The notes below the pieces were generated by a model. It was given only the letters and a program-made list of their open reading frames with translations, was not told where the DNA came from and did not search any database. DNA of 45,353 nt from Sphaerochaetaceae bacterium (GTDB taxonomy: Bacteria; Spirochaetota; Spirochaetia; Sphaerochaetales; Sphaerochaetaceae), in contig JAQQAR010000060.1 of NCBI GenBank assembly GCA_028532765.1, forward strand, positions 1 through 45,353, in the 5' to 3' direction. Of this stretch, positions 1 through 45,353 are shown piece by piece. The translations under genes and the position numbers were made by a program. The first letter of the stretch is position 1. The number at the start of each line of letters is the position of its first letter.

Positions 1-114
1 CCTTGGAAATATTTCCTACAGCTTCTTTGGGATGGGAAGATCGTGTAGCCAATTCATGAAAAAGTCTGGAGTATGGGAAAGAGGAAGGTTTATCCCGTTT
101 CGTGTTGTTTCTGA

Positions 115-519
115 GCAACAGATCATTTTAGGGGCCTTGCTAATGTTGATAGAGTGCTGAAAGTAAAGAGCATCTTTACAGTAAGCTATATGACAATCCT
201 CTATAGACTGTTCCAGATTGAAGAAGCTCCTTCCTGTTCTGATCTCATTATCAGGTTCCGACAGGACTATTTCGACAGATATGGACATGATTTAAAAGGA
301 TATTTCGAACCAAATTCCTTGAGAGCAGAATTTCCAGATTCGGTTGCAGAAGAGGACCCTCATGGGCTTGATTTCAGCGACCTTATGGAGGAGCGTTTCG
401 CTCGCTTTTTGCGAGAGGCTTATGAGAGGGAGATTGTATCGATGAGCCGGGCTGGTGAAATGCTCAATCAATCTATCATGGAAATGCGAGCCCTTGTTCG
501 TACATGGAAGGAGTTATGA
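115..519 (+). pseudogene. C-terminal fragment of an ImmA/IrrE-like (XRE-associated) protein
   Basis: The frame is open from 115 to 519. It has no convincing start with a ribosome binding site: the first ATG (154) follows no Shine-Dalgarno sequence. The translated stretch around VSYMTILYRLFQ resembles the segment after the peptidase domain in ImmA/IrrE proteins, where a conserved VS-x-x-x-LYRL helix occurs. The HExxH zinc motif of that family is not seen in any frame upstream within the window. Stops interrupt all three upstream frames (for example 46-48 and 112-114), so this looks like the tail of a decayed gene. It could also be a short unrelated hypothetical gene. The family assignment is by eye and weak. 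Confidence 0.4.
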
Positions 520-688
520 ACAGTGCCGGAAGCAACCGTCTGTATTTAGGAAGTTTTAGCATGTACTACCAGCGCCCATCACCTCTACCCATTCAGAAAT
601 GATGAGGTATCCTAATTCTACATCTTTTCACTTAAGATAGAGCTTTCCTGCTTTGCATACCATGCCACTTCTGTATACGCTGTATGCC

Positions 689-1333
689 ATGGAACTCCCT
701 TACTTCACTGGTATGGCAACTGGAGCCAGCCTCATTATCGCAATTGGTGCGCAAAATGCGTTCGTTCTTACCCAAGGTATCAAGAAGCAACATCGTTTTC
801 TTGTTGCACTTATCTGTTCTCTCATGGATGCAGTGCTTATTGCCTTGGGAGTTGCAGGGGTGGGGAGTCTTATCAGCCAATCACCCCATCTGCTTACCGT
901 TGCTGCCGGCGGAGGCGCTCTCTTTCTTTTTGTGTATGGCCTGAAGAACTTGTTGACCGCACTCAAACCTGTTGAGGGTTTAGCGGAGACTGAACATAGT
1001 GAAACAAGTAGAGCCCAGATAGTGCTCACCACCTTGGCAATTACCATCTTGAACCCCCATGTCTATCTTGATACGGTGGTGCTCCTGGGAAGTATCAGCA
1101 GTACCTATGTTGGGCAGAGTAGGTATCTTTTTGCAGGAGGCGCTGTTTCGGCGTCTTTTCTCTGGTTCTTCCTCTTGTCCTATGGGGCTGCAGTTCTTGC
1201 TCCTCTTTTCAAGCGGACAATCACCTGGAGAGTTCTCTACTGTCTGATCTTCTTGGTCATGTGGCGTATTGCCTATTCCTTGTTGGAGTATGCAGGAATT
1301 CTGGATGCAATGAAGAGCCTTTTCTATCGCTGA
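689..1333 (+). CDS. LysE/ArgO-family amino-acid exporter
   Basis: An inner-membrane protein of about 214 residues with the LysE-family signature IGAQNAFVLTQGI near residues 18-30 and about six hydrophobic segments. A second conserved stretch, ITILNPHVYLD, matches the family's NP-containing helix. The family exports basic amino acids such as lysine or arginine by proton antiport. ATG 689 was chosen because the distance from it to IGAQNAF equals that in E. coli ArgO. Upstream in-frame starts (TTG 653, ATG 662) have no better ribosome binding site. It stands alone; an inverted repeat follows at 1393-1412. The exact substrate cannot be read from sequence. Confidence 0.85.
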   Translation: MELPYFTGMATGASLIIAIGAQNAFVLTQGIKKQHRFLVALICSLMDAVLIALGVAGVGSLISQSPHLLTVAAGGGALFLFVYGLKNLLTALKPVEGLAETEHSETSRAQIVLTTLAITILNPHVYLDTVVLLGSISSTYVGQSRYLFAGGAVSASFLWFFLLSYGAAVLAPLFKRTITWRVLYCLIFLVMWRIAYSLLEYAGILDAMKSLFYR

Positions 1334-1392
1334 TCAGTCCCGGGATCGTGGCAGGGCGCTATCGTCACCTTACAGGGAATTGGTCATATTTC

Positions 1393-1412
1393 AAGGACCT
1401 GACAAGGTCCTT
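1393..1412 (+). terminator. Hairpin downstream of the exporter gene
   Basis: A perfect 8-bp inverted repeat AAGGACCT / AGGTCCTT with a GACA loop lies 60 bases after the exporter stop codon. The following T-run is short (TTTG), so intrinsic termination is plausible but not certain. Confidence 0.45.
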
Positions 1413-1484
1413 TGACTGGGATGACATCATGTAGTATTCTCAATTCTCGTGGCATCAATTACCTATTACATAAGGAGTTTTACT

Positions 1485-1739
1485 GTGGCATTTCCAGAAC
1501 AAGAGTGGAAGAAAGCAAAGAAAATGTGCAGGCTGAATGAAGAAGATATCCGCATTGCAAAACAGATGGGACTTAATCCCAAGAGTTTGATCAAGAATAT
1601 CCCGTCCAAAGACCAACAATGGAAACTACCGGTAAAGGACTGGCTCTGGAACATGTGGGAAGAGAGGCAAGAGAAGGCCAGGAAAAAGCAGGCAAAAAAA
1701 CAGGCTGCTACCAATACAGAAGATGATTCCAGAGAATAA
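1485..1739 (+). CDS. Small conserved protein of unknown function
   Basis: An 84-residue, strongly basic protein. GTG 1485 is the likely start: AAGGAG lies at 1472-1477, seven bases upstream, whereas the earlier in-frame GTG 1449 has no such site. The core IAKQMGLNPKSLIKNIPS followed by QQWKLPVKDWLW looks like a small conserved bacterial family whose function I do not know. The C-terminus is a run of lysine, alanine and glutamine (ARKKQAKKQAA), probably a charged helix. It ends 18 bases before the next gene and is probably co-transcribed with it. It may bind nucleic acid, judging only from its charge. Confidence 0.6.
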   Translation: MAFPEQEWKKAKKMCRLNEEDIRIAKQMGLNPKSLIKNIPSKDQQWKLPVKDWLWNMWEERQEKARKKQAKKQAATNTEDDSRE

Positions 1740-1757
1740 CAAAGAAGGTGAGAGAAC

Positions 1758-2276
1758 ATGGAAACAATAGCTAAGTACAATCAGGCAAGGAAAGCCCTTT
1801 TACAGATGGATCAAACCATCTTGGTAGATGCCTTACTTAAGTTGGCTCTTGAGTCTCCCTCTGTAGCAATGATGGTAGAAGGCATGGTTTCCTCGCAGGA
1901 AAAACGCATCGCGCTGTTTCGAAAAAACATTCATGCTATTACCCACCAGGGACGGAGGAGCTCTCTTTCTGGAGAACAGATTCTGGATATACTTACACGA
2001 TCCCTAGAGCTCTTAGACCCAGACCAGATAGATCCGATTCTAGGGCTGGAGCTCATGGAGTTGTTTTACAGCACAGACGAGTGGGCTCTGAACTCCACAA
2101 ATGAGCTCGATTTTGAGTTTGATCTTCTCTACACTGATGACGGATATTCCAAGTTTACTGAGTTCGCTGAGCGCTGTGATGACCCGCTATTTGTCCAGCA
2201 GGTGGTGAATCGAATCCTTGCGTCTGATGACTATTGCATGCGAGGGAAGCTGAGTGAGGTGGTATTCAAGGTCTAA
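1758..2276 (+). CDS. Hypothetical helical protein
   Basis: A 172-residue acidic protein, all helical by appearance, with no signal peptide or membrane segment. The segment LVDALLKLALESPSVA, soon after the start, resembles the N-terminal pattern LIDFLMQEAGKDASLA of the larger protein at 40125-41405, so the two may share a helical-repeat fold. This is a by-eye match only. An AAGGTGAG-like ribosome site precedes ATG 1758. It is probably in one transcript with the basic protein 18 bases upstream. No catalytic motif is visible and no function is proposed. Confidence 0.6.
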   Translation: METIAKYNQARKALLQMDQTILVDALLKLALESPSVAMMVEGMVSSQEKRIALFRKNIHAITHQGRRSSLSGEQILDILTRSLELLDPDQIDPILGLELMELFYSTDEWALNSTNELDFEFDLLYTDDGYSKFTEFAERCDDPLFVQQVVNRILASDDYCMRGKLSEVVFKV

Positions 2277-2330
2277 GAGCAAATACTATCAGCAGGATGT
2301 TGGGATTTGATGTTCGAAGATTCCTTGTTC

Positions 2331-3176
2331 TTATAACCTATCCATTTGCTGAAGGAACACCTTTTCACTCCAATAATCCAGAGAGGGTTGTTCTAAGATA
2401 GGAACGAATCGTCTCACATCGTTTGCTGCTTCCTGCCAATCAATCTGATTAATCTTCTGAGAGAGGGAATCTTTCAGCCAGACCTGATCAATATGGATAC
2501 CCATCCCTTTCCATGGCCCAGATTGGTGCAATGCCTGTCCTAAATAATGATAATTGACCGAAGTGTTGCGTGCCGTGTACCAAAGAAAATCATACCAGTC
2601 TCTTCCTTTTGTATAATTTCTGCAGAGTAAAGCATGGATTTTACCAGCAAACAAGGATGAGGGATCTTGTATAGCAATAGGAGAGAGATAGGGAAATCCT
2701 ATATAGGTGATTTCATGCCTACTGCCCGGGGGTGGATTGGTATCAATCTCCAGTTTAATACGAATCTTCTTCACCATTGAGGTTTTTCCGACATAGTTCA
2801 GTTGGAGGACTTTACCTACTGCATCATCTTTGAGAAAAGCAAGTCTTACAGTACTATCAGTGCTGTGTCTGTCGGTTATTTCCATGTCATAGCCAAAAGA
2901 AGCCATATCTGCAATTACTTTTTTGAGATATGGTTGCCATGCAAAATTAGGGTTTGGGTCCATGAGAGAAAAAGCCAGATCCTCACTAAACCTATTGAGT
3001 CCATGAAAGATACGAAGACAGGTACCTCCTTGGAATATTGCTTCTTGAAAAAAGCCAGCTCTTCCCAATGAGGCAAGAACTACTTCCTGGGTAATCTCTC
3101 TCAAAGCTTGCATTTCTTCAATCTCCGAAGAGATTGAATAGGTAGTCATTCTCTGTTCAATCATTCGAATGCTCAT
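2331..3176 (-). CDS. abiEii: AbiEii-type nucleotidyltransferase toxin (type IV TA)
   Basis: A 281-residue protein of the AbiEii/AbiGii nucleotidyltransferase family, the toxin half of AbiE type IV toxin-antitoxin and phage-abortive systems. The motif GGTCLR lies at residues 50-55, RFSEDLAF at 62-69, a KLEIDTNP strand follows, and a GRDWYDFLW motif lies in the C-terminal half. Members normally read RFSEDLDF, so the second metal-binding aspartate is alanine here (codon GCT instead of GAT). Length is normal. The start ATGA overlaps the last four bases of the antitoxin gene, so translation is coupled. The substitution may weaken or abolish transferase activity; otherwise the gene is intact. Confidence 0.88.
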   Translation of the reverse strand: MSIRMIEQRMTTYSISSEIEEMQALREITQEVVLASLGRAGFFQEAIFQGGTCLRIFHGLNRFSEDLAFSLMDPNPNFAWQPYLKKVIADMASFGYDMEITDRHSTDSTVRLAFLKDDAVGKVLQLNYVGKTSMVKKIRIKLEIDTNPPPGSRHEITYIGFPYLSPIAIQDPSSLFAGKIHALLCRNYTKGRDWYDFLWYTARNTSVNYHYLGQALHQSGPWKGMGIHIDQVWLKDSLSQKINQIDWQEAANDVRRFVPILEQPSLDYWSEKVFLQQMDRL

Positions 3177-3811
3177 GAGTGCAGTTCCTTTTTTAGTCCA
3201 TCTAGGAATCTATTGACCTTGCGACTAGTATAATTTCCTTCCAATTCTTGAAAATCTTCCACCGATATCCCAAGAAGGCTTTCTTCATCAACACGTAAAG
3301 ATTCAATGAGTGGAAGTGTTGAGCTCCAATCTACTTTGTGAAGATAAATATAATCGGCAAGTGCTTTCAATGGAGTTGCTTGAAACCACACGTTTCCCTG
3401 TTCATCCTGGAGCCTTTCAACACCTGCAAATAGTGTTCTTTGGGGAACTCGTTCGTAGGTAAAATGACCGACAGGGGTTAAAAACTCAGTGGGAGAACGA
3501 GATGTAACAGCGGTAATAGATCTGACAGCTTCCGGAATCCATCCATAGTTGCTGAGTGCTGATTCAAGACTCACGTAGGATTGAGTAATAATCATTTGAG
3601 ACACAGTAAATGGATTAACATGAGTTTTTCTATATAATGGGGACAGCGTATACAGGCCCCGTTTGATTCTAATAAGATCGCCATCAGCAATTGCACGCTT
3701 TACCAATGCATATCGTGCCTCTGGGGATTCTGAGGTTAGTGAGGAAATTTCTAATGTGGTGAATACGGGTGTCTGAATATTTTCAAGGATTGCTTTCACC
3801 AGCCTGTTCAT
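3173..3811 (-). CDS. abiEi: AbiEi-type antitoxin / transcriptional regulator
   Basis: A 212-residue protein with an N-terminal winged helix-turn-helix (about residues 1-60, including the wing GDLIRIKRGLYTLSP) and the C-terminal antitoxin domain typical of AbiEi. In the family it neutralises AbiEii without stable contact and represses its own promoter by binding inverted repeats. A GGAG ribosome site sits eight bases before ATG 3811. A -10/-35 pair and a perfect inverted repeat lie just upstream (3843-3896). It is first in a two-gene operon with the toxin, overlapping by four bases. Confidence 0.88.
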   Translation of the reverse strand: MNRLVKAILENIQTPVFTTLEISSLTSESPEARYALVKRAIADGDLIRIKRGLYTLSPLYRKTHVNPFTVSQMIITQSYVSLESALSNYGWIPEAVRSITAVTSRSPTEFLTPVGHFTYERVPQRTLFAGVERLQDEQGNVWFQATPLKALADYIYLHKVDWSSTLPLIESLRVDEESLLGISVEDFQELEGNYTSRKVNRFLDGLKKELHS

Positions 3812-3842
3812 TCATAGAACTCCATCGATTAAATTTTTGATA

Positions 3843-3867
3843 GAAACTGTCATAAAATGACAGTTTC
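3843..3867 (-). promoter_or_regulatory. Inverted-repeat operator of the abiE operon
   Basis: Perfect 11-bp arms GAAACTGTCAT and ATGACAGTTTC are separated by AAA. The repeat abuts the -10 box and covers the expected transcription start. AbiEi proteins are known to bind inverted repeats in their own promoters, so this is the probable autorepression site. Confidence 0.75.
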
Positions 3868-3896
3868 ACTATAAAATAACACTTAGAAGATAACAA
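3868..3896 (-). promoter_or_regulatory. Promoter of the abiE operon
   Basis: On the minus strand, TTGTTA (3896-3891) and TATAGT (3873-3868) are separated by 17 bases. The expected start near 3861 lies inside the inverted-repeat operator. Confidence 0.65.
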
Positions 3897-4085
3897 GACA
3901 TTGATGTTGATAGAACTCCTTTCCCTTTATCATCTGTGGAAGTAGCATATTCAACCCAAAGAATCGTGAGATTACAACTCAACCAGAACCAAGAGACTCA
4001 GGTCTTTCCCCCTCTCTTGACCTTCTCCCTTGAACACTCAATACTTGATATTGAGAACAATATTAATGTTAGAAGGAAAGCAACT

Positions 4086-4319
4086 ATGCAAGATATAAAT
4101 GCCTTATTGGAAACAGCCCTCAAGGAAGCAAAGAACCTGAAGCCAGGAGAGAGCTTCCTGGTGAAGGATTTGTTCAAGGGGTACCTCTGGAACAGGATCC
4201 CCCGGGGTGACCGTCTCCTGCTTGGTTCCCTGTTTCTGAGCTACGTGAGCGCTAATGATTGCCAGATTAGTGTCAGCATTAAGGGTGCATCAGGGCAGCA
4301 GCGGTATCAGAAGAAATAA
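4086..4319 (+). CDS. DUF1413 family protein
   Basis: A 77-residue protein matching the DUF1413 pattern: LKPGESFLVKDLFKGYLWN, then IPRGDRLLLGSLFLSYV, ending SGQQRYQKK. The function of the family is unknown. ATG 4086 is chosen because GAAGGA lies eight bases upstream and the family starts here. The frame stays open upstream to 3936 but that part has no family similarity. It lies between the abiE promoter and a sugar nucleotidyltransferase and may be a small free-standing gene of the accessory region. Confidence 0.75.
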   Translation: MQDINALLETALKEAKNLKPGESFLVKDLFKGYLWNRIPRGDRLLLGSLFLSYVSANDCQISVSIKGASGQQRYQKK

Positions 4320-4388
4320 AAAACACGTTCTCTTGCAGTATTGGTGTGGTAAGATAGAGGACATCTATACTTGTGAGGTCTGTATTAT

Positions 4389-5132
4389 ATGCACTGTCTC
4401 ATCCTCTGCGCCGGCTATGCTACCCGGCTCTATCCTCTAACAGAGAACTTCCCCAAGCCCTTGTTGCCGGTACAGGGAAAGAGTGTCTTGGATTGGATTC
4501 TCTCTGATGTCGATACCATATCTGGAATCGACCAGTATATAGTCATCTCAAACCATAAGTTTTATGATCACTTTGTCTCTTGGAAGGAAAGCTCTGCGCT
4601 TTCCCATCCTATTACCATTCTCGATGATGGCTCAACCAGCAATGAGAATAGACTGGGGGCAGTGAAGGATATTCTTTTTGCTATCGACCAGCTGGACCTC
4701 AAGGAGGACCTGTTGGTCTTGGCAGGAGATAACCTTCTCGACTTCTCTTTCTCAGGGTTTGTGGCCTTCTTCAGAGAGAAGCAAGGGACTTGTATCATGC
4801 GTCACTATGAACCATCCATTCTCCGGCTCCAGAGAACCGGGGTTGCCTCCATCGATGACTCAGACAAGGTCATATTGATGGAGGAGAAGCCCAAGGAGCC
4901 AAAGAGTAACTGGGCAGTACCCCCTTTCTATGTCTACAAGAAGGAAGATATCCCCAAGATCAAGCAGGCAATTGCTGCTGGCTGTAACACTGATGCCCCG
5001 GGTTCTTTCATTTCCTGGCTGTGCAATCAGACTTCTGTCTATGCGTACCCAATGCCAGGCAAGCGGTGGGATATAGGGAACCTTGATGATTATGAACAAG
5101 TGAAGACCGAATATAAAGGCCCGAAGAAATAG
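4389..5132 (+). CDS. Sugar-1-phosphate nucleotidyltransferase
   Basis: A 247-residue cytosolic enzyme of the nucleotidyltransferase A family that joins a sugar 1-phosphate to an NTP. The N-terminal nucleotide-binding signature LCAGYATRLYPLTENFPKPL (residues 6-25) is complete, with the G-x-x-T/S-R-L loop and the downstream catalytic PKPL lysine. LAGDNLLDF holds the metal-binding aspartate, and MEEKPKEPKS is the second conserved lysine loop. It is as short as the simplest family members and has no C-terminal hexapeptide acyltransferase domain. It precedes a GHMP sugar kinase by about 110 bases, which suggests kinase then transferase salvage of a free sugar to an NDP-sugar. The nucleotide and sugar used cannot be told. 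Confidence 0.85.
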   Translation: MHCLILCAGYATRLYPLTENFPKPLLPVQGKSVLDWILSDVDTISGIDQYIVISNHKFYDHFVSWKESSALSHPITILDDGSTSNENRLGAVKDILFAIDQLDLKEDLLVLAGDNLLDFSFSGFVAFFREKQGTCIMRHYEPSILRLQRTGVASIDDSDKVILMEEKPKEPKSNWAVPPFYVYKKEDIPKIKQAIAAGCNTDAPGSFISWLCNQTSVYAYPMPGKRWDIGNLDDYEQVKTEYKGPKK

Positions 5133-5134
5133 TA

Positions 5135-5166
5135 GCTCGCTACGCCTAGCGGGCATCCTGCTTTTT
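5135..5166 (+). terminator. Possible intrinsic terminator after the nucleotidyltransferase
   Basis: The stem GCTCGCTA / TAGCGGGC (one G-U pair) with loop CGCC is followed seven bases later by a run of five T. It separates the nucleotidyltransferase from the kinase, so those two genes may be only partly co-transcribed. Confidence 0.45.
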
Positions 5167-5240
5167 GTAATTAAGTTGTACCATGAGCTTTAAAAGTGCG
5201 ATACAATACTTAAGATATTCATTAGGGGAAACAGATTACC

Positions 5241-6425
5241 ATGCCACATACATTAGAAAAGCAATTCACCTCTTTGTACCCTTGGGCAGAGAAGAAAGAC
5301 ATTCATACAGCCTACGCTCCCTACCGGGTATGCCCGCTGGGTGCACATATTGACCACCAGTATGGCATTATTACCGGTTTTGCCTTGGATAAGGGCGTAT
5401 ACCTTCGCTTCCTTGTTTCCACTGATGGAGCGGTAAATATCGACAGCATGAATTTTCCCGAGCACGTCTCTTTTGATTTGCAGGATATTGGGGAGAGGCA
5501 GGGAAATTGGGGTGATTACGCCAAGGGTGCTGCATATGCACTTTCCCAGAATTATGAATTGAAGAATGGCATCAAGGGTGTGATCAAGGGGACACTTCCC
5601 ATCGGGGGGCTCTCTTCCTCTGCTGCAGTGGTATTGTGTTACCTTAATGCTCTTTGCCTTGCAAACGGTATTGAACTCTCTGCCTCTGAGCTGATCAAGA
5701 CAGCGTTGTTTGCTGAGAATGGGTATGTAGGGATCAATGTAGGGAAGCTCGACCAATCGTGTGAGGTGCTGTGCAAAAAGCAACATCTCTTGGCTCTCGA
5801 TACCCGTGACGATTCCTTCTCCCTGATTCCTTCTTCTCCTTCACTCCCCAAGTTTGAGATTGCCATTTTCTACTCGGGTGTTTCCCGGGTACTCGGAAGT
5901 GGCTACAACACACGGGTGGATGAGGCAAAAAGCGCTGCTTATAGCCTGAAAGCCTTTGCTGGTATTGAGTATGGCCTCTACAAGGATACAAGGCTCAGGG
6001 ACGTTCCTGCCTCTGTGTATGAGGAGTATAAAGGCCAACTCCCGGAGGTGTTTGCAAAGCGTGCCCAGCACTACTTTACGGAGATGGATCGCGTGGAGAA
6101 AGGTATTGAAGCTTGGAAGAAAGGAGATTTGGAGACCTTCGGAAAGCTGGTATTTGCTTCCGGATACAGTTCCATCCATGCCTGGGAGACAGGGTCTCCT
6201 GAGCTAAAGGCAATCTATGAGATTTCAGAGCATGTTCCTGGTATCTACGGCTGTAGGTTCAGTGGAGCTGGCTTCAAAGGGTGTTGCATGGCTCTCATTG
6301 ATCCAGCGTACAAGAAAGAGATAGAGGAACAGATTACCAGAGAATACCTACAGCAGTTTCCCCAGTACAAGGGCATCTTCTCTGTCCATTTCTGCAAGAC
6401 TGATGATGGGGTGAGGGTGGAGTAG
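5241..6425 (+). CDS. GHMP sugar kinase, galacturonokinase-like
   Basis: A 394-residue kinase of the GHMP fold that should phosphorylate the anomeric hydroxyl of a hexose or uronic acid. Visible motifs are APYRVCPLGAHIDHQ (26-40), the ATP loop PIGGLSSSAA (120-129), the base-bearing segment GKLDQS (168-173) and the C-terminal SGAGFKGC. True galactokinases have GEHTDYN where this protein has GAHIDHQ. The glutamate that contacts the C6 hydroxyl of galactose is alanine, as I recall for plant galacturonokinase (SPYRVCPLGAHIDHQ-like). It is therefore better called a uronic-acid or related sugar kinase than galK. It follows a sugar nucleotidyltransferase. Confidence 0.78.
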   Translation: MPHTLEKQFTSLYPWAEKKDIHTAYAPYRVCPLGAHIDHQYGIITGFALDKGVYLRFLVSTDGAVNIDSMNFPEHVSFDLQDIGERQGNWGDYAKGAAYALSQNYELKNGIKGVIKGTLPIGGLSSSAAVVLCYLNALCLANGIELSASELIKTALFAENGYVGINVGKLDQSCEVLCKKQHLLALDTRDDSFSLIPSSPSLPKFEIAIFYSGVSRVLGSGYNTRVDEAKSAAYSLKAFAGIEYGLYKDTRLRDVPASVYEEYKGQLPEVFAKRAQHYFTEMDRVEKGIEAWKKGDLETFGKLVFASGYSSIHAWETGSPELKAIYEISEHVPGIYGCRFSGAGFKGCCMALIDPAYKKEIEEQITREYLQQFPQYKGIFSVHFCKTDDGVRVE

Positions 6426-6505
6426 AAAGCTTTGCTTAAGCAATTGAAGGATGGAAGGAAATCCTTATTCTCAGGCAAGCATACATAATCAATAAAATTT
6501 AAATA

Positions 6506-6560
6506 TTGACAGCAGTCAAATCCGATGGTAAGGTAGGTAAAACGATTACGAAAACGATTT
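6506..6560 (+). promoter_or_regulatory. Promoter and repeated operator of the TRAP operon
   Basis: A TTGACA -35 box (6506-6511) is followed after 17 bases by a weak -10, TAAGGT (6529-6534). Just downstream is an exact 9-bp direct repeat AAAACGATT at 6539-6547 and 6551-6559, separated by ACG. Its position over the expected start suits repression by the LacI protein encoded at the end of the operon. Binding by that protein is inferred. Confidence 0.55.
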
Positions 6561-6586
6561 CTTAAATCTTTATTAAGGATGTCATA

Positions 6587-7384
6587 ATGGATAATGCATT
6601 TACTTATTCTATGAAGATGACCATTTCACCAACACGAAAAGAGATGGGTCAGTCAGCTGGACAATGTGGAGAAGAACTGCTTGTTTCGCTTCTAGCACAA
6701 AAAGAAACAGTCCGTGTAATAATGGGTTCGGCTCCTAGTCAAGATGATGTTTTAGGGTATTTGAGAGAAAGTAAGAAAATAGATTGGGCGAGGGTTGAGG
6801 TCTTTCACATGGATGAATATATTGGCATTTCTCCTGATGATAAGGCAGCCTTCAGCAACTATTTAGACAGAACTTTATTTCACTCTGTTAAGGTAAAAGC
6901 TTTCCATAAAATTGTTGCAAACAACCAGTTTCCTCAATCTGTATGTGATGAATATTCCAAACTGTTGCTCGCCGCTCCAATTGATATAGTCTTTCTCGGA
7001 ATAGGAGAGAACGGACACATTGCTTTCAATGACCCTGAAATGGCGGATTTAAAGGATCCTCTCCCAATGAAGATTGTAACTCTCGACAATGTCTGTAGAA
7101 TGCAACAAGTGCACGATGGTTGTTTCAATTCATTTGAAGAAGTACCTAATAAAGCTCTTTCATTGTCAGTTCCTATGTTGATGAGTGGATCTCATCTTGT
7201 GTGTACTGTCCCTACTGCTAAGAAGAATAAAGCATGTCTGCGAATGATTATGGGTTCCATAAGTGCAGAATGTCCTGCAACAGCTATGAGATTGCATCCT
7301 GATTGTAATCTTTTTATGGATAACGAATCAGGACATGGTATCCCAGACTTTGAAACAGTAGAGACGGTCTTAAGTAAAAAGTAA
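6587..7384 (+). CDS. NagB-like sugar-phosphate isomerase/deaminase
   Basis: A 265-residue protein of the glucosamine-6-phosphate deaminase / 6-phosphogluconolactonase fold. The general-base segment FHMDEYIG (D76) and the catalytic loop GIGENGHIAFNDP (138-150, H144) are present. In E. coli NagB the loop reads GNDGHIAFNEP, so the Asp before Gly-His is Asn and the Glu is Asp here. The later R-x-QQV and VPNKALSL segments also match the family. These changes suggest a related amino-sugar phosphate or another 2-keto sugar phosphate as substrate. AAGGAT precedes ATG 6587 by seven bases. It is the first gene of the TRAP transporter operon, whose imported compound it probably processes. Confidence 0.78.
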   Translation: MDNAFTYSMKMTISPTRKEMGQSAGQCGEELLVSLLAQKETVRVIMGSAPSQDDVLGYLRESKKIDWARVEVFHMDEYIGISPDDKAAFSNYLDRTLFHSVKVKAFHKIVANNQFPQSVCDEYSKLLLAAPIDIVFLGIGENGHIAFNDPEMADLKDPLPMKIVTLDNVCRMQQVHDGCFNSFEEVPNKALSLSVPMLMSGSHLVCTVPTAKKNKACLRMIMGSISAECPATAMRLHPDCNLFMDNESGHGIPDFETVETVLSKK

Positions 7385-7426
7385 ATGGTATTTGAAAAAT
7401 TCAAGAAAAACTTTAGGAGGAAAAAT

Positions 7427-8413
7427 ATGAAGAAAATTACAATTTGTCTAATCTTCGTATTGGTTGCATCGGTTTCACTTTTCGCAAGTGGAAAATCAGA
7501 AAGTGGTTCGGTAGGTCCTTATCAGGTGAAATTTACAACTGAGAATGGTTCAGAGGATGTTGAATCCAAGGCATTGTATGAGATTAAGGATATTCTCAAC
7601 AAGAGTGGTCTTTTTAATGTTGAAGTGTTCATTGGTGGAGCTCTTGGGGAAAACGATGATACTCTTGAGCAGGCTATTCAAGGTGCTGCAATTGTGACTA
7701 TTTCCGATCCAGGAAGACTTATGAGCTTTGTTCCTGATTTTGGGATTATTCAAATGCCATACCTTATTGATGATGTTTCTGTTATTAACAAATTATTAGA
7801 AACAGAAATCTACAAGGGGTGGGAGAGAGAGTTCGAAGAACAAGGAATCAAGGTCCTTACATCTAACTGGTATAGTGGACCTCGGAACTTTGTATTAGAC
7901 AAAGCAGTTGATACCCCGGAAGACCTTAAAGGGCAGAAGATTCGAACCATTGCAAGTCCACTTTTTACCGAAAGTGTTAACGCTATGGGTGCTGTAGCAA
8001 CACCAATGTCTTGGTCAGAAGTATATCCAGGAATTGAACAGGGAGTAATTGATGGCTGTGAGGCTCAGACTCCAACTGTATATGCTTCTCATATCTATGA
8101 GGTTAGCAAATATATTAACAAGACTGAACACTTCCAGTTGATTGGCTGCCCTGTTATCGGAACAATATCCTTCGATTCATGGAGCAAAGAAGCTCAAGAT
8201 TTGTTCGTGAAGACATTTAGGGAGACTGGTGTTAAGTATCAGGAACTCGTACTTGGTATGATTGAGAGTGAGGAGAAGGAAATGGCTGAAATGGGTATGA
8301 TTATCAGAGAAGTTGATAAGGCTCCATTTAAAGCAGCTGTACAACCGGTATATGAGAAACTCGGATATACAGATGTCCTTAAAGAGATTTCTGAAGAACT
8401 TGGATTGAACTAA
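7427..8413 (+). CDS. TRAP transporter solute-binding protein (DctP family)
   Basis: A secreted binding protein of about 328 residues. The signal peptide MKKITICLIFVLVASVSLFA ends at SLFA-S; no lipobox cysteine is seen. ATG 7427 follows AGGAGG by six bases, so the longer frame from 7385 is not used. The DctP pattern is clear: a first lobe with YEIKDILNKSG and GENDDTLEQAIQGAA, then SNWYSGPRNFVLDK, the DLKGQKIRT segment, and the ligand-binding AMGAVATPMSWSEVYPGIEQG. It delivers a small acid or sugar acid to the DctQM permease. A perfect hairpin follows the gene. Confidence 0.92.
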   Translation: MKKITICLIFVLVASVSLFASGKSESGSVGPYQVKFTTENGSEDVESKALYEIKDILNKSGLFNVEVFIGGALGENDDTLEQAIQGAAIVTISDPGRLMSFVPDFGIIQMPYLIDDVSVINKLLETEIYKGWEREFEEQGIKVLTSNWYSGPRNFVLDKAVDTPEDLKGQKIRTIASPLFTESVNAMGAVATPMSWSEVYPGIEQGVIDGCEAQTPTVYASHIYEVSKYINKTEHFQLIGCPVIGTISFDSWSKEAQDLFVKTFRETGVKYQELVLGMIESEEKEMAEMGMIIREVDKAPFKAAVQPVYEKLGYTDVLKEISEELGLN

Positions 8414-8430
8414 GTTTTAAGTTTAGAATG

Positions 8431-8460
8431 AGCATCTGTCTCAGCATTGAGACAGATGCT
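8431..8460 (+). other. Perfect intercistronic hairpin between dctP-like and dctQ-like genes
   Basis: Twelve-bp arms AGCATCTGTCTC and GAGACAGATGCT flank the loop AGCATT. No T-run follows, so it is more likely an mRNA-stabilising or partial-termination element than a full terminator. It lies 18 bases after the binding-protein stop and 11 before the permease start. Confidence 0.8.
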
Positions 8461-8470
8461 ATGGGGTTAC

Positions 8471-8974
8471 ATGATGGAAAAACATGGTTCAGTTCGTTCA
8501 ATAACTCGTCGATTCTACAATATGATTTGTGTGGGAGAAGTCTACATAGCTGCATCATTATTTGTATTGATTGTTATATTGGTGTTCATATCGGCTCTCT
8601 CAAGAAAAATTGGTCTTCCGATTCAATGGACAATGGACATTACAAAGTTATGCTTTGCTTGGTTGGCTTTTTTAAGCGGAGATATTGCTCTTAGGTCTGG
8701 GGTGCTTCCGGGTATTGATATGCTTGTTATTAAATTACCACCTAAACTTCAAGTTCTACTTACGTATACTGCAAAGCTATTTATGTTCATGCTTCTTGCC
8801 TTTTTTGTTTATTATGGGTTCAAACTTGCAAGCTCGAATGTTAAAAGAACTTTCCAAACATTACATATAAGCTATTCATTTGTGACAATGAGCCTTCCGG
8901 TTTGCTCGGTATTAATGATGATGTCAATGATATCAAATGCAATAGATGATTTGAAAATGAAAACTAATAGGTAG
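8471..8974 (+). CDS. TRAP transporter small permease (DctQ family)
   Basis: An integral membrane protein of 167 residues with four hydrophobic helices (around CVGEVYIAASLFVLIVILVF, the LCFAWLAFLSGDIALRSG region, LFMFMLLAFFVYYGF and SYSFVTMSLPVCSVLMMM). The segment FAWLAFLSGDIALRSG matches the family's conserved W-x-x-F-x-G-x-x-x-x-R motif. The start at ATG 8471 (or 8474) is preferred because GGGG lies a few bases before it; an earlier TTG at 8447 falls inside the hairpin loop. It bridges the binding protein and the large permease. The next gene starts seven bases after its stop. Confidence 0.85.
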   Translation: MMEKHGSVRSITRRFYNMICVGEVYIAASLFVLIVILVFISALSRKIGLPIQWTMDITKLCFAWLAFLSGDIALRSGVLPGIDMLVIKLPPKLQVLLTYTAKLFMFMLLAFFVYYGFKLASSNVKRTFQTLHISYSFVTMSLPVCSVLMMMSMISNAIDDLKMKTNR

Positions 8975-8980
8975 TGTGCC

Positions 8981-10267
8981 ATGTATCTTCTTCTAATATT
9001 ATTTGTCGTATTGCTTCTAATAGGAATGCCAATCGCGTTTGTAATTGGTATATCGGGTATGGGTTACTTTTTAATAGAGAGAGTTGTTCCTTGGACTGTT
9101 CTAGTCCAACGAGTCGTGGCACAAACCCAATCGTTCACATTTCTAGCTATACCATTTTTTATTTTTGCTGGAAATCTAATGAATGAAACAGGAATTACAA
9201 AGAATCTTCTTTCACTTGCCAAACTTTTAACAAGGAAGATGTATGGTGGAGTCGCACAGGTAAATATTGTGCTTTCAACTCTTATGGGGGGCGTCTCTGG
9301 ATCAGCTGTAGCAGATGCAAGCATGCAGATTCGTATTCTTGGACCTGAGATGGATAAGCATAATTATCCCAAAGGTTATACTTCTGCTGTTACTTGCTTA
9401 TCTGGTCTTGTGACTGCAACAATTCCTCCTAGTCTTGGATTGATCCTGTTTGGTTTTCTCGGCAATGTATCCATCGGAAAACTCTTTATTGCTGGGATTA
9501 TCCCTGGGTTTCTTATGGCTGTTTTCTTGATGGGAGCAGTAAGCATCACAGCACGTTATCATAAATATGATACGCCAGTGGAGGATGCAACTTTTCCTTC
9601 TTTCAAAGAAATTGGAGTGAATCTTAAAAAATCAGTATGGGCTCTTCTATTTCCAGTTATTCTGATTGTTGGTATCCGATTTGGTGTCTTCACTCCATCA
9701 GAGGCGGGTGCATTTGCTGTTGTGTATTCAATCTTTTGTGGAGTCTTTATATATCACGAATTGACCATTGAAAAATTCTGGAAGGCTCTAAGAAATGCAA
9801 TTTCGGATTTGGGTTCCATAATTATTATTATTGCGTTTAGTGGTATTTTTGGGTATGCATTAACCTTTGGGCGTGTCCCGGTGTTGATGAGTGGATTCCT
9901 TCTTTCGATCACAACCAATGGAACATTAATGATGCTGTTGATGTTGACCTTCCTCTTTTTTGCAGGGATGTTTCTTGATAGTGATGTTAATACGCTCTTG
10001 CTCACTCCAATTTTTGTACCGGTAGTTATATCACTAGGTATAGATCCAGTGCATTTTGGAATCTGCATGTCTACTATTATAACCCTTGGGTGTATGACCC
10101 CTCCAGTTGGAACAGGTATTTATATCGTCTGTGGTATAGAAGGGTGTCCAATTAATGAATATATAAAAGAATCTAAACCATTCTTTTTGGCGATATTTCT
10201 AGAAATCTTGGTATTGGTGTTTTTTCCACAAATAACCTTGTTTTTACCAAATCTTATCTACGGATGA
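8981..10267 (+). CDS. TRAP transporter large permease (DctM family)
   Basis: A 428-residue polytopic protein, the sodium-coupled transport subunit of the TRAP system. The N-terminal VLLLIGMPIAFVIGISG and the conserved AIPFFIFAGNLMNETGITK and LMGGVSGSAVADASMQIRIL segments are classic DctM signatures. A second half shows FLFFAGMFLDSDVNTLLLTP and LGCMTPPVGTGIYIVCGI. Length and motifs are complete. It follows the small permease by seven bases and precedes the cupin gene by four, so all are in one operon. Confidence 0.93.
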   Translation: MYLLLILFVVLLLIGMPIAFVIGISGMGYFLIERVVPWTVLVQRVVAQTQSFTFLAIPFFIFAGNLMNETGITKNLLSLAKLLTRKMYGGVAQVNIVLSTLMGGVSGSAVADASMQIRILGPEMDKHNYPKGYTSAVTCLSGLVTATIPPSLGLILFGFLGNVSIGKLFIAGIIPGFLMAVFLMGAVSITARYHKYDTPVEDATFPSFKEIGVNLKKSVWALLFPVILIVGIRFGVFTPSEAGAFAVVYSIFCGVFIYHELTIEKFWKALRNAISDLGSIIIIIAFSGIFGYALTFGRVPVLMSGFLLSITTNGTLMMLLMLTFLFFAGMFLDSDVNTLLLTPIFVPVVISLGIDPVHFGICMSTIITLGCMTPPVGTGIYIVCGIEGCPINEYIKESKPFFLAIFLEILVLVFFPQITLFLPNLIYG

Positions 10268-10271
10268 TAGA

Positions 10272-10667
10272 ATGCAAGAAAAAATAATTGACTCAAAAGT
10301 TAATGGGTTTCGTGATGTTTTTTTTTCCAATGGGTGGAGAGTTTCCTACGCAGATTATGCTTCTGGTACCAATGATGCAGATTCCATATATAAAATGGAG
10401 AAGCATCTTGAAACTGAAGAAGCCTTCTATCTACTAAAAGGACAGGCTGACCTAATAACTGCAGGTAAGGGGCATGCGATTGGTCTCTTAGAAGGAAAAA
10501 ACCTCAAAACAAGCACATTATACGTTGTTGAGAGGGGAGAATGGCATGTTGTCGCCTTCAAACCCGGATCTTCGGTTTTAATTATTGAAAATGAGCTGGA
10601 TTCACTATCAGAGTCAGTAAATCTTAGTAAATTGGATTTAGACACAATTAAGAAGATTCTTACTTGA
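10272..10667 (+). CDS. Small cupin-fold protein
   Basis: A 131-residue cytosolic protein with a single cupin-like beta barrel. TEEAFYLLKGQADLITAG covers the first cupin motif and YVVERGEWHVVAFKPGSSVLI the second. Only one clear metal-type histidine (WHVV) is visible and the first motif lacks the usual HxH, so it may bind a sugar without metal. The position after the TRAP genes suggests handling of the imported compound, for example as an isomerase or lyase. That role is inferred from context only. Confidence 0.7.
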   Translation: MQEKIIDSKVNGFRDVFFSNGWRVSYADYASGTNDADSIYKMEKHLETEEAFYLLKGQADLITAGKGHAIGLLEGKNLKTSTLYVVERGEWHVVAFKPGSSVLIIENELDSLSESVNLSKLDLDTIKKILT

Positions 10668-10720
10668 TTGTCCAATTATTTGTTATAGTGTAATAAGCAA
10701 TCTTATATGGTGGTAATTTC

Positions 10721-11806
10721 ATGACATTGAAGGATATTTCGAAGGCTACTGGGTACTCCCTGACTTCCATACATCGAGCGATATACAATAAAGAGGGACT
10801 CAGTCCTAAAACAAGAGAGAAAATTCTTAAAGCTGTAGAGAGTATGGGGTATGAAGTTAATTATATTGCCTCATCGCTCAAGCGGAAAACCATGAATATT
10901 GCTTTTGTAGGGAAGAAACCACGTATCAATAATGATTACCACTATATGATTGCAGAGGGAGTCAAATCAGCATTCTCTCAGGATGTAGGGATGAACATTG
11001 CCTTACGAGAATACTATTTCGATGGTTCCCTTACGGATCTTGGAGATGCAGAATTTAAAATTCTCTCTGAGATTTATTCGTATGATGATCTAGACGGGGT
11101 AGTGATAATGCCAACCAATACAGGAGCAAAACTGCAACTTGCCATACAGAAACTCATTAGTAAAGGTTTTTCTGTTGTTTTGGTTGATGATTCCTTTGAG
11201 CAGATGGATTTTCTCTGTGCTGTTGAGCCTTTTAACGATTTGATTGGAAAAACCGCTGCAGAATTCATGAGTCAAATTTGTCAGCCTGGTAAAGTTCTGG
11301 TTGCTCTTGGGGATCCAGCTAGCAATGGACAAATGGAAAACTACGATAGTTTCCTAGGGTATTTACAAGAGCATAATACACCTATCTCCTGTATCACTGT
11401 TCCAGACTCTAAAGACAAAGAGAAGCTTGTGGAACAGCTTATAACATTGATTGATGATGAGGTAGTGGGGCTATACACTGTTTGTGAATCAAACACTCCA
11501 GCTATTTGTAAGGCAGCACTCGCATCAGGACGAGTTGATTTGAAGGTTCTAGGCTGTGATTTGAGCCCTGATAATAAAAAGTATCTTGGAAAAGGGGTTT
11601 TGTCAGGTATCTTGGACATGAATTCATATCTTCAAGGATTTCTTGCAATGCGCGTATTGCTAGAGTATCTCTTGAAAAATATTCCTCCAAAAGCATCAAT
11701 TCTCTCTGTTCCTGTACGGCTTGTGCTACGAAGCAGTTTGGAATTTTTTGAGGGAGAATATAGTGCAGGTATTTCCATTGCTACCCGTTCTCATGTAGTG
11801 CATTAA
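10721..11806 (+). CDS. LacI-family transcriptional regulator
   Basis: A 361-residue regulator. The N-terminal helix-turn-helix begins MTLKDISKATGYSLTSIHRA and continues to the hinge helix near residues 45-55 (NYIASSLKRK). A type 1 periplasmic-binding-protein sensor domain fills the rest, with GVVIMPTNTGA and VLGCDLSPDN as typical strands. It lies 54 bases after the cupin gene, on the same strand, and is most likely the local repressor of the TRAP operon; a 9-bp direct repeat in that promoter is a candidate site. The inducer is unknown. It is convergent with the next gene. Confidence 0.88.
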   Translation: MTLKDISKATGYSLTSIHRAIYNKEGLSPKTREKILKAVESMGYEVNYIASSLKRKTMNIAFVGKKPRINNDYHYMIAEGVKSAFSQDVGMNIALREYYFDGSLTDLGDAEFKILSEIYSYDDLDGVVIMPTNTGAKLQLAIQKLISKGFSVVLVDDSFEQMDFLCAVEPFNDLIGKTAAEFMSQICQPGKVLVALGDPASNGQMENYDSFLGYLQEHNTPISCITVPDSKDKEKLVEQLITLIDDEVVGLYTVCESNTPAICKAALASGRVDLKVLGCDLSPDNKKYLGKGVLSGILDMNSYLQGFLAMRVLLEYLLKNIPPKASILSVPVRLVLRSSLEFFEGEYSAGISIATRSHVVH

Positions 11807-11922
11807 ATTGTTTTTGTAGATAATCTCTCAATAATAAATATGAATGTGAACCTTGCTAACCATAAATTCACAGATAATAATTATTGTCGTTGATAATACT
11901 CTTGCAGATACTTCAATTACAT

Positions 11923-14187
11923 CTACAATTCAGCCAGCTCTTCCTGTGTTTTGCGAATAGCCACTTGTACATCAATCTCTTTTTCCATCAGTTGGTAAAA
12001 CCAGTTACAAATGATGGTATCAACCTTGTTCTGAGGAATAACCTTTCCCTCTGTATTTGTAGGTGGAATAATGGGTTTTCCATACTTGTATGATGAACAG
12101 TAAAGAGGGAACCAAGGATAGAGCTTCGCCAATTCGTCATTGAGATAGGTCTTGCGTACCGCAGAGAAACCTCCTAGGACCGCAAAATATGAGCTAATGG
12201 TGTCCATACACGCCCATTTGATGAATTCAAATGCTTGTACTTTCTTTGTGCTGCTTGAGCTGATCCCAAGGCCCCATCCACCAAGGATCGGTATACCCCC
12301 AGGAATTTCACTGTATCCAATATTCTCTTCTTTGATGACTTGATCAGTTTGAAGGGCAATCTTATTGAAGAATGAAGGATAGGTGATAACCATTGCCGTC
12401 TCTCCGCAGAGAAAATCCTTGACCACACTCTCTTCATTGGATTCCAGATAATTGGGTTTGACATATTTCAACAAACGAAGTGTTGCAACATAGCTCTTGA
12501 GTACGTTCTGGTTATTCAGAAGAAGATTGGTTGAGGCTTTTGTGAGAGGATTATCCTTATTAAAAGAAAGCAACCTTAGGAAGATCTCAGGTGCGAGGCA
12601 TTCAGGATAGGCCGCAGGAAAGGAAGTTCCGTAGTCAATGGAATCCGAATGTACGGTGAAGAACTGTGCAATGGCATTGAACTCTTTCCAAGTCTTTGGA
12701 GGTCTCAACGCAGTGCGAAATTTCTTCCTATATGCTGCTTGGTTGGTTTCATCCTCAAAAAGGTCTTTTCTGTAGTATAAAATCTGCGGAGCATACATAA
12801 ACGGAAGTCCATATACATTATCTTTCCATTGGCCGAAGAACTCTGCAGAATTCGGGAAAAAGAGGTCATTGTACTTTTCTGAGTCTCTTGTCTTATCAGT
12901 GATATTGGTAAGAATATCGTTTTGCACCAGTGTTTCCAACCAAGGAATATCATACATGATCACATCACTCTGTTTCTGGGAGTGAGGATTTTGCTTCTCT
13001 TCCAGTATCCGTTCAAGTAATTTTTGGTGTGAAATTACAGATATCTTGGGTTTGAAACCAAAATTAGTGGAGAAATTGTCTAGAATACTAATAAGGGCAT
13101 GGGTCTGAGTGGTATCGAGCATCAGTACATTCAATTCAGTATCACTGTGCTGTTTTGGCTTCTCCTGTATTCCAAACAGATGATGATTCTCAATAGTATC
13201 TCCGGTTATACGATCTGAGAAAATGATATTTTTGCTTTCAAGAACAGGCCGCTCAATCTCATCCACAAGAATTGAGGCGGCTGTCGAGCCAATCTTAATT
13301 GCAGGTCTCAGCGTGGAGAGGGAGGCTTCACTGTAAGTGAGGGAGTTCCAATGTTCCTCCCCCAGCGTGACAACGGGAATATCATCTTGGGAATACCCTA
13401 GGAACAATAGACTCTCAATAATGCCTTTTGCCTTATTTTCCGAAGTAGTGAGGATTGCATCAGGTTTTTGTTCTTTGAGAATACTGGACATACTGACAAC
13501 AGCTCTGAACGTATCTTCCTTGCTCAGTAGTGGCGTAATAATATGGTTCTTGGGAAGTTCCATTGCAGTATGCTCAAATGCAGTCGAGAAGCCCCTGATG
13601 CACTCTGATTCGCAATAATACTTCTCCGGACCAGTAAACAAGAATAAGTTCTTCTTCTCATCCTTAATAAGTGCTCTAGTGAGCTTAAGGAGCGTAGTAT
13701 AATTATCATTCATGACAAAACTACACTCCAGCCCCTCCATCTTTCGGTCTATAAGGACCAAGGGGATGTTTCGCTCAATAAACGTTTCGTAGTATTTTTT
13801 CCATTCATCAGGAATTGAGGTAAAAACGATCAAGCCGCAGATTTGTTTCTTTGCAAACGTCTCAATACAGGAAATCTCATAATCTTTTCGTTCATAGGAA
13901 AGTGCAAGATTAATGATGTAGGGTGTATCACGGAACACACTCTCGATTCCTTCCAATACCTTGATGTAGTAGTTATCCTCAAAATTTGGGAGTAATACGC
14001 CAATATCATTGTATTGTTTGGTTCTCAGGTTCTTTGCAAGATAGTTTGGCTTATATGCAGTTTGGTCAATTGCAGTGGCAATCCGCTTGGCCGTTTCGGG
14101 ACTCACGGGTTTCGATTTATTGAGATAATTTGAAACAGTTCCAATCGAAACACCTGCTAATATTGAAACATCCTTGATCGTTGCCAT
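11923..14187 (-). CDS. LacI regulator fused to a family 1 extracellular solute-binding domain
   Basis: A 754-residue, three-part protein without signal peptide, so cytosolic. Residues 1-55 are a LacI DNA-binding domain (MATIKDVSILAGVSIGTVSN). About 60-335 form a type 1 binding-protein sensor (IGVLLPNFEDNYYIKVLEGI; GLIVFTSIPDEW). About 350-754 form a complete SBP_bac_1-type fold, with NVYGLPFMYAPQILYYRKDL, PPKTWKEFNAIAQF and the C-terminal GGWGLGISSSS. It may therefore sense two ligands. ATG 14187 follows GGAG by six bases; the upstream in-frame ATG 14199 is part of that site. It lies downstream of the creatinase-like operon on the same strand, separated by a hairpin and a palindromic operator. 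Confidence 0.88.
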   Translation of the reverse strand: MATIKDVSILAGVSIGTVSNYLNKSKPVSPETAKRIATAIDQTAYKPNYLAKNLRTKQYNDIGVLLPNFEDNYYIKVLEGIESVFRDTPYIINLALSYERKDYEISCIETFAKKQICGLIVFTSIPDEWKKYYETFIERNIPLVLIDRKMEGLECSFVMNDNYTTLLKLTRALIKDEKKNLFLFTGPEKYYCESECIRGFSTAFEHTAMELPKNHIITPLLSKEDTFRAVVSMSSILKEQKPDAILTTSENKAKGIIESLLFLGYSQDDIPVVTLGEEHWNSLTYSEASLSTLRPAIKIGSTAASILVDEIERPVLESKNIIFSDRITGDTIENHHLFGIQEKPKQHSDTELNVLMLDTTQTHALISILDNFSTNFGFKPKISVISHQKLLERILEEKQNPHSQKQSDVIMYDIPWLETLVQNDILTNITDKTRDSEKYNDLFFPNSAEFFGQWKDNVYGLPFMYAPQILYYRKDLFEDETNQAAYRKKFRTALRPPKTWKEFNAIAQFFTVHSDSIDYGTSFPAAYPECLAPEIFLRLLSFNKDNPLTKASTNLLLNNQNVLKSYVATLRLLKYVKPNYLESNEESVVKDFLCGETAMVITYPSFFNKIALQTDQVIKEENIGYSEIPGGIPILGGWGLGISSSSTKKVQAFEFIKWACMDTISSYFAVLGGFSAVRKTYLNDELAKLYPWFPLYCSSYKYGKPIIPPTNTEGKVIPQNKVDTIICNWFYQLMEKEIDVQVAIRKTQEELAEL

Positions 14188-14229
14188 GCACCTCTCCATT
14201 GCTATAGTAATGATAAATCAGTAGGGAAA

Positions 14230-14243
14230 TGTTGTCGATAACA
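14230..14243 (-). promoter_or_regulatory. LacI-type palindromic operator before the fusion regulator
   Basis: TGTTGTCGATAACA is a 14-bp palindrome with one mismatched pair and a central TCGA, the style of LacI-family sites. It lies 43 bases upstream of the fusion regulator's start, suggesting autoregulation. Confidence 0.5.
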
Positions 14244-14314
14244 AGATGTGATGAACCAAAAGTATCCTACTTACCAATATTCTGTTCGATTTTCCATATT
14301 TCCTAGAAAGCTAT

Positions 14315-14349
14315 GAAACACCCCGCGACCTCAGGTTACAGGGTGTTTC
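14315..14349 (-). terminator. Inverted repeat after the creatinase-like gene
   Basis: GAAACACCC (14315-14323) and GGGTGTTTC (14341-14349) form a perfect 9-bp stem 29 bases beyond the stop of the minus-strand M24 gene. No clear T-run follows on the minus strand, so termination strength is uncertain. Confidence 0.5.
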
Positions 14350-14377
14350 GTCGTATTAGCCCTTCTGCATTACCATA

Positions 14378-15550
14378 TTAGCATGGGATTTCATAAATTT
14401 TTCCAAGAGGTTCACTGAGCAACAAAGATTTTCCAGGTTTTACGCAAATTCCTGTTTCCCACCTGCAACCGAACTTTTCTGCCGAAAAATACGTGTCTAC
14501 TTGGAATGTCATGTTTTCCTGAAGCTTATAGTTGGAAGAGGTTTCCATCCAAGGAGCCTCTACCTCGATCATACCGGTTCCATGACATGGTCCGTACACA
14601 AAGTAGTCCTGCATCCCGGCTTCAACAGCTTTGGCATAGAAATCCTTGGCAATCTTCGATGCCTCAGCTCCTACCTTCACCTGCTCAAGTGTCCAGTTAT
14701 GCATGGAGAGACAAAATTCAACCAAGTCGCGCTTCTCACCGACAAGTGGTCCCATACTGATAGGCATCCCGATACTTGGACTGTATCCCTCGATCTTTGC
14801 CGAAAGGTTCAGCTGTACCAGGTCTCCTTTCTCAATGGTTCGATAGGTAGAACGTGAGATGGCATGACTGGTCGATTTTTCGCTGAAAACGTACATCGGA
14901 AGCCCTTCGTATTCAGCTCCATGTTCATAGATGCATTTCTGTGCGATACCAACCATCTGGAGCTCAGTTACTCCTGGGCGAATTTCAGCCATTACAGCTT
15001 CAGTAGCCATCTTTACAATGTCGAACCCTCTTTGCATACAGGCAAGCTCATTGACAGATTTAATCATTCTGAGAGAACGGACAATCTCTTCATTCCTGAT
15101 AATTTCGGCATTCGGGAAACATCTTTTCAAACCTTCAAGCTGAATGGGGTTGGTAACCAGGTATCCAGCAATACCAATGCGTAGATTGCTTCCTTTCACT
15201 CCGAGAAACTCAAACACATCTTTGTATGTACTTACTTTTGCTTCAGGATATGCAGGATCTGCTGATTCTCGATACTCCAACAACGTGAAGATATCTTTGA
15301 GCACGCTCCTGTCAGCAGCGTACTTTGAGCTTTCAGGACCTACCATCAAAGCAGCTTTTCCATCTCGTCCAATAGCCACCCCTGCAGTTTCGAAAAGTGG
15401 CCAGTAGTTCGTAAAATACCGCACGAATGAATAGTCTGCTTCATTGCAGTGAGTGACCAAAACATCCAATCCAGCTTCTTCCATCAACTTTGAAGCCTTC
15501 TTGATTCTCCCAAAGTACTCTTCTTCTGGGATCCTGACCCTGTCCATCAT
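14378..15550 (-). CDS. Creatinase-like protein of the M24 (pita-bread) family
   Basis: A 390-residue protein with the creatinase N domain (about 1-160) and the M24 pita-bread C domain (165-385). The usual metal ligands of aminopeptidases are mostly gone: the D-x-G strand reads LNLSAK (N248), GY-x-SD reads GYSPSI, the Glu of the next strand is D352; H323 (CHGTG) and E365 remain. Creatinase also lacks the metal and has LN in this strand, and its catalytic His aligns by eye with H229 (STSHAIS). It may thus cleave a guanidino or amide bond rather than a peptide. AGGAGG precedes ATG 15550; the start overlaps the DUF4432 stop by four bases. A creatininase-family gene lies across the divergent promoter. 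Confidence 0.8.
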   Translation of the reverse strand: MMDRVRIPEEEYFGRIKKASKLMEEAGLDVLVTHCNEADYSFVRYFTNYWPLFETAGVAIGRDGKAALMVGPESSKYAADRSVLKDIFTLLEYRESADPAYPEAKVSTYKDVFEFLGVKGSNLRIGIAGYLVTNPIQLEGLKRCFPNAEIIRNEEIVRSLRMIKSVNELACMQRGFDIVKMATEAVMAEIRPGVTELQMVGIAQKCIYEHGAEYEGLPMYVFSEKSTSHAISRSTYRTIEKGDLVQLNLSAKIEGYSPSIGMPISMGPLVGEKRDLVEFCLSMHNWTLEQVKVGAEASKIAKDFYAKAVEAGMQDYFVYGPCHGTGMIEVEAPWMETSSNYKLQENMTFQVDTYFSAEKFGCRWETGICVKPGKSLLLSEPLGKIYEIPC

Positions 15551-16590
15551 ACAATTCCTCCTAATATAGTAATTGCTGTTTGTAATGATTTACTTTCTGG
15601 GTTTTCATCCAACCCAAATGCAAATTGGAACCTTATCGAGCTGCCTGGTTCAAGTAGTTTCATATTTCCTTGCTTGGTTTCAGCTGTTCTCCCTCTAGGA
15701 CCTGCAGTTGCAGGTAGGCTGAACCCACAGGCTGAGCGGTCCAGCGTCTTGGTCAGCCAGGCAACGGTGTGGTCGAGTGTAGAGGTGTTTGTTGCGACCC
15801 AAACCCTCTCATGATTCTCACGAATCATTGTATTTACACACACATCTCCATGTTCTGGCTTATTCTTCATGATTGCCACCAGTTCAGGACTGATCGTGGA
15901 AATCTTTGATGGGTGTAAGAAAATAGTCGGCTCATCAACCACACCGGGAATGGTTTCATCGAGTACTGTTACTGTTTCCTTGTTGAATTCATCAATTCCA
16001 TACTGCAACTCAGTGACATGGTCCAATGAGAGATTCAGATGATTGAGATACATGTATTCCATTGGTGTTTTCTGTAGGTTCTTCAGCTGTGAATCAACCA
16101 ATACAGAGGTACCTGTCTCGGAAATCCTGAGGGAAGGGGAGAATTCATACGAGGCAATGAAAGGAACTGTATACTGATAACTCCCGTGTAATGATACTGG
16201 GAACGGTCCATCAGATATCTCGATCCAGGCACTGTCATATTTTGCAAGAGGCAACTCTCCATGATGAAGATGGGTATCGGCTTTGCTTGGGTTCCCCATT
16301 GCAGTAATACCGCAATGGATCATGAGAGCTCCATAATTGTGAAGGAAGTTTCTGGCAGCGTAGTCAGGTTCAGATACAAACCCCTTGAATTTTTGTTCAA
16401 TGCCGCCAACCTTCCAACTCCAGAGGCTCTGTCCAAAGAACGGTAGCCATACAAAGGTTCCAGCCCCAATTGAAATATGGACAGCCTCCACCCCTGTCTT
16501 ATAGAGAAAGGTGGAAATGCGTGTGGTATTATTCTCAAGAACCAATGTTTCCGTTGAGGTGAATTGTGGTTTTGTTACATGCAATTTCAT
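15547..16590 (-). CDS. DUF4432 / aldose-1-epimerase-like protein
   Basis: A 347-residue beta-rich protein of the DUF4432 galactose-mutarotase-like superfamily. The segment NYGALMIHCGITAMGNP followed by HLHHGELPLAKYD matches the family's conserved strand carrying the active-site-like histidines. A later segment MEYMYLNHLNLSL resembles its E/N-H strand. Members are thought to bind sugars, but the reaction is not established. AAGGA lies about eight bases before ATG 16590. It is first in a two-gene minus-strand operon with the creatinase-like gene (ATGA overlap) and divergent from the transducer-like gene. Confidence 0.78.
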   Translation of the reverse strand: MKLHVTKPQFTSTETLVLENNTTRISTFLYKTGVEAVHISIGAGTFVWLPFFGQSLWSWKVGGIEQKFKGFVSEPDYAARNFLHNYGALMIHCGITAMGNPSKADTHLHHGELPLAKYDSAWIEISDGPFPVSLHGSYQYTVPFIASYEFSPSLRISETGTSVLVDSQLKNLQKTPMEYMYLNHLNLSLDHVTELQYGIDEFNKETVTVLDETIPGVVDEPTIFLHPSKISTISPELVAIMKNKPEHGDVCVNTMIRENHERVWVATNTSTLDHTVAWLTKTLDRSACGFSLPATAGPRGRTAETKQGNMKLLEPGSSIRFQFAFGLDENPESKSLQTAITILGGIV

Positions 16591-16852
16591 GAATCTATTC
16601 CTTCATAGTATCACTGTAATGGCATTGTAATGGTGCTATTTTGAATGCACAAGAAATATAGCGATTAATTATACTAAAATATATTGAAACGATTTAATGA
16701 AAAAATAATTAGTACACCTATTGTTTTCTTGCAAATTCAAAAATCCGTTTCTATACTACATTTGACTTGAAAAATGTATCGAATGTATTTCTTAAAGCCT
16801 ACAATAAATAGCATGAGAGAAATGATTATGCTAAGCATTTAAGGAGTCGAAT
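16591..16852. promoter_or_regulatory. Divergent AT-rich control region of the creatininase/creatinase locus
   Basis: This 262-base gap separates the DUF4432 operon (minus) from the transducer/creatininase operon (plus). It holds the word GAAACGATTT near 16688, similar to the AAAACGATT repeats of the TRAP promoter, and a direct repeat AATGTAT near 16774 and 16783. A TTGACT at 16762 is a possible plus-strand -35, with no good -10 at 17 bases. Regulation by one of the nearby LacI-type proteins is likely but not shown. Confidence 0.45.
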
Positions 16853-17212
16853 GTGGACTACGGAAAAAAAGTGTGGGTCTTTCCTGATGCAGAGTTGCCT
16901 CCAGTTGGAAATAACCCAATCCCCGGACATGAATCGATTATTATCACCAACCTTGGAGACCAGGAAGCATGCATTTCGATCACCTTGCTCTATGTTGATA
17001 AGGACCCGGTTGGAGATATTACTGTTTCTGTGGGTGCTAAACGAGTTCGCTGTCTCCGAACCAATGAAGATAAGGATTTCCCTGGTCATACAGCAACCAT
17101 CGGGGAGCAATATGCAATTCTGTTGGAAAGTAATGTACCTGTGGTAGCCCAATACGGTAGAGCTGAACCCCGTAATGTGAGTTTCTATACGACTCCTGGG
17201 TACTGTGAATAG
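16853..17212 (+). CDS. Sensory rhodopsin transducer (ASRT) family protein
   Basis: A 119-residue all-beta protein. GKKVWVFPDAELPPVG at the N-terminus, HESIIITNLGDQEACISI, the DKDPVGDITVSVGAKR strand and the C-terminal VPVVAQYGRAEPRN match the Anabaena sensory rhodopsin transducer family. The start is GTG 16853: AAGGAG (16841-16846) lies six bases upstream, and the ATG at 16851 is out of frame. No rhodopsin gene is in the window. Family members outside phototrophs have been proposed to bind small molecules, often near sugar genes. It sits nine bases before the creatininase-family gene and is surely co-transcribed with it. Confidence 0.85.
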   Translation: MDYGKKVWVFPDAELPPVGNNPIPGHESIIITNLGDQEACISITLLYVDKDPVGDITVSVGAKRVRCLRTNEDKDFPGHTATIGEQYAILLESNVPVVAQYGRAEPRNVSFYTTPGYCE

Positions 17213-17221
17213 GAGGAAAGA

Positions 17222-17959
17222 ATGCAATTGATTGATATGTTCTTTGACCAGATTGAGGATGCGAAAAAGCGGAATGTCCCTTTCATTATTCCCATCGGTA
17301 CCATTGAATACCATGCTCATCATGCATCTTGTGGTACAGACACAATGGTGATCAATGGATGTTTAAGAGAATTTGAGAAAGAGAGGGAAATCGTTGTAAT
17401 GCCACCCATTTGGTACGGGGTTGCCTCATACGCTGTTGGGGGTCCTGAAACCGGGACAATCCATGTTGATGAAGATGCCCATACCCAATATCTCTATGCT
17501 GTGTTGAAATCGCTCATCTATGGTGGGAACAAGAATATATACCTCATGGTACACCACCAGACAGAAGAAGATGCCTTGATGCCGATGACCATCTCCTGCC
17601 ATAAAGCTGCAAAGAAAATAATCATGGAGTATATGGAAGAAACAAGAGGAAGAGGTTGGTGGGGAAGGAACAGCTTCAAGGACTACTATGAGAAGCTTGG
17701 TTCTGGAGATGACCCATTCTCCTACATAAAGGTAGTGCCGTTGATCGGGAAAGAAGCGCAGCATGCCTGCGGGGGCTTTGATCATGCTGGTAAATGGGAA
17801 ACTTCCCTGATGATGGGCACATACCCTGAGAATGTAGACCTAACATTATGTGAGAGGAATACAGAGTGGTTTGCGCAAAATGCTGTTGAAGCAAGCACAG
17901 AGCTTGGAGGGCATATGGTTTCTTGTGTGCTTGATTGGTTGCGCAAGACAATCGTTTAA
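17222..17959 (+). CDS. Creatininase-family amidohydrolase
   Basis: A 245-residue protein of the creatininase family, metal-dependent hydrolases of cyclic or linear amides. The motif GTIEYHAHHASCGTD (26-40) holds E29, H31 and D40 with exactly the E-x-H-x8-D spacing of creatininase E34/H36/D45. FDHAGKWETS (186-195) matches the HAG-x-x-ETS motif. The usual NGH-x-x-N loop is VHHQTEE (110-116), a departure. AGGAGG precedes ATG 17222. It follows the ASRT-family gene and precedes a sugar-type binding protein. True creatininase activity is not assured; many relatives act in sugar-amide or cofactor pathways. Confidence 0.82.
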   Translation: MQLIDMFFDQIEDAKKRNVPFIIPIGTIEYHAHHASCGTDTMVINGCLREFEKEREIVVMPPIWYGVASYAVGGPETGTIHVDEDAHTQYLYAVLKSLIYGGNKNIYLMVHHQTEEDALMPMTISCHKAAKKIIMEYMEETRGRGWWGRNSFKDYYEKLGSGDDPFSYIKVVPLIGKEAQHACGGFDHAGKWETSLMMGTYPENVDLTLCERNTEWFAQNAVEASTELGGHMVSCVLDWLRKTIV

Positions 17960-18028
17960 GTGTGAAAAAATATATGTTGTAGACATATAGAATCAATATC
18001 CTGGAAACAGGAAAAAAAGGAGAGCAAT

Positions 18029-19030
18029 ATGAAAAAAGGAGTTGTTGCATTACTGGTTCTCGTTTTGGCGAGCACAATGGTTTTTGCCCAAGGTGCACCA
18101 GAAGGGGCTGATGATCAAACAAAAATCGGTGTAAGCATCATGGAATTGTCTGCTTATACATGGTACCTCGGAGTAATTGATGGTTGTGAGCAGTGGGCGG
18201 ATGATAACCCAGAAGCAAACTTCACATTCCAATTTGAGGATTCTCGTTCTGACGTATCTACCATGCTGAACAACATTGATGCACTGATAACCGGTGGAGC
18301 GGAAGGTATTATCCTATTCCCAGCTGATGCATCCTCAGCAATCCCAACCATGAAGCAGTATGTCGCGAAAGGAATTCCTTTCGTCATTGGTGACTATGCC
18401 CAGAATCCACAGAAAGAAAGCGATATTGTTTGGGAGACTTTTGTCGGTCACGACATGAGGATGCTTGGAGAAACAGCAGGACATGTTGCTGTTGAGTATC
18501 TTAAAACCCTGAACAAACAGAATCCCGTTTGTTTGTTCATCAGCAGACCTACTTCGGGGCAAGTCTCAGTCGACCGGTATGAGGGGTTCAGGGATGTGGT
18601 ATTAGCTTCCTTCCCGAAAGCAAAGATTATTGAAGAAGGTGATGTTGGTGCTGGTTCAAGAGATTCGGCCCAGAGCCTTATGGAGAATGTCTTGCAGAGA
18701 GAGCCTGTCATCGATGTGGTCAGTGGACACAACGATGCTGAGGTCGTGGGTGCTTATAATGCTGCGAAGGCTGCCAACAGACGAGAGATCAAATTCATTG
18801 GAATTGCAGGTGACAAGGATGTTCTCACCTATATTACCGATGGAAATGAGAGCTGGATTGGTGAAGTTCTCCAGAACCCAGTAGACCTAGGGTATCAGGC
18901 AACTGAGGCAATGTACCAGGCACTGGTTGAGAAGAAGACCCTCGAGAAAGTTTGGGATCTTCCAAAACCGGAAGCAATCACCCCAGCGAATGTCGCTGAC
19001 TACGATTGGCAGAACTGGTCCTGGTTGTAG
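18029..19030 (+). CDS. Ribose-type (CUT2) ABC transporter substrate-binding protein
   Basis: A 333-residue periplasmic binding protein of the type 1 (RbsB-like) fold. The signal peptide MKKGVVALLVLVLASTMVFA ends before QGAPEG. Typical features are the first-lobe strand IGVSIMELSAYTWYLGVIDG, EGIILFPADASSAIP, and the second-lobe VVSGHNDAEVVGAYNA. AAAGGAG precedes ATG 18029. It feeds the ATPase and permease further along the operon. A hairpin follows. The ligand is unknown, but the flanking creatininase-family and glycosidase-like genes suggest an amide-bearing or otherwise modified sugar. Confidence 0.9.
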   Translation: MKKGVVALLVLVLASTMVFAQGAPEGADDQTKIGVSIMELSAYTWYLGVIDGCEQWADDNPEANFTFQFEDSRSDVSTMLNNIDALITGGAEGIILFPADASSAIPTMKQYVAKGIPFVIGDYAQNPQKESDIVWETFVGHDMRMLGETAGHVAVEYLKTLNKQNPVCLFISRPTSGQVSVDRYEGFRDVVLASFPKAKIIEEGDVGAGSRDSAQSLMENVLQREPVIDVVSGHNDAEVVGAYNAAKAANRREIKFIGIAGDKDVLTYITDGNESWIGEVLQNPVDLGYQATEAMYQALVEKKTLEKVWDLPKPEAITPANVADYDWQNWSWL

Positions 19031-19044
19031 AATCGTTTAGTACT

Positions 19045-19073
19045 ATTGGGCAGAGGGTTTTCTTCTGCCCAAT
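19045..19073 (+). other. Intercistronic hairpin after the binding-protein gene
   Basis: Perfect 10-bp arms ATTGGGCAGA and TCTGCCCAAT begin 15 bases after the stop of the binding-protein gene. No T-run follows. It probably raises the level of the upstream message relative to the downstream genes. Confidence 0.7.
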
Positions 19074-19109
19074 TATGTAAGAATCAAAACACGTTAAGAA
19101 AGGTACAAC

Positions 19110-21185
19110 ATGATTACTGTATTACCGGAACCCAAACGTCTGATTGATACCGAGGGTTTCACAACACTTTTTACAACTATACATATTGGTACTGATGATG
19201 CACGGTTACTGGAAATTGCAAAAAACCGTTTTTGGAATTATCCAGGTATTCTTGGTGATACCACATCGCACTCTCTACAAATTGATTTGGTCGCATCCTT
19301 GGAGGCGATTGAGGTCGAGAATGAAGAGTTGTATAGAGAGCAAGGATATGCTCTGGTGGTTACAAAAGAACACGTTACATTGCGTTATGAACATAACGCT
19401 GGGTATATACATGGACTTACCACCATCAAGATGTTACTGCAGGAAAAACCTAACGGTTATATCCTCCCTTGTTGCGAGATTGTAGATTGGCCTTCAGTTG
19501 CGGTTAGAGCGGTAGCCCCTACATTCTCCTGGTATGCGGGGTATGGAAGAATAGGGTTTGACTCACAACTCTGGGACTATGATAAATGGGTTGAGTTCCT
19601 GAACATCAGTCTCGATAACAAGATCAACCAATTCAACATGGTCATGTATGGATACTGGCCTTTTGAGTTTGAGCAATACCCCGAGACAGTCTTGAGAGAT
19701 GTTCCCCTCAGAATTTGGAATGCTGAGAACAATACATGGCTACCGATCAAATATACGCACCCCAATATCTTAAACCCCTATCTTGATAAACTCATCGAGT
19801 ATGGGCATATGATGGAATTCTCATTTTTTGCTTATGTTGGCCTGAATTCCTATAATGGAGGATATTCCATCAAGCATCCTGAAGCCAGGATGATCCCACC
19901 AGAATCCAGCCAGTTTCTCAATGATTTTGACTCACTCTGTCTGAGCAATGAACAGAATGTGGACTATATCCTCTCTTCAATGCGGCACATTGCCAAATTG
20001 GGATTTGATGGATTCTCATTGGAGGAGAGTGAAGAAGGATTCTGGTTCTGTGAGTGTGAGTCTTGCAAGAACCATTGGAGAGAATCAGGTGCAAGTCCAG
20101 TTGAAGCAAAACATAAGGCAAACATCTGGTTGCTGAATAAGATCTGGGAGACGGTGAAGTCAGTGAACCCTGATGCGATTTTGGGTATCAGGGCTTTCAG
20201 GCAACCACCTCTTGAGAAGGATCCTTCATTTCTGGATGAGTGTGTTCGCACCATGCCGAAAGGTATCAATCTTTTTTGGGCACCAGGTCTCTATGTTCCA
20301 GAGACCGAGTTCCCCAAATGGGTCCATGCCTTTGGGAAAGAGCATATCTGGGGAAGGGACACTGAAGCAAATTCAATTACCTCTACCATGGGAAGACTCT
20401 ACCGAACCTTTGCCTCAAACATGATTCGCTATGAGGATGAGGCAAATGAACAAGTCATTGAGACTGATATTGCCCAACATCTTGGAAGTATTGAAATGGG
20501 TGTGCACGGGATCAATGGATTCATGTTTGAATGGTATGGCCTGTTCCTTCATGAATTCGCCCATGGTAATTATGGGTGGGGATCGAAAATGGATAGCGAA
20601 ACATTCTTCAAGCGTGCTTGTCAGTTACATTTTGGCCATCTCGGAGAGAAGGTGCTCTATGTGATGAAAAACATGCTTACCATCCACGAGAGCCAGATGC
20701 CGTTCTACACCACTGCATTCCCATTCCAGAAAAACAAGATACAGAAGAGTGATATCCCTACAATCATGGAAGCCAAGGAGAGGCATCCTAAGATTCTTGC
20801 GATACTCGAGGAGCTTCACAGTGCCTGCAATGAGAACCCACGGCTACAATGTTGGGCTCCCCATTTCAGCAAGTTGATCAATGCTGAGAGAAGAAATGCA
20901 GTAATCTATGACATGGTTCTTGTCTCTTTGGCATACGAAGAAGAGCAGGATCCAGATAAGAAGGATGCACTTCTTGATGAAATCCTCTTGTTCAATGAAC
21001 GGGACTTTGGCATCGCAAAGGAGATGTTCTTTGATGTGAATCCTGTAAGTGAAACCGGTGTGAAAAGCTGCATGTTCCCTTATCATGAGATTAAAAGACT
21101 GATACACAACATCAGGCATCCAGAAGACCCAGACAATGACATCATTTGTTCTGGTATCGAAGCTCTTGGTTGGCTTTGGTTGTAA
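19110..21185 (+). CDS. Glycoside hydrolase-like protein with GH20-type N domain and DUF4838-like core
   Basis: A 691-residue cytosolic protein (no signal peptide). Residues 1-115 follow the pattern of the N-terminal domain of beta-hexosaminidases: VLPEPKRLID at the start, then YALVVTKEHVTLRYEHNAG and GLTTIKMLL. The central barrel includes DWPSVAVRAVAPTFSW, DGFSLEESEEGFWFCECESC and NPDAILGIRAFRQPP; the C-E-C-x-x-C element resembles DUF4838 / alpha-glucuronidase-like proteins. Candidate acid residues are in EESEEG, but I cannot name the catalytic pair. The rest is helical. It lies between the binding protein and the ATPase of a sugar ABC operon, so it probably hydrolyses the imported glycoside inside the cell. 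Confidence 0.65.
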   Translation: MITVLPEPKRLIDTEGFTTLFTTIHIGTDDARLLEIAKNRFWNYPGILGDTTSHSLQIDLVASLEAIEVENEELYREQGYALVVTKEHVTLRYEHNAGYIHGLTTIKMLLQEKPNGYILPCCEIVDWPSVAVRAVAPTFSWYAGYGRIGFDSQLWDYDKWVEFLNISLDNKINQFNMVMYGYWPFEFEQYPETVLRDVPLRIWNAENNTWLPIKYTHPNILNPYLDKLIEYGHMMEFSFFAYVGLNSYNGGYSIKHPEARMIPPESSQFLNDFDSLCLSNEQNVDYILSSMRHIAKLGFDGFSLEESEEGFWFCECESCKNHWRESGASPVEAKHKANIWLLNKIWETVKSVNPDAILGIRAFRQPPLEKDPSFLDECVRTMPKGINLFWAPGLYVPETEFPKWVHAFGKEHIWGRDTEANSITSTMGRLYRTFASNMIRYEDEANEQVIETDIAQHLGSIEMGVHGINGFMFEWYGLFLHEFAHGNYGWGSKMDSETFFKRACQLHFGHLGEKVLYVMKNMLTIHESQMPFYTTAFPFQKNKIQKSDIPTIMEAKERHPKILAILEELHSACNENPRLQCWAPHFSKLINAERRNAVIYDMVLVSLAYEEEQDPDKKDALLDEILLFNERDFGIAKEMFFDVNPVSETGVKSCMFPYHEIKRLIHNIRHPEDPDNDIICSGIEALGWLWL

Positions 21186-21199
21186 AAAGAGGTAGATGA

Positions 21200-22705
21200 A
21201 TGGATGCAGAGAAGTTGGTTGAAGTAAAAAAATGCACAATGATCTTTCCTGGGGTCAAAGCCTTGGATGAGGTTGACTTTACGTTGTTGGCCGGTGAATG
21301 CCATGGGTTAGTGGGAGAGAATGGGGCCGGAAAATCGACCTTATCCAAGTGTATCATCGGAGATTATCACATGACAGCTGGAGAGCTGTTTGTCCAGGGT
21401 GAACCTATTCATATCCCTTCCTATTCAGTCAGAAAGTCGAATGAAATGGGGATAGCTATTGTCCATCAGGAATTTCAGCTCATGGAAGACATGAGTGGGC
21501 TGGAGAATATATTCATTGGACGATATGAGAAAAAGGGACCTGTCATCGACTGGAAACAGTTGCAGGAACGTGCAGATGAGTTGTTGGAATACCTGCAGTG
21601 TGAGGTAGATCTCAAGGTGAAAGTGAAACACCTGAGAACTGCTGAGAAACAGATCATCCAGTTGGCAAAGGCAATGCTCGATAATCCGAAGGTTCTGATT
21701 CTGGATGAACTTACAGCAGTTCTCCAAGAAGAGGGTATACAGAATATTTTTAGAATCATTGAGCTGCTCAAGGCAAGAGGTATCGGAATCATTTACATCT
21801 CCCACCGCCTGGATGAGATTTTTGAATGTTGTGATCGTTATACGGTGCTTTGTGATGGGAAGTACATCAACAGTGGGTTTGTAAAGGATATCAATAAACA
21901 TCAATTGGTTAAGATGATTATTGGTAGAGAGTTGAAGAATGTGTATCCGGAGAAGAACCAACAGTTTGGTGAAACTTTGTTGGAGGTGCGACATCTTACT
22001 GCTCCCAAGGCATTCAAGGATGTTTCTCTTGATGTAAAAGCAGGTGAGGTTGTAGGTATTTCAGGCTTGCTTGGCGCTGGGAAAACGGAACTGATCCATG
22101 CAATCTATGGAAACCATAAGATTGTCTCAGGGGAAGTTTTTGTTCGTGGGAAGCCTGTTCGGATCAAGAATCCAAAGATGGCTATCAAGCTGGGACTTGG
22201 GTTGGTTCCTGATGAGAGGCGAATCTTGGGGTTGAACATGCTCTATAACATCAAGGAGAATACCATTCTCCCTTCGATGAATAAGTTCAGGAAGTGGAAG
22301 ATATTCCAAGACCACGAAAAAGAGGAACAAGCGGCAAAGGACATCAATGCCAAGATGAATCTTCGATACTACTCGTTGAGGCAGCTGATCAGCAAGCTCT
22401 CTGGGGGAAACCAGCAAAAGGTTGTAATTGCGAAGTGGATGCTGCGTGAATGTGACATCTTCCTTCTAGATGAACCAACGAGAGGTATTGATATTGGCGC
22501 TAAGTTCGAGATCTATTCCTTGATCAATGAACTTGCAAAGGCAGGCAAGGCTGTTATTTTGGTTTCTCCGGAACTTGAAGAAATTATTGGTCTCTCAAAC
22601 AAGGTATATGTCTTGTATGAGGGACAGGTGATGGATTTGGTTGAGGGCGAGAATATTAAACAAGAAGTAATCATCCATGATTTATTAGGAGTAAAAGAGA
22701 AATGA
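21200..22705 (+). CDS. Sugar ABC transporter ATPase with two nucleotide-binding domains (RbsA/MglA type)
   Basis: A 501-residue duplicated ATPase. The first domain has Walker [10 protein letters not shown] (39-47) and Walker [11 protein letters not shown] (166-175), where most homologues read DEPTAAL. Its signature is the weak LRTAEKQ form usual in this half. The second domain has GLLGAGKTE, the strong signature [15 protein letters not shown] and [10 protein letters not shown]. This asymmetry is normal for CUT2 transporters, except for the Pro to Leu change after the Walker B glutamate. AAAGAGG lies before ATG 21200. The stop overlaps the permease start by four bases. Confidence 0.92.
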
Positions 22706-23679
22706 ATGCAGTAAAAACGGTCGAAGAGAGGAATAATAAGTTCAAGGGAGATTTTAAATCCTTTTTTCATGAATGGATGATTCTTTTCTTATTTATCCTC
22801 CTGTTTGCCATATGTAGTATTAGTTCAGCCAAATTCCGTACTACTGACAATATCATGAATATTCTGAGGCAAGCCTCCTTCATCTCTATTATTGCCTTGG
22901 GAGAATTCTTTGTTGTCTTGATCGCGAATATGGATATGTCGATTACTTCCATTATTGGAATGACTTCCATATTTTTCGCAGGCTTGGTGGTGAATGCAGG
23001 AATCCCAATGTTCTGGGCTTTTGTGATTGTATTTGGTCTTGCAATCCTTGTTGGTATTCTCAATGGTGCTCTTACCGTGTATGGACATATGCCTTCGTTT
23101 ATTGCCACACTTACGGTGATGAACATCATCAAGGGTATCTACTTTATCTATTCGAAGGGATTGCCAATTTCAGGACTTCCTGAAAGCTTCAACTTTCTGG
23201 GAGCCGGTTATATAGGATTTATTCCGTTCCCAGTAATCCTCCTGCTGATTGTAGCTACCACATTGCATATCTTTACGCAGCATACTGAGCTGGGAAGAAG
23301 CTTTTATGCTGTTGGAGGCAATATTGAGGCAAGCAAACTGTCAGGAATCAACGTTAAGTTCGTTGGAATTCTGGCATTTGTACTGAGTGCAATTCTGTCC
23401 TGTATTGGCGCTCTTGGGTTAACCTCAAAAACCTTGAGTGGAAATGTTGGAATCGGGGAGAACTTGTTGTTTGATGTAATGACAATCGTAGTACTCGGTG
23501 GTACTTCTCTTTCAGGCGGAAGGGGAAAGATATTCGGTGTAGTTATCGGAGCGCTGTTCCTGCAAGTAATCTCGAATATCATGATCCTGATGAGTATCAA
23601 CAGTTATTGGCAGTGGGTTGTGAAGGGTATTATCTTGATAGCTGTAGTGCTCATTGATTCCAATTCACGACACGACTAA
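22702..23679 (+). CDS. Sugar ABC transporter permease (RbsC type)
   Basis: A 325-residue membrane protein of the ribose/galactose permease family. Conserved stretches include [46 protein letters not shown], the cytoplasmic [14 protein letters not shown] loop and [20 protein letters not shown]. About nine hydrophobic segments are seen. The start ATGA overlaps the ATPase stop. Only one permease gene is present, so the channel is likely a homodimer as in RbsC. A strong terminator follows, closing the operon that begins at the ASRT-family gene. Confidence 0.92.
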
Positions 23680-23744
23680 TTATCAATCTATAGGTGCCAA
23701 AGTTGTGTATGCCCTGTATGCAGAAACTCTTGGTAGATTCTGAG

Positions 23745-23775
23745 AAGCAATGAAGTTCAACGCTTCATTGCTTTT
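23745..23775 (+). terminator. Intrinsic terminator of the CUT2 operon
   Basis: Perfect 11-bp stem AAGCAATGAAG / CTTCATTGCTT, loop TTCAACG, followed by TT and C (TTTTCT). It lies 66 bases after the permease stop and just before the MFS gene. Confidence 0.8.
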
Positions 23776-23868
23776 CTACAATCCCTACACTCTTGATTCT
23801 ATTGTGGTAGGATGCTCACGCTCACAAAAGGTGTTCCAATTGTTTGCTAGGTGGGAAAGGTTCGATAC

Positions 23869-25005
23869 ATGAAGTTTAAGATTGAGAAGAAAGTGATATT
23901 TGCCTGCATATTGATGTTCTCCCTGGGTTTTGAAATGGGAGGATTTCAGGCAGTCTTACGCGAACTTTCATTGTATTTTTCGATTGATAAGGTTTCCTGG
24001 GGGTTCCTTGTTTCTTCACAATATCTAGGAATCATCATCATGCCTGTGGTATTTGGCCGAGTAGCTGATCGAATTGGAAAGAAACAAGTACTGCTTGTGT
24101 TTATGTCGATCTTTATCATTGGTACTTGTTGTATAGGCCTTTCATCTTGGTTGTCTTTGACTGTGATAGGGTTTTTCCTTACAGGCTCTGGGTATGGTGT
24201 TTGTGAGAGTGTGAGTACCGCACTGCTCAGTGATCAATATGCTGATTCTGCGCACCGCTATATGAATCTCAGTCAAGCTTTTCTCTGCATTGGAGCTGTT
24301 ATAGCTCCAATTTTGACATCCTTGCAGGCAATTAACTGGAGATTGGTGTTTCTGATCAGCAGTGGTGTGAGTTTGATTGCATTAATCGTATTGCTGTTTG
24401 AAGGAGGCTTCACCGTTGTCCCTTCCTATTCGTCATCTCAGTTGCTTGATTTTTCCTTATTCAATTCGAAGGCTTTTATTTTATTGTTTGTGACGATGAT
24501 GATTTATGTGGGACTTGAAAATGGGTTTGGGTACTTCACTGAATCATTTTTCTATGATGCATATGCTTCTTCTTGGGGAGGGTATGCTATTTCACTGTAT
24601 TGGGCTTCTATGGCGATTTCCAGAGTTATTACCAGTATGTCATCACAGAATATTTTCAAACAGTTGAGGGTACGTTTTATCCTGGTTGCAGTAGTGTTTA
24701 TAGCGCTTTTTGTAAGTAATTCTCCTGCGTTTGCTCTGCTTCTTTGTGTTGCTGTTGGAGCTTGTTATGGACCGATATGGTCTTATATAATGAGTCTCTC
24801 AGCAGGGATGTACCCAGAGAGAACTGCTAGTGTCACTGGGTTGATTACTTCAGCTTGTGGGATTGGTGGTGCTGTATATCCTGTTTTTATGAGCGCTATT
24901 ATCGCAAACGCCCCACTGGGGAGTGGGTATCTGTTCCTCTCTGTCTCTTCACTGGTTGCTTTCTTGTTGATCCTCGTTGCTCATCGAAGAGCTGTGAATT
25001 ACTAG
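23869..25005 (+). CDS. Major facilitator superfamily transporter
   Basis: A 378-residue membrane protein with about twelve hydrophobic helices. The loop between helices 2 and 3 reads GRVADRIGKKQVLL, the standard MFS motif A. ATG 23869 (MKFKIEKKVIFACI) is preferred because AAAGG lies eight bases upstream; the GTG at 23851 extends the frame with nothing that looks like family sequence. It is separated from the ABC operon by a terminator and is probably transcribed alone. The substrate is unknown; the neighbourhood hints at a sugar or sugar breakdown product. Confidence 0.85.
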   Translation: MKFKIEKKVIFACILMFSLGFEMGGFQAVLRELSLYFSIDKVSWGFLVSSQYLGIIIMPVVFGRVADRIGKKQVLLVFMSIFIIGTCCIGLSSWLSLTVIGFFLTGSGYGVCESVSTALLSDQYADSAHRYMNLSQAFLCIGAVIAPILTSLQAINWRLVFLISSGVSLIALIVLLFEGGFTVVPSYSSSQLLDFSLFNSKAFILLFVTMMIYVGLENGFGYFTESFFYDAYASSWGGYAISLYWASMAISRVITSMSSQNIFKQLRVRFILVAVVFIALFVSNSPAFALLLCVAVGACYGPIWSYIMSLSAGMYPERTASVTGLITSACGIGGAVYPVFMSAIIANAPLGSGYLFLSVSSLVAFLLILVAHRRAVNY

Positions 25006-25161
25006 GAACACCAAGTAGTGGAGGCCTTCATCTACGCCTCTGAGCATAGGGGAGAGGTCAACAAGGTGGTGATTGGGTAGCAAATGTCTTACAAGGTAGA
25101 ATCTGTTTGACTTTCTTATCCTCCAGCTTATAATGGAAAGAAAGAAAGAAAGGAAGATCCT

Positions 25162-26133
25162 ATGAATGAAAGTGGTATTCGGAGTCTGCTTCTGGAGACA
25201 TCAGGAACTTCGTTTGAAGCATGCAGAAGCTTGGAACAAGATTTAACATTCATAACTTTGAAAGAGGAGATGGATAAGCGACAAATTGCTTTTGGTTCAG
25301 CCCAGATGGAAACCCTGAAAATGATTGGCTCGGATAAACTTTTCACCAATCTTGCTATGTTGCTTTCCGACCAATGTTCGTATACCTGTAAGGTGGCTGT
25401 ATTTCAGGGTCGGGATACTGCAGTCTTTCGCGATAGGAAAGAATTTTCTGGATCTGTTCTGAAACAGCTTTCAGATGTGTATAGATTTCTTGCTACTTAC
25501 AATAAAACAAAAGCACGATTCAACGGGCTGTTGCGGGAAGATACCTTGGATTATCCACAAGAAGCTATTCGTGAAGCACTGTTGAACAGCATTATTCATC
25601 GTGACTATCTTTTTTCAGGAAGTACGATTATCAATGTATTTGATGATCGTATTGAATTTATTTCTCTTGGAGGTTTGGTGAGAGGCCTTTCCATGGAGGC
25701 AGTAACAATGGGAGTTTCTCAGTCAAGAAATCCAAATTTGGCTTCAGTGTTTTATCGTCTACAGTTAGTGGAAAGCTATGGGACTGGTATTCGAAAGATA
25801 ATGCATCTCTATAAGGAATATCTAAGAAAACCCGAATTTAAAGCTGCTGAAGGTGCATTCTCCTGTGTCCTCCCAAATAGCAATGAAGAAGGCACGTATA
25901 CCCAGAAACATGAATATCATGAGGATAGCGTTGGAGAGTCTCTGAATGCGGAGAAGGCATCCATTCTATACCATGCTAAAGCAAGAGGTTCCATTTCCAG
26001 GAAAGAAGTAGAGGACCTTATCGGGCTGAAGACAACAAAAGCATTTAGACTTCTCAAGGAGCTGTGTGCTAAAGGACAACTCACTCAACAGACTTGTGGG
26101 AAATTTACCCGATATATTCCCCTTGGGGAGTAA
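25162..26133 (+). CDS. RecG-like/AlbA_2-associated ATP-binding protein, N-terminally short
   Basis: A 323-residue protein. Residues 1-115 match the middle of AlbA_2-type 'ATP-dependent helicase RecG-like' regulators (GIRSLLLETSG, SLEQDLTFITL, TNLAMLLSDQC). A HATPase_c_4-like domain follows, with REALLNSIIHRDYLFSG, NVFDDRIEFISLGGL and VESYGTGIRKIM. The C-terminal 60 residues look like a winged helix (ISRKEVEDLIGLKTTKAFRL). Family members normally carry about 100 more residues with the AlbA_2 domain in front; those are absent here and the upstream frame is closed. It has a good ribosome site (AAAGGAAG), so it may be a shortened functional form. Confidence 0.72.
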   Translation: MNESGIRSLLLETSGTSFEACRSLEQDLTFITLKEEMDKRQIAFGSAQMETLKMIGSDKLFTNLAMLLSDQCSYTCKVAVFQGRDTAVFRDRKEFSGSVLKQLSDVYRFLATYNKTKARFNGLLREDTLDYPQEAIREALLNSIIHRDYLFSGSTIINVFDDRIEFISLGGLVRGLSMEAVTMGVSQSRNPNLASVFYRLQLVESYGTGIRKIMHLYKEYLRKPEFKAAEGAFSCVLPNSNEEGTYTQKHEYHEDSVGESLNAEKASILYHAKARGSISRKEVEDLIGLKTTKAFRLLKELCAKGQLTQQTCGKFTRYIPLGE

Positions 26134-26233
26134 GGATCGACACTGTCTTCAAGCATTCTCTCGTAATAAGATGACCTAATCTTTGTTGCATTGCCTGTAT
26201 TGCTCCGGCATACTAACAGGGAAGGAGTCAAGT

Positions 26234-26551
26234 ATGAGTTCAAAGCAAGATGGATTTGAGGTAGTGGCTGAAGGTGTGAAGCGGAAGATTCTCTCCTACA
26301 ATGAGACAATCATGGCAGTGGAAGTCCACTTTGAGACAGGTGGAGTTGGTTCCGTTCACTCCCATCCCCATACTCAGTTGACCTATGTATTAGAGGGCTC
26401 TTTCACCTTTACCATTGATGGCAAGCCTGTAGAGGTTTCCAAGGGAGATACCCTTGTCTTTGAACCAGATGTAAAGCACGGCACCACCTGCCTGGAGAAG
26501 GGAGTGGTGTTGGACGTTTTTACACCATACAGGGAAGATTTTGTGGGGTGA
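26234..26551 (+). CDS. Cupin-domain protein
   Basis: A 105-residue single-domain cupin. The first motif is complete, GSVHSHPHTQLTYVLEGSF, with H-x-H and the downstream Glu, and the second motif GDTLVFEPDVKHGTTCLE holds the last histidine, so a metal site is expected. ATG 26234 is chosen over the earlier in-frame start because GAAGGAG lies seven bases upstream. It stands alone between the RecG-like gene and a convergent regulator. The family is broad, from isomerases to dioxygenases; YhhW/KdgF-type small cupins in sugar-acid metabolism would fit, but this is inference. Confidence 0.78.
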   Translation: MSSKQDGFEVVAEGVKRKILSYNETIMAVEVHFETGGVGSVHSHPHTQLTYVLEGSFTFTIDGKPVEVSKGDTLVFEPDVKHGTTCLEKGVVLDVFTPYREDFVG

Positions 26552-26574
26552 GGTTAGAAATCCTTCCTTGAATG

Positions 26575-27495
26575 TTAGTATACAAATGACAGTTCAATAT
26601 CTTGATTATAATCACCGAAACTGCATCCAAATATATTGAATCCTCCAATATACTTAGTTTCCTCCTTGTTTCCAATGCGGAGTGATATAGCGTCATTGAT
26701 ATCTAAGTGTAAATCGTCGATAGTGATGTCAGAAGCATGTTTTGCATTGATTCGTGTTAGTTCTCCAGAAATTGATACAGTTACTAATTTACCATATTGG
26801 GAAACCCCATCATCCCACCATACTGGATTTAGCTTTCCTCTTCTTGCCCCATAGTCGCCAGGACTTTGCCATGTCCCGCACTCTATCCCGTTAATCCAAA
26901 TTGTCAAATCTGACTTCCAGTCTTCTTTGAAGTTTGGAGCCTCAGAACATGCCTCAAACGTAAGAATCAATTCCTTTGGTAGCGTTTGATGTTCGACTGG
27001 AAACGGGAACTTATATTCTACATATCCACTGGAAGTCCATAATACTTTAGCATTTACCCTCTCAGGCAAATAAAAATTATTGGGGCGATCTTCATAACCG
27101 ATAATCCTCTGTTCATCAGCGAGCCCACATGTTGGTGTTACTCGGCAATCGGTATAAGCTCCAATGGGCATGGAGACGGTAGTCACCTGATTAATATTTG
27201 AGGCTTGTCCAGAAAGTTTGATATTTACATAATCATTCTTTCTACTGCAAATTTTCATCGATCCCCGCTTGCCTGGTAGTTGCTTGGTCTGGATTAGGTC
27301 AGCTTTTTCTAGTTCCCTCACATGTAGTGCAGCACTAGATGCTGGGATATTAATCAATTCAGCAATTTCTTTAACATTATAGCTGTTATAATACAGTAGT
27401 TTCAGAATTTGTATCCGTTGAATAGATGAGAGTGCATATCCAACTCGACGCAGTTGTTCTTCATCATCAGCCATAACCATCAACACTTTCGACAT
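26575..27495 (-). CDS. ArsR-type regulator with C-terminal sensor-like domain
   Basis: A 306-residue protein. Residues 15-75 form an ArsR-like winged helix-turn-helix (YALSSIQRIQILKLLYYNSY, IAELINIPASSAALHVRELE). The remaining 220 residues are beta-rich and end in ITIDDLHLDINDAISLRIGN; they include LTIWINGIECGTW, as in jelly-roll sugar-binding modules, so a sensing role is likely. AAGGAG precedes ATG 27495. It is divergent from the CUT1 transporter and GH43/GH2 operon, which it presumably controls. A pair of 13-bp repeats lies between the two start sites. Not a metal-sensing ArsR: no cysteine cluster is seen. Confidence 0.78.
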   Translation of the reverse strand: MSKVLMVMADDEEQLRRVGYALSSIQRIQILKLLYYNSYNVKEIAELINIPASSAALHVRELEKADLIQTKQLPGKRGSMKICSRKNDYVNIKLSGQASNINQVTTVSMPIGAYTDCRVTPTCGLADEQRIIGYEDRPNNFYLPERVNAKVLWTSSGYVEYKFPFPVEHQTLPKELILTFEACSEAPNFKEDWKSDLTIWINGIECGTWQSPGDYGARRGKLNPVWWDDGVSQYGKLVTVSISGELTRINAKHASDITIDDLHLDINDAISLRIGNKEETKYIGGFNIFGCSFGDYNQDIELSFVY

Positions 27496-27580
27496 GGAGT
27501 TCTCCTTCTTGAGCCATTGTTGTGTTATAGAAAACAGTATAGCATTTTCTTTTAGATAAAGAACAGGAAAATTATTGGTA

Positions 27581-27622
27581 ATTCATGTTTGATTGTCTAT
27601 TGAAATAATATTCATGTTTAAT
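27581..27622. promoter_or_regulatory. Pair of direct repeats in the divergent promoter region
   Basis: ATTCATGTTTGAT (27581-27593) and ATTCATGTTTAAT (27610-27622) differ at one base and are spaced 29 bases apart start to start, close to three helical turns. They lie between the regulator and its target operon and are candidate binding sites for the ArsR-type regulator. Confidence 0.5.
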
Positions 27623-27666
27623 AACAACTTGATATATGCAAAATAGCCTAAAAAGAAACAAAAATA

Positions 27667-27694
27667 TTGACATATATGAGGTTTGTGATACACT
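27667..27694 (+). promoter_or_regulatory. Promoter of the CUT1/GH43/GH2 operon
   Basis: TTGACA (27667-27672) and TACACT (27689-27694) with a 16-base spacer, preceded by an AT-rich stretch. The expected transcript start is near 27701, about 54 bases before the binding-protein gene. Confidence 0.65.
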
Positions 27695-27754
27695 TCAGTC
27701 GGTAAAGAAACATAATCTATGCTCTATAGCAGGATTACGAAAAGGAGAAATGAA

Positions 27755-29089
27755 ATGACTATGTTCAAACGAATGGTGGGTTTTGTGTGTCTGGCACTAC
27801 TTCTCGTGCTTCCTCTGTCAGCAGCAGGACAGAAGGATTCACAAGAAGATGGTAAGATTAAATTGACATTCATGGGCTGGGGAACCGATTCAGAAATTGA
27901 TACCTATCAAACCATGATTGATGCCTTCGAGCAAGATTATCCAAATGTGGAAGTTGAATACATCGTTGTTGCTGATAATGAGTTTGATACCAAGCTCCAG
28001 GCAATGATTGGGGCTGGGTCTGCCCCTGACGTGTTCTACTGCCAGATAGATAAGTTCATGAAATATACTGCAACAGGTAATCTGCTAAATATTACCCCGT
28101 ACGTGGAAAATAATGAAATTTTCAATGAAGATAATGTATGGTCAAGCATCATTGACTTGTATCGGTATGACGGTGAGATGTTAGGAAGTGGTGATGTATA
28201 TGCGTTGCCTAAAGATGTAAGTGTCTTCCCCATTTTTTACAATGTTGACCTCTTTAATGCCGCTGGGATCGTACCTCCTTCTGCTTCTGATCCATGGGAT
28301 TGGAATGACTATCTAGATGCAGCAAAGAAGCTCACCACTGGTACTGGTGATGAGAAAGTATATGGTACTGGAGCATATTCACTAGAATCTGCAGTTTGGT
28401 CCAATGGTGCAGAGTTCGTGGACCAGGAGACCCTGAGCCAGGTGACTATTGATGATCCTGCCTTCATCGAAGCTTTGCAATGGGTTGCAGATCTAAACCT
28501 TGTGCATCATGTAGCACCTTCCATTTCTGAAAGTGCATCGTTGAGTGACTATGACCGCTTCAAGCAAGGCAAACTTGCAATGGTAGGGGCAGGAACCTGG
28601 AGTCTTGGTGACTTCTGGCAAAACTGTGATTTCACCTTTGATGTCATGAATTGGCCGGTAAGTCCCCGTACTGGGAACAGCGAAATTTGGTTTGGTAGTG
28701 CAGGGCTGAGTGTATCCTCTCAGACAAAACACCCTGAGGAAGCTTTCAATCTTGCTGCATATCTGGCATTCAATGAAAATTCACAGAGAACCACGTATCA
28801 GAAAGGTCAGGCAATTCCCATGCTCAAGGACATGGCCTATGATGAGTTTGCCAAGTTGGAGCAGGACCCAGAAAACAAACAGGTTCTTTTTGATATCTTG
28901 GAGAACCATGCCCGTGTTGCAACCCAGTCAAAGACTTTCACCCAGGAGTGGTTTGCTGATTTCAATTCCAATGTTGGGGTAGTCCTTAACGGCGAGAGGA
29001 CTGCTGAAGGTTTTTGTAAGGAGTTCAAGCCTGGCATCCAGCAGTTGCTTGATGATAGCATTGCATTGAGTAAAGAATTCTCTTTGTAA
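27755..29089 (+). CDS. CUT1 ABC transporter sugar-binding protein (SBP family 1)
   Basis: A 444-residue exported binding protein. The signal peptide MTMFKRMVGFVCLALLLVLP runs on through LSAAG; no lipobox cysteine. ATG 27755 follows AAAGGAG, whereas the longer in-frame start at 27719 lacks such a site. Family features are LTFMGWGTDSEIDTYQTMID, NEFDTKLQAMIGAGSAPDVF, YALPKDVSVFPIFYNVDLFN and GKLAMVGAGTWSLGDFWQN. It binds an oligosaccharide, and the GH43 and GH2 enzymes downstream point to plant-type arabinose-, xylose- or galactose-containing glycans. A hairpin follows the gene. Confidence 0.92.
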   Translation: MTMFKRMVGFVCLALLLVLPLSAAGQKDSQEDGKIKLTFMGWGTDSEIDTYQTMIDAFEQDYPNVEVEYIVVADNEFDTKLQAMIGAGSAPDVFYCQIDKFMKYTATGNLLNITPYVENNEIFNEDNVWSSIIDLYRYDGEMLGSGDVYALPKDVSVFPIFYNVDLFNAAGIVPPSASDPWDWNDYLDAAKKLTTGTGDEKVYGTGAYSLESAVWSNGAEFVDQETLSQVTIDDPAFIEALQWVADLNLVHHVAPSISESASLSDYDRFKQGKLAMVGAGTWSLGDFWQNCDFTFDVMNWPVSPRTGNSEIWFGSAGLSVSSQTKHPEEAFNLAAYLAFNENSQRTTYQKGQAIPMLKDMAYDEFAKLEQDPENKQVLFDILENHARVATQSKTFTQEWFADFNSNVGVVLNGERTAEGFCKEFKPGIQQLLDDSIALSKEFSL

Positions 29090-29113
29090 GTTTTGGAATT
29101 ATAGAATATTACG

Positions 29114-29145
29114 TCTCCCGCACTTGTATGTATGGGTGCGGGAGA
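29114..29145 (+). other. Intercistronic hairpin after the CUT1 binding-protein gene
   Basis: Perfect 10-bp G+C-rich arms TCTCCCGCAC and GTGCGGGAGA with a 12-base loop, 25 bases after the stop and 19 bases before the permease start. No T-run. It is the third binding-protein/hairpin junction in this window. Confidence 0.78.
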
Positions 29146-29163
29146 TTCCAATAGCAGGTTACT

Positions 29164-30057
29164 ATGAAGCAAATAAGTTCCATGAAACGAAAAGAGGGTA
29201 TAGCAGGAGTGTTGTTCATTGCTCCTACGCTTGTCTATTTTCTTGTATTCTTCGCACTGCCTCTCATTGTTTGTATATATGCTAGTTTTACCAACTGGAA
29301 TATTCTTTCTCCCAACAGGAGTTATGTAGGTTGGCGCAACTATGGAAAATTGCTTTCCGATCCTAAGTTCTGGACTGCCCTCGGTAATACCTTCTACATG
29401 TTGATACCCATCCCCTTGTATCTGTTCTTTGGGTTGCTGTTTGCTTATGCTTGCCATAAGAAAATTCCTTGGGAACGACTCTTCCGGGTTATCTATTATT
29501 TGCCTTACATCTCATCCATTGTGGCATTGGTCATCATATGGAAATGGTTGTTCAATTCAGAATATGGGTTGGTAAGCCATCTGCTTTCCCTGTTCGGCGT
29601 TGGCCCAATTGACTGGTTGAATGACCCTGTATGGACCAAGAGAATGATTGTGCTCATGATCACTTGGAAATTTATTGGGATTATTTCCATATATTACTTG
29701 GCTGTATTGAAGAGTATTTCAAAAACATACTATGAAGCTGCAGAGATTGACGGTGCATCCAAGACCCAGCAATTCTTCAGAATTACCTTTCCCCTGATAA
29801 CTCCAACCACGTTTTATCTTGCGGTTGTGGGACTTATTGGATCGCTGCAGACATTCGTGGAAATCCAGCTTTTCGCTCCTGATGGAGGGAGAGGGTATGG
29901 TGTGGCTACCATCGTATACTACATCTGGCAGAAAGCATTCCAGTCGAGCCAGATGGGGTATGCCAGTGCTACAGCGACCCTGTTTGGGATATTTATTCTT
30001 CTCCTGACAGTCTTGCAACTTTCAGTTTCCAAATGGTGGGTCTATGATGGTGAGTAA
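29164..30057 (+). CDS. CUT1 ABC transporter permease (MalF/UgpA type)
   Basis: A 297-residue membrane protein with six hydrophobic segments. The first helix region is GVLFIAPTLVYFLVFFALPL. The ATPase-contact EAA motif reads YYEAAEIDGASKTQQFFRIT FP, the normal form for sugar permeases. The 3' end overlaps the partner permease by 14 bases. It pairs with the MalG-type protein that follows. Confidence 0.92.
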   Translation: MKQISSMKRKEGIAGVLFIAPTLVYFLVFFALPLIVCIYASFTNWNILSPNRSYVGWRNYGKLLSDPKFWTALGNTFYMLIPIPLYLFFGLLFAYACHKKIPWERLFRVIYYLPYISSIVALVIIWKWLFNSEYGLVSHLLSLFGVGPIDWLNDPVWTKRMIVLMITWKFIGIISIYYLAVLKSISKTYYEAAEIDGASKTQQFFRITFPLITPTTFYLAVVGLIGSLQTFVEIQLFAPDGGRGYGVATIVYYIWQKAFQSSQMGYASATATLFGIFILLLTVLQLSVSKWWVYDGE

Positions 30058-30898
30058 CAGTAAAACAATACAACATTTATTTCTTAGGTACCTGGCCTGG
30101 GCAATGCTTCTTCTGGGAGCCCTGACCATGATTCTTCCCTTTGTATGGATGATAAGCACGTCCCTCAAGCATGCCAATCTTGTATATACCATTCCTCCGA
30201 CTTGGATCCCTGATCCAGTAGATTGGGAGAATTATCGTGATGTGTGGAAGGTTTCCAACTTAACGACAGGTCTCCTGAACAGTGCAATTGTATCGTTGTC
30301 GGTTGTTTGTTTGGCGACGTTGACCTCTTCGATGGCTGCTTTTGCCTTCTCCAAATTGTATATCCCCTATAAACAGGTGATATTTACCATACTGCTGACA
30401 ACCATGATGATTCCTGTAGTGGTATTGCTCGTTCCACAATTCATCCTGTACTCCAAGATGAAGTGGATTGATACATTGCTGCCTTTGATAGTCCCGGCGT
30501 CGCTCTGTAATATCAATATGATTTTCTTCTTGAAGCAGTATCTGAGCGGACTCCCAAAAGACTTGCTTGAGGCTGCTAAAATTGATGGAGCCTCCTACTT
30601 CGGCATCTATTGGAGAATTTATCTCCCCCTTATGAAGACTGCAATCGTTGCAAATACAATTCTCTTGTTCATGGCAACGTGGAACGATTACTTTGCCCCT
30701 CTTATCTTCACCCACAGCAGGGATAAGCAGACAGTGCAGGTGGCAATAGCGATGATGAATTCTCACTATGCTCAGCAGACTGATATACCTCTGGTGATGG
30801 CAGCATCCCTTATTGCGGTTCTTCCAGTACTGGTGCTGTTCATAATCTGCCAGAAATATTTTGTTGATTCCTTCGCTATGACAGGAATTAAAGGATGA
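30044..30898 (+). CDS. CUT1 ABC transporter permease (MalG/UgpE type)
   Basis: A 284-residue membrane protein. The first helix LGALTMILPFVWMISTSLK and the EAA motif LLEAAKIDGASYFGIYWRIY are typical of MalG-type partners. NTILLFMATWNDYFAPLIF precedes the last loop, also conserved. ATG 30044 or 30047 may be used; a GGTGGG site lies just upstream. No ATPase gene is in the operon, so the transporter probably uses a shared MsmX/MsmK-like ATPase encoded elsewhere. The GH43 gene overlaps or abuts its stop codon. Confidence 0.92.
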   Translation: MMVSNSKTIQHLFLRYLAWAMLLLGALTMILPFVWMISTSLKHANLVYTIPPTWIPDPVDWENYRDVWKVSNLTTGLLNSAIVSLSVVCLATLTSSMAAFAFSKLYIPYKQVIFTILLTTMMIPVVVLLVPQFILYSKMKWIDTLLPLIVPASLCNINMIFFLKQYLSGLPKDLLEAAKIDGASYFGIYWRIYLPLMKTAIVANTILLFMATWNDYFAPLIFTHSRDKQTVQVAIAMMNSHYAQQTDIPLVMAASLIAVLPVLVLFIICQKYFVDSFAMTGIKG

Positions 30899-30903
30899 TG
30901 AAT

Positions 30904-32835
30904 ATGCAAACCTATACCAATCCTCTTTCTCATGATGGGTTGCGCCCAGATCCCTTCATCTTACGGTTTTGTGGTACATATTATCTCTATGTTACCCACC
31001 CTCAGATCCTCTGCTGGAGTTCTATGGATCTAGTTTCTTGGAACGAAGAAGGTCCCGTCATAGCAGAGAATCTCTTTGGAGACCTGGTTCCGTTTGCTCC
31101 TGAGGTTGTCTATGTGAATGGTTGGTTCTATATGTATACGTCCCCATCCGGAACCGGACACTGTGTACTCCGAAGTACTTCACCAACTGGGCCCTTTGCA
31201 CTCCATGCAGAAGGGCTCGAGAGAAGTCTTGATGGCTCACCTTTTATCGATGATGACGGGAATCTATATCTCTATTGGGCAGATGATCGAGGAATTCTTG
31301 GGTGTGCCATGAAGAGTCCCTCAGAACCAGGTGAAACAGTGGTGGTGTGCAAGACAGACATGGGATGGACTGAGGGTCCACAAGTAATTAAGGAAGATGG
31401 TCTGTATTATCTGACATATTGTGGCAATCATTATCTCAGTAAGGGATATCGAGTCTATTGTGCAGCCAGTACCAGTCCTCTGGGGCCGTTTGAGAACGTT
31501 TCCCCTCAACCAATTTTGGTGCAGACGACTGGGCCCTGTGTTGGTTTGGGGCATTGCTCAACAGTCTGGGGACCTGATCTACAAGTCCGCTACATGGCGT
31601 ATCATAATCTCAACAAAGACAGGAGTCGTGATTTCAGTATTGCTCCTGTTTCTTTCTCCCCAAGTGAGGTGAGTGTACTGGGGCACTGCAATTACGAGCA
31701 ACCGGTTCCAAAGCTTCCTGATGTAACAACAAACGTTATTTCCTCAGCTCAACAAGAATGGGAACCTGATAGAGTATATGATGTCACTGAAGCAGTGGCA
31801 GAGGTTTCAATGATTTCTGCTACACTGCCATTTGGTGTTTGTTTTGGAGTATTGGCTATTACAGTCATTGCTGATCACAGGCTGGTTGTAAGGAATCATG
31901 AATGTACGTTGTATTCAGCGTTGCTTCCTTTTGAGGTCAAACCAAAGGTTCTGCATACGTTTGTTATGCAATCACACGATGGGATGGTGTCAATCTTCCT
32001 GGATGGATTGTTGGTGACGACCGTGCAGGTCCCCTCACCCAATATTGGTCCCATATGCTGCCTTCCAGGGGAGCATGAGAGGCTCATAACGCATGCACAG
32101 CTCTCCTATGGTTCCAGGCAGAAAGCAATTGAAGCGCTCGCGATTCCAATCCCTGCCAGGATGTACGTGCGTAATGCTTGTAAGGTGAATGTCCCGAGTG
32201 CTGGTACCTATCTCGTGCATAGGTATGCTCGACATACAGATATTGAGACTGCTCAACTTCATTGTGAGAAGATGTTCTTGAAGAAGGGTGTCCAGACGTT
32301 ACAATGCGGAAGCTCTGAACAGTATATGGTGATCCATAAACGCGCACAGCAGTTGACGGCAACTGTACAATGGAAACCAAAAGACTCCTATGGGAAATAT
32401 GTATGTGGGGATACCTATACAAGTGCTTTTGAGATGCACGCGGTTCTTAAGCGGAACCAGATGGGGCCCAAAGGATCGTTTGGAGTCATGTTTCGGGTTA
32501 ATGACCTGGCTGATGGGGGAGAGGGAAGAGATCCTGTTCTTGGACGAAACTTCTTCAATGGATACAGCTGTATGATCAACGCGGAAAAGGTAACCTTGTT
32601 CAAACACAGATACAACCAAGAGATTTTGGTTGAGGTCCCGCATTTCGTGTTTCTTGGCAAACCGCTTTCTGTCAAGGTAATCGCAAAGGAACAAGATATT
32701 CAGATATTTCTGGAAGATAAGCTCTTACTTACATACCGCGATACAGAACATCCTTTCCTCTATGGAAAGGTTGGAATACGGTATGCTGGCTCGCTCATGG
32801 ACAGTGCTGAGATTACACTCACCTGTTCAGATTAG
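30904..32835 (+). CDS. Family 43 glycoside hydrolase with C-terminal beta-rich extension
   Basis: A 643-residue cytosolic enzyme. The five-bladed propeller occupies about 5-270: catalytic base in RPDPF (D16), pKa-tuning aspartate in SPFIDDDGNLYLYW (D116), acid in WTEGPQVIKEDGLYYL (E157). The family includes arabinofuranosidases, xylosidases and galactosidases. The remaining 370 residues are beta-rich and unassigned; the last 190 (CGDTYTSAFEMHAVLKRN through LYGKVGIRYAGS) look like a concanavalin-type module. ATG 30904 is preferred because AAAGGA lies eight bases upstream; ATG 30895 and 30898 are too close to it. Absence of a signal peptide suits cleavage of imported oligosaccharides. Confidence 0.88.
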   Translation: MQTYTNPLSHDGLRPDPFILRFCGTYYLYVTHPQILCWSSMDLVSWNEEGPVIAENLFGDLVPFAPEVVYVNGWFYMYTSPSGTGHCVLRSTSPTGPFALHAEGLERSLDGSPFIDDDGNLYLYWADDRGILGCAMKSPSEPGETVVVCKTDMGWTEGPQVIKEDGLYYLTYCGNHYLSKGYRVYCAASTSPLGPFENVSPQPILVQTTGPCVGLGHCSTVWGPDLQVRYMAYHNLNKDRSRDFSIAPVSFSPSEVSVLGHCNYEQPVPKLPDVTTNVISSAQQEWEPDRVYDVTEAVAEVSMISATLPFGVCFGVLAITVIADHRLVVRNHECTLYSALLPFEVKPKVLHTFVMQSHDGMVSIFLDGLLVTTVQVPSPNIGPICCLPGEHERLITHAQLSYGSRQKAIEALAIPIPARMYVRNACKVNVPSAGTYLVHRYARHTDIETAQLHCEKMFLKKGVQTLQCGSSEQYMVIHKRAQQLTATVQWKPKDSYGKYVCGDTYTSAFEMHAVLKRNQMGPKGSFGVMFRVNDLADGGEGRDPVLGRNFFNGYSCMINAEKVTLFKHRYNQEILVEVPHFVFLGKPLSVKVIAKEQDIQIFLEDKLLLTYRDTEHPFLYGKVGIRYAGSLMDSAEITLTCSD

Positions 32836-32859
32836 TACGTAATAATTATGGAGGAATAT

Positions 32860-34590
32860 ATGCAAGTAGTCCCGAGGGGAGAGTACCCGAGACCGAATTT
32901 TGTGAGAGAGCACTGGCTCTCTCTGAACGGAACATGGGAATTCTCATTCGATCAACCGATTTTCAATACCCAGATCACTGTTCCCTTTGTCTATGAAGCA
33001 GCAATGTCGGGAATTGGCCATACTGCATTTCATGATACGGTGTGGTATAGAAAGAAGTTCTTGCTTGATACGCAGTATACTGGGCATCGGGTCATTCTTC
33101 ACTTCGGAGCTGTTGATTATTTCTGTGAGGTCAGTGTCAATGGGAACCTGGTGCTGGCTCACGAAGGTGGACAGAATTCTTTTTCCGTTGATATTACCGA
33201 CAATGTACAGTTCGGATCTGAGGCAGTAGTAGTGCTCAAGGTCAAGGATGATCCTTACGATATGGAGATTCCTCGGGGAAAGCAGTATTGGGAAGAGAAC
33301 CCCAAGAGTATTTTTTATATGCATTCCTGTGGTATCTGGCAAAGTGTATGGGTAGAGTATGTACCCCAGAGCTATATTGCTTCAGTAAGGATTACCCCGC
33401 TCTTTGATGAAAAGGCTGTAAAATTCGATTATCGTCTTGTAGGCGAGAAAGACCATGTGTTTGAGACAGAAATCTTCTTCGAAGGGCTGTCGATAGCTTC
33501 TATTGCAGTGAATACAAAAAGCCTGAAGGGAAGCTTTAAGATTTTGCTGCAGGATACAGCACAACGACATTGGAATTTCTATGAAGATATGGCTTGGTCC
33601 CCTGAAAACCCAAGGTTGTTTGCTGTACATTTCAGCTTGAAAGGTTCCCACTCCGTTAGTGATGAGGTGCAATCATATTTTGGAATGCGAAAGATTTCCA
33701 TTGAGAATGGTATCTTCATGCTGAATAATCGACCATATTTTCAACGGTTGGTCCTTGATCAAGGGTACTGGCCAGAATCATTGATGACAGCACCTTCAGA
33801 TGATTCATTCGTTGAGGATATCAAACTCGTCAAGGCGATGGGGTTCAATGGAGTAAGAAAACATCAGAAGGTAGAGGATCCTCGGTTTCTGTTCCATGCA
33901 GATAAGATGGGGTTGTTGGTTTGGGGTGAGATTGGTTCAGCGCATAACTATTCGGTCTCCTATGCTTCAAGAATGTACAAGGAATGGATGGATGTTCTCG
34001 TACGTGACTATAATCATCCATGTATTGTTGTTTGGACTCCATTAAACGAATCATGGGGTATCCAAGAGGTATTGACGAGCAAGGAACAGCAAGCTCATTG
34101 TAATGCTCTCGTGCAAATGACAAAGTCAATCGATGGTACAAGGCTTGTTGTCGATAATGATGGTTGGGAGCACACTTGCGGTGATATTTGGTCAGTACAT
34201 GATTATGAAGGGAATGCAGAAGAGTTTGCAAAGCATTATCTAACAACCAATGCTCTTTTATCATTCAAACCCGCGGGAAAAGAACATTTTATCAATGGCT
34301 ATACATCGAACGGTAAACCGATCCTAGTGAGTGAATTTGGTGGAATCAAATTCATTGAAGAGGGTAGTGCAGATTCTCAGGAATCCTGGGGGTATACCGC
34401 TGATACAACTGCTGAATCTTTCGAGAAGCATCTTGCTTCGCTTTTTAAGGCTCTCCAAGCGAGTAGTATTGTACAAGGCTACTGCTATACCCAACTTACT
34501 GATGTTGCAACAGAGAGGAATGGATTACTCACAGAGAAGAGAGAACCCAAAATTCCGGTAGAATCTATGAAGAAGATCAACGAAGGATAG
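32860..34590 (+). CDS. Family 2 glycoside hydrolase (beta-galactosidase/glucuronidase-like)
   Basis: A 576-residue cytosolic enzyme. The N-terminal jelly roll holds PRPNFVREHWLSLNGTWEFS and DTVWYRKKF, then the immunoglobulin-like domain, then a barrel. The acid/base is Glu in WTPLNESWG (codon 34048-34050) and the nucleophile Glu in LVSEFGG (codon 34333-34335). The start is ATG 32860: GGAGG at 32850-32854 lies just before it, inside an apparent start at 32848. Shorter than LacZ and similar in size to beta-glucuronidases; substrate specificity is not readable. Last gene of the CUT1 operon; a hairpin follows. Confidence 0.88.
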   Translation: MQVVPRGEYPRPNFVREHWLSLNGTWEFSFDQPIFNTQITVPFVYEAAMSGIGHTAFHDTVWYRKKFLLDTQYTGHRVILHFGAVDYFCEVSVNGNLVLAHEGGQNSFSVDITDNVQFGSEAVVVLKVKDDPYDMEIPRGKQYWEENPKSIFYMHSCGIWQSVWVEYVPQSYIASVRITPLFDEKAVKFDYRLVGEKDHVFETEIFFEGLSIASIAVNTKSLKGSFKILLQDTAQRHWNFYEDMAWSPENPRLFAVHFSLKGSHSVSDEVQSYFGMRKISIENGIFMLNNRPYFQRLVLDQGYWPESLMTAPSDDSFVEDIKLVKAMGFNGVRKHQKVEDPRFLFHADKMGLLVWGEIGSAHNYSVSYASRMYKEWMDVLVRDYNHPCIVVWTPLNESWGIQEVLTSKEQQAHCNALVQMTKSIDGTRLVVDNDGWEHTCGDIWSVHDYEGNAEEFAKHYLTTNALLSFKPAGKEHFINGYTSNGKPILVSEFGGIKFIEEGSADSQESWGYTADTTAESFEKHLASLFKALQASSIVQGYCYTQLTDVATERNGLLTEKREPKIPVESMKKINEG

Positions 34591-34637
34591 ATTTTTGGTA
34601 TTTGACATCTAATAAACAAGACTTTGTCTTCTATGAT

Positions 34638-34665
34638 GTGGTGGCAGGAGGCTTCCTGTCACCAC
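34638..34665 (+). terminator. Hairpin closing the CUT1/GH43/GH2 operon
   Basis: A 12-bp stem GTGGTGGCAGGA / TCCTGTCACCAC with one G-U pair and loop GGCT, 47 bases after the GH2 stop. It has no T-run, so the end of transcription may need other factors. Confidence 0.5.
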
Positions 34666-34763
34666 ACTGCTATGAGTGGGCAAACTAGATACTATATGGG
34701 GTAGCGTTTGGCGCGTAGAACAGATAGCTTGTATGATTTTTCAAATGATTATTTGGTTCTATC

Positions 34764-36119
34764 TCACAGAAGCGATGTCATATACAGAGGGAGATAGATA
34801 ATATCCTCTTCTATCTTTAGGTCACTGGGATGTAATACATAGCGAGTATGTAGTTGTGCTGCAAACTTTGCCTTGAATTTCTGCAGAGATTTTAAGGAAT
34901 AATTCTTGCTGGATTTTACCTCAATAGGGCTTATGTTGTGTCTGTTGCTAATCTTGTTTTTTGCTATCAGGAAATCAATTTTCATTCGTGAAGTTATATC
35001 CTCTCGTGAGGAATTATAATAAAAGTACAGTTTATGGCCCCCTGTCACCAGCATCTGGGCCACAATATTCTCTACAATCATTCCAAGATTTACTTCAAGC
35101 TTGTCGAAGAGTATTTTCTTGTATAGCTCTTCACTCACAATTCCATTTTCATCAAATGCGTGACTGATGAGTAGACCTGTATCTGCCATATAGCATTTAA
35201 GAGTCATACGGTCCATGTTTAGTCTCAACCCAATGGTTGGTGCGCTGGAATTGTAGCAGATGTTCACAATCATGGCGTCATCTAGCCAGAAAAGAGCATC
35301 CTCGTAATCACGAAGACGTGCTTCTTTCTTTAACGAGGATACCCTGAATTTCCTATCATGCTTTTGGAGCTGTGCAGGAATATCATCGAAGATTTGCTCT
35401 GTTTTCATTTCATAGCCCTTGGCATGTTTTATAATATCAGCACGGTACAACGTGAGAATATCTCGTTTAATTCGGTCTACCCGATCGAAGTCACGAGTCC
35501 GTATATATTCTTCAACTGCTTGTGGCATTCCTCCTACGATGAGGTATTGCCTGAAGTAGTCCATGGCTTTTCTATGAAGGACCTGTCCCATCGACTTTTT
35601 CTCTGAAAAACATTTTCTTATGTAGTCCATAAGTGTTTCATTTTCTAGAGCCCAGAGGAATTCCTCGAAATCCATCGGATACATACTCAAGTGACGTTCT
35701 TCTGAAGGAATGACAATGTCTTGTACATTGGTCTTGATGCTCATAAGGGAACCTGCCTCTATATAGTCATATCTTCCATCTCCAACAAGATATTTTATGG
35801 CTGCCCGAGCTTTTGGAAAGAGTTGAACCTCATCAAGAATTATCAGGGTCTCTCGTTCATACAACTTTACATTATAATAGTTTGATAAGTATAGGAATAA
35901 GGTATCTAGGTCATTCAGATAGTTAATGAAGAGCTCCTTGACTTCCTTGTTCACGCGATTGAAGTCAATAACGATATAGCTCTTATATTCTTCCTTAGCA
36001 AACTCTTCAACTATATAACTTTTTCCGACACGACGAGCTCCATCGATAAGAAGTGCAGTACGGCCTTGTTCTTCTTGTTTCCATTTCTTCAATGCACCTG
36101 AAATTTTTCTCTTCATCAT
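34764..36119 (-). CDS. AAA-type ATPase with DUF4143 domain
   Basis: A 451-residue protein. Walker A is GARRVGKS (27-34) and Walker B TLIILDEVQLFP (91-102), followed by the GSLMSI sensor-like segment. SMYPMDFEEFLWAL and YLIVGGMPQAVEEY are conserved in the AAA_14/DUF4143 family. The C-terminal DUF4143 domain includes KIDFLIAKN and SPIEVKSSKNYSLKSL, which resembles a degenerate PD-(D/E)XK nuclease fold. The function is unknown; the genes are common accessory genes with many copies per genome. Four iterons lie immediately upstream (36133-36252), suggesting tight own control. Confidence 0.85.
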   Translation of the reverse strand: MMKRKISGALKKWKQEEQGRTALLIDGARRVGKSYIVEEFAKEEYKSYIVIDFNRVNKEVKELFINYLNDLDTLFLYLSNYYNVKLYERETLIILDEVQLFPKARAAIKYLVGDGRYDYIEAGSLMSIKTNVQDIVIPSEERHLSMYPMDFEEFLWALENETLMDYIRKCFSEKKSMGQVLHRKAMDYFRQYLIVGGMPQAVEEYIRTRDFDRVDRIKRDILTLYRADIIKHAKGYEMKTEQIFDDIPAQLQKHDRKFRVSSLKKEARLRDYEDALFWLDDAMIVNICYNSSAPTIGLRLNMDRMTLKCYMADTGLLISHAFDENGIVSEELYKKILFDKLEVNLGMIVENIVAQMLVTGGHKLYFYYNSSREDITSRMKIDFLIAKNKISNRHNISPIEVKSSKNYSLKSLQKFKAKFAAQLHTRYVLHPSDLKIEEDIIYLPLYMTSLL

Positions 36120-36132
36120 GCTGTAGTCCTAT

Positions 36133-36252
36133 AAATCACGTATTCAAGAATTTAGGAATCATAAAATGACACCTTTTCAAGAATTATTATAACACTAAAT
36201 TACACGTTATCAAGGTTTTTGAAGTGCAAAAATTACACGTTTTCAAGGTTTT
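36133..36252 (-). repeat. Four iterons upstream of the DUF4143 ATPase gene
   Basis: Two nearly identical 24-base copies AAATTACACGTTWTCAAGG plus TTTTT (36196-36219, 36229-36252) and two weaker ones (36133-36156 and about 36164-36188). The core CAC-G/C-T-x-x-TCAAG starts at 36137, 36170, 36202 and 36235, a 33-32-33 base period. Three helical turns put all four on the same face. They begin 14 bases before the start codon. The protein bound is unknown; the spacers are only about nine bases, so this is not a CRISPR array. Confidence 0.8.
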
Positions 36253-36352
36253 TAGGCCTATAACACATTTTACTGTATATATGGTATATATATAATATTT
36301 AAAATACGTTATGTACTATATCTATAGCTTGAAATCCTCGTTTTCTGCAACC

Positions 36353-37936
36353 TCATTTCTTTCCCAATTCCTTCAATGCCCTACCAGCTGCCAGTTTTCC
36401 CGTCATGACTGAGATGGGCAGCCCAGAGGGGCTGAAACTCCATTGCCCTGCTTGGCTTATGTGAGGAAGTGGGGTAATGACAGACTTGGTAATTTTCTTC
36501 ATCGAATGGATAACAGGAACCTCTCCCTCGGTGAATGCCCAACCAGTGATAGCTCCCTCACTATTGCTTGTCAGCTTTTCGATAGTACGCGGGGTGGAAG
36601 TGAAAGCATCCAGAATATGTTCTTCCAGTCCTTCATAGAGGGAGGAAGCAAGTGTTTTAATCATGTGCTCCTGGGAGAACTGCTTAGCCTCTTCATACCA
36701 ACCATCATCCTCAATACGTTTGAATAGCTCATAGGAAGCCAGTGTGCTGATAATGATAGCAGTTTTTCCAGGAGGAGCCAGATTCAGATCCCTGAGAGCT
36801 GGGATGGAAATCTCATAAGTAGTGGTTTCCAGATATGCCTTGAGATACTCCTTGATCACTTGTTTATCATGGATTGTAGGATCCAAAGCTTTTATGTCTA
36901 CCGTACTCAGTCCCTTGGTGTTAGGGGTATAGAACAAGTGAGGGGTAGAGCGTTCCTTGAAATACGATGGAGGAAGATCAGTTGCAACAAAGAGAGAGAA
37001 GATGGAGTCCCCTCCGTGCTTTGTTTCAATCAGGCAACTTGTTTTCTCTATAGTATTTTGCATTTTTGGATCACGTAGTGGATTAGTTTTAAGAATTCTG
37101 TAAAGCTGCTTTAAATCTGCTGCCCAGATAAGATGATCATATTTGATACGACCTTCAATAGTCTGTTGTTCCACATCTATCTTTGTGACAGGGTAGTTCA
37201 ACTGGATGTCCACATCATGGGAGCGAAGATAGTCCTCCAGTGCTCCAGGAAGAGCTCCCGTTCCCCCTATGGGGTACTGGTACTCGAGATACAGCCCAAA
37301 GTAACTCAAGGCAAAGAAGGTTGGGGTATCTGCAAAGAAATGCTGGGCGATGATGTCTCTCAAGGCCTGGTTGTTGGTGAATTTTTGCAAGTATTTGGCT
37401 ACCGGCTCGTTCAGCTTGCCAATTTTCCCGATGGTTTTCATATACTTGAATAACCAAGGTAAAAGGGTTTTTCGTACGTAGGAGAAATCATCATAGGAGT
37501 CGAGGAACATTGGGTTGTCGATTCCATACAATACATCCATATAGGTGGTGATCTTCTTGATCTCCTCCATGATGGCAGCAATGTCTTGCTTGTTCTGGGG
37601 ATACAGGTTTTTAAGCATTGCTTGGTAGCCAGCAAAGCTCTCTTTGCTTTCTACTACAATCTTCTCATCCCCAACTGCAAGGGTGACAGGACTTCTTACC
37701 CATGGGATTTCGATGTCCAATTGCTTCAGCATTGGGAAGATAATGCCTGAGTTTTCAATTGCCCGAATCCCCTGGTCATAGATAAACCCATCTCGCTCGA
37801 AGGAATTTACCAGTCCGCCAAGCTTCTCTTGCTGCTCGCAGAGTAGGACTGAACACCCAGAGCGGGCACAGTATGCAGAAGCCACCAATCCAGCGATTCC
37901 ACCCCCGACAACTACGACATCATAGCGTTCCTTCAT
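36353..37936 (-). CDS. Phytoene-desaturase-like FAD-dependent oxidoreductase
   Basis: A 527-residue flavoprotein of the CrtI / carotenoid isomerase / retinol saturase group. The dinucleotide-binding motif VVVVGGGIAGLVASAYCARSG lies at the N-terminus (GGGIAG 11-16), followed by the acidic residue of LLCEQQEKLGGLVNSFE. The C-terminal FAD contact GQWSFSPSGLPISVMTGKLAA is intact. GGGAGA lies before ATG 37936. No other carotenoid gene is in the window and the gene stands alone, so the substrate (carotenoid, polyene or another lipid) cannot be settled. A membrane-associated cytosolic enzyme is likely. Confidence 0.85.
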   Translation of the reverse strand: MKERYDVVVVGGGIAGLVASAYCARSGCSVLLCEQQEKLGGLVNSFERDGFIYDQGIRAIENSGIIFPMLKQLDIEIPWVRSPVTLAVGDEKIVVESKESFAGYQAMLKNLYPQNKQDIAAIMEEIKKITTYMDVLYGIDNPMFLDSYDDFSYVRKTLLPWLFKYMKTIGKIGKLNEPVAKYLQKFTNNQALRDIIAQHFFADTPTFFALSYFGLYLEYQYPIGGTGALPGALEDYLRSHDVDIQLNYPVTKIDVEQQTIEGRIKYDHLIWAADLKQLYRILKTNPLRDPKMQNTIEKTSCLIETKHGGDSIFSLFVATDLPPSYFKERSTPHLFYTPNTKGLSTVDIKALDPTIHDKQVIKEYLKAYLETTTYEISIPALRDLNLAPPGKTAIIISTLASYELFKRIEDDGWYEEAKQFSQEHMIKTLASSLYEGLEEHILDAFTSTPRTIEKLTSNSEGAITGWAFTEGEVPVIHSMKKITKSVITPLPHISQAGQWSFSPSGLPISVMTGKLAAGRALKELGKK

Positions 37937-38030
37937 AGTGCTATCTCCCAGTTTCTTGATGTAACCTTATCATTAAATATTGGGGCAGGCGAGGGAAATG
38001 TGTTTTCCTGAAAGGAAAAAACACCTGAAT

Positions 38031-38363
38031 CTACATTGGTATGCTACCGATGACGAGTCTGATGTATTTTTTTTTCGCTTCATGTAAACAGATGGAATTC
38101 TTGCCTTCAGTGCTATCAGGATGCAAGTTCTGAAAGTGATCATCAATCCATCCGCAGAGAGGGCATACTACAAACTCTGAATCAAAAGGAATAGTGTACT
38201 CTTCACAGCAGGCACATGTGCTAAAAGCAATAGGTTCTTTGCTCTCTCTACCTGCATGGACAGCTGCTTCGGCCCTTCCTTTTTCTATAAGGTCTTGTTG
38301 TACTAAATTGAAGTCCATCTGTTTAGGTCCAAAGTACCCTGAATCAGTTCCTCTTCCTCCCAT
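38031..38363 (-). CDS. CPCC-type cysteine-rich protein
   Basis: A 110-residue protein with probable zinc-binding pairs. CACCEEYTIP and VVCPLCGWIDDHFQNLHP, then GKNSICLHEAKKKYI, follow the pattern of the CPCC cysteine-rich family seen beside polymorphic toxins and in mobile regions. The first CPCC element is degenerate (CACC). The N-terminus MGGRGTDSGYFGP resembles the starts of some phage and toxin-module proteins. AAGGAG lies eight bases before ATG 38363, inside the 3' end of the DUF4417 gene, with which it overlaps by 61 bases in another frame. Last gene of a three-gene operon. Confidence 0.72.
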   Translation of the reverse strand: MGGRGTDSGYFGPKQMDFNLVQQDLIEKGRAEAAVHAGRESKEPIAFSTCACCEEYTIPFDSEFVVCPLCGWIDDHFQNLHPDSTEGKNSICLHEAKKKYIRLVIGSIPM

Positions 38364-39013
38364 ATAGTGCTCTCCTTTTTCTTCTTTTGTGGAAAACGAT
38401 CGGTTTTTATATAGATGACATTGCCATCCATCTCCGGAAAAGGCATGTCAAAACACAGTATTAGCTCGGGCGTAATTTGATTCAGCATTTCGTTATATCC
38501 AAGCATGAATGCCTCTTTGCAATGCTTACACCCAATTGTAGAGATAGCTACGACTGATCCTTTAGGAACACCCTTGAAGCAAAAATCGAAGCTCTCCTTG
38601 TTACCCCATGTTATGGTCGGCAAAACTGAGAGGCCTAATTCTTGCCAAAAAGCGCCACACCATCTGTTTCTGAAGGTATTGAAGAGTTGTATGGCAAGAG
38701 GCATATCCGTATAGAGACTGAAATCCGGGGTAAGAACGTGTTTGTATTGAGCTAGCTTTCTCAAGCAACCTTCAGGCTGGTAATAGGTATTCTCAAATTT
38801 ATCGTCATCAATGAAAAAATGGACGACCTTGTTTTTACTACGTTTGTCCTTGCATCTTGTATTGTCATAGCGAATAACACCGAGGTGTTCCAGAGAAAGC
38901 GTAGTGTTCTTCTTGAGCGTAGGAATCCCCCAAGTATTATTGGATGAGTACCTATGACGAAGAAAGTAAGGGCGATCTCTTTTAGGAGCGGGCTGTTTCC
39001 CTGATAATACCAT
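38303..39013 (-). CDS. DUF4417 family protein
   Basis: A 236-residue protein matching DUF4417: KVVHFFIDDDKFENTYYQPE, VLTPDFSLYTDMPLAIQLFN, TFRNRWCGAFWQELGLSVLP, PTITWGNKESFDFCFKG and VVAISTIGCKHCKEAFMLGY. The conserved acidic and tryptophan residues suggest an enzyme, but no reaction is known. Members are frequent in phages and mobile elements. The start ATG 39013 shares its A with the TGA of the preceding small gene (TGATG), a mark of coupled translation; the frame is open further upstream to 39040 but overlaps that gene. Confidence 0.82.
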   Translation of the reverse strand: MVLSGKQPAPKRDRPYFLRHRYSSNNTWGIPTLKKNTTLSLEHLGVIRYDNTRCKDKRSKNKVVHFFIDDDKFENTYYQPEGCLRKLAQYKHVLTPDFSLYTDMPLAIQLFNTFRNRWCGAFWQELGLSVLPTITWGNKESFDFCFKGVPKGSVVAISTIGCKHCKEAFMLGYNEMLNQITPELILCFDMPFPEMDGNVIYIKTDRFPQKKKKESTIWEEEELIQGTLDLNRWTSI

Positions 39014-39225
39014 CAATGATTGTGGCAAGAAGGGCAACAATACTTGCAGCCATCAATAGAGAAATTTGGATGTCGTACTTTTGCAATTCGTACAGCACTG
39101 TGACAGGATTGGAATGATCCAAGATATTCATAATTCTTGATTTGGTCGAAATAGTAACAGTTACGGGTGTGCACCTCATGGTCTCCATTGTCCTGCTCAC
39201 TGAGATTCAAATAATAGTCTTGCAT
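39013..39225 (-). CDS. Small Cys/His protein (HEVH-x3-C / IDGCxxC)
   Basis: A 70-residue protein with a conserved pattern: GDHEVHTRNCYYF, YLGSFQSCHSAVRIAK and SIDGCKYCCPSCHNH at the end. The Cys and His spacing suggests one zinc site. The family is a widespread small hypothetical group without known function. AGGAGG lies six bases before ATG 39225, so it is certainly translated. First gene of the trio with DUF4417 and the CPCC protein; the stop overlaps the DUF4417 start. Confidence 0.75.
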   Translation of the reverse strand: MQDYYLNLSEQDNGDHEVHTRNCYYFDQIKNYEYLGSFQSCHSAVRIAKVRHPNFSIDGCKYCCPSCHNH

Positions 39226-39547
39226 TATATGCCTCCTAACATTCCCTTTGTTAGGTAGCTCAATGGTGTTTGTATTCTAGGGATTTGTATGATGGTTAAA
39301 AAATAAATCCAAAATTGTAATTTGTAAATGATTATTTAGAAATAAATTATATAGAAGATGGTGTTTCTTATTTTATTGACGAACAAATGTCATATTCATG
39401 TAATATGCTATATATTCATCATGCTTGGACTTTAAATAATATCAGTTGTAACTAGTGAATGCTTGTTCTGAATAATGAACATCTTCTATCAATTTGCTTG
39501 ATTCAACCCGCTTAGGAATCTATGCTTAACCTCAGGGGGAACCAGAA
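39226..39547. other. AT-rich divergent intergenic region
   Basis: This 322-base gap separates the minus-strand trio from the plus-strand trio. It contains one good plus-strand promoter (39376-39404). I see no open gene, tRNA, riboswitch-like fold or long inverted repeat. Confidence 0.6.
39376..39404 (+). promoter_or_regulatory. Promoter for the plus-strand unknown trio
   Basis: TTGACG (39376-39381), 17 bases, TGTAAT (39399-39404). The expected start near 39411 gives a leader of about 137 bases before ATG 39548, long enough for regulation but with no recognised structure. Confidence 0.6.
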
Positions 39548-40114
39548 ATGATGTTACTACATACGTGTGACCGATGTACTCAGGAAGCGGACCATCATAT
39601 TGAGAAAGCTGATAAAACGGTGCTGCATCTCTGTTGGGATTGTTACAATGCCTATGTTTGTGAGCGACTGGGGTTGGATGTAGCCAATTACGCCCACCCG
39701 AAGACCATTGCAGTGGATGGACAACGGTTCAAGGTGAAGGCAGAGGTTTATGAGGACGGGGTGACCTACTATGCCTACAAGGGGAAGGGAAATGCACTAA
39801 AGACCATCTCTTTCATAGCTCCCTTGGAGATGGATGGAAAAACTGCCATGGAGGAACTCAAGGAGCGAGTGAGCAGGTTCCTGATTACCCCAACCTTGAT
39901 TGATGAGTTCTTGCTCGCTCCCATGGGAGTGTTTGGCATCGAGTATGATGAAGATGCTCTCGATCAGATGGCCTTCATCATTGATGGTGAGCGATATGAT
40001 AGTGAAGATTTTCTTGATCTGTTGCAGGATTATCGTGGAAGCAATTTCATCTACCTAACTGAATCGAGGCTCCCACCACCTGATGCCCAGTTCTTTGGGC
40101 GTGAGGATCAGTAA
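39548..40114 (+). CDS. Zinc-ribbon protein of unknown function
   Basis: A 188-residue protein. Residues 5-35 hold two CxxC pairs, CDRC (7-10) and CWDC (29-32), the latter in LCWDCYNAYV, so one zinc ribbon is expected. The remainder (KTIAVDGQRFKVKAEVYEDG onward) is a mixed alpha/beta acidic domain with no motif I recognise; similar proteins are annotated as hypothetical. AGGGGGAACC lies upstream of ATG 39548. It is followed 11 bases later by the helical protein gene, likely the same transcript. Confidence 0.65.
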   Translation: MMLLHTCDRCTQEADHHIEKADKTVLHLCWDCYNAYVCERLGLDVANYAHPKTIAVDGQRFKVKAEVYEDGVTYYAYKGKGNALKTISFIAPLEMDGKTAMEELKERVSRFLITPTLIDEFLLAPMGVFGIEYDEDALDQMAFIIDGERYDSEDFLDLLQDYRGSNFIYLTESRLPPPDAQFFGREDQ

Positions 40115-40124
40115 ACGTATAGTC

Positions 40125-41405
40125 ATGATAGAAAACCTCCCCACGTTGTTACAAAAGGCTAGCAAGGATTCCTTGATTGATTTTCTCATGCAGGAAGCTG
40201 GAAAAGATGCATCTCTTGCAAGACGTTTACATATTGCATTCGGTGAGGAAACGATCTCGCCGAATGTTGATGTGATACGTAATTTATTACAAGTATCCCT
40301 CACTGATCTTGAGTATGACAGCTATGATGATCTTGGCTTTAGCCAGGAAAGCGAGCAATTCCTTGACAGTTACTTCCATGACATAGAGGTAGCTATTGCT
40401 CACACGCAGTTTTCCTACGCAACCCAACTGTGTCTCTTGTTGGATGAGACTCTTCCGCTGCTACAGCATATGGATTATCAATACGATATGCTCTATGAGA
40501 GGCTGAAGCAATGCTGTAATGCAATTGCTGATGCTGCTATTCCTATTTCCGATAAGCAATCACTCTATGCTCTTCTCTTAGATTATGACAATTTGACGCC
40601 AACGAGAATACGGCTAATGACTGCTATGATAACTGAAGAAAAGCAAGCACAGCAGCTTCGTGAGATGATTGTAGAGGAGGGGAGTGAAGTTGAGGAACTT
40701 ACTTTCCTCCTTCTCATTCGCACAGCGAGCAAGGAAGAGCAACGCCAATATTTATTGGATCATGGATATGAGCCGGAATTCTGGAAACTTTCCATTGAAA
40801 AGGCTATACAGGAAGAGCGCAAGAATGAAGCAATTGAGTTGGCTCAGGAAGCAAATAGACGATTCAAGTACAGTCATATATTCTCAGAATATCTTTTCAG
40901 ACTTTATAAGGAGATGGGGGATCGTCAAGGTGCACTTGATGCTGCTTTTAATTTGATTGCAAAAGGTGAATCTCATTATGTCACTGAACTCAAGGCACTC
41001 AGCACGCCAGACTCCTGGAAAACTACCCTTGAGTTGCTCTGTGATGCAATGGAAGGTAAATCGTTCCATGTGGTTAGGTTCCTGCCTGAACTTCTGATCG
41101 AGGAAGGCAACTATGAGAGAATGCTATGGTATGTGAAGCAATTTCCCAAGGAATCCCTTCGCTATTATAAGTATTTGGTCCCAACATATGCTGCTGAGTT
41201 GATAGAACTCCTTGTTCAGCAGAGTCTTCATATGGTGAGTGAAGAGAGTTCAAGATATGCATTTACCGAGCTTGCCAATACGCTGAAAGTACTGAAATCC
41301 ATTGGTGGAGAAAAAGAGATGCAACATTGCATCGATGTCTTGTTAGAGCAATATCCTAGGAAAATGATGCTGAAACAAGAGCTTAGGAAAGCTGGTTTGT
41401 TGTAG
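40125..41405 (+). CDS. Helical-repeat protein of unknown function
   Basis: A 426-residue acidic protein made almost wholly of helices, probably TPR- or HEAT-like: IEKAIQEERKNEAIELAQEA and LFRLYKEMGDRQGALDAAFN have the spacing of helical hairpins. No catalytic motif is seen. ATG 40125 is the first in-frame ATG after the preceding stop; it has no strong ribosome site, so translation may rely on coupling to the gene ending at 40114. The N-terminal LIDFLMQEAGKDASLARRLH resembles the protein at 1758-2276. It probably acts as a scaffold for a partner protein. Confidence 0.65.
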   Translation: MIENLPTLLQKASKDSLIDFLMQEAGKDASLARRLHIAFGEETISPNVDVIRNLLQVSLTDLEYDSYDDLGFSQESEQFLDSYFHDIEVAIAHTQFSYATQLCLLLDETLPLLQHMDYQYDMLYERLKQCCNAIADAAIPISDKQSLYALLLDYDNLTPTRIRLMTAMITEEKQAQQLREMIVEEGSEVEELTFLLLIRTASKEEQRQYLLDHGYEPEFWKLSIEKAIQEERKNEAIELAQEANRRFKYSHIFSEYLFRLYKEMGDRQGALDAAFNLIAKGESHYVTELKALSTPDSWKTTLELLCDAMEGKSFHVVRFLPELLIEEGNYERMLWYVKQFPKESLRYYKYLVPTYAAELIELLVQQSLHMVSEESSRYAFTELANTLKVLKSIGGEKEMQHCIDVLLEQYPRKMMLKQELRKAGLL

Positions 41406-41448
41406 AAATATATGGTATAAGGAGATAGGAAAAGGAGAAGGTAGCTAG

Positions 41449-42540
41449 ATGCAGATTGGATGCACAAAGAAACTCGCAGATTACCTGAAGATACAGACAG
41501 GAGCTGCAGATACAGCAATTGATCCTCTCTACTCGTGGAGTGCCAATATGATTATGGTAAACCATAGGAGAACAATCGTGGTAAGCAACGATGCATCTCG
41601 CTATGCGTTTATTCTCTATGGTATCAAACGAGGCGATGTAAAAAATATCGAAACCCTGATCCTTGAGGGAGTGAAGGCCTGTCTTGAGACCATGTGTTTC
41701 ACTCCGACTATCATCGATCAGTACCTGCAGGATTGTGGAGAAGGTATCACGTTTAGTAAGACTGCAAATCGTTCGGTGGTTGCAGGGCTGAACAATGTCT
41801 GTGCTCGTACCCACTTCTTTTTTGACCGGTATTCAACCGAGGTATTACTGCAAAAGCAGATGATCCGATATCTCAATATGGACTATCTTACTGTAAAGAC
41901 CATAGACGGAAGCGACTATGTTAATATTTCCGAAAAAATCTCCAGTGATATTGAGCGGAAATATGGGCAACCTCTCTTTCGATGCAAGGCTGCTGTCTTT
42001 GATGTAGACCTGGAGCTGGCCAGTACCTGTCGCCGTCGTGTTGTCGTTCCCCTTAATTGTACATTCCGTGAGTTCCATGATGTGTTGCAGACCTTGTTTG
42101 GATGGTGGAATCGACACCTGCATGATTTCTGGATAGAGCGCCATCCCAATGGAAGACTGAAATATACATTGACCGGTTTCCCCAGGGAGTTTGAAGAGGA
42201 AGGGGAGACTACAAAGGATGACCGCTTGGTATTCCTTCATGAGATATTTCCGCAGTACAGGGAAATTATCTACAACTATGACTTTGGCGATTTTTGGATA
42301 GCCCATATCCGTCTCCATGAAATTGTTGATGACTACGATAAGAATCATCCAGTGTGTCTGGACTGGGAGGGAGAAGCTCCACCAGAGGATGTAGGGGGGC
42401 GGTATGGATATGCTGAGTTGTTGAGAATTCTTAGCAACCCAGAAGATCCTGAATATAAAGGCATGATGGAGTGGTATAGAGGAAGTCATCATCAATTGTT
42501 CAACTTGGAACATGTGAATAGATGTTTACGATACTGGTAG
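41449..42540 (+). CDS. DUF6933-like / plasmid pRiA4b ORF-3 family fusion protein
   Basis: A 363-residue, two-domain protein. Residues 1-155 begin MQIGCTKKLADYLKIQTG, the opening of DUF6933-like proteins, and include HRRTIVVSNDASRYAFILYG. Residues 175-363 match the pRiA4b ORF-3-like (IS1096 TnpR-like) domain: VDLELASTCRRRVVVPLNCT, FHDVLQTLFGWWNRHLHDFW and YNYDFGDFWIAHIRL. Both have unknown function and are often found in accessory regions. AAGGAG lies before ATG 41449. It is third in the plus-strand trio and convergent with hipT. No transposase is present despite the family's name. Confidence 0.8.
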   Translation: MQIGCTKKLADYLKIQTGAADTAIDPLYSWSANMIMVNHRRTIVVSNDASRYAFILYGIKRGDVKNIETLILEGVKACLETMCFTPTIIDQYLQDCGEGITFSKTANRSVVAGLNNVCARTHFFFDRYSTEVLLQKQMIRYLNMDYLTVKTIDGSDYVNISEKISSDIERKYGQPLFRCKAAVFDVDLELASTCRRRVVVPLNCTFREFHDVLQTLFGWWNRHLHDFWIERHPNGRLKYTLTGFPREFEEEGETTKDDRLVFLHEIFPQYREIIYNYDFGDFWIAHIRLHEIVDDYDKNHPVCLDWEGEAPPEDVGGRYGYAELLRILSNPEDPEYKGMMEWYRGSHHQLFNLEHVNRCLRYW

Positions 42541-42596
42541 GAAGATACTTGAATCTCAGAGGGAATCAGAAAGATGAGAGTATGAGAGAAGCATCG

Positions 42597-43541
42597 CTAT
42601 TCTGTAGTAATCCTATCGATTCTTGTCTTCACTAGTTCCGTTAATGCTGGTTTCAAATGGTTAGGCATACAGCTTTCACTAATGAGTGCCTCCCACTGAG
42701 GAAATAAACCAGAAACCCGCTTGATAAGTCGAACAGCAACCTGTTCAGGTATTTCCAGATGCTTTGCAAGAAGTAAGAAATCTGCTCGCTTTAGTCGTGA
42801 TTTCTTTCCCCTGAGTGTTAATGCCATCTCTTGAGTGTCTTCAGGCAGGATGAGTTGTACCGGTAGTAAATCATACGCAGGGGTGAGCTGAAAATGTTCA
42901 TTAACCGGGGCATAGAGAGAGAAGTTCTTGAGATGCATGTCAGAGTTGCCCGTGATGAAGCAGAATACTAAAACATACCAGAAGTTCGTGAGGTCAAGCA
43001 TATGTTGCCTGGAGTATTTGCGAATGATAGTTCCGCACTGCTCATAAGAACCCTGATACTTATCTTCGGTTAATCGACCAGTGAGCTGACAAAAGTCTTC
43101 CATTGGAAGTTGTATTACACGATCTTTTTTGAAAATTCGGTCAATTCGTTTTGCAATATAGGCTAATGAACCATCATGTAATTGGATAAGTGCATTCGGC
43201 ACGGTAGTAATCTTGGCAATCTTAGCCATATGCATGACCACATGTTCCAACTCTGGCAGTGCTTCATATGCCTCAGTTTGCAGCTTTACAATGTAACCAG
43301 GAGGTTTTCCAACCAATGTGAGACGGTCTGTCTGTTTCGTATGATCGAGGGAGAGGGAAAACTTTTTCTGTACTCCTGGAATTGTATAACCACTCTGTGT
43401 TGCGTGTAGGCCTAGATTAGCCAGATTTAAATCTAGTATCGGCATCTCCTTCGTCCCAAAGAAAGAAAGGATACATCTCTGGTGCCATCCATACATATGA
43501 GGCTCCTCTAAAATTCGCCCACAATAGAGACAATGTTTCAC
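42597..43541 (-). CDS. hipT: HipT kinase toxin of a HipBST system
   Basis: A 314-residue Ser/Thr kinase of the HipA family, expected to phosphorylate an aminoacyl-tRNA synthetase. A Cys/His cluster opens it (CLYCG 4-8, C23). The glycine-rich loop is YTIPGVQKKFSLSL (52-65), the catalytic segment GNSDMHLKNFSL (198-209, D201), and the metal Asp lies in AYDLLP (D224). The N-subdomain of HipA is missing because it is a separate gene (hipS). The start is GTG 43541 with GGAGG four bases upstream, overlapping the hipS stop by four bases. In E. coli O127 HipT serines precede GVQ; here it is TIP. Confidence 0.88.
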   Translation of the reverse strand: MKHCLYCGRILEEPHMYGWHQRCILSFFGTKEMPILDLNLANLGLHATQSGYTIPGVQKKFSLSLDHTKQTDRLTLVGKPPGYIVKLQTEAYEALPELEHVVMHMAKIAKITTVPNALIQLHDGSLAYIAKRIDRIFKKDRVIQLPMEDFCQLTGRLTEDKYQGSYEQCGTIIRKYSRQHMLDLTNFWYVLVFCFITGNSDMHLKNFSLYAPVNEHFQLTPAYDLLPVQLILPEDTQEMALTLRGKKSRLKRADFLLLAKHLEIPEQVAVRLIKRVSGLFPQWEALISESCMPNHLKPALTELVKTRIDRITTE

Positions 43542-43864
43542 AATACCTCCTCAACTGATACAAATCCCACACAATCACGACATACATGGAGCAACAATCC
43601 CATCCTGTCTCTTCTGTCCAGTTTCCAATTACGGCATGCTTGCTCCAAGAGCCAGCCTTCTGGGATGAGGCCATCAAAGAAGGGGAAGAACGTTGTGCTT
43701 TGATAGGGAGCTTCCTGAAGAGGCATGGTAAGGCTGATGGGTACACTTCCAGGGGTTTGTAGATACATAGGATCATAGGTGAACTGATAGCCTTCATCAG
43801 TTTGTGCAATAATTCCTGCTAGGATGTTTCTCACAAATACTCGTCCTTGGCGTGTACTTTTCAT
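43538..43864 (-). CDS. hipS: HipS antitoxin (HipA N-subdomain-like protein)
   Basis: A 108-residue protein equal to the N-terminal subdomain of HipA: AGIIAQTDEGYQFTYDP, VPISLTMPLQEAPYQ, FPFFDGLIPEGWLLEQACRN. In the tripartite HipBST systems this split-off subunit, rather than HipB, neutralises the kinase. It overlaps hipB by four bases (ATGA) and hipT by four bases (GTGA), so all three are translationally coupled. Length and motif set are complete. Confidence 0.87.
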   Translation of the reverse strand: MKSTRQGRVFVRNILAGIIAQTDEGYQFTYDPMYLQTPGSVPISLTMPLQEAPYQSTTFFPFFDGLIPEGWLLEQACRNWKLDRRDRMGLLLHVCRDCVGFVSVEEVL

Positions 43865-44073
43865 GGTTTATACTCTCCATCCATGGGAACTGGTCCCGCA
43901 ACATGCCCAAACATTTTGAGTGCCTGATTCACTTTATCCAAACGAACGGTTTGTTTTCCCTGTTCCAGTTCACGGATGAAACGAAGGCCCAACCCAGAGC
44001 GGAGTGCAAACTCCTCTTGGGTGAGTCCCGCACGTTTTCTTTGGTCTCGAATAAACATTCCAATTACGTTCAT
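43861..44073 (-). CDS. hipB: HipB-type XRE antitoxin / repressor
   Basis: A 70-residue XRE helix-turn-helix protein: IRDQRKRAGLTQEEFALRSG and LRFIRELEQGKQTVRLDKVN. It should dimerise on the three CCCGAACGGG palindromes just upstream and repress the hipBST operon. No ribosome site precedes ATG 44073, and the best promoter would start transcription at or within a base of the A, so the message is probably leaderless. First gene of the operon. Confidence 0.88.
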   Translation of the reverse strand: MNVIGMFIRDQRKRAGLTQEEFALRSGLGLRFIRELEQGKQTVRLDKVNQALKMFGHVAGPVPMDGEYKP

Positions 44074-44079
44074 AATAAT

Positions 44080-44107
44080 ACTATATACCCGAACGGGTAT
44101 ATTTCAA
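44080..44107 (-). promoter_or_regulatory. Promoter of the hipBST operon
   Basis: Minus-strand TTGAAA (44107-44102) and TATAGT (44085-44080) with a 16-base spacer that is occupied by the first HipB operator. The expected transcription start coincides with the hipB ATG. Confidence 0.65.
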
Positions 44108-44182
44108 GAAGAATTTTTTAAATTATCCCCGAACGGGTATAAAATATGCTCTAGTGATTAAAAAGATACCCGAACGGGTATA
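44084..44182. repeat. Array of three HipB operators
   Basis: Palindromes TATACCCG-AA-CGGGTATA at 44084-44101 (perfect), 44124-44141 (one mismatch, TATCCCCG) and 44165-44182 (first base G). Centres are 40 and 41 bases apart, about four helical turns, so the sites face the same side of the DNA. The third overlaps a TATAAT (44179-44184) on the plus strand. Confidence 0.85.
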
Positions 44183-44309
44183 ATATAGAAATTATATCTG
44201 GTCTTTCTATCCGCCAAGTATTTATCTAGGATTTCTCTCCTTGAGGGGCCTGCTTCCTTGCACACGAGTTTACTAGCACGGTATGATTGACTCCGTTGGA
44301 GGCATTATT

Positions 44310-45353
44310 GTGGCAACAAAGCAGAAGAAACTTGGGACCTTTGACAGTATACACCTTTTGATCGGGGGAATGATCGGCAGTGCCATCTTCTCTCTTTCTG
44401 GGATGACTATCTTGAGTGCAGGTCCGTCGGCGATCATCTCCTGGGTTATTGGTGCGCTTATCCTGCTTGCCTATGGCTTGCAGACAGCAGAGCTTGCCTC
44501 TCGCTATCCCCAAAGTGGAGGAGTCTTCGCATTTCCAGCCTTACTCTTAGGTAAAACAAGGGAGCAAGGCAATCTGTGGGGGTGGATCTCAGCGTGGGCC
44601 TATCTCTTTGGGTGTATTGCAGGAGCTGCCTTCTCAGCTATTTATATTGGTATTTACCTCTCTGTTGCATTTCCCGTCATGGGTTCCTGGCAGGGTCCCC
44701 TCGGTATTGCTGCCGTACTTTTTAGTGGGGTGTTGAACGCAGTACGTTTCCGTATTACCGGAAAAGCTACTACTGTGCTTACCCTGTTTCTTGGACTCAC
44801 CTTGGTTATCTTCTCTGTCTCAGTATTTTCCAGTGGGAGTTGGGACGCTTCTCAGCTTACTCCCTTCTTTACACAGGGTACCGGGGGAGTCACAGGGTTC
44901 TTGGATGCACTTCCTCTTGCCATGGTAGCCTATGGGGCTATTGTTGCCCTGTCTTTCCTTGTTGGGGAAGTAGAGAAACCAAACCGAACTGTTCCCAAGG
45001 CGATGGCCATTGCCATGGCCGTTGTCTTGGTGCTCTACTTGGTAGTATTGGTAGCAACCTTGGGCTTGGTATCTTCATCCTACCTGCAAGAGAATGAGGG
45101 GATGCGATACATTCCTCTCTACGCTGCTGCATTCAGTCTTCCTGGTTTAGCCTTCCTTACTCCTCTGATCTCCATCTCAGCAGTACTGGCGCTTCTCACT
45201 ACCATGATCGTAACCATGGCCCTTGCAAGCCATACCCTGCAAGCTACAGCAGAGAAGGGTGCGCTTCCTCATTTCCTTGCAAGAACGGGTAAGGAAAATG
45301 GTGCCCCACTGACAGCAACGGCAGTAGTAGTGCTCGTAACTGGTTTCTTTGCC
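44310..45353 (+). CDS. APC-family amino-acid permease, 3' end beyond the window
   Basis: The first 348 codons of a membrane transporter; the frame is open to the last base. The N-terminus KLGTFDSIHLLIGGMIGSAI has the APC-superfamily GSAIF-type helix-1 motif, and helix 2 and after include LLAYGLQTAELASRYPQSGG and ALPLAMVAYGAIVALSFLVGEVEKPNRTVP, the conserved helix 6 to 7 region with E-x-x-x-P. GTG 44310 is chosen because GGAGG (44298-44302) lies seven bases upstream; the in-frame ATG 44283 has no such site. It is divergent from hipBST, and its promoter region overlaps the HipB operators. Substrate unknown. Confidence 0.85.
   Translation, partial: MATKQKKLGTFDSIHLLIGGMIGSAIFSLSGMTILSAGPSAIISWVIGALILLAYGLQTAELASRYPQSGGVFAFPALLLGKTREQGNLWGWISAWAYLFGCIAGAAFSAIYIGIYLSVAFPVMGSWQGPLGIAAVLFSGVLNAVRFRITGKATTVLTLFLGLTLVIFSVSVFSSGSWDASQLTPFFTQGTGGVTGFLDALPLAMVAYGAIVALSFLVGEVEKPNRTVPKAMAIAMAVVLVLYLVVLVATLGLVSSSYLQENEGMRYIPLYAAAFSLPGLAFLTPLISISAVLALLTTMIVTMALASHTLQATAEKGALPHFLARTGKENGAPLTATAVVVLVTGFFA

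Follow-up and report, generated by a model that had tools for sequence, protein, structure and literature searches.

A spirochaete locus that carries, on opposite strands, an M24-fold gene and a creatininase-family gene beside a sugar-type ABC transporter raises the question of what the two encoded proteins act on: creatine and creatinine, as do the enzymes whose folds they resemble, or a derivative of the imported sugar. The locus was analysed within a 45,353-bp stretch of DNA (the window), whose contig belongs to a 3.16-Mb Sphaerochaetaceae genome.

Organization of the locus and its divergent region

The M24, DUF4432, ASRT and creatininase-family open reading frames of the window are real, intact and correctly placed; the closest named match of the M24 protein comes from a Spirochaetales MAG (89% identity in protein comparison). 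The features are as follows.

11923-14199, minus strand: LacI regulator fused to a second solute-binding-protein (SBP) domain, 758 aa (domain match)
14315-14349: terminator-like hairpin between the M24 and LacI-SBP genes (inverted repeat, 17-nt arms, 82% complementary)
14378-15550, minus strand: M24-fold ('pita-bread') protein, 390 aa (Pfam PF00557 Peptidase_M24, 89 bits; PF01321 Creatinase_N, 36 bits)
15547-16590, minus strand: DUF4432 protein (galactose-mutarotase-like), first gene of its unit (Pfam PF14486, 59 bits)
16591-16852: divergent intergenic region, 262 bp, between DUF4432 and ASRT
16853-17212, plus strand: ASRT/ASRAH small-molecule (sugar) binding protein, 119 aa, GTG start (Pfam PF07100, 85.5 bits; translation)
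17222-17959, plus strand: creatininase-family binuclear-metal-type hydrolase, 245 aa (Pfam PF02633, 104 bits)
18029-19030, plus strand: periplasmic sugar-binding protein (Peripla_BP_4) of an ABC transporter (domain match)
19110-21185, plus strand: GH20b-domain/DUF4838 glycosidase-like protein, 691 aa, without an obvious signal peptide (domain match)
21200-22705, plus strand: sugar ABC transporter ATPase, Rbs/Mgl/Xyl type (domain/profile match)
22702-23679, plus strand: sugar ABC transporter permease (domain/profile match)

The minus-strand unit is read from DUF4432 into M24 with a 4-base overlap, and the plus-strand genes, from ASRT to the permease, follow one another in the order listed. An earlier note on this DNA had proposed that the M24 and creatininase genes share a divergent promoter. 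The divergent gap does exist, but it is bordered by DUF4432 and ASRT, the M24 and creatininase genes being second on their respective sides. It contains a LacI-operator-like sequence, TTGAAACGATTTAAT, at 16684-16698 as well as promoter-like sites; scanning of the 16591-16852 region returned no more promoter or operator sites than were found in shuffled sequences, so these signals are not above chance. The LacI-SBP fusion is probably the regulator, and in one other genome (G026, locus L056) it lies directly opposite the creatininase operon. Its second SBP domain is of the extracellular type, and the same fusion is present in genomes G001, G012 and G026.

Domain matches bear out the sugar-related surroundings that the note had described (DUF4432, ASRT, the sugar-type ABC transporter and the glycosidase-like gene). 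The DUF4432 protein weakly matches the aldose 1-epimerase-like structure 3ty1, and the ASRT protein clears the PF07100 gathering score of 25 bits. A solo ASRT gene accompanied by a monosaccharide ABC transporter, as here, is also found in the ASRT/ASRAH sugar-sensor operons (de Souza et al. 2009, PMC2739507); of the signature SHExxCxxN given there the window protein keeps HE and has Ile in place of Cys. The ASRT neighbours named in the main text of that paper include no creatininase or M24 genes.

Folds and active-site residues of the M24 and creatininase-family proteins

The AlphaFold2 model of the M24 protein (pLDDT 95) covers a full pita-bread enzyme. In the VIA ranking its top matches are creatinases (Z 40.6, 40.5 and 40.2; 361-365 residues for 1chm and 7yto, Z 40.5-40.6), followed by prolidases at 40.1 and below (Z 37-40) and E. 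coli aminopeptidase P (Z 34). The fold is thus clear, while creatinase and prolidase are tied and the ranking does not separate them. Ectoine hydrolase DoeA/EutD (6twk), likewise an M24-fold non-peptidase, superposes with Z of about 39; it shares 18% identity with the M24 protein, which scores 34.7 bits against the DoeA profile (cut-off 613), and no ectoine genes were noticed near the M24 gene. Among proteins of solved structure, the sequence profile ranks Thermotoga APP (190 bits) and Pyrococcus prolidase (186 bits) nearest, with creatinase 1chm at 111 bits.

The set of five di-metal ligands of M24 metallopeptidases (D, D, H, E, E) is incomplete in this protein. In the alignment to 2zsg the two Asp positions are N248 and S259, the first Glu is D352, and His and the second Glu are kept as H323 and E365; the catalytic His pair of the metallopeptidases is replaced by I231 and V330. 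This agrees with the earlier observation that both Asp ligands had been lost (N248, GYSPSI and D352 are all present). Position 248 is N, G or D among orthologues. Creatinase, too, has Asn for the first metal Asp and lacks the second. The note had further assigned the role of the creatinase catalytic His to H229, and this assignment did not survive. The reference creatinase for profile alignment was a Paraburkholderia protein encoded beside an annotated creatininase gene (locus L127); in it, H229 aligns to G230, while creatinase H232, N249, E262 and E358 align to I231, N248, G261 and D352, respectively. Two profile alignments, together with variation of the residue itself (Asn in 16 of 27 orthologues), rule out a creatinase-type His at H229. 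All three of H232, E262 and E358, which we take to be the catalytic residues of creatinase, are therefore substituted, and with H232 and E262 not conserved, membership of the M24 protein in the creatinase family is not supported by its sequence.

What the M24 proteins conserve instead is a set of their own. Across 27 orthologues 62 positions are invariant, and 13 of these (E37, P51, F53, E73, K164, E196, Y256, H323, E329, E331, D352, R363 and E365) stay so when nine paralogues, some with as little as 22% identity, are added. The resulting clade signature, H323xxGxxE329xE331 ... D352 ... R363xE365, sets the protein apart from creatinase, as does its sugar gene context. A mononuclear metal may be held by H323, D352 and E365.

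The creatininase-family model (pLDDT 91) matches creatininase over the whole fold (1j2t, 3a6g), with Z 23.1 and 2.2 Å over 215 residues for 3a6g in VIA; the next unrelated fold has Z 7. Its PF02633 score, 103.8 bits against a gathering score of 31.3, likewise places it in the creatininase superfamily. Residues E29, H31 and D40, previously described as intact, are indeed so, and they are invariant in 24 sequences together with H112, Q113, E115, W146, W147, D187, E193 and S195. On alignment the creatininase ligands E34, H36, D45 and H120 are retained as E29, H31, D40 and H112, and the H178-E183 region also has an equivalent, whereas ligand E122 falls on T114. The invariant E115 lies one residue further on and, judging from the alignment, may replace E122 as a metal ligand. 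Invariant motifs of its own (HQxE, GxGWWG and DHAGxxETS) also distinguish the family from creatininase. Scores are far below cut-off for the creatininase equivalog TIGR04448 (62.8 bits against 235), for NF041098, the equivalog of the 3-dehydro-scyllo-inosose hydrolase IolN (55.1 against 245), and for the MftE equivalog. The reaction can therefore not be read from profiles. IolN and MftE belong to the same superfamily and give similarly weak scores, but their gene context is different. A formamidase and a peptidase are further members of the superfamily, and IolN itself hydrolyses a C-C bond.

Co-occurrence of the two genes and their wider neighbourhoods

If the two genes belonged to a linked pathway, as proposed earlier, they should occur together in other genomes, and they do, often adjacently and in several phyla. 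Among 100 relatives the M24 gene is present in 12 and the creatininase-family gene in 7, all 7 of which also have M24. For 241 Verrucomicrobiota/Lentisphaerae genomes the corresponding numbers are 32 and 13 (13/13 with M24), and for 199 Planctomycetota genomes 2 and 2, with one shared; the other planctomycete (G678) has a weaker creatininase match (33% identity) and no M24 gene. Hypergeometric probabilities, which ignore phylogeny, are 5e-8, 3e-13 and 0.02, respectively. The Spirochaetota genomes that have the pair belong to five families (f1, f22, f30, f45 and f71).

Physical linkage is seen at several levels. M24 and creatininase genes stand side by side in five genomes from three phyla (L003, L054, L055, L107 and L120), are separated by one gene in L036, and lie inside one cluster in the window and in L028, L029, L032 and L034; in most Lentisphaerae genomes they occupy separate loci. 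The M24 gene is also found without a creatininase gene (G040, G025, G044 and many Lentisphaerae), and thus the two are not obligate partners. Plasmid searches for orthologues returned relatives at about 25% identity only. The L034 cluster also carries two URO-D-family (corrinoid methyltransferase-like) genes, at 11214-12350 and 15344-16426.

A CE4/NodB-like deacetylase gene adjoins M24 in many loci. It is present in 27 of the 241 Verrucomicrobiota/Lentisphaerae genomes, 25 of them M24-positive, and absent from the window genome. Adjacency hinted that creatininase and CE4 deacetylase might be mutually exclusive partners; this was rejected, as 9 of the 13 creatininase-positive Verrucomicrobiota/Lentisphaerae genomes have both.

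Genes around the pair are rich in sugar-related functions: ABC transporters, ASRT, GH20b/DUF4838, GH20C, GH4, MocA, ADH and DUF4432/DUF6786. In six loci (L003, L009, L010, L111, L115 and L126) a DUF6786-type gene immediately precedes either M24 or the deacetylase gene next to it. Like DUF4432, DUF6786-type proteins may be mutarotase-like, a weakly supported reading; the literature searched, an incomplete collection, held no paper on DUF4432/DUF6786 function. Beside the creatininase gene, large glycosidase-like proteins are encoded (the window GH, c15/c20, a 741-aa family and GH20C). They do not form a single superfamily: a short and weak profile match links the window GH to c15/c20, and no such match was obtained for the rest. 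The 741-aa family (about 741-753 aa; L132 6613-8868, with relatives in L130, L131, L135 and L143) adjoins the creatininase gene, and its L130 and L132 members, when scanned, had no Pfam match.

L038 (205-4215) and L057 (1-3400) each contain three non-canonical M24 paralogues in tandem, with an ASRT gene after them. In L033/L057, which are one contig of genome G040, the tandem genes are directly preceded by a sugar ABC transporter, which suggests a multi-M24 pathway.

A candidate pathway and its alternatives

We lean, with somewhat better than even confidence, towards reading the locus as one instance of a conserved gene module that breaks down a small sugar derivative taken up by the cell. The derivative would be imported by the monosaccharide-type ABC transporter, and a glycosidase-like protein in the cytoplasm (GH20b/DUF4838 in the window) would free or trim a sugar. 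The creatininase-fold metal hydrolase would then cut an amide-type bond, possibly in a ring, and the M24-fold protein would process either the same intermediate or the one that follows; it would probably lack the peptidase di-metal centre and use a clade-specific site rich in H323, E329, E331, D352, R363 and E365. DUF4432 would probably interconvert anomers, and ASRT and the LacI-SBP fusion would sense the sugar. The analysis shows which genes the module contains, how the two proteins fold, which residues they conserve, and that the genes co-occur and are linked; the order of reactions, the amide chemistry and the step of each enzyme we infer. A context of carbohydrate uptake and glycoside processing is supported, and the substrate is not fixed by any gene of the module; the amide- or guanidino-bearing sugar proposed in the note is a candidate. 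The amide reading draws on family knowledge (creatininase, ArfB, and the acyl chemistry of M20 and CE4 enzymes), and the range of reactions in the creatininase superfamily, from that of IolN to those of its formamidase and peptidase members, does not compel an amide step.

Two matching folds side by side, as in the creatinase-creatininase operon of Paraburkholderia, would also be expected of a true creatinine-creatine pathway, in which creatininase opens creatinine, creatinase splits creatine and the sugar transporter is there by coincidence. Creatinase does top the ranking of the M24 model, but in a tie with prolidases; the substitution of H232 and E262 and the scores far under curated cut-offs speak against such a pathway, and the Paraburkholderia operon has a cytosine-permease-type transporter where the window has sugar ABC, ASRT and glycosidase-like genes. 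We regard this pathway as very improbable, and creatine or creatinine as unlikely substrates. Unlikely, to a lesser degree, is a scheme without any amide, with the creatininase-family protein as an IolN-like C-C hydrolase of an oxidised (keto) sugar or cyclitol whose product is taken by M24. Its IolN score is close to that for creatininase, GH4, ADH and MocA oxidoreductases adjoin the L036 pair, and L120 contains a MocA-like gene. Yet both scores are far below cut-off, the window operon has no inositol or keto-sugar oxidoreductase, and N-acyl chemistry is suggested by neighbouring genes for CE4 deacetylases and M20 deacylases.

The M24 protein might, instead, have no catalytic activity and serve in binding or regulation, or it might be a peptidase of the ordinary kind whose site is mononuclear; in either case its gene would lie near the creatininase gene incidentally. 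M24 pseudoenzymes are known, the catalytic His and both Asp ligands are gone, and a single metal could be held by the three residues named above. Of the 62 positions that are invariant in orthologues of different phyla, however, many are charged and fall at active-site positions by alignment, and this, together with the strict genome co-occurrence of the two genes, argues for a conserved enzymatic role; we consider incidental placement or inactivity rather improbable. Returning to the sugar-derivative module, a more specific version of it is put forward tentatively: the whole M24 clade (the window protein and its paralogues, three of which are in tandem in some genomes) may have a metal-free site that is not that of creatinase and may operate with creatininase-fold and CE4-fold hydrolases in an undescribed pathway for nitrogen-containing sugars in gut and sediment bacteria.

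Each protein comes from a known superfamily. In the incomplete collection of literature searched, we found no description of the combination, the M24 clade signature or the cross-phylum linkage, and no paper on this gene set. If our reading is right, a defined set of genes travels together through at least three phyla to carry out an unknown catabolic step, and one of its proteins stands for an M24 clade that does not consist of peptidases and whose active site differs from creatinase's. Likely labels such as Xaa-Pro peptidase or creatininase family would hide such a pathway. The question of its substrate is directly testable by way of the conserved residues and the partner genes. Elsewhere in the window (4389-10267) lies a separate cluster with genes for a nucleotidyltransferase, a GHMP (galactokinase-like) kinase, a NagB-like protein and a putative TRAP transporter.
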